The notes below the pieces were generated by a model. The model did no database searches and was not told where the DNA came from. It was given only the letters and a program-made list of their open reading frames with translations. This document shows, piece after piece, positions 1 to 64,000 of a DNA stretch of 64,000 nucleotides. Position 1 is the stretch's first letter. Every line of letters starts with the position of its first letter. The position numbers were made by a program, and so were the translations under genes. Source of the stretch: Pseudomonadota bacterium (GTDB lineage Bacteria; Pseudomonadota; Gammaproteobacteria; Xanthomonadales; SZUA-36); assembly GCA_015222805.1 (NCBI GenBank), contig JADFVZ010000020.1, positions 24,301 through 88,300 of the forward strand. The letters run 5' to 3'.

Positions 1-2
1 AA

Positions 3-686
3 GGTGCGGCGATTATTGATATCGGGGGTGAGTCTACCCGCCCAGGTGCTATTCCGGTTAGTCTTGAAGAAGAGCTGGATCGTGTTATTCCGATAATCGA
101 AGCTATCTCGTCTGCCATCGATATACCAATTTCTATTGATACATCCAAGGCTGAAGTGATGAGCGCAGCTGTCGCTGCGGGTGCCGGTATGATTAACGAT
201 GTCTGGGCGCTGCGCCAGCCCGGCGCCCTTAAAGCTGCGGCCGCTGCCAAAGTTCCTGTCTGTCTTATGCATATGCAGGGTGATCCCGGGAGCATGCAGA
301 AAAATCCGGATTACGAAAATGTAGTTGATGAAATTAATGGTTTTTTCAAGCAACGCCTGAGCGCAGCCGCGAGCGCAGGAATAGAACATGACCGCCTGCT
401 ATTGGACCCGGGTTTCGGCTTTGGTAAAACTCTTGAACATAACCTCCAGATACTCAGTCATGTTGATGCATTTGATCATTTTGACCTGCCCCTGTTGGTT
501 GGTCTGTCACGAAAATCCATGCTGGGACAGATAACCGGCGCCGGTGTTGATGGACGCTTACCTGCCGGTATAGCTGCAGCGACTATTGCAGCAATCCAGG
601 GTGTAAAAATCATTCGTACACATGATGTTGCTGCCAGCGTTCAGGCGCTGAAGCTAAGTTACGCGGTGATGTCAGTTGATTTATAA
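3..686 (+). CDS. folP: Dihydropteroate synthase (5' truncated by window edge)
   Basis: Frame is open from base 3 (GAAIIDIGGESTRPGA) through MINDVWALRQPGAL, LDPGFGFGKTLEHN and VGLSRKSMLG; next to glmM. Confidence 0.95.
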   Translation, partial: GAAIIDIGGESTRPGAIPVSLEEELDRVIPIIEAISSAIDIPISIDTSKAEVMSAAVAAGAGMINDVWALRQPGALKAAAAAKVPVCLMHMQGDPGSMQKNPDYENVVDEINGFFKQRLSAAASAGIEHDRLLLDPGFGFGKTLEHNLQILSHVDAFDHFDLPLLVGLSRKSMLGQITGAGVDGRLPAGIAAATIAAIQGVKIIRTHDVAASVQALKLSYAVMSVDL

Positions 687-724
687 TGAACCGTTGAAGT
701 CATAATTCAAACAGGACAGATCTC

Positions 725-2065
725 ATGGGGCAATACTTTGGTACCGACGGCATTCGTGGACGGGTTGGTGATGAGCCGATAACCGCTGAATTTATGCTGC
801 GTCTAGGACGGGCTGCAGGGCAGGTGCTGGCGGCCAATGACAAACGTCCGGTGGTGATTGGTAAAGATACCCGCATTTCCGGTTACATGTTTGAATCTGC
901 GCTGGAAGCGGGGCTCGCATCTGCAGGTGCCAATGTCGCTTTGCTGGGACCCATGCCAACACCTGCAATTGCTTACCTGACGCGTACACTGTATGCCTGT
1001 GCAGGTATTGTGATTAGTGCTTCACATAACCCTTACTACGATAATGGCATCAAGTTTTTTTCCGCAGATGGCGAAAAACTACCCGATGTAATCCAGGATG
1101 AAATCGAAGCGGCAATTGATGCGCCTTTCACCACGGTAGAATCTGCGAATATGGGTAAAGCCTGGCGTATTGATGACGCGGCTGGTCGCTATATTGAATT
1201 TTGCAAGGGCACACTGCCATTTGGAACAGACCTGAATAAACTTAGAATTGTGATGGATTGTGCCAACGGCTCCAACTACAAGGTTGGTCCTGCTGTACTG
1301 CGTGAACTGGGTGCAAAAGTAATACCCATCGCTAATAAACCCAATGGTTTGAATATAAATGCTGATTGTGGTTCGACCCATATGCAAAACCTCAGCCAAA
1401 GGGTACTCGAAGAGAAAGCTGACCTGGGTATTGCTTTTGATGGTGACGGTGACCGGATGCTGATGGTTGATCACCGGGGTGATCTGGTCGATGGTGATCA
1501 GTTACTGTACATAATGGCTACAGCCCGGCATGCAGCTGGTACCCTCGGTGGCGTAGTGATTGGCACAGTAATGAGCAACCTTGGCCTGGAACAATCCCTC
1601 AGACAGCAGGGTATTGGCTTCGAGCGAACTCCGGTTGGAGATCGTTATGTGCACCAGCGTCTGGTTGCGGAAGGATTAACCCTGGGTGGTGAATCCTCCG
1701 GCCACATTCTCAGCCTGGACCGCACCAGTACCGGTGATGGCATCATCAGTGCCCTGCAGGTACTGGAAATTATTGCCAATAGCGGTAAAAGTTTGCGTGA
1801 GCTGGCAGCCGGTATGCAGCGCTATCCGCATATTATGTTGAATGTACCGGTGACAGGTGATGCAAAACTGCGCCTGGCAGAGAATAAAACAATTGAAGTT
1901 GAAGCAAAACGGGTTGAGTCCGAACTGGGTGACAGCGGGCGTTTAATCCTGCGTGCTTCCGGTACTGAACCATTGGTGCGGGTGACAGTAGAAGGGCAAG
2001 ATGGACAACAGGTTGAGCGCTTGGCTGAAGAGCTTGCTGAAACAGTTCGTTCTGAATTAGCCTAA
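725..2065 (+). CDS. glmM: Phosphoglucosamine mutase
   Basis: MGQYFGTDGIRGRVG start, active-site VISASHNPYYDNGIKFF, DGDGDR motif, RASGTEPLVRV end. Confidence 0.97.
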   Translation: MGQYFGTDGIRGRVGDEPITAEFMLRLGRAAGQVLAANDKRPVVIGKDTRISGYMFESALEAGLASAGANVALLGPMPTPAIAYLTRTLYACAGIVISASHNPYYDNGIKFFSADGEKLPDVIQDEIEAAIDAPFTTVESANMGKAWRIDDAAGRYIEFCKGTLPFGTDLNKLRIVMDCANGSNYKVGPAVLRELGAKVIPIANKPNGLNINADCGSTHMQNLSQRVLEEKADLGIAFDGDGDRMLMVDHRGDLVDGDQLLYIMATARHAAGTLGGVVIGTVMSNLGLEQSLRQQGIGFERTPVGDRYVHQRLVAEGLTLGGESSGHILSLDRTSTGDGIISALQVLEIIANSGKSLRELAAGMQRYPHIMLNVPVTGDAKLRLAENKTIEVEAKRVESELGDSGRLILRASGTEPLVRVTVEGQDGQQVERLAEELAETVRSELA

Positions 2066-2142
2066 ACTATTTTTCACCTCCCAGTGCGTTACGCCCGGCT
2101 TTGCCGAGCTAACAGCGCCCTACAACGAGGCACTTTGGCCAG

Positions 2143-2167
2143 GGTGCGTTAAGCTTGCGAACGCACC
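2143..2167. repeat. Hairpin in intergenic repeat-like sequence
   Basis: GGTGCGTT-aagcttgcg-AACGCACC, perfect 8-bp arms; neighbouring GTGCGTTACGCCCGGC...CCTAC resembles extragenic palindromic repeats. Confidence 0.45.
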
Positions 2168-2179
2168 GGCGGTTTCCGA

Positions 2180-2476
2180 CTACTGCTTGGGGTAATCATC
2201 CCCTGGCGTATCTAATGGACTACACTCCAGTCCATGAATACAGACCCGCGCATCGGTACTGTGGAAGGAATAGTCCACCAACTTACCGGTCTTCTTATCA
2301 ATCCGCACGATAGTTGCGGGTGAAAATCCAGTAAAAATATACTTAGCATTAATCGCCAATCCGCGTAAATACAACGGCTGTACGGTAGACTTTCGTTGGC
2401 TGCTGAAGAATGAAGTACCCAGTTCTTTCAGCGCCCGCCGGATTGGTCGCCAGAGCAGGGCTTTAATGCCCCGCAT
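2180..2476 (-). pseudogene. Orphan 98-aa ORF, possibly the C-terminal remnant of a larger protein
   Basis: Isolated ORF with no obvious RBS or partner; YIFTGFSPATIVRIDKKTGKLVDYSFHSTDARVCIHGLECSP reads like a beta-propeller or C-terminal fragment; family not identified. Confidence 0.25.
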
Positions 2477-2713
2477 CTTCTTGATGTCTATCGCCTAGAT
2501 TTGCCTGCCGCCCTCGCTAATAGGCGCTGTCCTGACTATGGTTCCGAAATAAATATCTACCCGTTGCTACCTCAAACTTTGTGTAACTAACTAATTCGGG
2601 ATATTTCAGCTGAAAACAGTGTCCCGGTAGTGGTTGCCGGTTGTTTGAACCCAGCGGGTGAGGACTGTATAATCAGCACACGGACTTGATCATTTGCGAC
2701 AGGTACCATAAAT

Positions 2714-3454
2714 ATGACAAATTACACCATCATCGGTGGCGGTCGTCTGGCTCGCCATTTCTCACACTATTTCCGTTTACTCGGAATACCCTATACCCGG
2801 TGGCAGCGTAGCCCGGTTAAAGATACCTGTGATCTTAAACAAGCTGTTGCTGAAGCCAGCCATGTGCTTTTATTGATCAGTGATAAGGCAATCCCCGGTT
2901 TTCTGGCTGAGAATCAATTTTTATACAAAAAGATCCTTATTCATTGTTCTGGCGCGCATGATTTTCCGAGTGTTGCCGGGGTTCATCCATTGATGACCTT
3001 TGGTGAAAGCTTATACGACCTGCCGGCTTATACGGCGATTCCGATGATCTGTGAAGAAAGTATAAATCCTGATTTCCAGTTCAGTCACCTGTTTCCGCAA
3101 TTAAGGAACCCTGTACATATTATTCCTGCCGGAAAAAAGGCTTTGTATCACGCTTATTGTGTCTGTGCCGGAAACTTCAGCCAGCTGCTCTGGCAGATGA
3201 GTAGCGATGGTTTGCAGTCTGAATTAGGTTTGCCGGCAGATGTGCTGCAAGCATACCTGCAAAAAAACCTGGAGAACTACTGCAGCCAGGGCAAAGCCGC
3301 CTTGACCGGGCCGCTGGTTCGTGGTGACAAAGAAACCATTAAAGCAAACCTGGCTGCGCTAGAAAACCAGCCATTAGAGACGATTTACCGTCAATTTTCC
3401 AAACTCGATTTAACAGCGGCTGAATACGGCCCTGTTAAGGAGCGTGCAGCATGA
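2714..3454 (+). CDS. panG: Rossmann-fold DUF2520 protein, probable PanG-type ketopantoate reductase
   Basis: N-terminal IIGGGRLARHF nucleotide-binding motif; DUF2520-like C-terminus; ATGA overlap with panB. Confidence 0.6.
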   Translation: MTNYTIIGGGRLARHFSHYFRLLGIPYTRWQRSPVKDTCDLKQAVAEASHVLLLISDKAIPGFLAENQFLYKKILIHCSGAHDFPSVAGVHPLMTFGESLYDLPAYTAIPMICEESINPDFQFSHLFPQLRNPVHIIPAGKKALYHAYCVCAGNFSQLLWQMSSDGLQSELGLPADVLQAYLQKNLENYCSQGKAALTGPLVRGDKETIKANLAALENQPLETIYRQFSKLDLTAAEYGPVKERAA

Positions 3455-4239
3455 ATATCCTTGAACTAAGCGCACGTAAGCAGGCCGGTGAAAAACTTGT
3501 TGTGCTGACCTGTTACGACTATTCATCAGCTGCGATCCTGAATCGAACCGATGTGGATATTTTACTGGTCGGCGACAGTGTAGCCATGGTCGTGCATGGT
3601 GAAGAGAGCACATTGCCGGCCGATATTGAAATGATGGTACTGCATACCCGCATGGTAGCTCGCGGTGCACCAGATAAATTCATCGTTAGTGACCTCCCGT
3701 TTATGAGTTATCGGGGTGACCGGCAAACCAGTATTGATGCGGTTGCCGAACTGATGCGGGCAGGCAGCCATGCGGTAAAGCTCGAAGGCATTGCCGGGAA
3801 TAAAAAAATCATCAGGCGAATCGTTCAATCCGGGGTGCCGGTGATGGCGCACCTGGGCCTCACTCCGCAATCGGTCAATGCCCTGGGTGGTTTTAAAGTC
3901 CAGGGCAGGGATGAAGCAGCACGCAAGCAGTTACTGAAGGAATCACTGCAGGCGGAGCAGTTGGGGTGTTTTGCCCTGGTACTTGAATGTGTACCCTCGG
4001 ATTTGGCGGCAGAAATCAGCCAGCGCTTGAAAATTCCAATAATTGGTATCGGTGCTGGGGCCGCTGTCGATGGGCAGGTACTGGTATTCCACGATTTACT
4101 CGGATTGGCAGGGGATTTCAAACCAAAGTTCCTGCGCCGTTATTTAAATGGCGGTGAACTGATAACAAATGCAGTGAATGCCTATGCCAGCGATACCCGC
4201 AGCGGGGCGTTCCCATCCAGGCAGGAGGCTTACGACTAA
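3451..4239 (+). CDS. panB: 3-methyl-2-oxobutanoate hydroxymethyltransferase
   Basis: VVLTCYDYSSAAIL, VGDSVAMVVHGEEST, IPIIGIGAGAAVDGQVLVFHDLLGL. Confidence 0.96.
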   Translation: MNILELSARKQAGEKLVVLTCYDYSSAAILNRTDVDILLVGDSVAMVVHGEESTLPADIEMMVLHTRMVARGAPDKFIVSDLPFMSYRGDRQTSIDAVAELMRAGSHAVKLEGIAGNKKIIRRIVQSGVPVMAHLGLTPQSVNALGGFKVQGRDEAARKQLLKESLQAEQLGCFALVLECVPSDLAAEISQRLKIPIIGIGAGAAVDGQVLVFHDLLGLAGDFKPKFLRRYLNGGELITNAVNAYASDTRSGAFPSRQEAYD

Positions 4240-5045
4240 TGCTTGTCTTTAAAACCTTAAATGAATGGCAGCAATGGCGTTCACAACAGAGCATCACTGC
4301 TGTACGGTCGCTCGGCTTTGTACCCACCATGGGTGCATTGCATGCCGGGCATTTGTCACTGATAGGTGAATCGCTAGCCGGCAATGCATTAACTGTGGTA
4401 AGTATTTTTGTTAATCCCACCCAGTTCGATGAAGCGGGGGATCTGAACAGTTATCCCCAACCATTGGAAAAAGACCTGGCGTTGCTTGAAGAGCTGCAGG
4501 TCGATGCCGTCTTTTTACCATCTTCAGAGCAGGTTTATGCAGATAACTACCGCTATAAAGTCAGCGAGTCAGAATTGAGTGAACGCTTTTGCGGGGCCTC
4601 GCGGGAAGGACATTTTGATGGTGTATTAACTGTGGTAATGCGATTGTTCAACCTGGTTCAGCCCACACGGGCTTACTTTGGTGAAAAAGACTGGCAGCAG
4701 CTGGAACTGATTCGTGGCATGGTTACAGCTTTCTTTATGCCGGTAGAAGTGGTCTCAGTAGCAACCCTGCGCGAACAGGATGGCTTGGCAATGAGCTCGC
4801 GTAATCAACGCTTATCCAGCGGTGAGCGTAAATTGGCGCCGGCATTCCATCGGATTTTACAAAATGCTAACTCTGCCAGCAGTGCCCGGCAACAATTAAA
4901 TGCAGCTGGGTTTAAGGTTGATTATGTCGATGATGCGAACTTTGATCAGCAGAAAAGACGCCTCGCGGCTGCCCGGCTGGGCAACACCCGCTTGATTGAC
5001 AATATACCGCTTGAATCCCAGGCTGGAACCCAGCCACATGAGTAA
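4239..5045 (+). CDS. panC: Pantoate--beta-alanine ligase
   Basis: GFVPTMGALHAGHLSLI, VSIFVNPTQF, YFGEKDWQQL, AMSSRNQRLS. Confidence 0.96.
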   Translation: MLVFKTLNEWQQWRSQQSITAVRSLGFVPTMGALHAGHLSLIGESLAGNALTVVSIFVNPTQFDEAGDLNSYPQPLEKDLALLEELQVDAVFLPSSEQVYADNYRYKVSESELSERFCGASREGHFDGVLTVVMRLFNLVQPTRAYFGEKDWQQLELIRGMVTAFFMPVEVVSVATLREQDGLAMSSRNQRLSSGERKLAPAFHRILQNANSASSARQQLNAAGFKVDYVDDANFDQQKRRLAAARLGNTRLIDNIPLESQAGTQPHE

Positions 5046-6270
5046 TATCCTGCTGCTGATGTCCGGATCTATTGCCTGTGATAAGGCAAGCGGCCTGATC
5101 CCTGAATGGCGAAAACGGGGTGATTCCGTCCGCGTCGTCCTCACAACAGCTGCCCGCCAGTTTGTCAGCGAAACAACAGTAAAAGACTTGGGTGCGGAAG
5201 CCGTTTTTACTGATACCTTTGCTGAAAATGAAGAAATGCAACATATCGACCTTGGGCATTGGGCGAATATGATCATTCTGGCACCGGCAAGCGCCAATAC
5301 GATTAACAAGCTGGCGGCGGGTATTGCCGATGATATGTTGTCTACAACGATGCTGGCGGCCTATGGCCTGGGTAAGCCCACGATTATTGCCCCGGCAATG
5401 AACACACGCATGCTGCTCCATCCGGCAACCCGGGCAAGTTTAAAAAAACTGCATAGCTGGGGTTATCGGGTGCTGGAAACTGCAACCGGTGAGTTAGCCT
5501 GTGGGGAGCAGGGAGCCGGGCGCTTACTTGAAGTTGATGAATTACTGGCTGAATTTGATCTGGTACCACTAAAGACCGAAAGCAAGATCATAAGCAAGAC
5601 CAATGGGAATAAAGGTCAATTGCTTATCACAGTAGGCGGTACTCGCGAGGCGATCGACAGTGTGCGTTATATCGGCAACGGCAGCAGTGGCAGAACAGCG
5701 AGTATTATTGCAGATCAATTAGCTGCTGCCGGTTACCGGGTAACTGCCCTGTGCGCAGAATCTGCGATTAAACCGAAGCTGGCGAATATCATCAGCTTTG
5801 TAAGCTTTGCAGATTTAGCCCAGCAGTTGAAGTACCAGCTCAGTTCACAGGATTACCTGGCGGTGATTCACCCGGCTGCAGTCAGTGACTATTCAGTCGA
5901 AAGCCTGCTGGATGAAAATAATCATCCCATCAGCAGCCAGGGCGGCAAGTTAAGCAGTGATGCAACAATGCTGATCAGGCTGACGACTAATCCGAAACTA
6001 TTAAGTCAGCTCCGTGGCTGGTCGAAGAATCCTGAGGTTAAAGTTGTGGGTTTTAAATTAACCGACAGTACGGATCTGGACGTTCAATTACAGGCGGTGA
6101 ATAAGTTGTTACAACAGGATTCGATTGATGCGGCAGTTCACAATGACCTGGCTGAAATAACCGCAGAACAGCACCGTTTCCGCTTCTATTTCGGTGATAA
6201 TGTTACTGAATATGATGGTGCTTATGAATTAACTGCAGGGCTGCAGCAGTGGATGGAGAATGAATTATGA
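5038..6270 (+). CDS. coaBC: Bifunctional phosphopantothenoylcysteine decarboxylase/synthetase (atypical CoaBC)
   Basis: CoaC part: [43 protein letters not shown]. CoaB part: [37 protein letters not shown]. Start at 5038 (ATGAGTAA) overlaps the panC stop. Confidence 0.88.
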
Positions 6271-7040
6271 TTTTATGCCTGGATATAGGGAATAGCCATA
6301 TTTATGGCGGTATTTTCCAGCAAGATCAATTGCTGTTGCAATTTCGTAAAAGCTCTAAAACGGGTGCTTCCTCCGATGAATATGGTCTGTTTTTGCGTGG
6401 AGTACTTCGGGAAAACAATATTGAGCCTGATGAGATTAAACATATTGCAGTTTGTAATGTTGTCCCGGAGGTCCAATACCCCATCAGTGCCGCCAGCCAG
6501 AAATACTTTGGTGTTACGCCATTTATTCTCCAGGCCGGGGTTAAGACCGGTTTGAAAATACGCTATCGAAACCCCCTGGAAGTCGGTGCCGACCGGATTG
6601 CCAATGCAATCGCTGCAGTAACCCTTTACCCGAATGAAGATGTCATTATTATCGACCTGGGTACTGCAACGACCTTCTGCCTGGTGACCAGTGATAAGAG
6701 CTACCAGGGCGGGGTAATCCTGCCGGGTTTAAAGCTATCCATGGCTGCACTGAGCAGTGGAGCCTCACGTCTGGGCAGTGTGGAAATTGTTAGGGCAGAA
6801 CACTGTCTCGGCAAAGCCACAGCCGAAAGTATTCAATCGGGCTTATATAACGGCCATCTGGGGGCCATGCGGGAAATAATCTCCCAGATTCAAAAACAGG
6901 ACCTTGATGGGAAACCCGTCAGGGTTATCGGCACAGGTGGATTTACCAGCTTGTTTTCCAATGAGGATATCTTCGACGATATCGTTCCAGACCTGGTGCT
7001 TAAAGGGTTATTTATTGCCCAGAAAATGAACCTCGAATAA
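6267..7040 (+). CDS. coaX: Type III pantothenate kinase
   Basis: [52 protein letters not shown] overlap with coaBC. Confidence 0.95.
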
Positions 7041-7086
7041 CCCGGGTAGGGTGGGCATGAATGCCCACGCGTAAAGGTAAAAATCA

Positions 7087-7551
7087 ATGAGCAAAATAGA
7101 AACCAACCAAAAATATTTCCAACTGGCAAAGATTTTCATAGAAAAGGTCCCCTTCAACCAGGTCATCGGGCTTGAGCTCAAACATATCAGTAGCGAACGC
7201 TGTGAAATTGGATTTGGGATGAAGCCGGAACTCATCGGTAACTTCTACCAGAAAATCCTGCATGGTGGCGTGGTGGCAACTACACTTGATTCAGTCAGTG
7301 GCAGCATGGCAGCGGTTGGACTACTTGAGAAACACGCCTTTCCGGAAGATGAAGAATTTGCCGAACGAATCAAAAAACTCGGCACTATCGACATGCGCAT
7401 CGATTACCTGCAACCGGGCCGGGGTGAGTTTTTCACCGCATCGGCTAAATTACTGAGGGTAGGTAATAAAGTCGCAGTTACCCGCTCTGAGTTACATAAT
7501 GAGAATGGTGAAATTATCGCACTTGGGACAGCTACCTTCCTGGTGGGTTAA
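7087..7551 (+). CDS. PaaI-like hotdog-fold thioesterase family protein
   Basis: ILHGGVVATTLDSVSGSMAAV and TIDMRIDYLQPG hotdog motifs. Confidence 0.8.
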   Translation: MSKIETNQKYFQLAKIFIEKVPFNQVIGLELKHISSERCEIGFGMKPELIGNFYQKILHGGVVATTLDSVSGSMAAVGLLEKHAFPEDEEFAERIKKLGTIDMRIDYLQPGRGEFFTASAKLLRVGNKVAVTRSELHNENGEIIALGTATFLVG

Positions 7552-7568
7552 GTGATACAGCAATAGTT

Positions 7569-9212
7569 TTATGCATAATGCGGGTAAACTGGTTGATACA
7601 TATGCTCACGAATATCAGCCATTAAGTCCTCAGGCTGTTCGCGTTCGGTAAGACCGGTTTCCCAGGCTATTTTTGCCACATCCAATGCAATTAATGCGGA
7701 TACTTCACGAATACGTGAGAGGGCTGGATAAACACGACCCCGCTGCAGGTCGGCATCAGTCACCTGGTCGGCCAGTGAAAGTGCAGCGGCATAAAACATT
7801 TCATCAGTTACCCTGCGGGAACGGCTGACGATGACGCCCAGGCCCACCCCGGGGAAAATATAGGCATTGTTTCCCTGACCAGGGACGAAGGTTTGGTCAC
7901 CGATTGTAACGGGGTCGAAGGGGCTACCGCTGGCAAATATTGCCCGGCCTTCGCTCCAGGTATAGGCCTGTTCTGCGGTACATTCGGCTTTGGATGTCGG
8001 GTTGGATAAGGCCATGATAATAGGGCGCTCATTGATTTCAGCCATGGCTTCTACAACTTCCCGGGTGAAGGTGCTGGGTTGTCCAGACAGGCCAAGGATT
8101 GCTGTTGGTTTTAATGTTTTCACAGCGCTGAGAAAATCATCAGTGGGTGCATGCTCATGTGCGTAGGGACGTTTTTGTTCAGCCATCTGTTCGCGTGCGC
8201 TGATCAGTAAGCCCTGGGAGTCTACAAACCAGCATTGTTTCCTGGCAACTTCAGCAGCAATGCCTTCATCAGCTAATGCAGCGACAAAGGTATTGGCAAT
8301 ACCGATACCAGCTTCACCGGCACCGAGGAAAAGCAATTTTTGATCGGCCAATTTGCCACCAGTAATTCGCATTGATGCGATAATCCCGGACAGGGCTACA
8401 GCGCCAGTACCCTGGATGTCGTCATCGAACAGGCAGGCTTTATCACGGTATTCTTCCAGCAGGCGGAAAGCATTAATATTGGCAAAGTCTTCCAGTTGGA
8501 TGGTCACGCCGGGAAAGACTTCCTGTGCCGCATCGATAAATTCAGCAAACAGTTCATCAAATGCCGATCCCCGGACCCGCAACCGATCCAGTCCATTGTA
8601 TAAAGGGTCATTTAACAGGGACTGGTTGTTGGTTCCAACATCTAACATCACCGGCAGGCACTGGGTGGGATGGATGCCCGCACAGGCGGTATACAGGGAG
8701 AGTTTCCCAATCGGGATGCCCATGCCATCAGCACCGAGATCGCCAAGGCCGAGAATTCTTTCACCATCGGTAATAACGATGATTTTGACTTCCTTGTGTG
8801 GCCAGTTTTGCAGGGTTTCACGGATGCGCCCACGATCTTCCAGGGAAACATAAAAGCCCCGGGGCTTGCGGAAAATATGCTGGAATGCCTGGCAGGCATC
8901 ACCAACGGTCGGTGTATAAAGAATCGGCATCATTTCTTCAATATGATTCATTACCACCCGGTAAAACAGGGTCTCATTACGATCCTGCAGGGAAATTAAA
9001 TAGAGGTAGCGTTCGAGGTCTGTGGGTTTGGCGCGAATGTTGCCGAGGACACGCAGTTCCTGTTCGGCAAATGAATGCACTCGTGGTGGGAGCAGCCCCT
9101 GTAAGCCAAGGGTTTCACGTTCTGCTTCGGTAAATGCTGTGCCTTTATTACGAATCGGGTCGTGCAGGATTTTTACACCGCGGTGTAGTTTCGAAATGCT
9201 CTTATCTACCAT
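7569..9212 (-). CDS. maeA: NAD-dependent malic enzyme
   Basis: FRKPRGFYVS, VITDGERILGLGDLGADGMGIPIGKLSLYTACAGI, FLGAGEAGIGIA, GRAIFASGSPF. Confidence 0.96.
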   Translation of the reverse strand: MVDKSISKLHRGVKILHDPIRNKGTAFTEAERETLGLQGLLPPRVHSFAEQELRVLGNIRAKPTDLERYLYLISLQDRNETLFYRVVMNHIEEMMPILYTPTVGDACQAFQHIFRKPRGFYVSLEDRGRIRETLQNWPHKEVKIIVITDGERILGLGDLGADGMGIPIGKLSLYTACAGIHPTQCLPVMLDVGTNNQSLLNDPLYNGLDRLRVRGSAFDELFAEFIDAAQEVFPGVTIQLEDFANINAFRLLEEYRDKACLFDDDIQGTGAVALSGIIASMRITGGKLADQKLLFLGAGEAGIGIANTFVAALADEGIAAEVARKQCWFVDSQGLLISAREQMAEQKRPYAHEHAPTDDFLSAVKTLKPTAILGLSGQPSTFTREVVEAMAEINERPIIMALSNPTSKAECTAEQAYTWSEGRAIFASGSPFDPVTIGDQTFVPGQGNNAYIFPGVGLGVIVSRSRRVTDEMFYAAALSLADQVTDADLQRGRVYPALSRIREVSALIALDVAKIAWETGLTEREQPEDLMADIREHMYQPVYPHYA

Positions 9213-9346
9213 TACTGCTCTCCTTGATCATTCAGGAGTGGCTAAATTAGTCACTAATCCAGATGCCCTATTAATACACCCTGTGGCAGGTTAGTACTAT
9301 GACCTGAATCAGCTGGGAATGGTGCAGTAATCGCCCTGGATTAACC

Positions 9347-10519
9347 TTAGATTAGCCTCAGGTTAATGACGTGTTCAACACTTTTTATCAACTCGATAAC
9401 TTCATCGTTGGGGTGCTCATCCAGGTCGATGATATTGTAGGCAACATCATCGCGGCTTTTGTTGACAATATCGATCACGTTGAGGTTTTTATCAGCAAAA
9501 ACACTGAGCAAATGCCCGAGGACACCGGGCACGTTTTTGTTGGTGAAGGTAATCCGACAGGCTGAACCTCCCCGGCTCATCGAGGTTTGTGGGAAGTTAA
9601 CCGAGTTCTGTATATTGCCGTTTTCAAGGAAATCCCGCAGCTGGTTAACTGCCATGATGGCACAGTTTTCTTCAGCTTCTGCAGTGCTTGCACCAATATG
9701 CGGTACCGCGATAACTTTTTCATGCCCGATCAGGCAGGGTTCAGGGAAATCGCATATATATTGACGCAGTTTATTGATATCCAGTGCAGCAACAATCGCC
9801 TCAGGGTCAACGATGGCACCGCGGGCAAAATTCATAATGGCTGCATCGGATTTCATTAACTCAAGGGTTTCCGCATTAATCATATGCTGGGTAGCCGGGA
9901 TGGCCGGCACATGTAGTGTCAGAAAATCAACTTCGCCCAGCAAATCTTCCAGGCTTTCCATCCGCCGCACCCGGCCTGGCAGCTTCCAGGCGGCTTCTAC
10001 AGAAAGGGCAGGGTCGAAACCGACTACATCCATACCTAATGCCAGGGCAATATCCGCTACCATTGAACCAATTGCACCGAGGCCGACTATCCCCAGGGTT
10101 TTTCCATATAATTCTTTGCCGGCAAAGCGTTTTTTCTCTTTTTCCAACAGCTTGGACATTTCATCCGCATCACTGATATGTCCAAGGGTAGCAACAAAAT
10201 CATGGCCCTGGATTATTCCGCGTGAGCTCAACAGCAAGGATGAGATCACCAGCTCTTTTACCGCGTTGGCATTAGCGCCGGGGGTATTAAATACCACAAT
10301 GCCCTTGTTTGAATAGTCATCAACAGGGATGTTGTTAGTACCTGCTCCTGCACGGGCCACCGCGACCACGGAATCCGGGAGAACTTCCTGGTGAAGTTTT
10401 TGGCTGCGCAGGAGAATAGCATCAGGTTGGCTGATGTCATCGGCAACAGTATATTTTTCAGCAGGGAAACGACTGAGGCCCTGATTAGAGATTTTATTGA
10501 AAGTGCGGATTTTAAACAT
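9347..10519 (-). CDS. serA: D-3-phosphoglycerate dehydrogenase
   Basis: VARAGAGTNNIPVDDYSNKGIVVFNTPGANANAVKEL, LGIVGLGAIGSMVAD, C-terminal ACT domain NVPGVLGHLLSVFADKNLNV; next to serC. Confidence 0.93.
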   Translation of the reverse strand: MFKIRTFNKISNQGLSRFPAEKYTVADDISQPDAILLRSQKLHQEVLPDSVVAVARAGAGTNNIPVDDYSNKGIVVFNTPGANANAVKELVISSLLLSSRGIIQGHDFVATLGHISDADEMSKLLEKEKKRFAGKELYGKTLGIVGLGAIGSMVADIALALGMDVVGFDPALSVEAAWKLPGRVRRMESLEDLLGEVDFLTLHVPAIPATQHMINAETLELMKSDAAIMNFARGAIVDPEAIVAALDINKLRQYICDFPEPCLIGHEKVIAVPHIGASTAEAEENCAIMAVNQLRDFLENGNIQNSVNFPQTSMSRGGSACRITFTNKNVPGVLGHLLSVFADKNLNVIDIVNKSRDDVAYNIIDLDEHPNDEVIELIKSVEHVINLRLI

Positions 10520-10578
10520 GTTACTACCTGTTATAAGAATCGTTAAATGGAACTAAGCAATACCCGACTTTGCCGGGA

Positions 10579-11697
10579 TCAATTGCCAACAACCTGCTTA
10601 TAGGCCCAGGTCATCCAGGGCATCAATGCTTCAAGGTCGGAAGCTTCTACAGTGGCACCGCCCCAAATACGAATACCGGCTGGTGCATCCCGATAGGCTC
10701 CTATGTCATAAGCCACTCCTTCTTCAGCCAGTAAACTGACAATGGCTTTTACCTGCTCAGGCTCGGCTTTGAGGGTTAGGCATATACTGGTATTGGAATT
10801 AGTTGCCGGATCCCGGGCGAGGAAATCAATCCAGTTATTCTCAGCTACAAACTTTGCTATGACTGCAAGGTTATCTTCAGACTTTTTAATTGTACCCGCA
10901 ACCCCGCCCAGGCTTTTTACCCAGGCCAATGCATCAAGGTAATCGGCCACACACAGCATGGAAGGAGTATTGATGGTTGAGCCCTTGAATATACCTTCAT
11001 TGAGCTTGCCGTTTTTGGTCATGCGGAAAATCTTGGGTAGTGGCCATACAGGGGTATAGGATTCCAGGCGGGCAACGGCCCGGGGACTTAATATCAACAT
11101 TCCGTGAGCGCCTTCACCACCAAGGACTTTTTGCCAGCTGAAGGTAATGACATCCAGTTTTTCCCAGGGTATATCCATGGCAAATACTGCGGATGTGGCA
11201 TCACAAATTGTCAGGCCCTCACGATCATCCGCAATCCAGTCCCCGTCGGGTACTTTTACCCCGGCTGTTGTGCCGTTCCAGGTAAAAACCACGTCCCGAT
11301 TAAAGTCCACCTCTGAAAAATCAGGCAGTTTGCCGTAATCGGCTTCAAAGCAGCGGGTGTTTTTCAGTTTTAACTGTGTGGTGATGTCGGTAATCCAGCC
11401 TTTACCGAATGATTCCCATGCCAGCACATCAACGGCTCTTTCTCCGAGTAGTGACCACATTGCCATTTCAACTGCCCCGGTATCTGATGCCGGGACTACT
11501 CCGACCCGGTAAGCTTCCGGTAAACCCAGTAATTCGGCTGTTTCACTACAGACCTTAGCCAGCCTGTCCTTACCCAGCGCAGAACGGTGGGAACGGCCGA
11601 GGGTGTCTATTTTTAACTGCTTGAGTGAGTATCCAGGGCGTTTTGAACAGGGTCCTGAGGAAAAATTTGGGTTTTCGGGTCTAATCTGGGGTTTCAT
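10579..11697 (-). CDS. serC: Phosphoserine aminotransferase, alphaproteobacterial/Methanosarcina-type subfamily
   Basis: [70 protein letters not shown]. Confidence 0.9.
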
Positions 11698-11900
11698 CGC
11701 GGCTCTCTAAGATGTGTTTTTTTACTGTATTATTCGCCTGTTAAGTATGCCATTTAAGCGTAAGGGTTGATAGCCGTTAAGAATGAATATTTGAGGTATT
11801 TATTACTCTGGTTCAGTCATGTTTTAAGGTCGGTATATCAAGCTGATATTAAACTTATCCGTATAAGGACTGTCACACTATTTCAACCGGGAGAAACACC

Positions 11901-12584
11901 ATGGAATTACGTAAGCTTTCAATCATCCTGCTCGGCCTGGCTGTGCTGGGATTTGCCTCCTCTCCGGTATTGGCAAAGAAAAGCCAGCCGACGGTCAATG
12001 ATGACGGAATGCTGCTGGTTAAAGACACAAAAATGACTACGGTTTATTCTGATCCGGATGTGAACCTGGGCATTTATACCAGCATCATGTTGGTGAATGT
12101 TAGCGTCGCATTTAAAAAGAACTGGCAGCGCAACCAGAACAGTATCTCCCGCGGTGCTTCAAACAAAGTTAAAGACAGTGATATGGAGCGCATCAAAGAA
12201 AGCATTGCTCAGGACTTTATCGGTATTTTTGCAGCCGAACTGCGGGCCGGCGGTTATCAACTGGTTGATAAACCGGGTGAGTTTGTATTGGTTGTTCAAC
12301 CGGCGATTGTTGATCTCGATGTTATCGCGCCTGATGTCAGGGGCGGCAGCCGTTCGGGGACTTTTTCAGATTCTGCCGGTGAAATGACTTTAAAGCTTGA
12401 ATTGTTTGATTCACTTACGAACGATAAAATTGTCACTGTCAGGGACCGTAAAAGAGATTATCCAGGGATTGCCGAGTGGCGAACCAGAGGCAGTAACCGC
12501 ACGGATTCTATCAGGATGATGGATGCATGGGCCACGGCTTTCACGGAAGCATTGAATGAAGCGCGTGCATCGGTGCAAAAATAG
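11901..12584 (+). CDS. DUF3313-like secreted protein (paralog 1)
   Basis: Signal peptide; LVKDTKMTTVYSDPDVNLGIYTSIMLVNVSVAFKKNW; close paralog of the next gene. Confidence 0.7.
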   Translation: MELRKLSIILLGLAVLGFASSPVLAKKSQPTVNDDGMLLVKDTKMTTVYSDPDVNLGIYTSIMLVNVSVAFKKNWQRNQNSISRGASNKVKDSDMERIKESIAQDFIGIFAAELRAGGYQLVDKPGEFVLVVQPAIVDLDVIAPDVRGGSRSGTFSDSAGEMTLKLELFDSLTNDKIVTVRDRKRDYPGIAEWRTRGSNRTDSIRMMDAWATAFTEALNEARASVQK

Positions 12585-12715
12585 AATGCATGAGGATCGC
12601 TCTGAACAGAGCTTTCCTGCCAGATGTCTGTGATAACTTTTTTAAACAACATAAGTATACTGATAACTTTAGACGAGCAAAGGCTGTCAGGTGATGGCTG
12701 CCAGGAGAAAAGAAT

Positions 12716-13402
12716 ATGCGAACAAGTAGTAAAGTACTCATCCTCACTGCACTGATGACTGCTAGTCTGGTCGCGGGGCCATTGTGGGCAAAAAATGATA
12801 TGCCGGCTATTAATGCTGAAGGCATGGAGCTGGTTAAAGACACCAAATCGACTACGATTTACTCTGATCCCGGTGCAGATCTGGGTATCTACACTGCTGT
12901 TATGCTAAGTGATGCCAGTGTGTCTTTCAAAAAGAACTGGAAACGTGATTACAACAGGGACACCAGGGATCTTGCCGGTAAAGTAAAAGACAGTGATATG
13001 GATCGTATCAAAGAAGGTGTAGCAACAATATTCAAGCAAGCTTTTACCGAGCAACTGACGGCTGGTGGATACAAACTGGTGGATGAACCCGGTGAATTTG
13101 TCTTAAGAGTTAAGCCGGCTATTGTTGATCTGGACGTGTATGCCCCCGATATCAGGTCGGCTTCGCGCAGCCGCACTTATTCTGAATCAGTCGGTGAAAT
13201 GACCTTGAACCTTGAACTGTATGACTCTCTGACAAATGACAAAATTGTCAGTGTTCGCGACCACAAGCGGGATTTAGGGCATGGATATGCCCAGTGGAGG
13301 ACCAGTGGCAAGAATAAAGCGGATGCTCAACGGATGATGAACGCATGGGCAAAAGCATTCACGGAATCGCTGGATGAAGCAAAGGCGTCGGTAGGTAAAT
13401 AG
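12716..13402 (+). CDS. DUF3313-like secreted protein (paralog 2)
   Basis: Signal peptide; LVKDTKSTTIYSDPGADLGIYTAVMLSDASVSFKKNW; aligns with 11901..12584 along its length. Confidence 0.7.
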   Translation: MRTSSKVLILTALMTASLVAGPLWAKNDMPAINAEGMELVKDTKSTTIYSDPGADLGIYTAVMLSDASVSFKKNWKRDYNRDTRDLAGKVKDSDMDRIKEGVATIFKQAFTEQLTAGGYKLVDEPGEFVLRVKPAIVDLDVYAPDIRSASRSRTYSESVGEMTLNLELYDSLTNDKIVSVRDHKRDLGHGYAQWRTSGKNKADAQRMMNAWAKAFTESLDEAKASVGK

Positions 13403-13410
13403 GGATCAAA

Positions 13411-13450
13411 AAGGCCGGGCTGTAAAGCGAACAGCCTGGCCGGTTTTCTT
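13411..13450 (+). terminator. Rho-independent terminator
   Basis: GGCCGGGCTGT-loop-ACAGCCTGGCC hairpin followed by a T-rich tract. Confidence 0.75.
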
Positions 13451-13470
13451 TTTAGCTAAAAACTTTCAGC

Positions 13471-13768
13471 TTATTGGCTGTCAGGCAGGGTAGCCGTTGC
13501 TTTACTCAGGTCGCTGGAATCAGAACTTAAGGCTTGTTTAACCTTTTCCATATCAACCGAATCTGCTGCTTTTTCTTTGTCTACTGACTCATAGGCTTTT
13601 TTATAGTCAATACCTGTGCCGTCTACGGCACCTTTGAGCTGCTCAACATCGACAGACTCTTGTGCTTTGTCAGTATCGACAGCTTCAGCCAGTTTACCGA
13701 GATCAGCAGCGCCTGAGAGTGTTGGCAGGCTTAGCAGTAATGTGAGTAATACAGTTTTTATTTTTCAT
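13471..13768 (-). pseudogene. Small secreted protein gene with apparent +1 frameshift in an A-run after the start codon
   Basis: Reverse strand ATGAAAAATAAAAACTG...; removing one A gives MKIKTVLLTLLLSLPTLSGAADLGKLAEAVDTDKAQESVDVEQLKGAVDGTGIDYKKAYESVDKEKAADSVDMEKVKQALSSDSSDLSKATATLPDSQ*. The 298-bp length is 3n+1. Confidence 0.7.
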
Positions 13769-13838
13769 AAGAATAACTCCCGGTAGTTTGAATGTGGTCG
13801 GGGAGTATGCCAATAAAGCTGTAGTGCTGAGCTAGGGG

Positions 13839-14177
13839 CTAAGTTTTAGGTGTTCCAGATAACCACTCGATAGTATCACCCTCACTGCGTTCGATAGTGA
13901 TCATTTCAGGCTGTTCGCCTTTCATCCAGATGCTGCCGTTTTTACGGGTGACGCCGTCTTCGCTGTAGTCGAAACGAAACAGCCGCCGCAGGGTTAAACC
14001 ACCGCGTGGGTTGCGGGCGATTTTCATTCCAGCCAGGGCTACCGTTTGATCAAGCAGTTGCAGCTGGTATTGCTTGCATAAGCGGGCAACTGCAATACGC
14101 GCCCGATCGCGGGCACGCATGGTTGTCAGCCATGAAACTGAGATAGCAACCAGGATAATGATGAGCAATAATTCCAT
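13839..14177 (-). CDS. DUF3301-like small membrane-anchored protein
   Basis: N-terminal TM segment, then QLLDQTVALAGMKIARNPRGGLTLRRLFRFDYSEDGVTRKNGSIWMKG. Confidence 0.7.
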   Translation of the reverse strand: MELLLIIILVAISVSWLTTMRARDRARIAVARLCKQYQLQLLDQTVALAGMKIARNPRGGLTLRRLFRFDYSEDGVTRKNGSIWMKGEQPEMITIERSEGDTIEWLSGTPKT

Positions 14178-14180
14178 CTT

Positions 14181-14801
14181 TTATATCTGGTGGCTTTGAC
14201 CATTGCTTTCAATGCCTGTGCTGGTTTTCAGTAAGACACAAAGTGCCCCGCTACCGCCATCGGCAGGTTTTGCTGAGACAAAAGCTATTACTGCCGGATG
14301 TCGTCGCAGTAAGTGATTGCACAGGGTTTTAAGTACCGGACCGCTGTTATTTGAGCGTAAACCCTTGCCGTGGATAATCCTTATGCATTTGAGTTGATCG
14401 TGCACAGCATGAGCGATAAATTCAAGTATTAGATTCTCGGCATGTTGCTGTGTCAGGCCATGCAAGTCGATCTCATCCTCGATTTGATAGTTGCCCCGGC
14501 GTAATTTGCGCAGCACTTGCTTGTGCAGGCCGGGTCGAAGAAAAACCAGCTGTTCATTTGTTCTCAGTTCAGCGATATCATCGGCATGATCCAGCAGCTC
14601 TTGTTGATGAATTTTTTTACCCTTGCGCGGCAGTGGCTTCTGCTTAGGTCGCTGGATATGCCGGTTTTGCATTAGGGCCAGGGGACGGGTATCCGCCATG
14701 GCTTCCAGAAACAGCTGGTAGTCTTCTTTACTGAGATTTGTCTTTGGAGGTTTTTGGCTCATGCTGATTCGGTGCTGGTTCAATCTGACAACTACAAGCA
14801 T
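14181..14801 (-). CDS. Smr-domain protein (SmrA/SmrB-like)
   Basis: EIDLHGLTQQHAENLILEFI...IRIIHGKGLRSNNSGPVLKTL...GGSGALCVLLK, with N-terminal DUF1889-like extension. Confidence 0.88.
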   Translation of the reverse strand: MLVVVRLNQHRISMSQKPPKTNLSKEDYQLFLEAMADTRPLALMQNRHIQRPKQKPLPRKGKKIHQQELLDHADDIAELRTNEQLVFLRPGLHKQVLRKLRRGNYQIEDEIDLHGLTQQHAENLILEFIAHAVHDQLKCIRIIHGKGLRSNNSGPVLKTLCNHLLRRHPAVIAFVSAKPADGGSGALCVLLKTSTGIESNGQSHQI

Positions 14802-14918
14802 ATCAGCTTATCTCCTACTGGTTTTCAAAAGGGGGTGGTGGTGCTGGTAAAAAACCCGCCTCGCACAGGTGTTTCAGGTATAGTTAGCAGTTAATTCATA
14901 GCGCAGAAACCCCCCAAT

Positions 14919-15689
14919 ATGCACCTGTTAGTAAGTAATGATGATGGCTTCCATGCAACCGGAATTGAAGTGTTGGCTGCCCGACTGGCCGAGTTTGCCA
15001 GGGTTACTGTTGTCGCGCCAAGCTCTAATCGTAGTGGTGCCAGCAATTCATTGACCCTGGATGGTCCGATTCGGGTGTCTGAGATGAGCGATGGCCGCTT
15101 TAAATTATCCGGTACACCAACTGATTGTGTCCATATTGCCCTGACCGGGATGCTGGAAAAAGACCCGGATATGGTAGTTTCCGGTATTAATGCCGGCGCA
15201 AACTTGGGCGACGACGTACTGTATTCTGGTACCGTAGCGGCGGCAATGGAGGGGCGGTTCCTCGGCTTGCCTGCATTGGCCGTTTCCCTGGTTTGGGACA
15301 TAGGCGAATGGCACTATGCCTCAGCCGCGGAGGCAGCAACACTAATAGTTGAAAAACTAAAGCTGGATCCCCTGCCTGCAGACACCATTCTTAATGTGAA
15401 CGTACCCAACTTGCCATGGGCGGAGATCAAAGGATTTGAAGTTACCCGCCTGGGACATCGTCACCGTGCTGAACCGGCAATTCCCATGCAGGACCCCCGC
15501 GGACGATTGCATTACTGGATTGGCGGGCCGGGTGAGGAGGAAGACTCCGGTCCCGGTACTGATTTTGATGCAGTCAACCGCGGTTATATATCGATTACTC
15601 CGATCCATGTGGATTTGACCCGTTATCAGGCACTCGATCAGGTCTCCAGATGGGTTGGAAACTTGCTCCCAGGCGACGGGAATGACTAG
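14919..15689 (+). CDS. surE: 5'/3'-nucleotidase SurE
   Basis: [61 protein letters not shown]. Confidence 0.96.
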
Positions 15690-15692
15690 ATA

Positions 15693-16370
15693 ATGCGAAC
15701 ACCGCATCTGCAACAGGCTGCGATCCATGGGCTGGGGATGACTTCCCAGGCGACCCGCAACAAGCTGGTCGCGCGTTTACGGGCTAAGGGTATCAGTGAT
15801 GAACGCGTCCTGCAGGCGATCGCTAAGGTACCGCGGCACCTGTATGTGGATGAAGCGCTATCCTCACGCGCCTATGAAGATACGGCATTACCTATCGGTT
15901 CAGGCCAGACAATTTCGCAACCCTATATTGTCGCATTGATGACAGCAGAGTTGCTGAAAAACGGGATTCCGGAAAAAGTACTGGAAGTGGGTACAGGCTC
16001 CGGCTATCAGGCAGCCGTACTGGCACAACTGGTGCCGACTGTGTTCAGTGTTGAAAGAATTGATAAGCTACTGCGCGAGGCCCGACGCAAGTTTCATCGC
16101 ACAGGCCAGCGCAATATTTATACCCGACATGCTGATGGCAGGCTGGGCTGGCCCACACAAGCGCCCTTTGACGCAATTATATTGACGGCGGCCGGGACAC
16201 AGCTGGAAGAGGACTTGCTCGATCAGTTGGCTGACGGGGCCAGCCTGATCGCTCCATTGGGCGATGCGGGTATGCAGCGACTGGTAAAATACACACGGAC
16301 AGGCGATGATTATCAACGTGAAGAATTATGTGATGTCAGTTTTGTGCCCTTGTTGAGTGGCTTGAGCTGA
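15693..16370 (+). CDS. pcm: Protein-L-isoaspartate O-methyltransferase
   Basis: [22 protein letters not shown]-like, [18 protein letters not shown]; downstream of surE. Confidence 0.95.
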   Translation: [225 protein letters not shown]

Positions 16371-16406
16371 AGCTGAAGCTGAAGCCAGTGACCAGGGATT
16401 TAATAC

Positions 16407-16991
16407 ATGTTTAAAAAACTCTATGACCGCACACTGGAATGGTCAGGACATCCACAGGCACCACGCTATCTTGCGGGCCTGAGTTTTGCAGAAGCTACAT
16501 TTTTCCCTATACCACCGGATGTAATGCTGATTCCCATGCTGATCGCGAAACCGGCGAAAGCCTGGCGCTATGCGTTCATTTGCACGGTTGCCTCAGTTTT
16601 GGGCGGTATTTTCGGCTATATGCTGGGGCGCTGGGGTTTTGAGCTGTTCTCCGGTTGGCTGGAAACATCCATGTATTACCCCGCTTTTGTACAAACAACC
16701 GAAGCGTTTGATCGCTGGGGTTTCTGGTTTATCCTGGTAGCTGGTTTTACCCCGATTCCCTATAAAGTATTTACCATAGCGGCCGGTGTGATCGGTATGC
16801 CGTTCCTGATTTTTATGGCAGGTTCTGCCGTCGGTCGTAGTGGACGTTTTTTCCTTGAAGCTGCAATCATCCGTATATGGGGTGAGTCGGCAGCCGGGCA
16901 GATTCGCCGCTGGATAGACTGGCTGGGTTGGGGTGTTATCGTGGCTGTGGTTGTTCTTATCATCTACCTGAAAATCCTACATCCGGGTTAA
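16407..16991 (+). CDS. YqaA/DedA-family (SNARE-associated) membrane protein
   Basis: SFAEATFFPIPPDVMLIPMLI, GWGFWFILVAGFTPIPYKVFTIAAGVIGM; surE-pcm-yqaA-nlpD context. Confidence 0.85.
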   Translation: MFKKLYDRTLEWSGHPQAPRYLAGLSFAEATFFPIPPDVMLIPMLIAKPAKAWRYAFICTVASVLGGIFGYMLGRWGFELFSGWLETSMYYPAFVQTTEAFDRWGFWFILVAGFTPIPYKVFTIAAGVIGMPFLIFMAGSAVGRSGRFFLEAAIIRIWGESAAGQIRRWIDWLGWGVIVAVVVLIIYLKILHPG

Positions 16992-16996
16992 TTCAT

Positions 16997-17857
16997 ATGC
17001 TGAATTCCCGTCTAATTTTATTACTCTGTTTAGTCATTATTGGCACGGCTGCCTGCAGTAATCGCTGGGCAGCACCTGTTGAAGAACGGGCAGTAGGCGG
17101 GGAAACATCGAAGCATCCACTGGGGAATACCCAAGCTGCTATCTATACTGTAAAACGGGGAGATTCCTTATACACGATCGGTTTTCGTTATGGCCTCGAT
17201 TATCATAGTATTGCTGACTGGAACCGGATCACAAAGCCTTTCACTATCTATCCGGGACAAAAACTGCATTTGCAACCGGGGCAAAAGCCGTTCAGCAAAC
17301 CGGCAACAGTAAAAACCCAACCGTTAAAACCAGGCTCAACTACAAAAAGTACAACAAAGGTGGCTGCTAAACCGGTCGCAGCGACAACTTCAAAAACGGC
17401 AAGCACAAAAACCCCGGTTAAAACCTCAAGCAAAACGCCTCCCAAGTCGATTGATAAAAGCTCGAGCACTACATCGAGCCGCAGTAGTGTACGCTGGCAA
17501 TGGCCGACCAACGGCACCATTATTGAAACCTACCTTGCAGGTGACCCTACCCGTAGCGGTCTTGATATAGCTGGCAAGGAAGGGCAGGCTATCAGGGCGG
17601 CAGCCAGTGGCTCGGTGGTATACAGCGGCAATGGCCTGCTTGGCTATGGCGAACTGATAATTATCAAACACGATGACCGTTTTCTTTCAGCCTATGCGCA
17701 TAACCGGGTGCGTTTGGTTACCGAAGGTGAGAGTATTCGTGCCGGTCAGAAAATCGCTGAGATGGGGCGCGGTGAAAGTGGTCGGATTAAGTTGCACTTT
17801 GAAATCCGTGCCAATGGTAAGCCGGTAAATCCACGCCAGTATCTTCCCCGGCGATAG
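16997..17857 (+). CDS. nlpD: Murein hydrolase activator NlpD-like lipoprotein (LysM + M23)
   Basis: Lipobox GTAAC; LysM YTVKRGDSLYTIGFRYGLDYHSIADWN; degenerate M23 domain SGLDIAGKEGQAIRAAASGSVVYSG...LHFEIRANGKPVNPRQYLP. Confidence 0.88.
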   Translation: MLNSRLILLLCLVIIGTAACSNRWAAPVEERAVGGETSKHPLGNTQAAIYTVKRGDSLYTIGFRYGLDYHSIADWNRITKPFTIYPGQKLHLQPGQKPFSKPATVKTQPLKPGSTTKSTTKVAAKPVAATTSKTASTKTPVKTSSKTPPKSIDKSSSTTSSRSSVRWQWPTNGTIIETYLAGDPTRSGLDIAGKEGQAIRAAASGSVVYSGNGLLGYGELIIIKHDDRFLSAYAHNRVRLVTEGESIRAGQKIAEMGRGESGRIKLHFEIRANGKPVNPRQYLPRR

Positions 17858-18110
17858 TCAAAATATTCAGCAATTCATAACCGCCCCGTAGTTTCTTGCG
17901 AGAGTATTGCAGTCAACTAGCCGACACTCTAATTAATTAAAATATTGCAGTTTCATTTAAGATCGGGTAGCGTATGATTTCTGATCCAAACCAGCGTGTT
18001 GAGAATGGTGCTTGAATGTTAATATTATTCGAGTAAGGATTAGTAAAATAGTTATAGCCAGTAATAAAATTAATTATAAAAACATTTAACCGTGGGAGAA
18101 GCTAATAATC

Positions 18111-20414
18111 ATGAGACGCAGGACATTATTATTTACTGCAATTTCAACATTCCTTGCTACTGTTGCCAGCATGCCGCTGGTGGCGCAGGAATCCGATGAA
18201 GAAGAAAATTATCGCCTGGAAGAAGTCGTAGTAACTGCTCAAAAGCGGGTAGAGAGCATCCAGGAGGTGCCGATTTCGATATCAGTCTATTCAGGCGATT
18301 TTCTTGAGGATACAGGGGTGAAAACGCTCGAAGATGTGGCGCGCCTGGCACCCAATTTTTATATATCGAATTCTTCCCAGCAAACCAATAACCGAATCGT
18401 TATCCGTGGTGTAGGTTCTGTAGGCAACAGTGGTATTGAACCTAGCGTCGGCGTATTCATTGATGGTGTTTACTATCCACGCCCAGGGTCTGTCATTGGC
18501 ACCATGCTAGATGTTGAATCTGTGGAGGTCCTGCGCGGCCCTCAGGGTACACTTTTTGGTCGTAATACACCCATGGGTGCACTTAATATCACTACCAGAA
18601 ACCCGACGGATGAGAAAAATGCCTCATTTGAACTGGGATACGGTAATTATAATGCCCTCGAACTTGGTGCCATGGTTAGTGGACCGCTGGGCGAAACAGT
18701 TAGCGGACGATTCGCGATCAAATATGCAGACCGTGATGGCTACGGCCACAATACCTTTGATGGTAAGGATTTCGGTGCCCGTGACGACCTGGTCATGCGG
18801 GGCAAACTGAATTTTGATTTCAGTGATAACCTCTCATTACTGCTTACGGTTGATTATGCCGAAATCAATTCCGAGGGTACTGCAATAGAAGTACTAAACT
18901 CCACTTCCAACCCGGTGTTCAATGGCACGCTGAATGCACTATTTGGCCAGAATGCAGAAACCGATGACCCATATGACTGGAAGATCAACCAGGATCATAG
19001 AGATACCCTGAATGATGAGCAGTATGGTTTTTCAGCTGACCTGAACTATGATTTTGCCAACGGCATCCGTTTGCGTTCAATTACTGCAGTACGTAATTGG
19101 GAAGCGGCAGTTTTTGAAAGTGCCATTCGTATAACAACGGATATTGCACCGCGTATTACTGACTATGAAACCGATACGTTTTCCCAGGAATTCCAGCTGA
19201 TATCAGCCGGTGGTGAAACCATTGACTGGGTAGCGGGACTATTTTACTACGATGAGTCATATGACATTGTCCAGGCCTTCAATGCGGGTGACAGCTATTG
19301 CATTCCTGTGGTGTTTGCCATCCTTGGTGCAACCGCAGCCGGGCAATGCCTGCAATTCCCGCAGGACCGGTTTACCGAAAGCTTCTTTGAGCAGGATCTT
19401 GAGAGTTTTGCAGCCTATGGACAGGCAACCTGGAATATTTCCGAATCATGGGCAATTACCCTGGGCGGACGCTGGACCGATGACCAGAAAGATGGTGATT
19501 TTATCCAGGCCATAACCAATCCTTTTGCGGCATTGGTGCGTGCTCCGGAAGAGGTATTGGGGATGCAGCGTGATGACACAAAATTCACCTATTTCACTAA
19601 TGCCAGCTGGTTTGTGACAGATGAGACCATGCTCTTTGCTACCTATTCAACCGGCTACAAATCTGGTGGGTTTAATTCAGAAGGCGGTGGTGTACCCCTG
19701 GGACAGAAACGTATTTTTGGTCCGGAAGAGACCACCAACTATGAATTGGGCATTAAGAGTACGCTGTTAGAAGGCACCATGACTGCCAATGTTACAGCCT
19801 ACCGGACCGACCTGGATGATTTCCAGGATCGCCTTTTTGATGGCCTGTCTTTCGTGGTGGTTAATGCCGGTAAACTGCGCCAACAGGGTATCGAAGCCGA
19901 TATTAACTGGATGCCAATGCGACAGTTAAGGTTGATGGCTGGCATAAGCTACCTGGATTCCGAGTATTTAAGTTTTGCTAATGCACCGGGCCTGCCTGGT
20001 GGACCTTCACAGGACCTGAAGGGTGAAAGGAAAACTTATTCACCCGAATGGCAGACCTCATTGGCTGGCGACTGGACCGGGACCCTGAGCGAGAGCATGC
20101 AGTGGTTTGTTGGTGCAGGCTGGCAGTTTGTTGATGACCAGAATATTGGTGCCAACAGCAGTAATAATCCGCAGTCTGTACAGAAGTCGTATTCCCTGTT
20201 TAACGGTCGTGTCGGTATTAGTGCAAATTCAGGAAAATGGGACTTAACCCTGTATGGCAATAACCTGACTGATGAGGGTTACTGTATTACTATCTATGAT
20301 CAACCGCTGGGAGGTGCACTGGGTGCGCTTGATCCGGTTAATAACACCATGGTTCAGCGTTGTGTGGTTGGTGCCCCAAGGACTTACAACCTTAAACTGC
20401 GGTGGTGGTACTAA
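18111..20414 (+). CDS. TonB-dependent outer-membrane receptor
   Basis: Signal peptide, TonB box region LEEVVVTAQKR, plug motif VESVEVLRGPQGTLFGRNTPMGALNITTRNP, C-terminal aromatic residue. Confidence 0.95.
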   Translation: MRRRTLLFTAISTFLATVASMPLVAQESDEEENYRLEEVVVTAQKRVESIQEVPISISVYSGDFLEDTGVKTLEDVARLAPNFYISNSSQQTNNRIVIRGVGSVGNSGIEPSVGVFIDGVYYPRPGSVIGTMLDVESVEVLRGPQGTLFGRNTPMGALNITTRNPTDEKNASFELGYGNYNALELGAMVSGPLGETVSGRFAIKYADRDGYGHNTFDGKDFGARDDLVMRGKLNFDFSDNLSLLLTVDYAEINSEGTAIEVLNSTSNPVFNGTLNALFGQNAETDDPYDWKINQDHRDTLNDEQYGFSADLNYDFANGIRLRSITAVRNWEAAVFESAIRITTDIAPRITDYETDTFSQEFQLISAGGETIDWVAGLFYYDESYDIVQAFNAGDSYCIPVVFAILGATAAGQCLQFPQDRFTESFFEQDLESFAAYGQATWNISESWAITLGGRWTDDQKDGDFIQAITNPFAALVRAPEEVLGMQRDDTKFTYFTNASWFVTDETMLFATYSTGYKSGGFNSEGGGVPLGQKRIFGPEETTNYELGIKSTLLEGTMTANVTAYRTDLDDFQDRLFDGLSFVVVNAGKLRQQGIEADINWMPMRQLRLMAGISYLDSEYLSFANAPGLPGGPSQDLKGERKTYSPEWQTSLAGDWTGTLSESMQWFVGAGWQFVDDQNIGANSSNNPQSVQKSYSLFNGRVGISANSGKWDLTLYGNNLTDEGYCITIYDQPLGGALGALDPVNNTMVQRCVVGAPRTYNLKLRWWY

Positions 20415-20463
20415 GACTATCTCAGGTCAGTTGTAACAACTGGATTATTGACCTTGTACTAGG

Positions 20464-20496
20464 CAAAGCCGGGATATATTCCCGGCTTTGTCCTTT
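20464..20496 (+). terminator. Rho-independent terminator after the TonB receptor
   Basis: CAAAGCCGGGA-tatat-TCCCGGCTTTG then TCCTTTT. Confidence 0.8.
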
Positions 20497-20613
20497 TGTA
20501 TCTGTAAAAGAATGGACCGACTGTGGCGGCAATTACCTAGATCCCCGTAAAGTGACTTATAACCCTTCAATCTCAGATTACTATATCCGTATTAGTCTCT
20601 ATATCCAGAAAGC

Positions 20614-20627
20614 TTGACCTTGATCAA
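20614..20627 (+). promoter_or_regulatory. Putative FNR/Anr-type binding site
   Basis: TTGAC-CTTG-ATCAA, 9/10 match to TTGATNNNNATCAA; centred about 42 bp upstream of the start site inferred from TATAAT at 20651. Confidence 0.6.
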
Positions 20628-20650
20628 CTGCCTTACATACATTAAGACAA

Positions 20651-20656
20651 TATAAT
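20651..20656 (+). promoter_or_regulatory. Putative -10 element of the Mrp/Mbx-like operon promoter
   Basis: Perfect TATAAT about 54 bp upstream of the first start codon. Confidence 0.5.
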
Positions 20657-20709
20657 ATACGCGGTTTCAACCTGAAGGAATATCCTTCACAAAAACAAAG
20701 GCCAGAATT

Positions 20710-21156
20710 GTGAAATCAGTTGAAGAAATCCTTGATTATGCCATTGCTCGTGAACAACAAGCAGTTGATTTTTATACGAAACTGTCAAATATGGCACCCG
20801 GCATCCAGTTACAGCAGCTAATGCGTGATTATGCCGCCGAAGAACAGCGCCATAAAGATAAGCTGCTGGCAGTCAAAACGGACGGGGCGCTGGACAACGC
20901 GCATAAACAGCCTCTTGACCTGAAGATGGCTGATTACCTGGTTGATGTTGAAGAAACCCCTGAAATGACCTATCAGGATGCGCTAATTATTGCGATGAAA
21001 CGTGAACAGGTCGCTTTCCTGTTGTATACAGACCTCGCAGAAAAGGTTGAATCCCCCGAGCTGAAATCGCTGTTTGAAGCACTCGCCAGGGAAGAAGCCT
21101 CACACAAAAACTATTTCGAGTCCGAGTATGATGACAAAATCTACACAGACAATTAA
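20710..21156 (+). CDS. Ferritin-like/rubrerythrin-domain diiron protein
   Basis: GTG start; two E..ExxH helix pairs: REQQAVDFY/EEQRH and REQVAFLLY/EEASH. Confidence 0.85.
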   Translation: MKSVEEILDYAIAREQQAVDFYTKLSNMAPGIQLQQLMRDYAAEEQRHKDKLLAVKTDGALDNAHKQPLDLKMADYLVDVEETPEMTYQDALIIAMKREQVAFLLYTDLAEKVESPELKSLFEALAREEASHKNYFESEYDDKIYTDN

Positions 21157-21655
21157 ATCAGCAAAAGGCAGGGTGACGATAAGCCTTTTTGTCAGCCTGT
21201 TTGCTATCTGGTTGATGCTTAACTCCACACTCGCCTGGCAGGTTTGGGTGCTTGGGCTGGTACTGGCGATCGCCGGAGCTGTTGCGTTTAAGGATATTGC
21301 AACAGCTTATTCAGGTATTCGCTTTAGTCCAAAATCACTCATTTACTACGTTGCATACCTTGGCCTGTTCCTGAAAGAACTGGTTATCGCAAACCTGAAT
21401 GTTGCGTGGTTGGTGCTAAAGCCTGACCCGAATCTTCAGCCTGCCATTATTCAGGTGAAAACTGATTTAAAAACGGCTGTAGGCCGGCTGGCTTTGGCAA
21501 ACTCAATCACTTTGACCCCGGGAACTCTGGTGGTGGAAATCAAAGATGATTCCTTATTCATTCACTGTATCGACGTCAGCGAGGCCAACCCGGCCGATGA
21601 TGTTCGCGAAAGTGTGGCTCATTTTGAAAAATACCTGAAGGTGGTGTATGGCTGA
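21128..21655 (+). CDS. mnhE: Mrp/Mnh-type antiporter subunit E (MbhA-like)
   Basis: MnhE pattern IWLMLNSTL...LGLFLKELVIANLNVAWLVLKP...ALANSITLTPGTLVVEI; overlaps upstream gene by 29 bp. Confidence 0.88.
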   Translation: MMTKSTQTIKSAKGRVTISLFVSLFAIWLMLNSTLAWQVWVLGLVLAIAGAVAFKDIATAYSGIRFSPKSLIYYVAYLGLFLKELVIANLNVAWLVLKPDPNLQPAIIQVKTDLKTAVGRLALANSITLTPGTLVVEIKDDSLFIHCIDVSEANPADDVRESVAHFEKYLKVVYG

Positions 21656-21908
21656 TACCATCCTAAATCTAGCAATGTTTATCATCATGGTGGCTATTTC
21701 ACTGGGTATCTATCGACTGGTCAAAGGCCCGTCGGTCGTCGACCGGGTGATCGCAGTCGACTTGTTGACCCTGATTTCCATAGCCCTGATCGCGCTGATT
21801 GCGCATATCAGTTCACGTTTTATCTATATTGATGTGGCGCTGGTTTATGGACTGCTGAGTTTCCTCAGTGTGCTCGCAGTGGCACGCTATCTTGAGCGGG
21901 GATTATAA
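21648..21908 (+). CDS. mnhF: Mrp/Mnh-type antiporter subunit F (MbhB-like)
   Basis: GIYRLVKGPSVVDRVIAVDLL...YIDVALVYGLLSFLSVLAVARYLE. Confidence 0.9.
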   Translation: MADTILNLAMFIIMVAISLGIYRLVKGPSVVDRVIAVDLLTLISIALIALIAHISSRFIYIDVALVYGLLSFLSVLAVARYLERGL

Positions 21909-21910
21909 CC

Positions 21911-22168
21911 ATGTTGACATTTTTAACCCTGCTGCTTTGTATCGGTATTTTAATTAGTGCGCTACTGGCAACCTATCTAAGGAGTATGGTTGCTGCCATA
22001 GTCAGCGCAGGCCTTGCTGGTCTGTTTGCCTCAGTCACCTATGTGATTCTTGCAGCACCGGATGTGGCGATGACAGAAGCGGCTATCGGCAGTGGGATTA
22101 CCACGGTTGTGTTCCTCTTTGCCCTGAGCAAGACTCGTAGTAAACCCGGGAGTAAAGCCAATGACTGA
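21911..22168 (+). CDS. DUF4040/MbhD-like subunit (MrpA C-terminal module)
   Basis: SMVAAIVSAGLAGLFASVTYVILAAPDVAMTEAAIGSGITTVVFLFAL. Confidence 0.85.
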   Translation: MLTFLTLLLCIGILISALLATYLRSMVAAIVSAGLAGLFASVTYVILAAPDVAMTEAAIGSGITTVVFLFALSKTRSKPGSKAND

Positions 22169-22544
22169 ATTAATTGGCAGCCTGGTTATCCTGCTGGGCG
22201 CAATCTTTTTACTGCTGGCCAGTATCGGTGTTGTGCGCATGCCCGACAGTTATAACCGCATCCAGACCGGAACCAAGGCGACAACCCTGGGTTTGATCCT
22301 GGTATTAACCGGTATTGCAATTTACCATCCCGGCTGGACCTGGAAACTGGTCATACTTATTTACTTTGTGCTGATCAGCAACCCCGCATCATCGCATGCG
22401 TTGGCACGAGCGGCCCACCGCCTGGGTATTTTCAAAACCGATACTACTGTGATCGATCATTTGGAAGAATTTGAAACTGTGGCTGAAACAGAAATTGACA
22501 CTGATGCTGGCGACTCTTCCGGCACTGAGCAGGAGCAGTCATAA
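22161..22544 (+). CDS. mnhG: Mrp/Mnh-type antiporter subunit G (MbhC-like)
   Basis: LGAIFLLLASIGVVRMPDSYNRIQTGTKATTLG...FVLISNPASSHALARAAH. Confidence 0.9.
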   Translation: MTELIGSLVILLGAIFLLLASIGVVRMPDSYNRIQTGTKATTLGLILVLTGIAIYHPGWTWKLVILIYFVLISNPASSHALARAAHRLGIFKTDTTVIDHLEEFETVAETEIDTDAGDSSGTEQEQS

Positions 22545-23227
22545 TGTTAAAAAGACTATTTATGCTTATCGCCCTGGTCCTCATTGCTATCCTGTTTTTC
22601 GATGTTGCCAGTAACTTCACCGAACGCAGTGAATTAAGCGGTATTTCCCAATACTACGTAGAGCAGGGTGCAGAAGAACTGGGCGCTGCCAACCTGGTAA
22701 CTTCGGTTGTGGTTACTTACCGCGGACTGGATACCCTGGGTGAAGTTACGGTGCTATTCATCTCAGCGGCTGGCGCTTCACTATTATTGCGCCGGCGTCG
22801 TAACACCAACAAAAAGCTTGTTGTTGAAGAATCGTCAGAAATTGTGCAAACAACCCTCAGTATTATGTTTCCTATCATCATGCTGTTTGGTGTTTACATC
22901 TTTATTAATGGCCACCTGACCCCCGGTGGCGGTTTTCAGGGCGGTGCGGTTGTCGCTTCTGCCTTGCTATTCTTCATGCTGGCCCGGCCCAATGATTCCA
23001 TCAGCCATAAGTTATTAATGAAGATCGAATCCCTGTCCGGCTTCACCTATGTGGTGCTGGGGGTGCTGGGTGTCATCCTGGCCGGTGGTTTTCTCGATAA
23101 CCGGGTACTTGGACTGGGTGAATTCGGTTCACTCTTCAGTGCCGGCCTGATCCCGCTGATTTATATCCTGGTGGGCCTGAAAGTTGGTTCAGAACTCGGC
23201 AGCCTATTACAGAAGTTCAGGGAGTAG
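22544..23227 (+). CDS. MbhE-like domain fused to MrpB/MbhF
   Basis: N-terminus LVTSVVVTYRGLDTLGEVTVLFISAAGASLLL (MbhE-like), then MrpB IMFPIIMLFGVYIFINGHLTPGGGFQGGAVVASALL. Confidence 0.85.
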   Translation: MLKRLFMLIALVLIAILFFDVASNFTERSELSGISQYYVEQGAEELGAANLVTSVVVTYRGLDTLGEVTVLFISAAGASLLLRRRRNTNKKLVVEESSEIVQTTLSIMFPIIMLFGVYIFINGHLTPGGGFQGGAVVASALLFFMLARPNDSISHKLLMKIESLSGFTYVVLGVLGVILAGGFLDNRVLGLGEFGSLFSAGLIPLIYILVGLKVGSELGSLLQKFRE

Positions 23228-23236
23228 GGAATAACT

Positions 23237-23602
23237 ATGTTTGAATTTAATCTACCCCTGGCAAATATTGTCCTGGTAACCGGGTTTTTACTTATCCTGA
23301 GTGGCTTGTGGGCGATGTTTATCCATAAAAATATCATTCGCATGATTATTGGTTTCTCCTTAATGGATACCGGCATCCACATGATTATGGTTGCGCTGGG
23401 TTATATCACCGGCGGTACGGCCCCGATTTTTGATGATGCAGTCGATGGCATGCAAATGGTCGACCCGGTTCCCTCCGCGCTGGTACTGACGGCAATCGTG
23501 ATTGGATTAGGTGTGACTGCGGTCATGCTCTCCTATGCGGTCAAAATCCACCAGGCTAAAAATTCCCTCTCTATTGACGATTGTGCAGAACAGAAATGGT
23601 AA
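23237..23602 (+). CDS. mnhC: Mrp/Mnh-type antiporter subunit C (NuoK-like, MbhG-like)
   Basis: NIVLVTGFLLILSGLWAMFIHKNIIRMIIGFSLMDTGIHMIMVALGY...DPVPSALVLTAIVIGLGVTAVMLSYAVKI. Confidence 0.88.
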   Translation: MFEFNLPLANIVLVTGFLLILSGLWAMFIHKNIIRMIIGFSLMDTGIHMIMVALGYITGGTAPIFDDAVDGMQMVDPVPSALVLTAIVIGLGVTAVMLSYAVKIHQAKNSLSIDDCAEQKW

Positions 23603-26600
23603 CTGAACTCCTGAGTCCGCTGAATATCATTATTATTGCGCTGGGCGCAGGCTTTCTGCTGCCCCTGATCCATGCCAGGTCCCCGCGCTTTGCCGGGCAG
23701 GTAATGTTTGCAAGTTTATTGTATTTTGTGATTATCAGCGCCTATCACTTTTATACTTTGATCGGCGGCGCACCAGCCGTTGAAATTATTACTGCCGGCA
23801 TCCAGCCGCCATTTGCTATCAACCTGCGCTTTGGCCTGGCTGAAGCCTTTGTTTTACTAGCTGTCAACACGGCTGCCCTGTTCGGTGCCAGGTATATGTT
23901 TGATGAGCTTAGAGAACATGCTTCGGCAATGATCCTGTTTATTGTCTGGATCATGGGTATCAACGGCATGGTGATGACACGTGACCTGTTCAACCTGTTT
24001 ATTTTTGTTGAAATCACTGCGGTCAGCAGTTTCGTGCTGGTTGCCATGCGTGCTAATTCGATTGCGCTTTCAGCCGGCTTTAAATATGTCATTGCAGGTA
24101 CTATGGCTTCCGGATTCCTGTTGCTGGGTACCATGTTGTTGTACTACCAGACTGGTACCTTAAATATTGATGACCTGATCATTCATCAGGAAATGATTAC
24201 CGGCCCCTTCGGCACGGCGGCATTAATGCTGGTGCTGGGTGCCATCCTGGTTGAGCTCAAACCCTTCCCGGCCAATGGCTGGGGGCTGGATGTATACCAG
24301 GCAGCTCCTGCAGGTATTGCCGCGCTACTATCGGTTGGTGTTTCCGCCGCTTACCTGTTTGCACTGTATAAAATCCTGCCGTTGCTGACCTCATTTTTAC
24401 CTGTGATTGCAGCCACCGGTTTGCTGACTTTTGTGGCTTCAAACTTTATCGGTTTGCGCCAGTCAGACCCGCGGCGTCTACTTGGGTATTCATCCGTTGG
24501 CCAGCTTGGCTTAATGGTGACAGCATTAGCCCTGCTGACTAAATTCTCTTTAACAGAATATATTCCACTGGTTGTGGGCGGTCTGTTTATCAGTCATTTC
24601 CTTGCCAAAGCCGGCTTGTTCTGGCTGGCTGGAATCATCAAGGGTAGTGAACTTGGCGACTGGTCACAACTGCGCAGCAAACCTGTACTGATCATTGCCT
24701 TCCTGTTTTTGATCACCGCATTGGCCGGCCTGCCGCCATTCCCCACTTTCTGGGCGAAATGGCAGCTGGTAATGAGCCTGATGGAATACCAGCAACATGG
24801 CTGGGTATTCTTTATCCTGCTGGGATCGCTGCTGGAAGTGGTTTACCTGTTTCGTTGGTTTGGAAAAGCGGTTAGCAGTCAGTCTGATAAAGCGCTGGAT
24901 ATCTCGAGTAGTGGTAATCGGCAATGGCTGCCCGTGGTCTTGTTTGTTGGTTTGTTACTCGCTTGCGGGCAGGTAATGGCCAGCAGTTTTGACCTGCCGG
25001 TGATGGCTTTGCTGCCAGTTTACGCAGGTTTATTGCTGATGCTTATTGATGGCCTGGGTGAAAGGCTTAAACAGATTGCTTCCTTGCTGGTTATTATTGC
25101 CTATAGCGTCTATTTGATCCCTTCACTGGATGGTCTCAACTGGATTTTCGGCTTGATGCTGCTGCCGGGTTCCATCCTGATACTGATAGCATCTACTTAC
25201 CAGCAGGGCACTGCAAGACCCGGATTTTACCCCCTGTTTGTGATGCTGGTACTGTCATTGGGTACTTTGCTTGCGGCAGAAACCATGCTGGGCTTCTTCC
25301 TCGCCTGGGAGCTGATGACTGTCAGCTCATACCTGTTGGTGAGCCTGGGTAAAAAAGCCACCCGGCCATCCCTGGTTTACCTGGTCTTTTCCATCGCCGG
25401 CGCCTTTTTGATCCTGTTTGCTTTTGCGCTAATTTATGCACAAACCGGTTCCATGCAGCTTTCAGCTATTGGTCAGGCGGGTATTGTTTCCAATTGGCCG
25501 TTTATCCTGCTGCTTTCAGGCTTCTTTATCAAGATGGGTGGACTGGGCGTGCATGTCTGGCTGCCAGATGCTTATGCAGAATGTGATGATGACTTTACCG
25601 CGATGATGTCATCGGTAGTCAGTAAAGCCGGTGTGTTTGGACTGTTTGTCGTTGGTACACAGATGACCGCACAGTTGAACGACATGGATACCATCCTTAC
25701 CGTCGTTGGCTGGGTTGGGCTGATCATGGCACTGGCCGGTGCGATCATGGCGGCCATGAGTGAAGACATTAAACACCTGCTGGCTTATTCAAGTATTGGC
25801 CAGCTTGGTTATATAGTTACTACGTTCGCTATAGCCAACCATACCGGTTGGGTTGCAGCTATGTACCTGGCAGTTAACCACCTGTTGTATAAGGGCCTTA
25901 TATTCCTCGCTATTGCCGGTGTACTTTACCGGGTTAAAACCCGTTATATGTACCAGATGGGCGGTCTGATAAAAAATATGCCCATCAGTTTTATTTCAGT
26001 ATTGATTGGTATTATCACTATCTCCGGTGTACCGCCCTTACTGGGTTTTGGCGGCAAATGGCTGCTCTACAATGCTTTACTTGAGCGGGGCTGGTATCTG
26101 CAGGCTGGGCTGGCATTTTTCGCCAGTGCGGTGGCTTTCCTCTACCTGTTCAAACTGATCCATACCATTTTCCTGGGGCAGCGCAAGAGCGAACACGAGC
26201 ATGTCAAAGAAGCCCCTCTGGCCCTGTTGATTCCACAGATTACCTTTATGGTACTGATAATGGCCTTCTCGATGTTCCCGAACATCCTGATCCAGCCGCT
26301 TTCTGATGCTGTAGCTCCGTTCATGGCCTCAACCTTTACCTGGGAAGGCTACCTGTTGATCACTGAAAATGGTTACTGGAATGGCTTCCTGGTGATGAAT
26401 ATTGTAGGTGTCCTGTTTATGGCACCGGCAATCCTGCTGTGGCTGGTTTCGAAGAAGATGAAAGTACAGAAAGTGAAACAGTTCAATATTGTGTTCGCGG
26501 CGGAAAGGCCCTTTACCCCGGCGACTACACATTATGCGTATAACTTCTATGCGTTCTATGACAAAGCCATTGGCTTTTTAACCCGGCCGGATGCAACTCG

Positions 26601-26739
26601 CTTCTGGAATGGGGTCTCCGAATGGGGGCATACCGTCGGTGCTTCGCTGCGCAGGTTCTATACCGGTAACGGACAGACCTATGCCGGCTTAATTCTGTTT
26701 TATATCGGCGTAATGTACCTCGCCGTGAGGACACTGTAA
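23596..26739 (+). CDS. Double MrpD/NuoN-like proton-conducting subunit (H-H' fusion)
   Basis: About 1047 aa; two proton_antipo_M-like repeats: first half with VEITAVSSFVLVAMRANSIALSAGFKYVIAGTMAS/ELKPFPANGWGLDVYQAAPAG, second half with WELMTVSSYLLVSLG/KMGGLGVHVWLPDAYAECDDDFTAMMSSVVSKAGVFG. Confidence 0.88.
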   Translation: MVTELLSPLNIIIIALGAGFLLPLIHARSPRFAGQVMFASLLYFVIISAYHFYTLIGGAPAVEIITAGIQPPFAINLRFGLAEAFVLLAVNTAALFGARYMFDELREHASAMILFIVWIMGINGMVMTRDLFNLFIFVEITAVSSFVLVAMRANSIALSAGFKYVIAGTMASGFLLLGTMLLYYQTGTLNIDDLIIHQEMITGPFGTAALMLVLGAILVELKPFPANGWGLDVYQAAPAGIAALLSVGVSAAYLFALYKILPLLTSFLPVIAATGLLTFVASNFIGLRQSDPRRLLGYSSVGQLGLMVTALALLTKFSLTEYIPLVVGGLFISHFLAKAGLFWLAGIIKGSELGDWSQLRSKPVLIIAFLFLITALAGLPPFPTFWAKWQLVMSLMEYQQHGWVFFILLGSLLEVVYLFRWFGKAVSSQSDKALDISSSGNRQWLPVVLFVGLLLACGQVMASSFDLPVMALLPVYAGLLLMLIDGLGERLKQIASLLVIIAYSVYLIPSLDGLNWIFGLMLLPGSILILIASTYQQGTARPGFYPLFVMLVLSLGTLLAAETMLGFFLAWELMTVSSYLLVSLGKKATRPSLVYLVFSIAGAFLILFAFALIYAQTGSMQLSAIGQAGIVSNWPFILLLSGFFIKMGGLGVHVWLPDAYAECDDDFTAMMSSVVSKAGVFGLFVVGTQMTAQLNDMDTILTVVGWVGLIMALAGAIMAAMSEDIKHLLAYSSIGQLGYIVTTFAIANHTGWVAAMYLAVNHLLYKGLIFLAIAGVLYRVKTRYMYQMGGLIKNMPISFISVLIGIITISGVPPLLGFGGKWLLYNALLERGWYLQAGLAFFASAVAFLYLFKLIHTIFLGQRKSEHEHVKEAPLALLIPQITFMVLIMAFSMFPNILIQPLSDAVAPFMASTFTWEGYLLITENGYWNGFLVMNIVGVLFMAPAILLWLVSKKMKVQKVKQFNIVFAAERPFTPATTHYAYNFYAFYDKAIGFLTRPDATRFWNGVSEWGHTVGASLRRFYTGNGQTYAGLILFYIGVMYLAVRTL

Positions 26740-27659
26740 TGAACTGGGCTCTGAGTATTTTTTATTACATCGTCACAGTGTTGGTGGTGCTAGTTTACGG
26801 ATTGCTGCTTTACGCTTTTATCGCCAAAACCATGGCGCGGGTACAGGGTCGGATCGGCATTCCGATTTACCAGCCTTTCCTGGATATTATCCAGACTTAC
26901 GGCAGGCGTACAGCGGTTACCCATGGTTATATGTTTGACCTCGGTCCGGTCTTCCGCTTAACCGGTGGACTTGGCACATTGGCGTTTATACCGGTGATCT
27001 ACGGTAGTGAAATATTCGGCAATTTCCATTTTGCCGGTGACCTGTTGCTGGTCATGTACTTTATCTTTTTCGGCCAGCTGGGCATGGCGCTGGGTGCCGG
27101 TGAGAGTGGCCATCCCTATGCACCCATGGGTATTGCCCGTGGACTGGCGCAGATGACCGCTTTTGAAGTACCGTTTGCACTGGCAGTAATTGCGGTATTC
27201 ATGCAGTACGAAACCGCTTCGATTACGGAGATTGTTGCCGCCCAACAGGGCTCTATTTACAACTGGACCCTGTTTACCAACCCGTTTGCAGTGCTGGCAG
27301 CGATGTTTGCCTTCCTCGGCATGTCGATGTATCCGCCGTTTGACCTGGTGACTGCGCCCAACGAGATTCCGATTGGTCCGCCAACCGAATATCACAGCGC
27401 CTATCTGTCGTTACTGCAAACCAACCGTGCGATCTTTGCCGGTGCCAAACTGGTACTGTTTATGAACCTGTTTTTCGGTGGTGCCACGAACTTACCCATC
27501 ATGGTGCTGAAAACCTGGGCTATCTATATGATCCCGGTTTTAATCGGCGTGGCTTTCCCGCGCTTTAAGGTAGAAAATTCCATCCGCTTCTTTTTAGGCG
27601 TGCCCACACTGGTAGGCATTATCGCAGTACTTTATATGCAGTACTGGGGAACAGTATGA
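26739..27659 (+). CDS. NuoH/MbhM-like membrane subunit
   Basis: ARVQGRIGIPIYQPFLDIIQTYGRR, ESGHPYAPMGIARGLAQMTAFEVPFALAVIAV. Confidence 0.92.
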   Translation: MNWALSIFYYIVTVLVVLVYGLLLYAFIAKTMARVQGRIGIPIYQPFLDIIQTYGRRTAVTHGYMFDLGPVFRLTGGLGTLAFIPVIYGSEIFGNFHFAGDLLLVMYFIFFGQLGMALGAGESGHPYAPMGIARGLAQMTAFEVPFALAVIAVFMQYETASITEIVAAQQGSIYNWTLFTNPFAVLAAMFAFLGMSMYPPFDLVTAPNEIPIGPPTEYHSAYLSLLQTNRAIFAGAKLVLFMNLFFGGATNLPIMVLKTWAIYMIPVLIGVAFPRFKVENSIRFFLGVPTLVGIIAVLYMQYWGTV

Positions 27660-28309
27660 ACAAACAAGATAAAAATCCTGGTAACAACAGGGAAAACCTG
27701 ATCAAGCTCGAAAATGCGGGCCTGACTGCGGAAGAACAGCAACTGTTCTGTGATGCAGTACCGGTACCGTATGAGCCTTACTCACTCGAATTTGTTGAGC
27801 GTTTCCACAACTGGATCCGCGCCAACTCACTCTGGGTGCTGGCTTTCGGAACCGGTTGTGGCGCGATCGAACTCAATCCGTTAATGACCTCGCGTTTTGA
27901 TGCCAATCGATTTGGGGTGATGATGCGGCCGACACCCCGACAGGCATCGGTATTAATTGTTGCCGGTTATTCATCGGTTAAAACACTAAAACGCATCATC
28001 CGTAGTTATGAACAGATGCAGGGTCCGAAGTTCGTTATCGGCCTGGGTATATGCACCATCAATGGCGGCATGTACTACGACAGCTACAACACCATTAATT
28101 GCCTGGACCGCTATATTCCTGTTGATTTATATATCACCGGCTGTATGCCGCGGCCAGAAGCCCTGCTGGCGGGTTTTATGGAGCTCAAGCGCAAAATTAA
28201 AGCAGGCGAATGTGACGGTGCCAATCGCTATGTAAAAGATTTCGACTGGTATAAAGCCAATCAGAAGAAAGTCATTAAAAAATGGGATATGCCGGATTAC
28301 AATTGGTGA
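27656..28309 (+). CDS. NuoB/MbhJ-like [4Fe-4S] subunit
   Basis: FGTGCGAIELN, MMRPTPRQASVLIVAG, FVIGLGICTINGGMY, PVDLYITGCMPRPEALL. Confidence 0.9.
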   Translation: MNKQDKNPGNNRENLIKLENAGLTAEEQQLFCDAVPVPYEPYSLEFVERFHNWIRANSLWVLAFGTGCGAIELNPLMTSRFDANRFGVMMRPTPRQASVLIVAGYSSVKTLKRIIRSYEQMQGPKFVIGLGICTINGGMYYDSYNTINCLDRYIPVDLYITGCMPRPEALLAGFMELKRKIKAGECDGANRYVKDFDWYKANQKKVIKKWDMPDYNW

Positions 28310-28314
28310 ACACT

Positions 28315-28857
28315 ATGTTTATGCAAGAATTATGTGAACGCATGACCCGGCAGTTTGACTGTGACCAGGTGATGCATCAAAAAGACGACTTAAGTTTCCT
28401 GCGGGTTGACAGGGACAGGCTCGAAAGTGCCCTGATGTACTTAAAAACCCATGAAGGTTTTGTACATCTCAGCTTTGTGACTGTAATCGACTACATAGAG
28501 GATGGTTTTTTCCGTCTCAACTATATGCTCTACAACTACGACAAAGCCACCAATATTGGCGTGCAGGTGGATATCACCCGGGAAAATCCCAGTATGCATT
28601 CCATTCACCACCTCTGGGCACAGGGATGGACCTATCAGCGCGAGTTGAAAGAAATGTACGGTATCGACTTCCCCGGTAGCCCCCGTGTTGATGAAGAATT
28701 TGTACTTGAAGGCTGGGATGGAATTCCACCCATGCTGCGTGAATTTGATACTGCCAAATTCTGTGAAGACCGCTTTGCCAAGCGCGACGGCAGGGAATCC
28801 CAGGACATTAAACAGACCATGCGCGACAATTTGTACCCCGAAAGAGGGGAGAGCTAA
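28315..28857 (+). CDS. NuoC/MbhK-like subunit
   Basis: NPSMHSIHHLWAQGWTYQRELKEMYGIDFPGSPRVDEEFVLEGWDGIPPMLREFD. Confidence 0.9.
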   Translation: MFMQELCERMTRQFDCDQVMHQKDDLSFLRVDRDRLESALMYLKTHEGFVHLSFVTVIDYIEDGFFRLNYMLYNYDKATNIGVQVDITRENPSMHSIHHLWAQGWTYQRELKEMYGIDFPGSPRVDEEFVLEGWDGIPPMLREFDTAKFCEDRFAKRDGRESQDIKQTMRDNLYPERGES

Positions 28858-28860
28858 GCT

Positions 28861-30003
28861 ATGTTTGATTTAAAACGCTACTCTGAAGCCGAACTGGAAA
28901 GCGGTAAGTTTACCAAGCTCTGGCACGGCCCCCAGCACCCGGGTATTACCGGTAACATGTCGCTCGAACTGACACTCTCCGGAGATGATGTGGTGGAGTG
29001 CAAAACCCATGTGGGTTACCTCCATCGCGGCTTTGAAAAGCTGATGGAACGGCGTACCTATATCCAGAATTTTCCGGTGGTTTGCCGGATTGCTGTACCG
29101 GAACCCACATTCAATGAATATATGTATGCGGCGGCGGTAGAAGAGTTGGCTGGCATTGAAGTGCCTGAGCGTGCCGAATGGCTGCGCTGCCTGAATCTCG
29201 AGATGATGCGTCTTGCCAGCTTCCTGATGTGGCTGGGTGGCGCTTGCGGTTCCTTCGGTATGAGCACGGTCTATCAATGGACTGTTACCCATCGCGATTA
29301 CATGCTGGATCTGTTTGAAGAAATGACGGGCGCTCGAATTTACCATATGTACATCTCCCCCGGCGGTGTGCGTGCGCCATTACCTGACGGTTTTAGCGAA
29401 CGCGCGCTGAGCGTAATGAATGGCATTGAAAAACTGCTGTATGAAATTGAAAGGGTTGCCCTGAATAACCATATCTTCAAAATGCGTTCCCAGGATCTGG
29501 GTATTATTGACCCGGAAATGGTTGATCCTTATGGAATCGTTGGTCCGAATGCACGCGCTTGCGGATTTAAACGGGATGTCAGGAAAGATGCCCCCTACCT
29601 GGTTTACGACCAGCTGGATTTTGAAGTGATTACTGCCGATAAATCCGATGCCTATACCCGTACATTGGTACGCTACCAGGAAATGCATCAATGTATTTCT
29701 TTGATTCGCCAGATGCTTGAACAGATGCCAACCAAAGGTTCGTTCCATGCCGACCTGCCGAATGTACTGCACTGGAAAATTCCTGCCGGACAGACCTATG
29801 TTAAATCTGAATGTACCCGCGGCGAGTACGGCTACTTCCTGGTATCCGACGGCAGCGAGTACCTGCGCCGGGTCACTATTCGCGGCCCCAGTTACACCCA
29901 CGCCATTGCGGTGATGGAAAAGCTGGTTGTGGGCGTCAATATTGCTGATGTCGCTGGTTTGATGGTATCACTGCATACCTATCCGCCAGAGATTGAACGT
30001 TAG
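28861..30003 (+). CDS. NuoD/MbhL-like large subunit lacking [NiFe] ligands
   Basis: HGPQHPGITGNMSLELTLSGDDVVECKTHVGYLHRGFEKLMERRTY, GIEVPERAEWLRCLNLEMMRLASFLMWLG; no CxxC pair at either end. Confidence 0.92.
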   Translation: MFDLKRYSEAELESGKFTKLWHGPQHPGITGNMSLELTLSGDDVVECKTHVGYLHRGFEKLMERRTYIQNFPVVCRIAVPEPTFNEYMYAAAVEELAGIEVPERAEWLRCLNLEMMRLASFLMWLGGACGSFGMSTVYQWTVTHRDYMLDLFEEMTGARIYHMYISPGGVRAPLPDGFSERALSVMNGIEKLLYEIERVALNNHIFKMRSQDLGIIDPEMVDPYGIVGPNARACGFKRDVRKDAPYLVYDQLDFEVITADKSDAYTRTLVRYQEMHQCISLIRQMLEQMPTKGSFHADLPNVLHWKIPAGQTYVKSECTRGEYGYFLVSDGSEYLRRVTIRGPSYTHAIAVMEKLVVGVNIADVAGLMVSLHTYPPEIER

Positions 30004-30017
30004 TTTGGGATAAAGAA

Positions 30018-31790
30018 ATGAAACTGAAAGATCTAACATCTCCCTTTTATGTCTGGCAGCGGGCTTTCGAAAAGCCTTACACGCAGAGCAAGCCCACCCT
30101 GAATCGGGAAGGTGCACATGCCTATCGCGGATTCCATATCAATGACATAGAAAAATGTGTTGGCTGTGGTACCTGCGAAGAAATCTGCATGAACAACGCT
30201 ATTGATATGGTCGAAATTGCTGCTAAAGACAGTAAAAAAGGTGATAGTGGACTGGTTCCGCGTTTTGACTACGGACGTTGCTGCTGGTGTGCCTTGTGTG
30301 TGGATATTTGTACCACTGGCTCATTACGAATGAGTAATGAATATACCTGGGCCGCGGATGATCCGGACAGTTTCCGTTTTACCCCCGGAGTAGATGAGAC
30401 CAGCTGGCAGGATAGCGAACATGGCTATCGTCGCCACCCGGAGTACGACTTACTCAAGCTGGTGCGCCCTGAAATGGAAATGCTGTCACCTGATGAAGGT
30501 TTGAAATCCTTTGATGAAGTAGTCGCCGGTTATACTCATGAGCAGGCAGTAGTAGAAGCCGACCGCTGTATTGAATGCGAAATCTGTGTCGCCACCTGTC
30601 CTGCGAATATGGACATCCCCGGATATATACGTGCGGTACGTGAAGAGAATTTTGAAGAAGGCCTGCGTCTTCTTTATGACACCAATCCCTTCTCAGCTAC
30701 CTGTGGGCGTATCTGTACGCACCGTTGCGAAGACGACTGTACCATCAGTACCTTCGGTAAACCATTGGCAATTCGCTGGCTGAAACGTTATATCGTTGAT
30801 CAGGTTCCTGCTGAACGTTTTGCCGAAATATTGAATGATGAAATCACTGAAAACGGCCACCATGTTTCCATCGTGGGTGCAGGCCCTGGTGGTATGAGCG
30901 CGGCTTATTACCTGCGCAAGAAAGGCTATGGTGTTACTGTTTATGAGGCCGGCGCCAGTGGTGGTGGTATGTTGCGCTACGGCGTGCCGTCGTATCGCTT
31001 GCCGGACGACCAACTTGATAAAGATATCGATTACATCGTTTCCCTTGGGGTTGAGGTTAAGTACAACACCAAAATCGGTCATGATATTGAGTTCCAACAG
31101 TTGATGGATAAGAGTGATGCCATCTTTATCGCTACCGGCATGGACCAGCCATCCAGTATGCGCATCAAGGGTGAAGACCATCCGCGTGTTTTATCCGGGT
31201 TGACGGTATTGAATGATGTTGCCAGTCATAAAGACCCGGGCGTTGGTAAAAATGTTGCGGTTATCGGTGGTGGTAACGTTGCCATGGATGCGGCCCGCGT
31301 CTGTCGTCGCCTGGGTGCGGATGTAACCGTACTGTACCGTCGCCGCATCGTGGATATGCCAGCCGATAAGGACGAGATTAAAGAAGCCCTGGAAGAAAAC
31401 TGCAACTTCGTATTGCAGGCGATTCCGGTACTGATAGAAGACGCAGAATCCAGTGACCAGGTAACCATTCAGTGGGGTGAAGCCGAGATGATAGCCGAAG
31501 ACGGCAAGCGACCACGGCCGGTATTACAGGAAGATCGTATGCATACCGACACCTATGACTCAATCATTTCAGCTATCGGCCAGTCCGGTGACTTCAGTTT
31601 CTTGCCACAGGAAATCTCCGATCAACTGAAACAGCACTGGGGTAAATTCGAAGTCGATCAGCGCCAGCGTACAGCGGTTGGCAAGATATTTATTGGCGGT
31701 GATATTGCCAATGATGTTGCCGATGCGATCAGTGCAATTGCCGATGGCAAAAATGCGGCAATAGGTATTGATGCATTTGTGAGCTCTTGA
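30018..31790 (+). CDS. NuoI-like 2x[4Fe-4S] ferredoxin fused to GltD/NfnB-like FAD/NAD(P)H oxidoreductase
   Basis: CVGCGTCEEICMNNAI and CCWCALCVDICTTGSL; CIECEICVATCP plus CGRICTHRCEDDC; VSIVGAGPGGMSAAYYLRKKGYGVTVYEA; VAVIGGGNVAMDAARVCRRLGA; IFIGGDIAN. Confidence 0.93.
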   Translation: MKLKDLTSPFYVWQRAFEKPYTQSKPTLNREGAHAYRGFHINDIEKCVGCGTCEEICMNNAIDMVEIAAKDSKKGDSGLVPRFDYGRCCWCALCVDICTTGSLRMSNEYTWAADDPDSFRFTPGVDETSWQDSEHGYRRHPEYDLLKLVRPEMEMLSPDEGLKSFDEVVAGYTHEQAVVEADRCIECEICVATCPANMDIPGYIRAVREENFEEGLRLLYDTNPFSATCGRICTHRCEDDCTISTFGKPLAIRWLKRYIVDQVPAERFAEILNDEITENGHHVSIVGAGPGGMSAAYYLRKKGYGVTVYEAGASGGGMLRYGVPSYRLPDDQLDKDIDYIVSLGVEVKYNTKIGHDIEFQQLMDKSDAIFIATGMDQPSSMRIKGEDHPRVLSGLTVLNDVASHKDPGVGKNVAVIGGGNVAMDAARVCRRLGADVTVLYRRRIVDMPADKDEIKEALEENCNFVLQAIPVLIEDAESSDQVTIQWGEAEMIAEDGKRPRPVLQEDRMHTDTYDSIISAIGQSGDFSFLPQEISDQLKQHWGKFEVDQRQRTAVGKIFIGGDIANDVADAISAIADGKNAAIGIDAFVSS

Positions 31791-31816
31791 TAGATTTTGG
31801 CTTTATATAAATTAGA

Positions 31817-31846
31817 AATGCCGGCTCCTTCAGAGCCGGCATTTTT
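31817..31846 (+). terminator. Rho-independent terminator of the Mrp/Mbx-like operon
   Basis: AATGCCGGCTC-cttca-GAGCCGGCATT then TTTT. Confidence 0.85.
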
Positions 31847-31862
31847 TAAGCAGTATCGGTTA

Positions 31863-33635
31863 TTATTCACTAGCTCCCTGGAACGGATTCCAGTCTTTAT
31901 CTACTTCAATAATATTATTTTTAGCAGTATGAGATTCATATAACGCGATCATGCTTTCTAATTTCTCTGGGTTTTCTATTTCTAATGGGTGTGTTTCAGA
32001 TGGATCCGTTACTACATTATACAAGTGCCATTGGCCATCACCGAACATTCCAGTTCTTACTTTCATGGCTTTTAATTCCCCTTGCATAACATAACCATTT
32101 CCAAACAATTCAAATGCCCACCAGTCCTTTTCTGATCTTACGACTTCCGATGTTCCATCTAAAAATGGCTTCATGCTTATTCCGCTTGGAGGTACAATTT
32201 CCCTACCCTTGTATTCGGTCATAGGATGCTTAATATTTGCATATTCGAGAATAGTCATTGGGATATCTTTTGCATACGCAACAGCGTTAGATTTTTCACC
32301 TGAACGAGCGTATTTTTCATTAAATGCGCCAGGGGGAACCACCATCATTGGTACTCTAATCCCACCTTCACCAATAAACCATTTCCACCATTGCAGTCCA
32401 CCTGTTGCGGCATTTGCCCACGATGTGCCAATGACATTTTCTGAATTGGCTGTACCAATTGCCTCAAAAGAAGAATCAAATTGATTTTCAATCCATTTTG
32501 CCAGCTCTGGATTACCTGTTTTTGGATTGGTAGGCTCTAATCCTTCTGGTCCATTATCAGTTACATAGACAATCAATGTATTGTCTAGCTGACCAGATGC
32601 TTTAAGGTAATCTAAAATCTGACCTATTCTAGAATCTTGGTCTTCAATCATTGCAGCATAAGTCGCCATTATTTTTGCTTGTTTTTCTTTATCTTCTTGT
32701 GAGAGGCTTTCCCACTTTCTTGTTAGATTGTTAAATGGTGCTTCTGTTGCTTTGTGAGAGATTAACCCGTGTTCTTTGAGGCTCTCGTATCTAGCTTTCT
32801 TCAACCCTGCATACCCTAATTCCAGGTATTTAGGATAATATTTCATAATCAACTCTTCAGGAGCTTGAATAGGGAAATGCGCAGTTGTAAATGCCATATA
32901 CGCAAACCAGGGTTTATCTTTTTTAACCCCATCTTTTATAAACTCTAGCATTTGGTTTGTGTAGATTTCGCCAGAATATATTCCATCAGGCCTGTCGTAT
33001 GCTTCTCCGTTTAGTGTCCATTCTTCAACACGTTTTTTATTTAAGCCATCTGGATCGTGAAAATCGGGTGTCATGGCTAAATTATTCCAGTGATTTGAAC
33101 CTCCAGAATAAATACCAAACTCTTTGGTAAATCCAAATCCTAAAGGCCCTTTGCTTCCTGGTTTGTCACCGCCCAGGTGCCATTTTCCAACTTTGTAAAC
33201 TTCATAGCCTTCATCTTTCAATAATTCAGAAATAGTGACAGCATCATCAGTTAAGTAAGTTTCATATCCCTTCTTTCCCCTGGTTGGAGGATATACAGAA
33301 TAATCAAAAGCACCCAGGCCTACTTCGATACTATCATTTCCAGTAAAAAGCATTGACCTGGTAACAGAGCAAACGGGTGATACATGAAAGTTTGTAAAGC
33401 GGATGCCTGCATCAGCAAGTTTATTCATATTCGGAGTTTTAACTTCTGAGCCAAAAGCGCCAATGTCTCCAAAAGCAGTATCGTCACCAACCAGCAATAA
33501 AATATTTGGCTTCTTTGCTATTTCAGTTGAAGGTTGTTCCTGGTTGGGAGCTTGTGTGCTGCAAGCAGTTAAAAATATACTGATCACAGTAAAAATAAGG
33601 GTGGTAAAAAAATATGGTTTTCTCATGAGTTCCAT
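31863..33635 (-). CDS. Arylsulfatase-family (type I sulfatase-like) lipoprotein
   Basis: KPNILLLVGDDTAFGDIGAFGSEVKTPNMNKLADAGIRFTNFHVSPVCSVTRSMLFTGND; VYKVGKWHLGG; lipobox LTACS. Confidence 0.9.
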   Translation of the reverse strand: MELMRKPYFFTTLIFTVISIFLTACSTQAPNQEQPSTEIAKKPNILLLVGDDTAFGDIGAFGSEVKTPNMNKLADAGIRFTNFHVSPVCSVTRSMLFTGNDSIEVGLGAFDYSVYPPTRGKKGYETYLTDDAVTISELLKDEGYEVYKVGKWHLGGDKPGSKGPLGFGFTKEFGIYSGGSNHWNNLAMTPDFHDPDGLNKKRVEEWTLNGEAYDRPDGIYSGEIYTNQMLEFIKDGVKKDKPWFAYMAFTTAHFPIQAPEELIMKYYPKYLELGYAGLKKARYESLKEHGLISHKATEAPFNNLTRKWESLSQEDKEKQAKIMATYAAMIEDQDSRIGQILDYLKASGQLDNTLIVYVTDNGPEGLEPTNPKTGNPELAKWIENQFDSSFEAIGTANSENVIGTSWANAATGGLQWWKWFIGEGGIRVPMMVVPPGAFNEKYARSGEKSNAVAYAKDIPMTILEYANIKHPMTEYKGREIVPPSGISMKPFLDGTSEVVRSEKDWWAFELFGNGYVMQGELKAMKVRTGMFGDGQWHLYNVVTDPSETHPLEIENPEKLESMIALYESHTAKNNIIEVDKDWNPFQGASE

Positions 33636-33765
33636 CTTGTGTTATGAACTGATTAGCCGTGAAATTAAAGTCTATTCGTTGGCCCTAAGGTGTTACGACA
33701 TTAAACCAGAAGCTGAAATCATCTAAATGGTTAACTTCGCAGCATAATACATTACGCAATTTAGC

Positions 33766-33793
33766 CATGTAAAATGCATTGTAATGTTACATG
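33766..33793. promoter_or_regulatory. Inverted repeat between divergent sulfatase and LysR genes (candidate operator)
   Basis: CATGTAA-N14-TTACATG, perfect 7-bp arms, immediately upstream of the LysR start. Confidence 0.4.
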
Positions 33794-33811
33794 TGATACC
33801 TTAAATGCATT

Positions 33812-34756
33812 ATGACTACATTAACTCAATTAGCTCATGCAATTGCACTATATGAATACGGTAATTTCCGGCGGGCTGCAGAATCACAGCATATCAGTCA
33901 GCCAGCCTTTTCTCGAAGTATTCAAAAACTTGAGATATTACTAGAAGTAAAGTTATTTAATCGCCAACGAGGTGGCAGCATAACGCCGACAATATATGGT
34001 GAGTCATTATTGATTCGTGCAAAAACCATCTTTGGGGAGACTGATGAGTTAAAACGTGAAATTCAACTTCTTAAAAGTGTTGATACTGGTAATTTGTCTA
34101 TTGCTATCGGACCACATGCTGCAGAAACATCAGCTAATAAAGCCTTAGCCGAGCTAGCCAAATTACATCCAAATGTACAATATAAGACTATCGTTACTAG
34201 CTGGCGTGAGGTGACTGATCTTGTGTTATCTGGTGAAGTTGATATTGGGATCGCTGAGATTTCTATGGCGAAAGAGATTGATGAGGTAGAGGTAGAGCTA
34301 ATTGCTCAACATGATATGGTCTACTTCTGTCGAAAAGGCCATCCATTGTCACAATGCAACAAATTTTTAAAATCAGAGCTTAATAACTATCCTCTGGTAT
34401 CACTTCGGCTACCACCTCGTGCAAAAGATCTGATTTTAGGCCAGCATTCAATAGAAGCAAAATCAGGAGATGTAATTCCATCCATTGAGATAGATAACAT
34501 TAGTTCGGCGAGAGCGATTGTATCAGGGTGTGATGCTATTAGTATTGCTTCTCCTTTGCAATTAGAACCATGGCTTGCTAGTGGAGAGATACAAATTTTA
34601 CCTTGCGGTGATACTCAGCTTAAGTTGGGATATGGTTTTATTTTCTTACGGGATCGCATGTTATCGCCATCGACAGAATTGTATATGCAAAAGGTTAGAA
34701 CCCTTGAAACAGATTTGATGCAAAAAAATAAATTATTACTAGATAGATTTACATAA
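33812..34756 (+). CDS. LysR-family transcriptional regulator
   Basis: LAHAIALYEYGNFRRAAESQHISQPAFSRSIQKLEILLEVKLFNRQRGGSITPT wHTH; divergent from the sulfatase. Confidence 0.92.
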   Translation: MTTLTQLAHAIALYEYGNFRRAAESQHISQPAFSRSIQKLEILLEVKLFNRQRGGSITPTIYGESLLIRAKTIFGETDELKREIQLLKSVDTGNLSIAIGPHAAETSANKALAELAKLHPNVQYKTIVTSWREVTDLVLSGEVDIGIAEISMAKEIDEVEVELIAQHDMVYFCRKGHPLSQCNKFLKSELNNYPLVSLRLPPRAKDLILGQHSIEAKSGDVIPSIEIDNISSARAIVSGCDAISIASPLQLEPWLASGEIQILPCGDTQLKLGYGFIFLRDRMLSPSTELYMQKVRTLETDLMQKNKLLLDRFT

Positions 34757-34868
34757 TGTTGGGCCAAATCAGTCGATTTTAAGTAACGTTGCTTGTATTT
34801 CTGTCAGCAATCTTCAACTTCAACTCATGGCAAAAACGGGAGTGCTTCTGTCGAGTGCCTATCCTGCC

Positions 34869-35116
34869 TATTACAGGAAGACCGTATGCATACCGACACC
34901 TATGACTCAATCATTTCCGCCATTGGTCAGTCCGGTGACTTCAGCTTCCTGCCACAGGAAATCTCCGATTAACTGAAACAGCATTGGGGTAAATTCGAAG
35001 TCGATCAGCGCCAGCTTACAGCGGTTGGCAAGATATTTATTGGCGGTGATATTGCCAATGATGTTGCCGGTGGCAAAAATGCGGCAATAGGTATTGATGC
35101 ATTTGTGAATTCCTGA
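34869..35116 (+). pseudogene. Truncated, decayed copy of the 3' end of the ferredoxin-GltD-like gene
   Basis: Aligns with 31522..31790; contains GATCAA->GATTAA nonsense change and a 21-nt in-frame deletion; similarity continues into a decayed copy of the terminator to about 35167. Confidence 0.93.
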
Positions 35117-35167
35117 TAGATCTGGTCTTTTTCTAAAACTCGAAATGCCAGCCTCTTTAGTGCTGGT

Positions 35168-35596
35168 CTATTTACGTTGTGATAGACCATAAACTACCAT
35201 TGCACACCCAAATACCATTGTAAGGCCTACACTTACAAGGCCGAATGTTATTAATTGCTCTTGCCAGATTTCACCGTTGTAGCCCTTGCCTGCAATAGGT
35301 GTCATTTCACTAGTACCTAATATTGCTGCTAGCGTTATGAAAAACCAATTAGCAAAAGTACCGTACAGTATGAGCCAGAAAGCTATTTTCTCCAGCCTTG
35401 GGGAAAGCACAACATATGACCATGCTGCACCGAGGGCAATAAGGAAAGTGCCGTTCATCATACCTTCAAGATGGCTTGCCAGGCCCATTCGAGGGTTCAC
35501 AAACCCTGGAACAACAAATCCCGTAAATAAACCAAATAAAAAAAGGATTGCTCCAGCCGCGATCATCTTTCTTTGAGTAGCATTATTCATAGGCAT
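35168..35596 (-). CDS. Hydroxylaminobenzene mutase / styrene-oxide-isomerase-like membrane protein
   Basis: Four TM segments; GLFTGFVVPGFVNPRMGLASHLEGMMNGTFLIALGAAW. Confidence 0.65.
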   Translation of the reverse strand: MPMNNATQRKMIAAGAILFLFGLFTGFVVPGFVNPRMGLASHLEGMMNGTFLIALGAAWSYVVLSPRLEKIAFWLILYGTFANWFFITLAAILGTSEMTPIAGKGYNGEIWQEQLITFGLVSVGLTMVFGCAMVVYGLSQRK

Positions 35597-35609
35597 CTAA
35601 TAACCTTTG

Positions 35610-36146
35610 TTAAGTGGTGCGGCGAATCCGCGTTTGGTGGAGCCAGTTTTCGGGTGAAACCGACTTAAACGATTTGGTATGCATGCTCCTCACTGCAATA
35701 CGTTTGGAAATGTCCTTCAATCGCATTTTCTCCAGGTCCTCTTCTTGAATCTCTTCGGGGTCATTAGTCTTCCGGTATGGGCAATTTCCATCAACTAACA
35801 TTCTGAGACTAAAGAGGTATTCTTTCGCGATAGCCTGATACTCCTCATCCGAAGTCAGGATATCCACCGAGAGGGTCTCTGGACTTTTACCGGTAATTTT
35901 ATTAATGGCCTCAGATAATTCATTCTCCAACTGGTCGCGGCTCAAGCCCACAACGGAAAATCCGGGCATTTCTAATATCGTGATGGTTGCCTGGTTTTCG
36001 ATTTTAACTACATCTAAAATCCGATTCCCCCATTCTGAACAGTCTTTAAGAGCGCTTCTGACAACAATGTAACTACCCTCAGCGGCGGTTTGAGCCATAC
36101 CAATAGTTGGGCTGGAAATTAGCAAAATGTAGAGAATTATTTTCAT
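35610..36146 (-). CDS. Hypothetical secreted protein
   Basis: Signal peptide MKIILYILLISSPTIGMAQT; ORF could start further upstream at 36164. Confidence 0.5.
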   Translation of the reverse strand: MKIILYILLISSPTIGMAQTAAEGSYIVVRSALKDCSEWGNRILDVVKIENQATITILEMPGFSVVGLSRDQLENELSEAINKITGKSPETLSVDILTSDEEYQAIAKEYLFSLRMLVDGNCPYRKTNDPEEIQEEDLEKMRLKDISKRIAVRSMHTKSFKSVSPENWLHQTRIRRTT

Positions 36147-36233
36147 GCCGTATAACGCACACAATAAACGGCACAGAACTTCTGCATCCAGCGAGCAGGG
36201 GGAGCATATTTGATTGTCTGGTTAGGGTTGTGT

Positions 36234-36605
36234 TTAGAATGGGGCACAGGGTGTTCCTTGATGAAATTCCATTTGCCAACCACAATTATTTTTCTTCCAA
36301 ATAGAGCTACGAAGCGAATAATGGATGGTTTCTTTAGCTGGAAATTTTATTGTTGCCCTATATATGAGTTGAACAACATTTTCTTCCAGTTCACGCACCT
36401 CAAAACTGTTTGAAGTGAATTCTGGTGAGGTTTCACCTGGTATCCTTGCTAGAGCTTCAGCTTTGCCAAAGCTATCACCAGTACTTGTAAATTCTAAGAA
36501 ATTGTCAGAGAGCAAGTAGCTTAGCTCTGATTCTGACGATCTGATTTCAGGTTTTAAAAGGTATAGTTCCAGTTTTATTAGTTTATGTTCTAAATTTTTC
36601 TCCAT
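36234..36605 (-). CDS. DUF4440/NTF2-like protein
   Basis: LELYLLKPEIRSSESELSYLLSDNFLEFTSTGDSFGKAEAL...WKKNNCGWQMEFHQGTP. Confidence 0.75.
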   Translation of the reverse strand: MEKNLEHKLIKLELYLLKPEIRSSESELSYLLSDNFLEFTSTGDSFGKAEALARIPGETSPEFTSNSFEVRELEENVVQLIYRATIKFPAKETIHYSLRSSIWKKNNCGWQMEFHQGTPCAPF

Positions 36606-36976
36606 GAATTGATTGTAACCCTAACTTTGAATTAGGTGAAAATACCTGATTACCTGGGAAATATTCCATATATGCAGAGCCATTTAATACATCTTGTATT
36701 TAAGACTGTTGATTTGCAAGAGGATTTTTTGTTTTATGTGTTTTTCCTCTATATTTATCACTGCGATCCTGTTTGCTGTTCAAGAATGAATTCTGAGCCC
36801 AGTGAATATATTGGATGACGTATCATCTCAGTATTAGCTCACTTACCGGCATGTGTTAACGGGGCAATAGTGAATTATGCAGGATTATTCTTAATTGTTT
36901 GGTGCGGATTATTACTAAGTTGGTTAGTCTGTTTAAAGCTCTCAACAATTCTAAACAAAATAAGGCCTGATGGACC

Positions 36977-37417
36977 ATGAAGTTTATCCCACCATTTATG
37001 CATTTTATGTTTGCCGTTTTGACCACTTACTTGTTGGCTAGTATGGTCGGAACACAGTTGGTGCTGGCAGATATTTTGAGTTTTGGCCTTAGGGTTTCGT
37101 TGAGAGACAGGCTTCTCGCCACTGTTCACGATCTAGTTGGCCTGATGCCCGCTTTATTCCTGTTGATCACGGGAGCTTTCCTGGTTGCGTTCGTGGTCGC
37201 GGCTTTGTGTAGGCGGTTCCTGGGCGGCAAGCAAGACTGGTGGTATCTGGCTGCGGGTTTTACTTCGTTACCTGCCGCGTTGATGCTGATTAAATACTTT
37301 ATGGGCGCTACATTGTTTGCTGCAGCACGGACGAGTTTCGGTATGTTGCTTATTGCCCTTTGTGGCCTCGCTGGTGGTTGGGTATATACCCGCCTGTCTC
37401 AAAACAGGGGTGTTTAA
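36977..37417 (+). CDS. Hypothetical membrane protein
   Basis: About four hydrophobic segments; stop abuts the start of the next gene. Confidence 0.65.
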   Translation: MKFIPPFMHFMFAVLTTYLLASMVGTQLVLADILSFGLRVSLRDRLLATVHDLVGLMPALFLLITGAFLVAFVVAALCRRFLGGKQDWWYLAAGFTSLPAALMLIKYFMGATLFAAARTSFGMLLIALCGLAGGWVYTRLSQNRGV

Positions 37418-38509
37418 ATGAAGCACCTACTCAAAGTCTTTCTGCTATGTCTCCTCCTGGGAACAGCCAGTGCCGGGGAGTATAAAATTGAACTGGTAGC
37501 CGATGGTTTATCCTATCCGTGGGCCATAGCCTTTTTACCGGATGGAGACATGCTGGTAACAGAACGCTCTGGACAACTGCGCCGTATAAGTAACGGGAAA
37601 CTCCAGCAACAGGCTATCGGCAATCTGCCCGATATGTTTGTAGGCGGGCAGGGTGGTTTGATGGATATCATCCTTGATCCCGACTTTGCACTAAATCAGC
37701 GCTTATACATTTCATTATCAACGGGTACGAAAAGTGCAAATTCAACCCGGGTCATCAGTGCAAGACTTATAGAGAATACACTTAAAGACATCAACATTAT
37801 TTTCACAGCATCGACCAGTAAAGATACACCCCATCATTTTGGCGGGCGGCTGGCATTTTTACCCGATCAGACGTTACTGATTACAGTGGGAGAGGGTTTT
37901 GATTATCGTGAAAAAGCACAATCCCTGGATAACCATTTCGGTAAATTGATTCGAATAAATAAAGACGGTACGATTCCTTCCGATAATCCCTTTATAGGCC
38001 GTGAGGGGGCGTTACCTGAAATTTGGAGCTATGGTCACCGTAACCCTCAAGGCCTGCTGGTTTCCGCTGATGGCACTGTCTGGCTGCACGAACACGGCCC
38101 TCGCGGTGGTGATGAACTGAATATTATTGAACCCGGTAATAACTACGGCTGGCCGGCGATCAGCTTTGGCATGGATTATTCTGGCGCCTATGTTACGCCC
38201 TATACCGAGGCCCCCGGAATGCAACAGCCGGTGATTCACTGGACACCCTCTATTGCACCTTCCGGATTTTGCGAATACACAGGTGCTGTTTTTGAAAACT
38301 GGAAAGGTAATTTGTTTGTAGCTACCCTGGCAGAAAAGAGTGTCCGCCGACTGGTTATGCAAGGCGGCAAGGTGGCGTCACAGGAAATCCTGTTCACTGA
38401 ACTCGACCAGAGAATTCGTGAAGTCAGGGCTTCAGCCGATGGCTACCTTTACCTGTTGACTGATAGTGAAGACGGTCAGCTGTTAAGAGTGTCACCCTCG
38501 GTTAATTAA
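37418..38509 (+). CDS. PQQ-dependent aldose sugar dehydrogenase-like (YliI/Asd family) protein
   Basis: LVADGLSYPWAIAFLPDGDMLVTERSGQLRRI, GGQGGLMDIILDPDF, WSYGHRNPQGL, EHGPRGGDELNIIEPGNNYGWP. Confidence 0.93.
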   Translation: MKHLLKVFLLCLLLGTASAGEYKIELVADGLSYPWAIAFLPDGDMLVTERSGQLRRISNGKLQQQAIGNLPDMFVGGQGGLMDIILDPDFALNQRLYISLSTGTKSANSTRVISARLIENTLKDINIIFTASTSKDTPHHFGGRLAFLPDQTLLITVGEGFDYREKAQSLDNHFGKLIRINKDGTIPSDNPFIGREGALPEIWSYGHRNPQGLLVSADGTVWLHEHGPRGGDELNIIEPGNNYGWPAISFGMDYSGAYVTPYTEAPGMQQPVIHWTPSIAPSGFCEYTGAVFENWKGNLFVATLAEKSVRRLVMQGGKVASQEILFTELDQRIREVRASADGYLYLLTDSEDGQLLRVSPSVN

Positions 38510-38597
38510 GCCCTGTCTATATTTAGGACTTAAAGTCCCTGGTATCACTGGAAAACACTCGAACTACCCAATGCTGTGCATGAATAGACCAGAGGTC

Positions 38598-40781
38598 TCA
38601 CTGGTAAACTATTTCCATTTCATCAAGCACATTATCGGCACCGTCCACATACTCCATCACCCAGAGCATATAGCGTGAATCAACACTAATTGACCGGTTT
38701 AGGTCATTGTCGTAATCCCAGTCACCAATGATGCTTTCATAAACGCCATCAAATACCAGGCCAACAAATTCTGCCCTTGCATTTAATGTTGGTGAGCCTG
38801 AGTTACCGCCGGTGATATCCAGTGTACCCAGGTAATTTACCGGGACTGAACCGAGGTCCTTTTTGAGGTATTTCCCGTACTGCTGTTTTTCGATTAACTC
38901 CAGCAGTTTTTGCGGGGAAGCGAATGGATATTCACCTGTTTGCTTGGCAGCTATACCTTCCAGCATTGTGAAAGGTGTTGCGGTGATACCATCCTCGGGT
39001 GAATAACCTTTTACATTGCCATAGGTGATCCTGAGGGTGCTGTTGGCATCGGCATAAACCGGTAGTCCTTGATCATTATAAAATGCGATCAGGGCTTGCA
39101 TGTATTTTGGACGGTAAGCCTGGATATCACCAGATAGTGCTTTAGCCTTTTCACTAATTGCTTCCCTTTCCTTAAATGTGGCCACGGCCAGTTTGATAAA
39201 GGGGTCGCTGCTGTTGTTGAATTCTGCCGGTGACTTATTCATCCAGGCCAGGCGGGTTTCTTCATCGCCCAGTTTTGTTTCAGCAAACATACCATCGAGT
39301 AATTTTCGTAATGACTCGATACTGGATTCTTTGCTTATATCAAAAAAGTTATCCAGGGATTTGACATGCTGAATATGCGGGATGGTGGCATACAACTTGA
39401 TAAAGTGCAGGAGTAAAGCTTTGTCAATGTCACTATCATAACGGCGATCTATAGATTTCATGCGCTGCTCAAAACGTGGTAGATCACGCAACTGATAGCC
39501 GCTATCTCGTTCGAGATCAGGTTTTTGGGATTCATTAGCCAGTTTATACAAGGCGTAGGCCGTACTCATCATGGTGGTTCTTCCCATATAAGCCAGTACC
39601 ATGTCCCGATCCTGGTATTCCTGGCCTTGCAGTATCAGCTGCTCGAGTTCTTTTAAAGAAGAACTATAGAGCTTACTGCGATCAGGTAGCTCTGCTATCC
39701 AGCTGGATAAATCTTTTTCCAGTTGGTCTTTGCGCTGCTGGGTAGTACCTTTGTTATAGCTGGTTATCATGCTGCCGTAATTCTTAGCATAGTTAGCCAG
39801 GCCGGCGAGATTACTCTCATACTTGATGCGTGTGTCGCTGCCCACAGCACAATTGGACTTAATGATATCGATATAATCTTCACGGTAGGCTTTAGCCGTT
39901 GGATAAGACCAGGTGAATTGATTTTTTACTTCGGCTGCGGTTCTATAGCGATTGGTCCGGCCGGGATAACCCAGGACCATAATATAGTCACCTTCGGCAA
40001 CACCTTTTGCGCTAATTATTAAATGGTGCTCCGGTTCATAAGGAACATTATCTTCATTATAATCTGCTGGTTGGCCGTCTTTGCCTACATAAGCACGGTA
40101 GAACCCAAAATCTCCGGTATGCCGTGGCCACATCCAGTTATCAACATTGCCGCCAAATTTACCAATACTGGTGGCAGGAGCGTATACCAGGCGTACATCC
40201 CGAATCATTAACTGCTTAAACAGGTAATATTCCATGCCGCCGTGGAAGTTAACTACCCGGCAGCGATAACGGTCATCGTGTTCACATTCCGCAACCAGGG
40301 TTTTGCTGTTTTTATCAATTGTTTTATAGCGTTCAATACCAGAAATGCCAGTACCCATGTCACCGGTTATATCTGCGGTAACTTGAGTTATTTCTTCGGT
40401 GACATAGACTCGTGAACCCGGGGTGGCCTGTAGTTCCTGGTTGAGTGTCTTTGCCAGGAAACCTTTTTTTAATAAATTATTCTTTTCAGTGGAATTGTAT
40501 TGAACTGATCCGTATACACAATGATGATTGGTGGCTATCAGCCCCTTTGGGGAGACGAAAGACGCTGTGCAGCCTCCCAGGCTAACTATCGCCCCCATCG
40601 GAAACCCGGTTAATTCTGTGAGCGTACCGGGATCAAGCTCTAGCCCGGCAGTTTTTAACTGTTGCGCAATTTCCGGCAGTTGCTGTGGTTGCCACATGCC
40701 TTCATCTGCCTGGCCTGAGGCAGCAAGAAAAGTGATGCAAAGGGTTGCGTAGACAGCGAGACGGCTGATGTTTCGATTCAT
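38598..40781 (-). CDS. S46-family dipeptidyl peptidase (DPP7/DPP11-like)
   Basis: GGCTASFVSPKGLIATNHHCVYG; TGGNSGSPTLNARAEFVGLVFDG. Confidence 0.95.
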   Translation of the reverse strand: MNRNISRLAVYATLCITFLAASGQADEGMWQPQQLPEIAQQLKTAGLELDPGTLTELTGFPMGAIVSLGGCTASFVSPKGLIATNHHCVYGSVQYNSTEKNNLLKKGFLAKTLNQELQATPGSRVYVTEEITQVTADITGDMGTGISGIERYKTIDKNSKTLVAECEHDDRYRCRVVNFHGGMEYYLFKQLMIRDVRLVYAPATSIGKFGGNVDNWMWPRHTGDFGFYRAYVGKDGQPADYNEDNVPYEPEHHLIISAKGVAEGDYIMVLGYPGRTNRYRTAAEVKNQFTWSYPTAKAYREDYIDIIKSNCAVGSDTRIKYESNLAGLANYAKNYGSMITSYNKGTTQQRKDQLEKDLSSWIAELPDRSKLYSSSLKELEQLILQGQEYQDRDMVLAYMGRTTMMSTAYALYKLANESQKPDLERDSGYQLRDLPRFEQRMKSIDRRYDSDIDKALLLHFIKLYATIPHIQHVKSLDNFFDISKESSIESLRKLLDGMFAETKLGDEETRLAWMNKSPAEFNNSSDPFIKLAVATFKEREAISEKAKALSGDIQAYRPKYMQALIAFYNDQGLPVYADANSTLRITYGNVKGYSPEDGITATPFTMLEGIAAKQTGEYPFASPQKLLELIEKQQYGKYLKKDLGSVPVNYLGTLDITGGNSGSPTLNARAEFVGLVFDGVYESIIGDWDYDNDLNRSISVDSRYMLWVMEYVDGADNVLDEMEIVYQ

Positions 40782-40921
40782 GAGAATTTCCTTAAGCGTA
40801 TTTATACTTTAAACAAACTTGTGATGATGTTTTGCTTTGAATAACTGATACTGTAATAAATGTCATATAAGTCGGGTCTGATCTATGTCACAATACTGTG
40901 ATGTTTAAAGGATAAGTAAAA

Positions 40922-41197
40922 ATGAAAAAAGCCCTCATAATGATATTCGCAGCACTAGTTCTCAGCAGTTGTGCCAGTAGCCAGCCTAAAGTTAAACAAT
41001 CCAGCGTAGATTTTGCTAATGCAGAAACACCAGAGGGTGAGGAATTAATTTGTGTTTCAGAATATAAAACCGGCACTCACATTAAAACCAAAACCTGTAT
41101 GACCAAGGCTGAAAAGGATGCAGCGCGAAAAAATTCTGAAGAATTCGTTAACCAACTGAAGCGGATGCCTGAGTTTAAAGGCGAAGGACCGGGCTGA
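40922..41197 (+). CDS. Small hypothetical lipoprotein
   Basis: Lipobox LSSCAS; CVSEYKTGTHIKTKTCMTKAEKDAARK. Confidence 0.7.
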   Translation: MKKALIMIFAALVLSSCASSQPKVKQSSVDFANAETPEGEELICVSEYKTGTHIKTKTCMTKAEKDAARKNSEEFVNQLKRMPEFKGEGPG

Positions 41198-41233
41198 GAC
41201 CGACTTATTGACTAAATAATTGGTGTTCTGACT

Positions 41234-42790
41234 ATGAAATGTATTCTTAATGTGAGCTTTTGTCTCGGACTATTGCTGACATCAGCGGTAATTGCTGCGG
41301 ATGAATACCCGAGCTATTCACTTGCCAGTAGTGATGCTTATGATTTTAGCCGGATTGAAGCCTACACAGGTAAGCATGAGGGTGTCTACGCCCATATAGA
41401 CAAAAACCTGGAAGGTCACTTCAAAAACCTTCAACGTTGGGTGAGTCAGCCCTCAATCAGCGCACAAAATATCGGCATCACCGAAATGGCTGAGTTATTA
41501 CGGGACGACCTGGCAGCCATCGGTTTTTCAGAAACCACCCTTGTACCCACCTCCGGTCATCCGGGTGTGTGGGGCTATTATGATGCCGGCGCAGAAAAAA
41601 CCCTGCTAGTTTACATGATGTACGATGTGCAGCCGGTAAATGAAGATGACTGGGAAAGCCCGCCTTTTGAAGGCAAGCTTGTTGACAGGGATTTTGGCCG
41701 GGTAATGATGGCGCGGGGTGCCACTAACCAGAAAGGTCCTGAGCGGGCGTTTTTAAATGCCCTCGACTCAATCATCAAGGTCAACGGTACATTACCGGTA
41801 AACCTGATGCTGCTGGCAGAAGGTGAAGAAGAACTGGGTTCACCGCATTACCCCGAGTTGGTGGATGTATATGAACAGCGTCTCAAGACTGCAGACGGGG
41901 TTCTGTTCCCGTTTAATTCGCAGAATCTCAACGGTGAATTAACCGTGCTGCTCGGCGTGAAGGGTATCCTTTATTGGGAACTTGAAAGCAAGGGTGGTGC
42001 CTGGGGTGGGCCGGGGCGTAGCGAGATTCATGGTTCATACAAGGCAGTCGTTGATTCACCCGCACAAAGGTTGATCTCGGCTATTGCTTCAATGACCAGT
42101 GCCGATGGCAATACTATCCTGATCGAAGGCTACTACGATGATGTCAAACCGCCTACAGTAGAAGAGTCCATGCTGATAAATACCATGGGTAAAGACTGGT
42201 CGGGAGAGGACTGGAAAAAAGGTTTGTCCCTGAGTAAGTTCATTCATGGGCTGGAAGGGCAGGCTGCCCTGATGCGGTATTTGTATGATGTTACCCTGAA
42301 CGTTGATGGTATCTGGAGTGGCTACACCGGTGAGGGGGTCAAAACCATATTGCCCCACATTGCCACGGCAAAAATGGACTCGCGCCTGCCCCTGGGTGTC
42401 GATCCTGATACCCAGCTGGCACGGATCCGTAAACATCTTGATGACAGTGGTTTTAGCGATATTACCATCCGTAAATTATCCGGTTATCCGGCTGCCCAAA
42501 CATCGGTGGGTGCACCGCTGGTGCTGGCGGCCATGGGTGTCTTTTCCAAATGGGCGAGCATTGATAATGTGATGCCGCGTATCGGTGGCAGTGCACCGTT
42601 TTATCAGTTCACAGAGCGACTGGGCTTGCCTCTTGTATTCAACGGCCTGGGACATGGAACCGGCGCGCACGGCCCCAATGAATATATGTTGATATACCCC
42701 GCCAAAGGGTCAAGCATTGCAGGCCTGGCCGATATTGAAAAGAGTTATGTGGACCTTCTATTCGCACTGGCCAAGCCTGCGCAAGATTAA
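41234..42790 (+). CDS. M20-family metallopeptidase
   Basis: LLVYMMYDVQPVNEDDWESPPFEGK, GATNQKGPERAFLNALD, LLAEGEEELGSPHYPE. Confidence 0.92.
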   Translation: MKCILNVSFCLGLLLTSAVIAADEYPSYSLASSDAYDFSRIEAYTGKHEGVYAHIDKNLEGHFKNLQRWVSQPSISAQNIGITEMAELLRDDLAAIGFSETTLVPTSGHPGVWGYYDAGAEKTLLVYMMYDVQPVNEDDWESPPFEGKLVDRDFGRVMMARGATNQKGPERAFLNALDSIIKVNGTLPVNLMLLAEGEEELGSPHYPELVDVYEQRLKTADGVLFPFNSQNLNGELTVLLGVKGILYWELESKGGAWGGPGRSEIHGSYKAVVDSPAQRLISAIASMTSADGNTILIEGYYDDVKPPTVEESMLINTMGKDWSGEDWKKGLSLSKFIHGLEGQAALMRYLYDVTLNVDGIWSGYTGEGVKTILPHIATAKMDSRLPLGVDPDTQLARIRKHLDDSGFSDITIRKLSGYPAAQTSVGAPLVLAAMGVFSKWASIDNVMPRIGGSAPFYQFTERLGLPLVFNGLGHGTGAHGPNEYMLIYPAKGSSIAGLADIEKSYVDLLFALAKPAQD

Positions 42791-42878
42791 TCATGCCGGG
42801 TTGACTGGCTAGTGCTACTGTTAAATAACCCTGCCTCAAGGATGTTTTATTGTTTATGTTTTTCCTGGCTTTGTATAT

Positions 42879-44003
42879 TTGGTGCCAATGAAAAAGATAG
42901 TTGCCGATCCTAATATCCTCTTGCTGGATAATTTTGCCGCCATCGGCGAGGTTATTAAAGTTCCTGGAAGAGAGTGGAATAACAAACTGGTCAGGGAAGC
43001 TGATGTTTTACTGACGCGATCTGTGACCCGGGTCAATAGTCAGTTGCTGGAAGGCTCGAAGGTCAAATTTATAGGCACTGCCACCAGTGGATTTGATCAC
43101 ATAGACCTGGGCTACCTTAATCAGCAGGGCATAGCCTTTGCCTATTGTCCTGGCAGTAATGCCAACTCCGTCGCCGAGTATGTGCTTGCAGCAATACTTG
43201 CAGTTACACCGCCGGATAAGCCCTTGCGGGGAATGACGGCAGGCATTATCGGTTGCGGACATGTTGGGGGGCGAGTTGCTGAAATTCTGGAGGCTGTCGG
43301 CATTGTGACAATCTTAAATGATCCCCCACTCAGGCAACAAACCGGTGCGACTCGATATCGACCATTGGCAGAGGCCCTGTCTGCCGATATTGTAAGTTTG
43401 CATACGCCGCTGACTACATCTGGTGAATTCCCAACAAAAGGTTTGATCGCCACTAAAGAATTAGAGTCGATGCAAGCTGAAGTAATCCTGATTAATGCCG
43501 CCAGGGGTGGGGTGATTGATGAAACGGCTTTGCTGGAAAAAATGAAACATTGCCCGCCAATGAAAACAGTGATTGATTGTTGGCAGAGTGAGCCATCAGT
43601 TAATCCACTGCTGCTACGTGATGCAAGCCTGGCGACACCACATATTGCTGGATATAGTTATGATGGCAAGCTAAAGGCAGCAATGATGTTGCATGATGCA
43701 CTTTGTGATTACCTGCAGGTAAACAAGAACTGGGAGCTATCGCGCAGTGGGGTGAAAAAAGTTTTAGACCTGCATAAGGTGGAAAGCGAGAAAGCCTGCC
43801 TGAGCCAGGCAGTGCTCTCTTGCTACGATATTAGCGCAGACTCATCGAAGATGAAAAAGTTACTCTATTTTTCATCAATAAAAGCAGCAAGTGCATTTGA
43901 CAACCTTCGAAAAAACTATCCCGTTCGCCGTGAGTTTGATCAAGCAAATATACTGACTGAGCTATACCCGATAGTTTTTGAGAGCCTGGGTTTCTCAAAT
44001 TGA
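42879..44003 (+). CDS. pdxB: Erythronate-4-phosphate dehydrogenase
   Basis: LLTRSVTRVNSQLLEGSKVKFIGTATSGFDHIDLGYL, AGIIGCGHVGGRVAEILEAVGI, INAARGGVIDETALL, TPHIAGYSYDGKLKAA. Confidence 0.9.
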   Translation: MVPMKKIVADPNILLLDNFAAIGEVIKVPGREWNNKLVREADVLLTRSVTRVNSQLLEGSKVKFIGTATSGFDHIDLGYLNQQGIAFAYCPGSNANSVAEYVLAAILAVTPPDKPLRGMTAGIIGCGHVGGRVAEILEAVGIVTILNDPPLRQQTGATRYRPLAEALSADIVSLHTPLTTSGEFPTKGLIATKELESMQAEVILINAARGGVIDETALLEKMKHCPPMKTVIDCWQSEPSVNPLLLRDASLATPHIAGYSYDGKLKAAMMLHDALCDYLQVNKNWELSRSGVKKVLDLHKVESEKACLSQAVLSCYDISADSSKMKKLLYFSSIKAASAFDNLRKNYPVRREFDQANILTELYPIVFESLGFSN

Positions 44004-44091
44004 AGAATAACTAAAGTGCTCGCCAGGGCATTCCTGACTTGTTGTAATTTAACCTTGTCAGGCAATTTCTTGTGTATTTACATACAATAGC

Positions 44092-45954
44092 TTGATGATA
44101 TTCAGGAATTTTTTTATTGCAGTCGCTTTACTACTGCTGTCTGCCTGTTCTGGACAAAATAATATTGATAGCCAGCCTGTTGATATCTCCGAACAATTCC
44201 TGTTGGCTACTTCTCCGTGGAATACACATGATCCGCTGGATGTTTTGGCGGGAAGGGCAACCGACCTTGAGTTTAAACCTGTTATAACCCCGAGGCAGAT
44301 AAAAAGGGATAAAAATGACATGTGGCTGAAACTTGTTCTACAGTCAGTTGAGGGTTTGAATTCGCCCAGGATCCTCGAGCTTCCGGGACACTTGTTTGCA
44401 CGTGTTGATGTGTGGTTCGAGCGTGTTAATGGACAAATTATTACTTTGCACTCGGGCAGTTCATACCCATATAAAGATCGTGTAATCAAACATGCAGGCA
44501 TTGTTTTTCCAATACCCGCCACCAGCAGTGAACCAATTAAAGTTTTAATTAAATATCAAACGGGGACCCCCGTTAACTTTGCAGCTTTAATCTGGCATGA
44601 GGATGCCTGGAATGATTATTTATTTAATCTACGGGGCTGGTATGGTTTTTTTTTTGGTGCAGTACTAATCCTGTGTTTCTATAACTTTTTTCTTGCATTT
44701 ACCCTCAAGGATAAATCGTATTTATACTATGTAGGTTATATTCTTTCCCTTGCAGGCGTAGTAGTTCTATACAGTGGTCTGGCAGAAGAATATTTATGGC
44801 CACTAGGAAAGACCCATACTTATATCCTTATGGTATCCGGCTTTGGGATATTTTTTGGTGTGGGGTTTGTAAACAGTTTCCTGAGGATCAGGGAACGAAT
44901 TCCGATACTGTTTTGGGTATCGTCAGTGGTCACCGTGATGGCATTGGTTTTTGGGATATCCCATGCCTTGAAAATTCATTTTGTACCTTATCAGTTACGC
45001 GGTACATTAATGCATGCTCTGCTGTTGCTCGGCTGTTTTTACTTTATTGGTGTCTCAACTGTCAGTTACCTGATGGGTATCAAGCAGTCACGATTCCTCG
45101 CTTTAAGTATGCTGGCATTGCTTAGCGGTCTGGTGATTTACCTGCTGTATACCTATGGCTGGATAAAATACAACCTGTACTTGATACATGCATTGGAAGT
45201 GGGTTCTTTGATCGAGGGTGTGCTGTTATCCCTGGCGCTTTCAGACAGGATAAACCTGCTTTCACAGGAAAAAGACAGGGCGGAAAAAGAAGCACTGGAT
45301 TCACAGAGGGAATTTTCTAAACGCCTGCTCAAAGCCCAGGAGGCTGATCGTGAAAAGTTCTCAAATACAATGCACGACTCTATCGGGCATGGAATGTTGG
45401 TGCTGAAGCAGAACCTTCAAAGGATTTCCAGGGCTGCAAGTTCTGACGAGAACCCTGAGCTTGGGGGTTATTTAGGCCAGGTTCAGGAACAGGCTGGGTA
45501 TTGCAGTGAAATCCTTGATGATATAAGGCGTATGTCGCATGACCTGCATCCGCATCTGCTTACACGCCTGGGATTGAAAACAGCAATCGAGTCTACCCTC
45601 GATCGGGCATTTTCCAAGCTGGGTATTGAGTGGCAGGCAGATATTGTCGATATTAGCGGAATGTTGGACAGCGACCGGGAAATCATCATATACCGAGTCA
45701 TTCAGGAGTGTATTAATAATATTTTAAAGCATGCAAATGCAAGTGAAGTTGTGTTGTCACTGGGTGTTTACAGCGGGGTTGTGAACGTGAATATCAAAGA
45801 TGACGGTGATGGTTTTAATGTCAATAAAACCACCCAGAACAGCCTCGGCCTTAATGAAATGAAGGACCGACTGACATTGTTCGGGGGCTGGTTTGAGATT
45901 GCCTCGGAAGAGGGCTCAGGTACCCATGTGAAATTTGGACTGCCCAGTGGCTGA
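44092..45954 (+). CDS. 7TMR-DISM sensor histidine kinase (HisKA_3 type) with N-terminal lipobox
   Basis: LLLLSACSG; 7TM region; MHDSIGHGMLVLKQNL H-box; DDGDGFNVNKTTQNSLGLNEMKDRLTLFGG. Confidence 0.9.
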   Translation: MMIFRNFFIAVALLLLSACSGQNNIDSQPVDISEQFLLATSPWNTHDPLDVLAGRATDLEFKPVITPRQIKRDKNDMWLKLVLQSVEGLNSPRILELPGHLFARVDVWFERVNGQIITLHSGSSYPYKDRVIKHAGIVFPIPATSSEPIKVLIKYQTGTPVNFAALIWHEDAWNDYLFNLRGWYGFFFGAVLILCFYNFFLAFTLKDKSYLYYVGYILSLAGVVVLYSGLAEEYLWPLGKTHTYILMVSGFGIFFGVGFVNSFLRIRERIPILFWVSSVVTVMALVFGISHALKIHFVPYQLRGTLMHALLLLGCFYFIGVSTVSYLMGIKQSRFLALSMLALLSGLVIYLLYTYGWIKYNLYLIHALEVGSLIEGVLLSLALSDRINLLSQEKDRAEKEALDSQREFSKRLLKAQEADREKFSNTMHDSIGHGMLVLKQNLQRISRAASSDENPELGGYLGQVQEQAGYCSEILDDIRRMSHDLHPHLLTRLGLKTAIESTLDRAFSKLGIEWQADIVDISGMLDSDREIIIYRVIQECINNILKHANASEVVLSLGVYSGVVNVNIKDDGDGFNVNKTTQNSLGLNEMKDRLTLFGGWFEIASEEGSGTHVKFGLPSG

Positions 45955-46094
45955 CCGCCTGTCCCTGGAAGTCATAAGTACTACTACTCATTGTGGCTAA
46001 GTGCATTCCTGACTACAATTAATAAATGCGGTGGAAAATCTATTTTGGGTTGTACTGCCTCATGTCAAGAATACCTAAGCAGGGTTGATAGAGC

Positions 46095-46751
46095 GTGACG
46101 GAAGAACAGAAAACATTGCTAATTGCGGATGATCATCCAATTTTCAGGCAGGGTATGAAGCAAATCCTGGCGCCGATAGAATGGCTGCGTATTGTGGCGG
46201 AAGCTGAAAGCGGTGAATCAGCACTTACCCAGATCAAATATATCAAGCCGGACATTGCCATGCTGGACCTGGCTATGCCGGGTATGGATGGCCTCAAGGT
46301 ACTGGAAGAGGTTAAGGCTGTATTACCCGGCTTACTGGTAATTATTGTGACCAGTTATGACGATAAAGCCTATCTGGAACGAGCACTTGAGCTGGGTGCA
46401 AATGCCTATGTTGTCAAAGACGGCGCTGCTGAAAATATGGTCCACTGTTTTGAATCCGTCAGGCGTGGCGAAATTTATATCAGCCCCTCCTTAGGTACCC
46501 GCTCACCATTACTGCCGCAGCTGGATGCCGGAGCTTCAGAACTACTTAAATTACTAACTGAAACCGAGCAAACTATTCTTGCCAAAGTTGCCCAGTTTCA
46601 AACCAGCAAAGAAATTGCCAGGGAACTGAATGTCAGTTTCCGCACCATCCAAAACCACCGCGCAAATATATGTACAAAGTTGAATCTAAAAGGTTCACAT
46701 CAGCTTATGAGCTTTGCGCGTAAATACAGTGAATTGCTGGAAGCAGGGTAG
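46095..46751 (+). CDS. NarL/LuxR-family response regulator
   Basis: LLIADDHPIFRQGMKQIL receiver; TETEQTILAKVAQFQTSKEIARELNVSFRTIQNHRANICTKLNLKGSHQLMSFA HTH. Confidence 0.95.
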   Translation: MTEEQKTLLIADDHPIFRQGMKQILAPIEWLRIVAEAESGESALTQIKYIKPDIAMLDLAMPGMDGLKVLEEVKAVLPGLLVIIVTSYDDKAYLERALELGANAYVVKDGAAENMVHCFESVRRGEIYISPSLGTRSPLLPQLDAGASELLKLLTETEQTILAKVAQFQTSKEIARELNVSFRTIQNHRANICTKLNLKGSHQLMSFARKYSELLEAG

Positions 46752-46764
46752 TAATTGGTTGAAT

Positions 46765-48567
46765 CTAGAACCATTTGTCGCGCATATCAAAGCATGCTGG
46801 ATCCAGGTTTTCGAGTAACTGCAATAAGTGAAATACTTCCGGAAGCTCCCAGGAAATAAAATACCTGGCAGTTTGGACTTTTCCATCGAGAAAGTCTTTT
46901 TGTGCAAGATTCATGCTCTTGCCGGTTAATTTCCCCTGGGCAATTAAAGCCTGCTTTAACCACAGCCAGGCCACTACAATCCTGCCAAAACTATCCAGGT
47001 ATAAACTTGCATTTGCCAGGGTTTTATCCGGCCCTTCTGTGAGCAGGGATTTTCCGAGTGTTTGAGTCACTGCAGCCAGTCGAGAGGTGGCCTTGTTGAG
47101 GGTGCCTGCCTCAACATTTAAATCACTGTTATCCGCTAATTCAACAGTTTCAGTTATTAGCTTGAGAAGTTGCTTGAAAGCACCGCTGTTGGCTTGCCAC
47201 AACTTCCTGCCGAGTAAATCCAGTGCCTGGATACCATGGGTGCCTTCGTGAATTGGGTTTAAACGATTGTCCCGGTAGCATTGCTCAACCGGATAGTCAC
47301 GGGTATATCCGGAGCCTCCGAGTACCTGGATGGCGAAATCATTAGCTTTGGTTCCGTAGGTTGATGGAAATGATTTGACCACAGGTGTGAGCAAGTCAAG
47401 TAACTGACCGGCTTTTACTCTTTCATTTTCATCTATTCCAGCTTCTGTCTCATCCATCAGTTTTGATGCATACAGGCATAAGGCAAGACTTCCTTCAACA
47501 TAGGACTTTTGTGCCAGCAACATCCGCCTGATATCAGCATGCTCAATCAGCATAATGGCCTTGCTGGATGGGTCGCGGTTAGATGGCAGCCTTCCCTGTG
47601 GTCGGTTACGTGCGTACTCGAGGGAGCTTAAATAGCCACGGTAACCAATCATGGCGGCACCGAGGCCAACTCCGATTCGGGCTTCGTTCATCATCTTGAA
47701 CATATACATTAAGCCCTGGTTCTCTTCCCCCACAAGGTACCCCCGGCAGTCATCCTGTTCACCAAAATTGAGCACCGTAGATGTAGTTCCGCGGTAACCC
47801 ATTTTGTGGATGAGTCCTGCAACCTGCACATCATTTCTTTGCAGCTTAGAACCATTCTGGTCGACCAGGAATTTTGGGACAATAAATAGCGAAATTCCTT
47901 TAACTCCTGTTGGTGCATCCTTAATCCTTGCCAGTACCAGATGTACGATATTTTCACTGAGTTGGTGGTCGCCGGCAGAGATAAACATTTTCTGGCCTTT
48001 AATCAGGTAGCTGCCATCAGCCTGCAGCAGGGCTGATGTTTTTAGGTCCCCAAGCGATGATCCGACCTCTGGTTCTGTCAGCGCCATTGTTCCGAATATC
48101 CGGCCATTCAGCAGACCGGGCAAGTATTGTTTTTTCTGGGCTGTTGTCGCAAATGCTGCGATCAGGTTTGAGGCAGCTGTGGTTAAAAAGGGGTATCCGG
48201 CAGTGGATGGATTGGCGGAAAAAAAGAAACTTTGACATGCGGATGCAATAACTGCGGGCAGTTGCATGCCACCATTTTCATATAAGTGCCTGCACCCAAT
48301 AAAGCCTGCATCTGAATATTGCTCAAGTGCTGGTTTTACTTCAGGAATAAGCGATATATTTTCACCGTCAAAGCTGGGTTCATGCACATCTGCTTTAGAG
48401 TTGTGGGGAAGAAAATATTTTTCTGCTATTTTTTCTGCAATCTCAATGAAGGCATCAAAAGTTTCCCTGCTATGTTCTTCATAATGTGGGTAGCTAAGTA
48501 AGGACTCTGTGGCTAGTACGTCATAGAGTACAAACTCCAGGTCCCGGAGGTTAATAAGTTGATCCAT
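46765..48567 (-). CDS. Acyl-CoA dehydrogenase-family protein (about 600 aa, extended C-terminus)
   Basis: FGTMALTEPEVGSSLGDLKTSALLQADGSYLIKGQKMFISAGDHQL; IQVLGGSGYTRDYPVEQCYRDNRLNPIHEGTHGIQALDLLGRK. Confidence 0.92.
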   Translation of the reverse strand: MDQLINLRDLEFVLYDVLATESLLSYPHYEEHSRETFDAFIEIAEKIAEKYFLPHNSKADVHEPSFDGENISLIPEVKPALEQYSDAGFIGCRHLYENGGMQLPAVIASACQSFFFSANPSTAGYPFLTTAASNLIAAFATTAQKKQYLPGLLNGRIFGTMALTEPEVGSSLGDLKTSALLQADGSYLIKGQKMFISAGDHQLSENIVHLVLARIKDAPTGVKGISLFIVPKFLVDQNGSKLQRNDVQVAGLIHKMGYRGTTSTVLNFGEQDDCRGYLVGEENQGLMYMFKMMNEARIGVGLGAAMIGYRGYLSSLEYARNRPQGRLPSNRDPSSKAIMLIEHADIRRMLLAQKSYVEGSLALCLYASKLMDETEAGIDENERVKAGQLLDLLTPVVKSFPSTYGTKANDFAIQVLGGSGYTRDYPVEQCYRDNRLNPIHEGTHGIQALDLLGRKLWQANSGAFKQLLKLITETVELADNSDLNVEAGTLNKATSRLAAVTQTLGKSLLTEGPDKTLANASLYLDSFGRIVVAWLWLKQALIAQGKLTGKSMNLAQKDFLDGKVQTARYFISWELPEVFHLLQLLENLDPACFDMRDKWF

Positions 48568-48891
48568 GTATAGACTCGTTGGGCATGTCAGCAATGTCAG
48601 CACGCATTATGTACGATGGTGTCAATTTTTCCTACTTAAGTCTGTGTAATCGCAGGTCCCTAAAATTTATCGCCGAAACCACGGGTTGTTACTATTTTAA
48701 GGATCATGATAAGCGATCGATATAGTTGCAATATGGGGCGGCATGTGCTAGCGTTATTTTTCGTTTTACGAATGATTGATATTTAATATTGAATAAAATA
48801 GCCTATTACAGGTTGTTTTCCGGCAGTCAGCTTTGTAGCTTAACCGGGCATTTGTAGACTGTTAATTGCTTTGTTGCTACGGGGGGTAGGA

Positions 48892-49845
48892 ATGGCTAGA
48901 TTAAATCATATATCCAGAGACTGGGTTTCGATACCTAAGCCTCATGTCGCGCCGGTAATCAAAGCCAGTGGCGCTAATATCAAATTTGACCATGCGAGTG
49001 GACGTGTTGCCACAAGTACCGATATCACCCGGATTTATCTAAATGAAATTGGCCGTTGGTCTTTGCTCAATCGTGAACAGGAACAATCACTATCCAAAAA
49101 ATTACATGCTGGCTGTGAACGCAGCAGGCGGCGGATGATTGTTTCTAATTTACGCCTGGTTGTCAAAATATCCAGGAGCTACCTTAACCGAGGTCTTAGC
49201 CTGTTGGATTTGATAGATGAAGGTAATCTCGGGTTAATTCGTGCAGTTGAAAAATTTGATCCCGAAAGGGGTTTTCGCTTCTCTACCTATGCAACCTGGT
49301 GGATCAGGCAATCAGTAGACCGCGCGGTTATGAACCAGAGTCGTACGGTACGCCTGCCAATCCACGTCATTCGGGGGCTGACCTCATATTTAAGGGCTAT
49401 CCGCAACCTGGAGCAAAAACTGGGGCGTTGTCCTGATATTGAAGAAATCGCCAACGAGGTCGGGATTACCAGGGAACAAGCTAATAAGATGTTTGTGGTC
49501 AACGACCAGGTGGCAGTGACGGGTGACCTCAAGTTGAAAGACGGTAATATCAGTTTGCTTGATTCATTACCTGACACAAGCAATGAGATACCAGATCAGT
49601 TATTTGCGAAAGACTCAGCCAGTCGGCAACTAAATGTCTGGCTGACTAAATTGAATAAGCAGCAAAGAACCGTAATGATTCACCGTTTCGGACTGGATGG
49701 ACACGGTGGCCGCACACTTGAGGAGGTTGGTGCAATTATGGGTGTCACCCGAGAAAGGGTGCGACAGGTCCAAATGTCGGCATTAGTTCGCTTGCGTGAA
49801 ATATCAGCTCGTTCTGGAGTGACAGAGGTACCGCTTTTTGATTAG
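48892..49845 (+). CDS. rpoS: RpoS-type sigma-70 family factor
   Basis: [103 protein letters not shown]. Confidence 0.85.
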
Positions 49846-49874
49846 CCGGGCTGCTTGAAAATAGATGTTATGTG

Positions 49875-51236
49875 TTATTGGGTCAACACCAGGCTCGCCA
49901 ATCCTACAAAAGCAAGGATACCGATGACATCGGTAACTGTTGTCAGTACGACGCCCCCGGCAAGCGCGGGGTCTACGCGAATTTTTTTCAGGGTTAATGG
50001 TATCACTGCTCCGGCAATTGCACCGGCCAGCAGGTTGATTACCATGGCTGCTGCCATCACGGCACCCAGTTTATAATCCTGATACCACCAGGCGGCTATC
50101 GCCGCGACGATGCCAGCGAAGAAAATACCGTTGAGTATCCCTACCGCGACTTCTTTGCGGAAAATAGCCCCGGCATTGCTTATGCTCACCTGACCGGTTG
50201 CCATACCACGAATCATCAGGGTTAATGTCTGTGTTCCGGCGATGCCGCCCATACTCATTACCACCGGAAATAATATGGCCAGGGCAACAATTTGTTCGAG
50301 TGTTGGCTCGAAGAATGACAACACAAGCGCAGCAATGAAAGCAGTTACCAGGTTTACTGTTAACCAGACCCAGCGACGCTTTGCAGTCTGCACAACGGGT
50401 GCAAACATATCATGCTCTTCGTCCAGGCCCGCCATGGTTAAGACCGAATGCTCGGCTTCATCACGAATAACATCAACCACATCGTCAATGGTAATGCGTC
50501 CGACGAGGATGCCATTTTCATCAATTACCGGTGTGGAAATCAGGTCGTGGTGTTCAAATTCCTGGGCTACCTGGCTATCGGGCAGGTCCGCCTGCATGGC
50601 GACTATGCCTGTATCCATGATGTCGGAGACAATCAGGTCCGGATTCAGGGTAAGCAAATCGGTTAATTTAACGCTGCCGAGATAACGACCGCGACGATTG
50701 ACCACAAATAACTGATCGATCATTTCCGGTAGTTCTGCCCTGAGGCGCAAATAGCGCAGCACGACATCAATACTGACATCCGGACGTACCGTGACTACGT
50801 CCGGGTTCATCAATCCGCCAGCAGAGTCTTCCGGGTAGGAGAGTACTTGTGCCAGGCGTTCACGATCCTGGCGATCCATAGCTGTGAGAATTTCCCGGAT
50901 TACCGTATCCGGCAGGTCATCAAGAATATCGGCGAGGTCATCGAGATCAAGATCACCTGCTGCCGCTACCAGATCCTGCTGGCTCATGTCTTCAATCAGG
51001 CTGGCTCGTACCTGGTCATTTACATGAACCAGCACATCGCCCTCTATAACAGGATCAACAAGGTCCCAGACAACCAGGCGTTTTGCCAGGGGCAGGGATT
51101 CCAGCAGTTCGCCAATTTCAGCACCGGTGAGGCTGTGCAGCATTCCCTCGACCTGGGTTTTGGTACCGCTGCCTAACGCTTCGGAGACCCTTTGCAGGTG
51201 GCGAGCCGTTTTTTCTTCGTATTTGTCTTGCATCAC
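49875..51236 (-). CDS. mgtE: Magnesium transporter MgtE
   Basis: MgtE N and CBS domains; VVMSMGGIAGTQTLTLMIRGMATGQ, AGGVVLTTVTDVIGILAFVGLA. Confidence 0.95.
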   Translation of the reverse strand: MMQDKYEEKTARHLQRVSEALGSGTKTQVEGMLHSLTGAEIGELLESLPLAKRLVVWDLVDPVIEGDVLVHVNDQVRASLIEDMSQQDLVAAAGDLDLDDLADILDDLPDTVIREILTAMDRQDRERLAQVLSYPEDSAGGLMNPDVVTVRPDVSIDVVLRYLRLRAELPEMIDQLFVVNRRGRYLGSVKLTDLLTLNPDLIVSDIMDTGIVAMQADLPDSQVAQEFEHHDLISTPVIDENGILVGRITIDDVVDVIRDEAEHSVLTMAGLDEEHDMFAPVVQTAKRRWVWLTVNLVTAFIAALVLSFFEPTLEQIVALAILFPVVMSMGGIAGTQTLTLMIRGMATGQVSISNAGAIFRKEVAVGILNGIFFAGIVAAIAAWWYQDYKLGAVMAAAMVINLLAGAIAGAVIPLTLKKIRVDPALAGGVVLTTVTDVIGILAFVGLASLVLTQ

Positions 51237-51384
51237 GGCCTCCCCCGTCTTCGAGTGTTATTCCAGTATCAGCTGCTTATTATGCGATGTGTAAGGGTTC
51301 AGGTCTATATTTGAGAATGAGGCAGGATGATTAAACAAGACATGTACAACTGGAAATGCATATTTCGCAGGTGTGTAGCCTTGC

Positions 51385-52281
51385 TTATTCAAGCTCCCGG
51401 TGGACCACCTGAACCTTCTGGGTTTTTCCTGAAAGTAGTTCTGCCAGCCTTTCCGCCAGGTAAACCGAGCGATGCTGGCCACCGGTACAACCTATGCCAA
51501 TGGTGACATAACTACGCTGGCTGGCAGCAAATTTGTCCAGCCAGCGACCCAGGAAGGCACTGGTATCTGCAAGGTAATCGGTGGTCATATCGTCATTACC
51601 CAACCACTCAATCACAGGCCCGTCACACCCGCTGAGACTGCGCAGCTGCGACTCCCAGTGTGGATTGGGAAGGCAACGTACATCAAAAAGGAAATCAAGG
51701 TCTTGCGGGATACCGTGTTTAAATGCAAAGGACTGGAATACAAGAGTCATCTGCGTTGACTGCTCATGCCGTGTAAGTTTGGCAATTTGACGGCGCAACT
51801 GATGCAGGTTGATATCGCTGGTGTCGATAATAAAATCAGCACTTGTCTTCAGCGGTTTAAGAATTTCCCGTTCAAGATCCAGGGCTGCGGGCAGTGTTAC
51901 ATTTCTTCCGGTTAACGGGTGGCGCCTTCTGGTTTCACTAAAGCGCTGCAACAGGGTTTTACGGTCTGCTGTCAGGAAGAGTAATTTGCTCTCTATTCCC
52001 CTGTCTGCGAGCCGGGATAGCCAGCCGGGGATATTGCCGAGGTCCTGGCTGCGATCACGTGCATCAATGGCAACTGCAACTGATTGATAGCGCAGTGGCT
52101 GATCGAGTATCTGAATAATGAATGCTTGCAGCAGTCCGGAAGGCAGGTTGTCAACACAGTAGTAATCCAGGTCTTCAAGTGCGTGCAGGGCAATGGTTTT
52201 GCCACTACCCGAAAGTCCGCTTAGCAGGACGAGCTGTTGCTTGAGTGCAATTGGTTCTGGTGGCTGTTGGCTAGAACTCAT
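51385..52281 (-). CDS. rapZ: RNase adapter protein RapZ
   Basis: LLSGLSGSGKTIALHALEDLDYYCVDNLP; RCLPNPHWESQLRSLSGCDGPV; IGIGCTGGQHRSVYLAERL. Confidence 0.97.
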   Translation of the reverse strand: MSSSQQPPEPIALKQQLVLLSGLSGSGKTIALHALEDLDYYCVDNLPSGLLQAFIIQILDQPLRYQSVAVAIDARDRSQDLGNIPGWLSRLADRGIESKLLFLTADRKTLLQRFSETRRRHPLTGRNVTLPAALDLEREILKPLKTSADFIIDTSDINLHQLRRQIAKLTRHEQSTQMTLVFQSFAFKHGIPQDLDFLFDVRCLPNPHWESQLRSLSGCDGPVIEWLGNDDMTTDYLADTSAFLGRWLDKFAASQRSYVTIGIGCTGGQHRSVYLAERLAELLSGKTQKVQVVHRELE

Positions 52282-52332
52282 GATGCTGTTGTACAGCCTC
52301 TGTGCATAAGGCAGGGAGATCCCAAATGGATT

Positions 52333-52788
52333 CTACTGTTTCCAATTGGCCAAAAGTTCTTGCAGGCTGGCTGGCGAATCTGCTGCACGGAGTTGTTCCC
52401 GAAAGGTCGAATTAGAAAACATACCTTCTATCTGTCCCATTAATTGCAGGTGATCCTCGGTACAGTGTTCTGGCACGGTGATGGCAAAAAGCATGTCCAC
52501 AGGCTCACCATCATCTGCTTCAAATTGAATGGCTTTTCGTAACCTGACAAAAGCAGCCCGGGCGCCGCTGGAAGCGTGCACCCTGCCGTGCGGAATGGCA
52601 ACACCGTGTCCCAGACCGGTACTGCCAAGTCTTTCACGCGAACACAGGCTTTCAAATACCAGTCTGGCATCAGCCCCGTCTTCCTTATCAACCAACAGGT
52701 CACTAAGGATTTCCAGCAGTTTTTTCTTACTGCCGGCGTGGACGTTCAGGCTGATGCGCTCAGGCGATAGTAAGTCACTAACTTGCAT
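52333..52788 (-). CDS. ptsN: PTS IIA-like nitrogen regulatory protein
   Basis: LGSTGLGHGVAIPHGRVHASSGARAAFVRL. Confidence 0.95.
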   Translation of the reverse strand: MQVSDLLSPERISLNVHAGSKKKLLEILSDLLVDKEDGADARLVFESLCSRERLGSTGLGHGVAIPHGRVHASSGARAAFVRLRKAIQFEADDGEPVDMLFAITVPEHCTEDHLQLMGQIEGMFSNSTFREQLRAADSPASLQELLANWKQ

Positions 52789-52803
52789 CTTTCACTATTC
52801 TCT

Positions 52804-53109
52804 TTACAAACCCCTGTGGTGATTTTTCAGGATTTCTTTATGACGAATGACCTGACGATCTAATTTGTCTGTCATCATGTCGATTGCAGCGTAAAGGTCA
52901 GCCTCAGTCGCGCTTGCAACTATTGCTTTCCCGCCACCGGCTATATTCAGGCTGGCCTCGGCAGTGTGGTTATTTTTCGCCACATCTAGTACAACATGGG
53001 CTGACACAATGCTATCAAAATGTTTGTCCAGGCGGGTGACTTTTTCAGTCACGTATGCACGCAGAGAGTCGGTAACTTCGATGTGTTTACCAGTGATGGT
53101 TAGCTGCAT
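52804..53109 (-). CDS. hpf: Ribosome hibernation promoting factor
   Basis: MQLTITGKHIEVTDSLRAYVTEKVTRLDKHFD; DLYAAIDMMTDKLDRQVIRHKEI. Confidence 0.95.
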   Translation of the reverse strand: MQLTITGKHIEVTDSLRAYVTEKVTRLDKHFDSIVSAHVVLDVAKNNHTAEASLNIAGGGKAIVASATEADLYAAIDMMTDKLDRQVIRHKEILKNHHRGL

Positions 53110-53339
53110 TTTTTTCTCCTTGTTGTCTGAAAGATATCCCGCCCTGCAGGTAGCAGATGCGGAAGCCTTCGTTTGGTGCAGTCTTTCGGGATTTTTGACC
53201 CATTGAAAAATGAGAGGGTAGCAGGACTACTTTCATAACTTAATTTTATACTCGTTTGCGGAAAAAGCCTAGGTTTTTTCCCGGATAAACTCCAGTGGCA
53301 AGTCAACCAGGCAATACAGCAGTTGATATAGCCAGGGTT

Positions 53340-53822
53340 TCAATCCCTGAAATTTTTATATTGCAGGGGCATTTCACAGGGTGCATTTTTTAGCAGGGTT
53401 ATTGCAGTTTGCAGGTCGTCACGTTTTTTACCGGTGATACGCAGTTGTTCACCCTGGATAGCCGTTTGCACCTTCATCTTGCTGTCTTTGATTAACTTGA
53501 TCAATTTTTTTGCTTCATCGGTTTGGATGCCCTCCCTGACCAATATTTTTTGCACCGCCGTATTTAGATGAATAACCGCTTCCTGCGGGTCGAGGCACTT
53601 TAAATCGATACTGCGCTTTACCAGTTTCCCGGCCAGAACATCATTCATCTGCTGCAGTTGGAATTCAGCCTGGGCGGATAGGGTGATTGTGTTGTCTTTT
53701 AAATCAAAATTGGCACCACTACCTTTAAAATCAAAGCGTGTTTTGACTTCACGATTGGCCTGGTCAACTGCATTACTGAGTTCATGATGGTTGATTTCTG
53801 ATACTACATCAAAAGAGGGCAT
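53340..53822 (-). CDS. yajQ: YajQ-family (DUF520) nucleotide-binding protein
   Basis: MPSFDVVSEINHHELSNAVDQANREVKTRFDFKGS; QLRITGKKRDDLQTAI. Confidence 0.96.
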   Translation of the reverse strand: MPSFDVVSEINHHELSNAVDQANREVKTRFDFKGSGANFDLKDNTITLSAQAEFQLQQMNDVLAGKLVKRSIDLKCLDPQEAVIHLNTAVQKILVREGIQTDEAKKLIKLIKDSKMKVQTAIQGEQLRITGKKRDDLQTAITLLKNAPCEMPLQYKNFRD

Positions 53823-53859
53823 GTTATCTCCGGTGATTAGGGATTAAATAGTACGGCGT

Positions 53860-55275
53860 CTAAAAATGACGGAGTCTCTCACGTCGTTGGCTGCGCCGCC
53901 TTTCTGCTGATGAGCCAATCCCGAGGGCTTCCCGGTATTTAGCAACTGTACGCCGTGCAATACGAATACCTGAGAGCTGCAACTGTTCTGATAATTTCTG
54001 GTCACTCAGGGGTTTTGTTTGTAGTTCGGCGGCAATTAAATCTGATATTCTGGCTTTTACTGCAACCGAACTTACGGTTTTTCCATCCAGTGTATTCACA
54101 TGGCTGGAGAAAAAATATTTTAGTTCAAAAATTCCACGCGGGGTTAGTGTATATTTGCGTGTTGTTGCCCTTGAGACAGTAGATTCATGCAGCCCGGTTT
54201 CAGCTGCAATTTCCCTCAATACCAGCGGTTGCATGGCTTTCTTACCTTGTTCCAGGAACAGTCGCTGATGTTTTACGATTGCATTGGATACCAGCATTAA
54301 TGAGCGGTTGCGCAATACCAGGGCATTCATCAGCCAGCGAGCTTCCTGCAGGTGGCCTCGCAGGTAGTCAGATTCTTTTTTACCTTCCGAGCGTAACAGG
54401 CGGATGTAATAACTGTTCAGTTGCAGGCGGGGTTCGTTGTCCGGGTTGAGTGAAACCCGCCAGTCGTTTCCCTGTTGCAGGAAATAAACATCGGGGACGA
54501 TGTATTCATCCCGGCGGTTGTCATAACGGGCGCCCGGTCGTGGCTCCAGGGATTGTATTAACTCAATCGCCAGGCTTATTTTTTCAGGAGTAGAGTTAAG
54601 TTTTTCTACCAGTTCATCGGCTCGGCCGTCTATCAGCAAATCCAGGCCATCACGGGCGAGCCTGGCGGCAGTATTCCTGGCGGGCGTATCCTGGGGCAGG
54701 GCAGCCAGCTGGACCTGTATGCACTCCTGGGCATTGAGGCAGGCAACACCCACCGGTTCCATCCGCTGGATACGATGGAGAACTGCCATTATCTCATCAC
54801 TCGAAACGGATACATCCTGTGACAGGGTGCGCTGGATGTCTTCAATACTGTCTGCAAGGTATCCATCTTCATCCAGGGCAAATACTATGACCTCGGCGAT
54901 TGCAGTATCGGTTGCAGAAAATGAAGTCAGGTTGATCTGCCAGAGTAAGTGGTTTTGCAGGCTCTCATCATCCTGATCAGGCAGGGTATCGAGGATATAG
55001 CCGCTGCCTTCTGAGCTACTTTGGGTGGCGGGTAATCCTTGGGAACTTAGCCATTCCTCGGTGCTTAAGTCTTCAGCTGATTCTGCAACTATTTCATTGC
55101 TGTCCGGATCAAGGCTTTCCTCACCCTCGCGTTCAAGCAGCGGATTGCTGTCCAGGGCTTCCTGTACGTAATCACGCAGCTCAAGCCGACCTAATTGCAG
55201 TAATTTGATGGCCTGCTGCAACTGCGGCGCCATGGCCAGTTGTTGTTTGAGTCTGAGTTGAAGCCTTTGCGACAT
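53860..55275 (-). CDS. rpoN: RNA polymerase sigma-54 factor
   Basis: LRLKQQLAMAPQLQQAIKLLQL; LHESTVSRATTRKYTLTPRGIFELKYFFSS; RRTVAKYREALGI (RpoN box). Confidence 0.98.
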   Translation of the reverse strand: MSQRLQLRLKQQLAMAPQLQQAIKLLQLGRLELRDYVQEALDSNPLLEREGEESLDPDSNEIVAESAEDLSTEEWLSSQGLPATQSSSEGSGYILDTLPDQDDESLQNHLLWQINLTSFSATDTAIAEVIVFALDEDGYLADSIEDIQRTLSQDVSVSSDEIMAVLHRIQRMEPVGVACLNAQECIQVQLAALPQDTPARNTAARLARDGLDLLIDGRADELVEKLNSTPEKISLAIELIQSLEPRPGARYDNRRDEYIVPDVYFLQQGNDWRVSLNPDNEPRLQLNSYYIRLLRSEGKKESDYLRGHLQEARWLMNALVLRNRSLMLVSNAIVKHQRLFLEQGKKAMQPLVLREIAAETGLHESTVSRATTRKYTLTPRGIFELKYFFSSHVNTLDGKTVSSVAVKARISDLIAAELQTKPLSDQKLSEQLQLSGIRIARRTVAKYREALGIGSSAERRRSQRRERLRHF

Positions 55276-55296
55276 GGAATGATATAACCTGTGCGC

Positions 55297-56016
55297 TTAA
55301 ATGGTAAAAGAGTCACCGAGATAAACTTCTCGTACGGATTTATTACTGAGGACCTCTTCCGAGGTGCCGGCAGCCAGCTCTTTGCCTTCACTAAGAATGT
55401 AAGCATAATCGCAGATATCCAGCGTTTCGCGTACATTATGATCAGTAATTAACACCCCGATGTCACGGCTGACCAGGTGAGTGACAATTTTTTTAATATC
55501 ACTGACAGAAATCGGATCCACTCCTGCAAAGGGTTCATCCAGCAGCATAAAACGCGGATTTGCAGCCAGTGCGCGGGCAATTTCCACACGCCGTCTTTCA
55601 CCGCCCGAAAGGCTTATACCTGCCTGGTCTGCAAGGTGGCTAATTGATAGCTCATCCATCAGGTGTTCGAGTTCAGCACGGCGCATTTTTTTATCCAGGT
55701 CCGAGCGCATTTCGAGGATGGCAAGAATATTGTTCTGAACCGAGAGCTTGCGAAATATCGAAGCATCCTGTGGCAGGTAACCAATGCCTTGCCGGGCCCG
55801 AAGGTTTACAGGTTTGTGGGTCAGATCGTGACCATCGATAGTGATCTGTCCCTGATCCACGGGTATCAGTCCAACAATCATATAAAAGCAAGTAGTTTTA
55901 CCGGCACCGTTGGGGCCAAGCAGCCCAACTACTTCGCCCTGTTTAACTTTCAGGGAGACGCCACTAACAACTTCACGGCCCTTGTATTGTTTGTGCAGGT
56001 TAGTTGCGCGGAGCAT
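55297..56016 (-). CDS. lptB: LPS export ABC transporter ATP-binding protein
   Basis: [53 protein letters not shown]. Confidence 0.97.
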
Positions 56017-56606
56017 TATTTATTACCACTGTCTTTCTGGTCGCTGGCAGCACCTGCCTGACTGGTTGAAGGTTTATTCACACCTTGCTCTTCTGTTTTG
56101 ATGCCGACCGGTTTTTTCTCGGCTGGAATGATGCGAAAGTGGACTCGGTCATCGCCACCGGAACTTTGGGTGAGAAAACGCTCCCTGGTAAGATCATATC
56201 GAACCTGATGGCCCTTGATTTCACCCTGTGGATGGTTGATCTGGACGTTTCCAGTTAGTACGATAAGTGCTTGCGCAACCTGATAGTTGATAGTGTTTGC
56301 CTGTGCGTCCAGAACACCTCCTTCTGGCAATTCCTGATGCCAGGTCACCGGGCTACCTTCAAGTTCAATACGTACAACCTTAGAGTTGCTGGTGTGGATT
56401 TTTCCAAGTTCAGCAATAATTTCTAGTTGTCCCTGCTTTATGTGGACATTTTTTCGCAGGATAGTGACGCCATCACCAAGTGCTGAATCACCTCTGTCGG
56501 CGCTAATATCAATGGGTAAGTTGCTTTGTGTACCAAATGCCGCAGCATTTAAACCGGTACTGCTACTTATCAGTAACATCAGAATTAAAATTCTATTGAG
56601 TTTCAT
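56016..56606 (-). CDS. lptA: LPS transport periplasmic protein LptA
   Basis: OstA-like repeat; signal peptide; between lptB and lptC. Confidence 0.92.
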
Positions 56607-57168
56607 ATCGTCCTTTAACCTGTTGCTGCAGGCTGATTTGATCAGTCTCGAGGCTGGCGCTCATGCCTACTGAACTGAGCTGGATTCCGGGGGCAGTAAT
56701 TGAGACAGGTACCGAGCTGGTAAGCAGCCGGTCCTTTTGGTAAAAAATCAGTTCTTCGGTCAGGATAATGGTTGGTTGAATTTCATTCTGGCTGTCAGTA
56801 ACCTGTGATTTTACAACTACTTCCCCAGTTAATCTGATTTCGTCCTGGTTGCTGCTGATAAGCCCTGCATTGGCAACCAGGGTGATTTTTTTAGCATTCT
56901 CTTTTTGCGGCCATTGTATCCGCGGGCTGGTTATATAGGTTTCACCCGTATAGGTATTCCGGCTCATACGCGGAGCTGTCATTTGGAATATCAGGTGTCC
57001 GTTTTCATCGAAGTTCCTGGCAATAAAGTTCTCGAGGTCATAATCAATCGCGCTGCTTTGAGTAGTTTGAGCTGTCTCTGCCGGGTCCAGTTGCTGATTG
57101 ACAAGCCAGCGGCTGGATAACGCAAGCCCGGTAAATAACAATATGGCGATAAATGTCCTTTTACGCAT
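56593..57168 (-). CDS. lptC: LPS export protein LptC
   Basis: Single N-terminal TM; FDENGHLIFQMTAPRMSRN; start MRKRTFIA at 57168 overlaps kdsC. Confidence 0.9.
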   Translation of the reverse strand: MRKRTFIAILLFTGLALSSRWLVNQQLDPAETAQTTQSSAIDYDLENFIARNFDENGHLIFQMTAPRMSRNTYTGETYITSPRIQWPQKENAKKITLVANAGLISSNQDEIRLTGEVVVKSQVTDSQNEIQPTIILTEELIFYQKDRLLTSSVPVSITAPGIQLSSVGMSASLETDQISLQQQVKGRYETQ

Positions 57169-57737
57169 CAGCCTGGTCGCTGCCTGGTGCCGAGTGGGCC
57201 GGTATCTAAGCATTCAGCCAGCCAGAGCTGTTCGCTACCCTGGGCCTGCATGATCAAGTGGCAGAGTTCACGCACGGCTCCACGGCCTCCATTTCGAGAA
57301 GAAATCCAGTCAACACGTTTACGTACTTCGGGTTCACCATCAGCAACTGTCGCCGACAGCCCAACCTGTGACATAACTGCAAGGTCATTCCAGTCGTCGC
57401 CGATATAACAGGCCTGTGCATCACCAAGCTTGAGTTTATCGATTAGCTGTTTATAAGCGACGATTTTATTGTCCTGGCCCTGAAATAAATGTTTGATTCC
57501 TAATTGCCGGGCCCGTTGTTCGAGTAAGCTGGAGTATCGTCCGGTAATAATTGCGAGTTCAATACCATAACGCTGTATGGCTACTAAACCGAGGCCGTCA
57601 CGTGAACTGAAAGCTTTGATTTCTTCACCCTGGTCGGTAAAAAACAGGCGGCCGTCACTAAGAACACCATCCACATCCATGATCAGTAAACGAATGGGTT
57701 TGGCTTTTTCAATAATTTCAGCAGAAAAACCTGTCAT
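57168..57737 (-). CDS. kdsC: 3-deoxy-D-manno-octulosonate 8-phosphate phosphatase
   Basis: IRLLIMDVDGVLSDGRLFFTDQGEEIKAFSSRDGLGL; CYIGDDWNDLAVMSQVGLSATVADGEPEV. Confidence 0.96.
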   Translation of the reverse strand: MTGFSAEIIEKAKPIRLLIMDVDGVLSDGRLFFTDQGEEIKAFSSRDGLGLVAIQRYGIELAIITGRYSSLLEQRARQLGIKHLFQGQDNKIVAYKQLIDKLKLGDAQACYIGDDWNDLAVMSQVGLSATVADGEPEVRKRVDWISSRNGGRGAVRELCHLIMQAQGSEQLWLAECLDTGPLGTRQRPG

Positions 57738-58705
57738 ACCACACCTGCCTGGAGTAAATCCTGAAAATTGAGGGCGCCAACCAGTTTGTTGTTATCAGCA
57801 ACAACCAGCAAGCCCTGGATTCTGTGCTTTTGCATTTTGTTAACAGCATTCACTGCAAGGTCACCCGGAGTAATTGTGATCGGGTTTTCATGCATTAGTT
57901 CAACGATTGCCGTGGTTGTCGGATTTTGTCCAAACTCCAGGGTGCGGCGGAGGTCACCATCGGTATATACGCCAAGCAATTGCTCATCATCATCAACAAT
58001 TGCCACCATGCCAAGACGTTTTTCCGTCATCTCCAGGATACCCTCAGTAAGCATGGCAGACTTGCCTACATGCGGTATATCGTCACCTTTGTGCATAATC
58101 TCATCTACATGCAGCAATAAACGCCGACCCAGTTGCCCGGCAGGATGGGACTGGGCAAAATCCTCGCGGGTAAAGCCACGGGACTCAAGCAGGGATATCG
58201 CCAGTGCGTCCCCCATGACCAGCGCCGCCGTTGTACTGGAAGTGGGTGCCAGCCCAAGGGGGCAGGCCTCTTTATCTACGGATACATTGATATGCACATC
58301 GGCGTGGCGTGCCAAAGTTGATTCCGGATTGCCGGTCATGGCGATAGATTTTGTCCCTAATCGCAGTAATTGAGGCAGTATCTGGTTAACTTCGTTGGTT
58401 TCGCCTGAACTGGATATAATCAGCAGCACATCTTCAGTTGTAATCATACCGAGGTCGCCGTGGCTGGCTTCTGCAGGATGTACAAAAAAAGCAGGGGTAC
58501 CAGTACTGGCAAGGGTAGCTGCAATTTTGTTGCCAATATGTCCAGACTTCCCCATACCTATTACGATGACCCGGCCTTTGCAGGTGAGCATGATTTCACA
58601 GGCGCGGACGAAATCATCATCGATACGCGACAGGAGGCCTTTGACTGCATCGAGTTCGGTTTCGATAACTGCAGCAGCCAGTTGTTTGATTGCCGTTTGA
58701 TTCAT
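57734..58705 (-). CDS. kdsD: D-arabinose 5-phosphate isomerase
   Basis: SIS domain VIVIGMGKSGHIGNKIAATLASTGTPAFFVHPAEASHGDLG plus two CBS domains. Confidence 0.96.
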   Translation of the reverse strand: MNQTAIKQLAAAVIETELDAVKGLLSRIDDDFVRACEIMLTCKGRVIVIGMGKSGHIGNKIAATLASTGTPAFFVHPAEASHGDLGMITTEDVLLIISSSGETNEVNQILPQLLRLGTKSIAMTGNPESTLARHADVHINVSVDKEACPLGLAPTSSTTAALVMGDALAISLLESRGFTREDFAQSHPAGQLGRRLLLHVDEIMHKGDDIPHVGKSAMLTEGILEMTEKRLGMVAIVDDDEQLLGVYTDGDLRRTLEFGQNPTTTAIVELMHENPITITPGDLAVNAVNKMQKHRIQGLLVVADNNKLVGALNFQDLLQAGVV

Positions 58706-58947
58706 GGGTGCCAGGGAACCTCTGATTTATTCATGAATGAGCATCTTGAGTCCATAATTTTCAATAGCTGCGTTAGTAAGTACTCGCAATAGCGTTGCTA
58801 TTACTTGTACTTCCTGTCTTGCTCTTGAAGAATTCTGGTTCTCAATCTGTATCTCCAGAATAAATCAGAGGCTCCCTAGTTTAACCTGCTTGGCACAACT
58901 ATTGCAGTGGCATTTCCCGGAATTGAATTTACGGGTGGATTCTACGC

Positions 58948-59970
58948 TTATGCCAGTGTTTGCCAGACAACCACGCTGGAATAGGTCAGGTAAAGCACTA
59001 ACAGTACAAAACCTGCAATGCGGCTGATTCGGCCGGCTCCTTTGAGGCGCCAGGCGAGGGCAAATAGCAGCAGGGTTAAGCCAAACATGGCAATCACATC
59101 ACGAGTCAGTACAAAGCTCTCAAGTGTAATGGGAGTGATTGCTGCGCCGATGCCGAGTACACCGAGTAAATTAAACATGTTTGAGCCAATCACATTACCA
59201 ATGGCAATGTCGTCTTCGTGCTTTAGCGCGCTGGAGATAGATGCGGCAAGCTCCGGCAGGCTGGTGCCGAAGGCCACGATCGTAAGGCCGATAACGGTAT
59301 CTGATATTCCGTATGTTGAGGCAATGGTTACCGCACCTTCCACCAGGAAAGCCGAACTTGTGGGGAGTAAAATCAGGCCAATAACCAGCCAGTAAATTGC
59401 CGTTTTCATAGGCATGTCGCGAGGTATTTCGGCTGCATACTCCTGAATCAGCGGGTCTGATTCCCCCCGTTCCATGCCGACAATAACCATATAAGTCAGC
59501 AGGACAATTAGACCTGTTAACAGCATGTAACCATCAACCTGCGTCAGCACACCGTCCCACATCAGCAGGGTTGCCATTATCATGATGAACAGCAGGATAG
59601 GGAATTCCTTACGTAATAACCCCGATTCAACCGTTAACGGGTAAATGAGTGCGGTAATTCCAAGGACCAGGCCAATATTGGTGATATTTGAACCGATGGC
59701 GTTGCCTACAGCCAGCCCCGGGTTTCCCTGCAGGGCGGCAATCGCCGAGACCACCATTTCAGGTGCAGATGTGCCGATACCAACAACGGTCAGGCCAATA
59801 ACAAGGGGGGAAATCCCAAGGTTGGATGCACTGGCCGCGGCACCCGCGACTAACCTGTCCGCTGCCCACACCAGCAGGATAAAGCCACCGATAATCTGAA
59901 TCAGGGCAATTAGCATGGTGTATTCAGGTAACCAGTGGTTTTGATTATTTTCAGGCTGATGGTCCGACAA
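58948..59970 (-). CDS. yrbG: K+-dependent Ca2+/Na+ exchanger-like protein
   Basis: VGLTVVGIGTSAPEMVVSAIAALQGNPGLAVGNAIGSNITNIGLVLG and the second repeat TIVAFGTSLPELAASISSALKHEDDIAIGNVIGSNMFNLLGVLG; true start may lie downstream at MLIALIQ. Confidence 0.93.
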   Translation of the reverse strand: MSDHQPENNQNHWLPEYTMLIALIQIIGGFILLVWAADRLVAGAAASASNLGISPLVIGLTVVGIGTSAPEMVVSAIAALQGNPGLAVGNAIGSNITNIGLVLGITALIYPLTVESGLLRKEFPILLFIMIMATLLMWDGVLTQVDGYMLLTGLIVLLTYMVIVGMERGESDPLIQEYAAEIPRDMPMKTAIYWLVIGLILLPTSSAFLVEGAVTIASTYGISDTVIGLTIVAFGTSLPELAASISSALKHEDDIAIGNVIGSNMFNLLGVLGIGAAITPITLESFVLTRDVIAMFGLTLLLFALAWRLKGAGRISRIAGFVLLVLYLTYSSVVVWQTLA

Positions 59971-60110
59971 TCATAAAAAAGTCGGAATTTAGTCAGAATC
60001 ATGCAATTGTTTCCATATTTTTATGCTGATAAGGCTGTTAAAATGCCCATTCTAAATCGCCGTTTATTTTAAAACCAGCCGGTCTGGCGATCATTAATAG
60101 TGGATAGTCT

Positions 60111-60347
60111 ATGGATAGCAACGCAATAGAGCAACTGATTCGCGCCGGATTACCGAATGCGCAGGTCAAAGTCAGCTCAGATGACAATGTGCATTTTGAA
60201 GCAGTGGTTACCAGTTTAGCATTTGCAGGGAAAAATCCCCTACAACGGCATCGGCTGGTTTATGCCACATTGGGAGAACTGCTTGGCGGTGAAATTCATG
60301 CTTTATCTATCCAGGCAAAATTGCCGGAAACCCCGGAAAATAATTAA
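60111..60347 (+). CDS. ibaG: BolA-family protein
   Basis: IRAGLPNAQVKVSSDDNVHFEAVVTSLAFAGKNPLQRHRLVYATLGELLGGEIHALSIQAKLP; upstream of murA. Confidence 0.93.
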   Translation: MDSNAIEQLIRAGLPNAQVKVSSDDNVHFEAVVTSLAFAGKNPLQRHRLVYATLGELLGGEIHALSIQAKLPETPENN

Positions 60348-61634
<1,287 letters not shown>

Positions 61635-61762
61635 GCCGATTAAACCTCAAATTATCCCCATTTTTGGTCGTGTCAGGCTTACGAAAACAGCAGTAACTCC
61701 CGGCTTGTAAGCATTACCCCCCATAGGGGTAACTGGCTGCTATTCGCTGGTTAGTTTCCTGT

Positions 61763-62542
61763 TCAGGTGCTTTTACAGCGGTCTCTGGTTTCTACTTGTT
61801 GTCCCTGGTATGTCAGTTTTTTAAGTTCCAGCCTTACTCGGCTTTTATCTGTTTTTCCTGTCTCAGTCCTGATGACAATATAGTCAAAATCCGGGGCTAG
61901 CCAGTGGTGCTGGAATTTGCCCGGTTTTTTCTGTACGCGTTCAATTTTTATGGTTGGCAGGCAGCCTAATGCTGTTTGCAGGTTTTCCCTTGAGCTCAGT
62001 CTGAAGCGTTTTTGTTCGATCTCATCCTTATCCAGAAAAGGAAAATGAAAATCTGTTTTACCGTTGGCTACAGCACGCTGCATGCTGAACAGGAAAGTGA
62101 TGGGATCCAGAGTGCGAGGTTTCAGGTCAAGGTCGAAAGTTTCATCATTATGGCGAATGACTATCTGCATTGTCTGCCAGTCGAAGGCTGCAAACCAGTT
62201 ATCCTTTATCCCAAGATATTTTAACTGTCTCTGGAATATCAGCGGTTGAGGTTTTCCCCGGTTCCAGAAAAACTCTCCCATTTCGGTGTCCCTGGCGCGG
62301 GCCAGACGGGCCAGTCCCTTGTCGCCGTTTGCAGATAGTGTATAGCGGAAACGGTCGTTACCCAGGAATTCCAGCCGGGCGACAGGTCGGCTCTGTAGCT
62401 TGCCATTATAGGTCAGTTCGAGCTCAGCTTCGTAGGGTTTGGGACTGTTACCTGGCCTTGTCTTGTGATTCTGGTTGGCCCCAAGGTTGACTGCCAGTAA
62501 GAGCAAAGTGGCCATCAGCGGCCATGTGTAAAGGTTTTTCAT
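61763..62542 (-). CDS. DUF3108-domain secreted protein
   Basis: Signal peptide [57 protein letters not shown]. Confidence 0.85.
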   Translation of the reverse strand: MKNLYTWPLMATLLLLAVNLGANQNHKTRPGNSPKPYEAELELTYNGKLQSRPVARLEFLGNDRFRYTLSANGDKGLARLARARDTEMGEFFWNRGKPQPLIFQRQLKYLGIKDNWFAAFDWQTMQIVIRHNDETFDLDLKPRTLDPITFLFSMQRAVANGKTDFHFPFLDKDEIEQKRFRLSSRENLQTALGCLPTIKIERVQKKPGKFQHHWLAPDFDYIVIRTETGKTDKSRVRLELKKLTYQGQQVETRDRCKST

Positions 62543-63167
62543 GTGCGATTCCATCAATGTTCAGCATATCATCTATCAAACGGACTGTATGCAGGCTGAA
62601 TAACTCCAGGCTTGCAAGCAATAATAGATGTTCAATCGGTTGCAGGCGGTTTGCCATGCCCTCAGCGGTATCGTTGGCTTCTATCGGTAAAGTAACCTGG
62701 CCAATCAGTGTCCCGGCATCTAGCTCCGGGGTAACAAAGTGGATGCTGGCACCATAATGCGTATCACCGGCAGATAATGCCCGGTTATAGGTGTCCAGGC
62801 CGGTGTATTTGGGCAGCAGGGAAGGGTGCAGGTTAATAATGTGGCCTCGATACTGGTTTACCAGTTCAGGCCCGAGGATACGCATAAAACCTGCGAGTAC
62901 GATCAGGTCCGGCTGCGATTCCTGTATTTGCCGGCCCAGTTCCTGGTCATAACTTTGCCTGTCGGGGTAGCTTGCCGGATCAACAAAAACAGTAGGGATA
63001 CCGGCTGCACGGGCAATTTCCAGCCCTTTTGCTGTATTGCGGTTACTGATGGCAGAACAGATATCCAACGGCAGGCTGGCGCTGTCACGGGCGCCAATCA
63101 TCGCCGCGAGGTTACTACCGCGACCGGATAGCAGCACCAGGCATCGGAGTTTATTCACGGACTTCAA
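62448..63167 (-). CDS. purN: Phosphoribosylglycinamide formyltransferase
   Basis: [98 protein letters not shown]. Confidence 0.96.
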
Positions 63168-64000
63168 GTTGAATAACTAACCCTGTGTGCAGGATCAACA
63201 GCCGGGTCAATAGCACAGACTGCGCCAATAATGACAGCTTCCTCACCCAGTTCCCTGGCGCTTGTACAAATAGCATCCGCATCCGCCGCAGGCACCAGCA
63301 TCACCAGGCCGACGCCGCAGTTAAAGGTGCGCAGCATTTCTTCGCGGCTGATATTGCCCTGTTCCTGCAGCCAGTTAAATACTGCAGGCTGTTGCCAGCT
63401 GTCGAGATCGACTTCTATTCCGCAGTCATCCGCCAGTACCCGGATGATGTTTTCGGTAATACCGCCGCCGGTGATATGGGCGATACCATCAATTTGATGC
63501 TTTTCCAGGAGTTGCAAAGTGTTTTTCACATAAATTCGGGTTGGTGCGAGCAGGGCCTCACCGAGGGTTTCCTTACTGCCCGGCAGTTCTGCGCTTAGGT
63601 CGGCAGAGCTGTGCTCTATGACTCTGCGAATCAACGAATAGCCGTTTGAATGCGGCCCACTGCTTGCCAGGCCGATGAGTTTGTGCCCCGGACGGATCGC
63701 ACTGCCATCGATGAGACTGGATTTTTCGACCACACCGACAGTGAAGCCTGCGAGGTCATAGTCACCCGGTGGGTACATACCGGGCATTTCAGCGGTTTCG
63801 CCCCCGGTTAAGGCACAACCTGCCTGGCGACAGCCTTCGGCGATACCCTGAATGACTTCTGCTGCCTGTTCAATCTCCAGTTTGCCACAGGCAAAATAGT
63901 CCAGGAAGAATAATGGTTCCGCCCCCTGTGCGAGGATGTCATTCACACACATTGCTACCAGGTCGATACCAATGCTGCCATGTTGATCCAGGTCGCGAGC
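63164..64000 (-). CDS. purM: Phosphoribosylformylglycinamidine cyclo-ligase (5' truncated by window edge)
   Basis: [68 protein letters not shown]; frame stays open to the window edge. Confidence 0.97.

What the first reader, a model, noticed from the sequence alone, without database searches (positions are those of the whole stretch)
30018..31790. Fusion of a NuoI-type ferredoxin with a GltD/NfnB-type NAD(P)H flavoprotein
Seen: one 590-aa ORF carries two N-terminal 4Cys clusters (CVGCGTCEEIC, CCWCALCVDIC), then the GltD cysteine region (CIECEICVATC, CGRICTHRC) and two dinucleotide-binding motifs (GAGPGG, GGGNVAMDAAR). Established: in MBS/Mbh the N subunit is a 2x[4Fe-4S] ferredoxin wire, and GltD/NfnB modules bind FAD and NAD(P)H. 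Inference: the electron-input enzyme is covalently attached to the peripheral arm, giving a one-polypeptide replacement for NuoEFG, possibly with ferredoxin/NAD(P)H branching.
Basis: partly seen in the sequence, partly recalled or inferred. Interest (0 to 1): 0.8.

Follow-up and report, generated by a model that had tools for sequence, protein, structure and literature searches.

The report
NADPH-input subunit of a sulfur-linked pump
One gene fuses a ferredoxin-like electron wire to an NADPH-oxidising flavoprotein; it is the electron-input subunit of an MBS/MBX-type, complex-I-like ion pump that, in its bacterial class, turns up only in sulfur-oxidising genomes, which suggests that bacterial forms of this sulfur enzyme run on NAD(P)H rather than on ferredoxin, as had been assumed.

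Summary
In detail: 30018-31790 encodes an intact 590-aa protein with two ferredoxin-type [4Fe-4S] motifs fused to a GltD/NfnB-type FAD/NAD(P)H module. The architecture is not new: it is the unnamed NCBIfam family PRK13984, also present in Thermotoga maritima. It has a single origin and occurs in at least 13 phylum-level groups. Wherever the neighbourhood is readable it follows nuoD of an Mrp+NuoHBCD operon; in a 369-genome class sample all 17 genomes with this nuoD type have it. The complex is MBS/MBX-like, not complex I: its closest solved relative is P. furiosus MBS, the quinone His and Tyr are absent, and exactly the three cysteines that hold the MBS catalytic cluster are kept. The host also has an ordinary complex I. 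The flavin module keeps the ancestral NADPH motif (YRR) and, in all fusions, the StnC-type lysine instead of the NfnB glutamate, so linear, non-bifurcating transfer is favoured. In the class, the fusion tracks soxB/dsrA (17/17 versus 146/352). Best reading: an NADPH-driven, possibly reversible, ion-pumping sulfane/polysulfide oxidoreductase. The electron-input role is well supported; substrate and direction are inferred.

The parts
30018..31790 (+). MbxN-GltD fusion (PRK13984-like), 590 aa: N-terminal 2x[4Fe-4S] ferredoxin wire, then GltD/NfnB module with 2x[4Fe-4S], FAD and NADPH sites
30018..30362 (+). NuoI/MbsN-like domain (residues 1-115; cluster cysteines 47-57 and 88-98)
   Evidence: 6u8y_N (MBS) 2.6e-18, best of the N-domain matches
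30504..31787 (+). GltD/NfnB-like module (about residues 163-590; cysteines 184-194 and 229-241, K256, FAD motif 284-292, NADPH motif YRRR)
   Evidence: (5jca_L TM 0.87 by target length)
28861..30003 (+). NuoD/MbsL-like subunit; T30, V79, A78 and Y374 stand where complex I has His38 and Tyr87 and where MbsL has C85 and C385
28282..28857 (+). NuoC/MbsK-like subunit
27656..28309 (+). NuoB/MbsJ-like subunit; C68, C133, C163 kept, G65 at the place of MbsJ C25
26739..27659 (+). NuoH/MbsM-like membrane anchor
   Evidence: 6u8y_M 144 bits, next best 63
23581..26739 (+). 1052-aa fusion of two MrpD/NuoN-type antiporter subunits (MbsH and MbsH' equivalents)
   Evidence: (two Proton_antipo_M stretches)
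23237..23602 (+). MnhC/NuoK-like subunit
22544..23227 (+). MbhE + MnhB-like subunit
22161..22544 (+). MnhG-like subunit
21911..22168 (+). MbhD-like subunit
21648..21908 (+). MrpF-like subunit
21116..21655 (+). MnhE-like subunit (start codon uncertain)
20710..21156 (+). rubrerythrin/ferritin-like diiron protein, a frequent companion of the operon (usually just downstream of the fusion in relatives)

Best explanation
The protein is the NAD(P)H-oxidising electron-input subunit of a bacterial MBS/MBX-type complex. NADPH reduces the FAD of the GltD module. Electrons then pass one at a time through its two [4Fe-4S] clusters, on to the two clusters of the fused MbsN-like wire, and to the proximal cluster in the NuoB-like subunit. 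That cluster is held by only three cysteines, so one iron is free to bind polysulfide or another sulfane sulfur and break an S-S bond. The redox step drives H+/Na+ movement through the Mrp-type membrane arm. The driving force (NADPH to polysulfide) is small, so the enzyme may be reversible in vivo. Shown here: architecture, operon, conserved residues, evolution, genomic link to sulfur oxidation. Inferred: substrate, direction, pumping, cofactor preference.
For: Operon Mrp-NuoH-B-C-D-fusion conserved wherever the neighbourhood is readable. Unbiased nuoD search: 17/17 have the fusion next door. Core subunits closest to P. furiosus MBS 6u8y: L 306.5 vs 227.7 bits for the best complex I, J 202.9 vs 136.4, M 143.6 vs 63.4. 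PMC7684303: the MBS catalytic cluster has three Cys ligands (C28, C93, C123); C25, L-C85, L-C385 are dispensable; H38/Y87 are absent. The equivalents of C28, C93 and C123 are invariant in this family; the window has lost exactly the dispensable ones; Tyr87 is Val in 60/60 readable rows and His38 is absent in all but one. NADPH motif YRR in the window, its sister grade and 10/10 outgroups checked, one later switch to an acidic NAD-type motif, also with the motif masked from the tree. Lys256 as in StnC. Sulfur link: dsrA or soxB in 17/17 fusion genomes vs 146/352 others; soxB in this host. mbxA of T. maritima rises with S0 or thiosulfate (PMC9431562).
Against: No biochemical data on any member. 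P. furiosus MBS takes ferredoxin; ferredoxin could still dock here. The NuoD equivalents of both leftover NiFe cysteines are lost here, a trait shared with complex I, and one relative (L049) has a complex-I-like tandem Cys in NuoB. The energy gap NADPH to polysulfide is modest for a multi-pump complex (own knowledge). The window's host lacks dsrA. The genomic association is not corrected for phylogeny, and several records are MAGs.
Confidence: 0.6

Rival explanations
1. Same complex, run backwards: in sulfur oxidisers the ion gradient drives electrons from sulfide or persulfide through the three-Cys cluster and the fused module to make NADPH or NADH (reverse electron transport for biosynthesis).
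For: Occurrence only in sox/dsr genomes within the class sample and in sulfur symbionts (Thiodiazotropha, Sedimenticola, Lamellibrachia); modest driving force makes reversal plausible. In Endoriftia the Mrp-Mbx complex groups with carbon-fixation (rTCA) genes and the authors list its direction as unknown (PMC11636981).
Against: Also present in fermenters and sulfur reducers (Thermotogota, Halanaerobium, Cloacimonadota) where the forward direction is more natural; T. maritima mbxA is induced by S0 or thiosulfate. Sulfur oxidisers can also respire stored sulfur under anoxia (Beggiatoa, PMC4914600).
Confidence: 0.25
2. An NADPH:quinone oxidoreductase, in effect a minimal complex I with a different input module.
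For: Host branch has lost both leftover NiFe-site cysteines in NuoD, as complex I has; L049 NuoB has a tandem Cys; hosts are quinone users.
Against: Tyr87 position is Val in 60/60 readable rows and His38 is missing in all but one, whereas the host's own complex I has both; subunits are nearer MBS than complex I; a canonical complex I is already present.
Confidence: 0.12
3. A ferredoxin:NAD(P)+ oxidoreductase, bifurcating or not, in which the fused module is the exit and ferredoxin the donor.
For: The P. furiosus Mbx was first thought to work so (cited in PMC2678158, and PMC6349859); GltD modules of Nfn exchange electrons with ferredoxin.
Against: No NfnA-like subunit in the operon; Lys instead of the NfnB Glu at the cluster ligand in 60/60; this route would by-pass the conserved three-Cys cluster and the membrane coupling loops; MBS was later shown to be a sulfane reductase (PMC7684303).
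Confidence: 0.08

Closest known systems
NCBIfam NF010590 / PRK13984 'putative oxidoreductase'
   Same: Same two-part architecture over the full length (residues 2-589 on model 7-607 of 611); a T. maritima protein exceeds the model's cut-off.
   Different: Score 670.7 is below the curated cut-off of 946; the family has no assigned function.
P. furiosus MBS (membrane-bound sulfane reductase, formerly MBX; PDB 6u8y)
   Same: Subunits J, L, M, N are the nearest solved relatives; three-Cys proximal cluster; no His38/Tyr87.
   Different: MbsN there is a separate ferredoxin-accepting protein; here it is fused to an NADPH flavoprotein, and the two large antiporter subunits are fused to each other.
Thermotoga maritima MBX
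   Same: Mrp-NuoHBCD complex linked to sulfur; the T. maritima genome holds a protein over the PRK13984 cut-off, and Thermotogota MAG loci show the full operon with the fusion (L079, L085).
   Different: It has been modelled as ferredoxin-driven (PMC9431562); the fusion argues for NADPH.
StnC of the Stn transhydrogenase (8oh5)
   Same: A GltD module fused to a complex-I-type iron-sulfur domain, carrying electrons one by one from NADPH; same Lys at the FAD-proximal cluster.
   Different: StnC carries a NuoG-like domain and feeds a soluble bifurcating StnAB module.
NfnB/NfnL (5jca, 4ylf)
   Same: Fold of the C-terminal module (TM 0.87 and 0.85 by target length, 35-36% identity).
   Different: NfnB has Glu at the cluster ligand and works with NfnA in bifurcation; here Lys and no NfnA.
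Respiratory complex I (NuoA-N)
   Same: Shared B, C, D, H, I-type subunits.
   Different: No NuoEFG; quinone residues and tandem Cys absent; the host has a separate canonical complex I.

Membership tests
NCBIfam NF010590 (PRK13984) | full-length two-part architecture | tested here: met
   2-589 aligned to 7-607 of 611, E 1.5e-201
NCBIfam NF010590 (PRK13984) | curated score cut-off (946 bits) | tested here: not met
   670.7 bits; none of 369 class genomes reaches it, T. maritima does
MBS/MBX complex | operon of Mrp-type subunits with NuoH, B, C, D and a 2x[4Fe-4S] N subunit | tested here: met
MBS/MBX complex | proximal-cluster ligands MbsJ C28, C93, C123 present without a usable fourth Cys | tested here: met
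   (sequence level only)
MBS/MBX complex | no quinone-binding His38/Tyr87 and incomplete NiFe cysteines in the L subunit | tested here: met
MBS/MBX complex | ferredoxin as electron donor | not testable with these tools
   the fused NADPH module suggests another donor
MBS/MBX complex | polysulfide/sulfane reductase activity | not testable with these tools
   only indirect: co-occurrence with soxB/dsrA
Respiratory complex I | NuoEFG input module in the same operon | tested here: not met
   every gene of the operon is accounted for; NuoF lies with the other complex I on C119
Respiratory complex I | His38 and Tyr87 in NuoD, tandem Cys in NuoB | tested here: not met
   the host's own complex I serves as positive control
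Nfn bifurcating transhydrogenase | NfnA partner subunit | tested here: not met
   no such gene in the operon
Nfn bifurcating transhydrogenase | Glu ligand at the FAD-proximal [4Fe-4S] cluster | tested here: not met
   K256 aligned to E117 of 4ylf_B; Lys in 60/60 fusions
StnC-type GltD module | Lys at the FAD-proximal cluster and Arg at the R239 position | tested here: met
   K256 and R327, invariant
StnC | fused NuoG-like domain | tested here: not met
   ferredoxin dicluster only

The most novel reading that the evidence does not exclude
A widespread bacterial NAD(P)H-sulfane respiratory complex: an ion pump that joins the NADPH (later also NADH) pool directly to zero-valent sulfur, used forwards by fermenters to respire sulfur and backwards, or during anoxia on stored sulfur, by sulfur oxidisers and their animal symbionts.
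Probability: 0.4. Interest if true: 0.8.

Novelty: new variant of a known kind. Interest (0 to 1): 0.62.

Why it matters
Bacterial MBX complexes have been drawn as ferredoxin-driven by analogy with Pyrococcus. A covalently attached NADPH module, present in every MBS-type locus found in the class sample, changes the predicted donor, the energy budget and the likely direction. It also names a candidate for a poorly explained physiology: which membrane enzyme links NAD(P)H to stored sulfur in sulfur oxidisers and symbionts. The window's branch is a natural test of the published MBS mechanism, since it has lost exactly the cysteines that mutagenesis showed to be dispensable and kept the three that hold the catalytic cluster.

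Tried and rejected
Electron bifurcation in the fusion: rejected as default because of Lys256 in 60/60 and no NfnA. A stand-in for the host's complex I: rejected, the host has one. 'Halves normally separate': tested with an unbiased nuoD search; the single apparent exception (G357) also has the fusion, missed because of an insert that split the profile match. Flanking genes as sulfur markers: led nowhere, only CBS-domain, dihydroorotate-dehydrogenase-like and housekeeping genes. Tunnelling distances and docking: no model coordinates available. Literature searches for the fusion by name found no description of it, but most subscription papers are not held. NQR was searched as an alternative NADH dehydrogenase; only a weak sub-threshold hit.

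Full report
Observation. The ORF at 30018-31790 (+) is intact, 590 aa, and starts 14 bases after the stop of the preceding nuoD-like gene. Pfam places ferredoxin dicluster models at 43-101, the GltD/DPD cluster domain at 163-264 and the pyridine nucleotide oxidoreductase fold at 282-577. AlphaFold2 on a 38-sequence alignment gives pLDDT 89.1 and pTM 0.84, with a stretch below 50 only at 22-27. The C-terminal module matches solved NfnB/NfnL structures best (5jca_L, TM 0.87 by target length). The N-terminal domain's best solved relative is subunit N of the P. furiosus MBS complex (6u8y_N, 2.6e-18).

Known architecture. The whole length matches NCBIfam NF010590 (PRK13984, 'putative oxidoreductase') at 1.5e-201 but below its curated cut-off (670.7 against 946 bits). 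Among 14 control genomes only Thermotoga maritima exceeds that cut-off. So the fusion as such was already in a curated, unnamed family; this protein is a divergent relative.

Setting. The fusion ends a tight operon in which most genes overlap: rubrerythrin-like, MnhE, MrpF, MbhD, MnhG, MnhB/MbhE, MnhC, a 1052-aa fusion of two antiporter subunits, NuoH, NuoB, NuoC, NuoD, fusion. The same order is found in the 15 class loci whose contigs reach past the fusion and in the full-length fusion loci from the genome collection wherever enough flank is held, covering at least 13 phylum-level groups. To remove the bias of searching by the fusion, I searched 369 class genomes with the nuoD protein. Seventeen have an MBS-type nuoD; 16 are the genomes already known to carry the fusion, and the seventeenth (G357) has a 632-aa fusion and a ferritin-like gene directly downstream. 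In this sample the two halves are never separate.

What complex it is. NuoD-, NuoB- and NuoH-like subunits are all nearest to P. furiosus MBS: 306.5, 202.9 and 143.6 bits, against 227.7, 136.4 and 49.7 for the best complex I or NDH chains; for the NuoH-like subunit the second-best chain overall is MBH at 63.4. The published MBS structure (PMC7684303) reports a proximal [4Fe-4S] cluster held by only three cysteines (MbsJ C28, C93, C123), which is proposed to break S-S bonds. [quoted passage not shown] In the family studied here the equivalents of C28, C93 and C123 are invariant (56/56, 57/57 and 56/56 readable rows); the C25 equivalent is Gly in 26 rows including the window; C85 and C385 are lost in the window (A78, Y374). 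The Tyr87 position is Val in 60/60 readable rows, and the His38 position is His in one row only. The host's own complex I, on another contig with NuoB-F, has the tandem Cys, the His and the Tyr, which is a positive control within the same genome.

Flavin module. In NfnB the FAD-proximal cluster has a Glu ligand and the flavin bifurcates; in StnC, a GltD module fused to a NuoG-like domain, the ligand position is Lys170 and the flavin does not bifurcate (PMC10482914). Window K256 aligns to StnC K170 and to the NfnB Glu. It is Lys in 60/60 fusions, against 20 Glu and 9 Lys in 29 stand-alone relatives. With no NfnA-like gene in the operon, linear one-electron transfer from NADPH into the cluster chain is the better reading. 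The Lys alone is not proof, since a minority of stand-alone GltD proteins share it.

Cofactor. The window and 14 relatives carry the canonical YRR motif after the second Rossmann strand; so do all ten outgroup proteins checked. Forty-five fusions carry a short insert and an acidic (LE) motif instead. The tree gives one origin of the fusion (98 SH-aLRT; 97 masked) and a single switch to the acidic motif (100; 99 when the motif region is masked). By the general rule for Rossmann folds (own knowledge) YRR suggests NADPH and the acidic motif NADH. The window is thus predicted to use NADPH.

Sulfur link. In the same 369 genomes, dsrA is found in 16 of 17 fusion genomes against 100 of 352 others, soxB in 16 of 17 against 135 of 352, and one or the other in 17 of 17 against 146 of 352 (Fisher 5e-8, 4e-6, 6e-7). 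The 17 genomes span 16 families, but the test is not phylogeny-corrected. The window's genome has soxB and no dsrA; it is 86% complete. Outside the class, carriers include Thermotogota, Halanaerobium, Cloacimonadota and Spirochaetota; within it, sulfur symbionts of clams and tubeworms. In T. maritima mbxA is induced by sulfur and thiosulfate, and the authors assumed a ferredoxin donor (PMC9431562). In the Riftia symbiont an Mrp-Mbx complex is listed as of unknown direction (PMC11636981). I did not verify which fusion type that symbiont carries.

Mechanism and its limits. The most likely path is NADPH, FAD, two [4Fe-4S] clusters of the GltD module, two of the MbsN-like domain, the three-Cys cluster in NuoB, sulfane sulfur, with ion translocation through the Mrp-type arm. 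Shown: the parts, their order, their conservation and the genomic association. Inferred: the sulfur substrate, the cofactor preference, the pumping and above all the direction. The driving force is small enough (own knowledge of redox potentials) that reverse operation in sulfur oxidisers is a real alternative.

Novelty. I found no paper in the held library that describes the fusion or an NAD(P)H-driven MBX. Subscription reviews on MBX are not held, so prior mention cannot be excluded. I rate it a new variant of a known kind.

Noticed in passing
window 23581-26739: Two MrpD/NuoN-type antiporter subunits are fused into one 1052-aa protein; the relatives nearest the window share this, while most gammaproteobacterial carriers have two genes.
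   Followed up: partly
window 20710-21156; downstream of the fusion in many loci (e.g. L034, L049, L066, L073, L086, L146): A rubrerythrin/ferritin-like diiron protein travels with the operon, upstream in the window and mostly immediately downstream elsewhere; role unknown, perhaps oxygen or peroxide protection.
   Followed up: partly
L049 (NuoB at 11347-11979): A close relative has a complex-I-like tandem Cys (GTGCC) in NuoB, unlike all other members.
   Followed up: no
L055 and L063: One Fermentibacteraceae MAG carries both an acidic-motif and a YRR-motif version of the complex.
   Followed up: no
L079 and L085, around 12660-14090: In Thermotogota loci a second, stand-alone GltD/NfnB-like gene lies just downstream of the fusion operon.
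   Followed up: no
L056 and L058: Nearly identical fusions in a 'Sulfurovum' and a 'Saprospiraceae' MAG suggest mis-binning of one of them.
   Followed up: no
L146 743-2641: The fusion of G357 has an insert before the FAD motif that splits the profile match.
   Followed up: partly
G000:C104:6310-7062, upstream of the window: A 570-aa reading frame matches the complex I 51-kDa family and weakly NQRA, possibly RnfC-like, on the same contig.
   Followed up: no
L060-L062, downstream of the fusion: CBS-domain or dihydroorotate-dehydrogenase-like genes follow the operon in some Bacteroidota/Chlorobiota loci.
   Followed up: no
window 31863-33635 (-) and 33812-34756 (+): A sulfatase-like gene (own reading of the sequence) and a LysR-type regulator lie next to the operon.
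   Followed up: no

Follow-up and report, generated by a model that had tools for sequence, protein, structure and literature searches.

A displaced flavoprotein 3' end beside a sulfatase/LysR pair, best read as a recombination scar without an integrase

In Escherichia coli, insertion of prophage e14 in icd is associated with icdC, a fragment of 165 bp with 12 changes, the differences being mostly silent (PMC11148124). A related outcome has been modeled for T6SS effector and Rhs genes, where homology-facilitated illegitimate recombination allows incoming homology-anchored DNA to replace a 3' end while the old end stays downstream as an orphan (PMC5361080). The locus described here lies in a window of 64,000 nucleotides (the whole stretch of DNA that was analyzed; contig JADFVZ010000020.1 of a Pseudomonadota bacterium) and is a fresh example of this known kind of scar. 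As with icd and icdC, an intact gene is found upstream of an insert and a fragment of its 3' end beyond it, with mostly silent differences. As with the displaced T6SS or Rhs ends, a new 3' end appears to be in place with the old one left downstream. Unlike e14, which is a prophage with an integrase gene, the insert consists of two ordinary genes with no recombinase, and no att core was seen. The T6SS/Rhs cargo comprises effector and immunity genes under selection, whereas the cargo at this locus, a sulfatase and a regulator, has no relation to the adjoining operon, and the second join falls at a dispersed repeat. The arrangement is best explained by ordinary recombination that brought in DNA of a close relative, rather than by a new mobile element.

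Table 1. Features of the locus, in positions of the window
Feature	Position	Strand	Remarks
Genome-particular block, ~19 kb	17858..36976		Flanking genes ~80 bp apart in two congeners (G001:C26, L075; G003:C140, L077)
Operon: Mnh/Mrp-type antiporter subunits, Nuo H/B/C/D-like subunits, terminal FeS-flavoprotein	21074..31790	+	MBH/MBX-like membrane complex
Intact flavoprotein gene (590-aa FeS-flavoprotein)	30018..31790	+	Fer4_20 and Pyr_redox_2 domains; last operon gene; 3' end is copy 1
Copy 1 of repeat	31522..31839	+	3' end of intact flavoprotein gene: last 89 codons, stop, strong terminator hairpin
Sulfatase gene	31863..33635	-	PF00884, E 1.3e-46; 39% GC
LysR-type regulator gene	33812..34756	+	PF03466/PF00126; divergent from sulfatase
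Copy of genus-wide dispersed repeat	34762..34865	+	86-nt core at 34781-34865; 3' terminus abuts copy 2; 5' extension possibly into last LysR codons
Copy 2 of repeat	34869..35166	+	Decayed, truncated 3' end of second flavoprotein gene version; weak terminator
Three small same-orientation genes (142 aa; 184 aa; DUF4440)	35168..36605	-	Probable integron-type cassettes, judged from the attC-like site
attC-like site	35600..35684	-	Between first two small genes; 74% identical to repeat arrayed in family members
Second dispersed repeat	36622..36733	+	Also in G000:C118, G001:C41, G003:C90

The gene concerned closes a respiratory-type operon that is rare and recently gained by this bacterium. The operon is uncommon in the class sample and was found at the DNA level neither in the bacterial family nor in the genus. 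A similar gene set is present at L031, L137 (G629, where the contig start cuts the operon), L138 (G660), and L140 (G614). The closest flavoprotein homologs share 72% (G629) and 64% (G660) protein identity, and every plasmid match was below 60%. No genome with an undisturbed donor or recipient arrangement was found, the nearest flavoprotein homolog being the one at 72%, and this counts against a recombination scar. A second intact operon had been named with the original prediction as a conceivable source of the repeat; neither such a copy nor any other operon fragment occurs in the 2.9 Mb assembled for this draft genome (138 contigs, 86% complete). A rubrerythrin gene lies near the operon (20710-21156), and in G660 one is found directly 3' of the flavoprotein gene.

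Local alignment of 31522-31839 with 34869-35166 gives 271 identities in 319 columns (85% including gaps), which bears out the direct repeat of flavoprotein 3' end, stop, and terminator first reported at 31522-31846 and 34869-35167. The intact copy is joined to the operon, as had been proposed, with copy 1 ending the 30018-31790 gene. Identity is far above chance, at 95% over the first 204 nt and ~95% in the coding part. Copy 2 is a broken pseudogene without the 5' part of the gene. A CAA to TAA change at the codon matching 31623 places a stop in frame, and a 21-bp deletion removes the residues DAISAIA, a stretch conserved among the closest homologs. The terminator of copy 2 is weak (-10.2 kcal/mol against -22.5 kcal/mol in copy 1). 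The stem that reads CCGGC/GCCGG in copy 1 reads CCAGC/GCTGG in copy 2; the changes are paired, and the base pairs are therefore preserved.

Between the copies, 13 of 83 compared codons differ and 9 of these 13 differences are synonymous, a small sample (n = 13 codons) that is the main statistical weakness of the test. When the same number of changes was placed neutrally in simulation, 23-29% were synonymous on average, and the observed share was reached in 0.025-0.17% of trials (P 0.00025-0.0017). These figures bear on duplication of the 3' end in place, by slippage or in tandem, with later insertion of the sulfatase and LysR genes between the copies. Such a history would leave what is seen in outline, two copies only, in the same orientation and close together, but a nonfunctional fragment should change regardless of codon position, and paired changes in a stem would be unexpected; it is considered very unlikely. 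The synonymous excess and the paired terminator changes instead indicate that most of the divergence arose while both ends worked, before copy 2 decayed, so copy 2 came from a second version of the gene and not from slippage or an in-place copy. Divergence as a functional gene before decay is the history that marks a displaced 3' end. Polarizing the differences by G629 and G660 showed no clear lean between the copies (identities 155 versus 151 and 147 versus 148), silent sites included.

The two genes recognized between the copies at the outset, a sulfatase and a LysR-type regulator, are supported by domain matches (PF00884; PF03466/PF00126). Both are AT-rich, as the check on composition proposed with them could show: GC is 39% and 38%, compared with 48-50% around them (49.5% in the flavoprotein gene and 48-49% in the flanks). 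A sulfatase/LysR pair is also found in the congener G001, beside SNF2/SWIM-type genes (named by eye from sequence) and without the operon or a flavoprotein fragment, so the two genes form an independent unit in the genus. The sulfatase homolog in this other context shows ~80% amino acid identity over the portion covered, and the LysR protein is 42% identical to the LysR at the equivalent position. In a search for the original home of the pair, no counterpart of the SWIM-type gene adjoining it in G001 turned up in this genome. Phages yielded no match to the insert.

Two origins had been suggested for the arrangement: an integrated element or recombination with a foreign segment. The latter, with a foreign or diverged segment, fits because the divergence is mostly synonymous, the terminator changes are paired, the insert is AT-rich, and a congener carries the sulfatase/LysR pair in the absence of the operon. 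In the case of the former, site-specific insertion of a small integrative element would have interrupted the flavoprotein gene and rebuilt its 3' end, as e14 did in icd. The outcome would be the same, with an element-borne end on the intact gene and a displaced 3' fragment carrying mostly silent changes (compare PMC11148124), and the first 49 bp of the copies do differ at a single base. This part of the suggestion is without positive support, since no recombinase and no tRNA was found at the locus, the ends of the surrounding block share no 9-mer, and a 7-base match between 31840-31874 and 34740-34880 is all that was detected at the proposed att cores (31846-31863 and 34860-34870). An att core lying within the gene copies themselves may have escaped this comparison. 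The absence of mobility genes had been remarked on from the start: only the sulfatase and LysR genes lie between the copies, with no integrase, transposase, excisionase, or other mobility gene. No second instance was found in relatives, and a site-specific element is regarded as highly improbable.

The junction that connects the LysR 3' end to the middle of the second flavoprotein sequence lies on a dispersed repeat. At its 3' terminus the repeat comes within 0-3 bases of the beginning of copy 2. On the 5' side, an extension runs up to the LysR stop and may take in the final LysR codons, a stretch over which the protein no longer follows its G001 homolog (judged by eye). The favored explanation, with a probability of about one half, is that the flavoprotein 3' end underwent homologous exchange with a related version of the operon that was linked to sulfatase/LysR, and that the second join lies at the dispersed repeat. 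It is favored because of the synonymous excess, the paired stem changes, the broken state of copy 2, the lack of a second operon, the independence of the sulfatase/LysR unit, and the position of the junction at a repeat terminus, and because the genes that come after the operon in distant homologs (G629, G660, L031) are unrelated and include no sulfatase/LysR. Incoming DNA from a close relative would have brought the sulfatase/LysR pair behind a flavoprotein 3' end and its terminator, with the crossover to the resident operon falling within the 3' end of the flavoprotein gene. That exchange would have given the upstream gene an intact 3' end, now copy 1, and displaced the other version downstream, where it became copy 2 and lost its function. 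The dispersed repeat probably supplied the second join, by homologous or element-mediated recombination. We infer the order of these events, which copy was resident, and the role of the repeat in the scar; the join of copy 2 at the repeat may also be a coincidence or reflect a later insertion.

The main rival to the recombination scar assumes that sulfatase/LysR was formerly followed by another complete, diverged operon, of which only copy 2 survives. The rest would have been lost by deletion, perhaps through recombination of the dispersed repeat next to LysR with a further repeat copy that had inserted in the second flavoprotein gene. This history accounts equally well for the mostly synonymous differences and the paired changes in the terminator, and a repeat at the point of deletion, flanked by LysR and by the middle of a flavoprotein gene, is what it would leave. 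It is nevertheless somewhat unlikely, given that the genome holds no other operon fragment and that two tandem operon copies, which it requires, were seen at none of the homologous loci examined. Joining of reads from a related strain into the contig at the repeats is a further alternative for a draft of this many contigs and this completeness, with a junction at a dispersed repeat. The longest exact run common to the two copies is 53 bp. The dispersed repeat at the junction has no counterpart elsewhere in this genome closer than 79% identity, so neither repeat should readily mislead an assembler, and an assembly error is very unlikely indeed.

Read as a recombination scar, the locus is by itself a modest case of genome rearrangement. 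It shows how exchange with relatives remodels the 3' border of a recently gained operon and leaves a legible scar, with no integrase involved. If the dispersed repeat did make the second join, the locus would also illustrate how a short repeat can guide exchange of this sort.

The scar sits within a larger block. Window genes at 16928-17857 and 36977-37417 are neighbors ~80 bp apart in two congeners (G001 and G003), so the ~19 kb between them is particular to this genome. An empty site, which the original prediction proposed looking for in relatives, therefore exists for this whole block (17858-36976); the genus and family lack the operon itself, so none of these relatives could display an empty site for the 3.3-kb insert alone. 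The block contains a TonB receptor, the rubrerythrin gene, the operon, the insert, copy 2, three small minus-strand genes, and a second dispersed repeat. No mobility gene or integrase was recognized within it, its ends show no att-like cores or terminal repeats, and the window has no Rfam match. Elsewhere in the window, the adjacent genes at 11901-12584 and 12716-13402 match each other's homologs in G001, apparently as an old tandem duplication.

The small genes to the right of copy 2, the first of which has its stop codon directly at the end of the copy (35168), are probably integron cassettes. This assignment follows from the attC-like site between the first two, which is homologous to a repeat arrayed in the family (23 matches in G028 and 20 in G031). 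A motif scan for attC in the window gave nothing above shuffled sequences, while the homology to the arrayed repeats is clear; a candidate second site at ~36155-36225 was seen by eye only. The same-orientation genes and the attC-like site recall CALINs, clusters of integron cassettes without an integrase. They differ from CALINs in having one clear attC-like site only and none after the last gene, and no integrase was recognized in the block. The integron-type integrase of this genome is borderline (G000:C120, 275 bits against a cut-off of 265) and lies outside the block, with no attC found nearby. The likeness to CALINs by itself leaves the direct repeat unexplained. Arrays of attC-like repeats resembling integron cassette arrays occur in this bacterial family on G028:C28 and several G031 contigs.

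The dispersed repeat at the copy 2 junction was retrieved in 35 distinct copies from four genomes of the genus; loci with the repeat include L065, L072, L073, L091, L102, L104, and L108. Its stuttering 3' flanks are the oddest feature seen and merit separate attention. In 20 of the 35 copies, the first six bases after the terminus recur within the next 64 bases, compared with 2 of 35 on the 5' side and ~1 expected from shuffles. In some copies the stuttered word, which is specific to the locus, is interspersed with segments from the 3' end of the repeat itself. The repeat could be small mobile DNA of an undescribed kind that, on inserting, generates tandem copies of short target words and of segments from its own 3' end, an activity that would have created the LysR/flavoprotein junction; this suggestion is distinctly unlikely. 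An origin of the REP/RAYT type was considered and is not supported: the window copy has a fold z-score of about -0.5 and no strong hairpin, and a repeat copy was near only 2 of 10 Y1_Tnp loci. The second dispersed repeat in the block (also at L066, L067, and L074) lies just upstream of minus-strand small genes both in the window and in L066, and near an attC-like site in L074.
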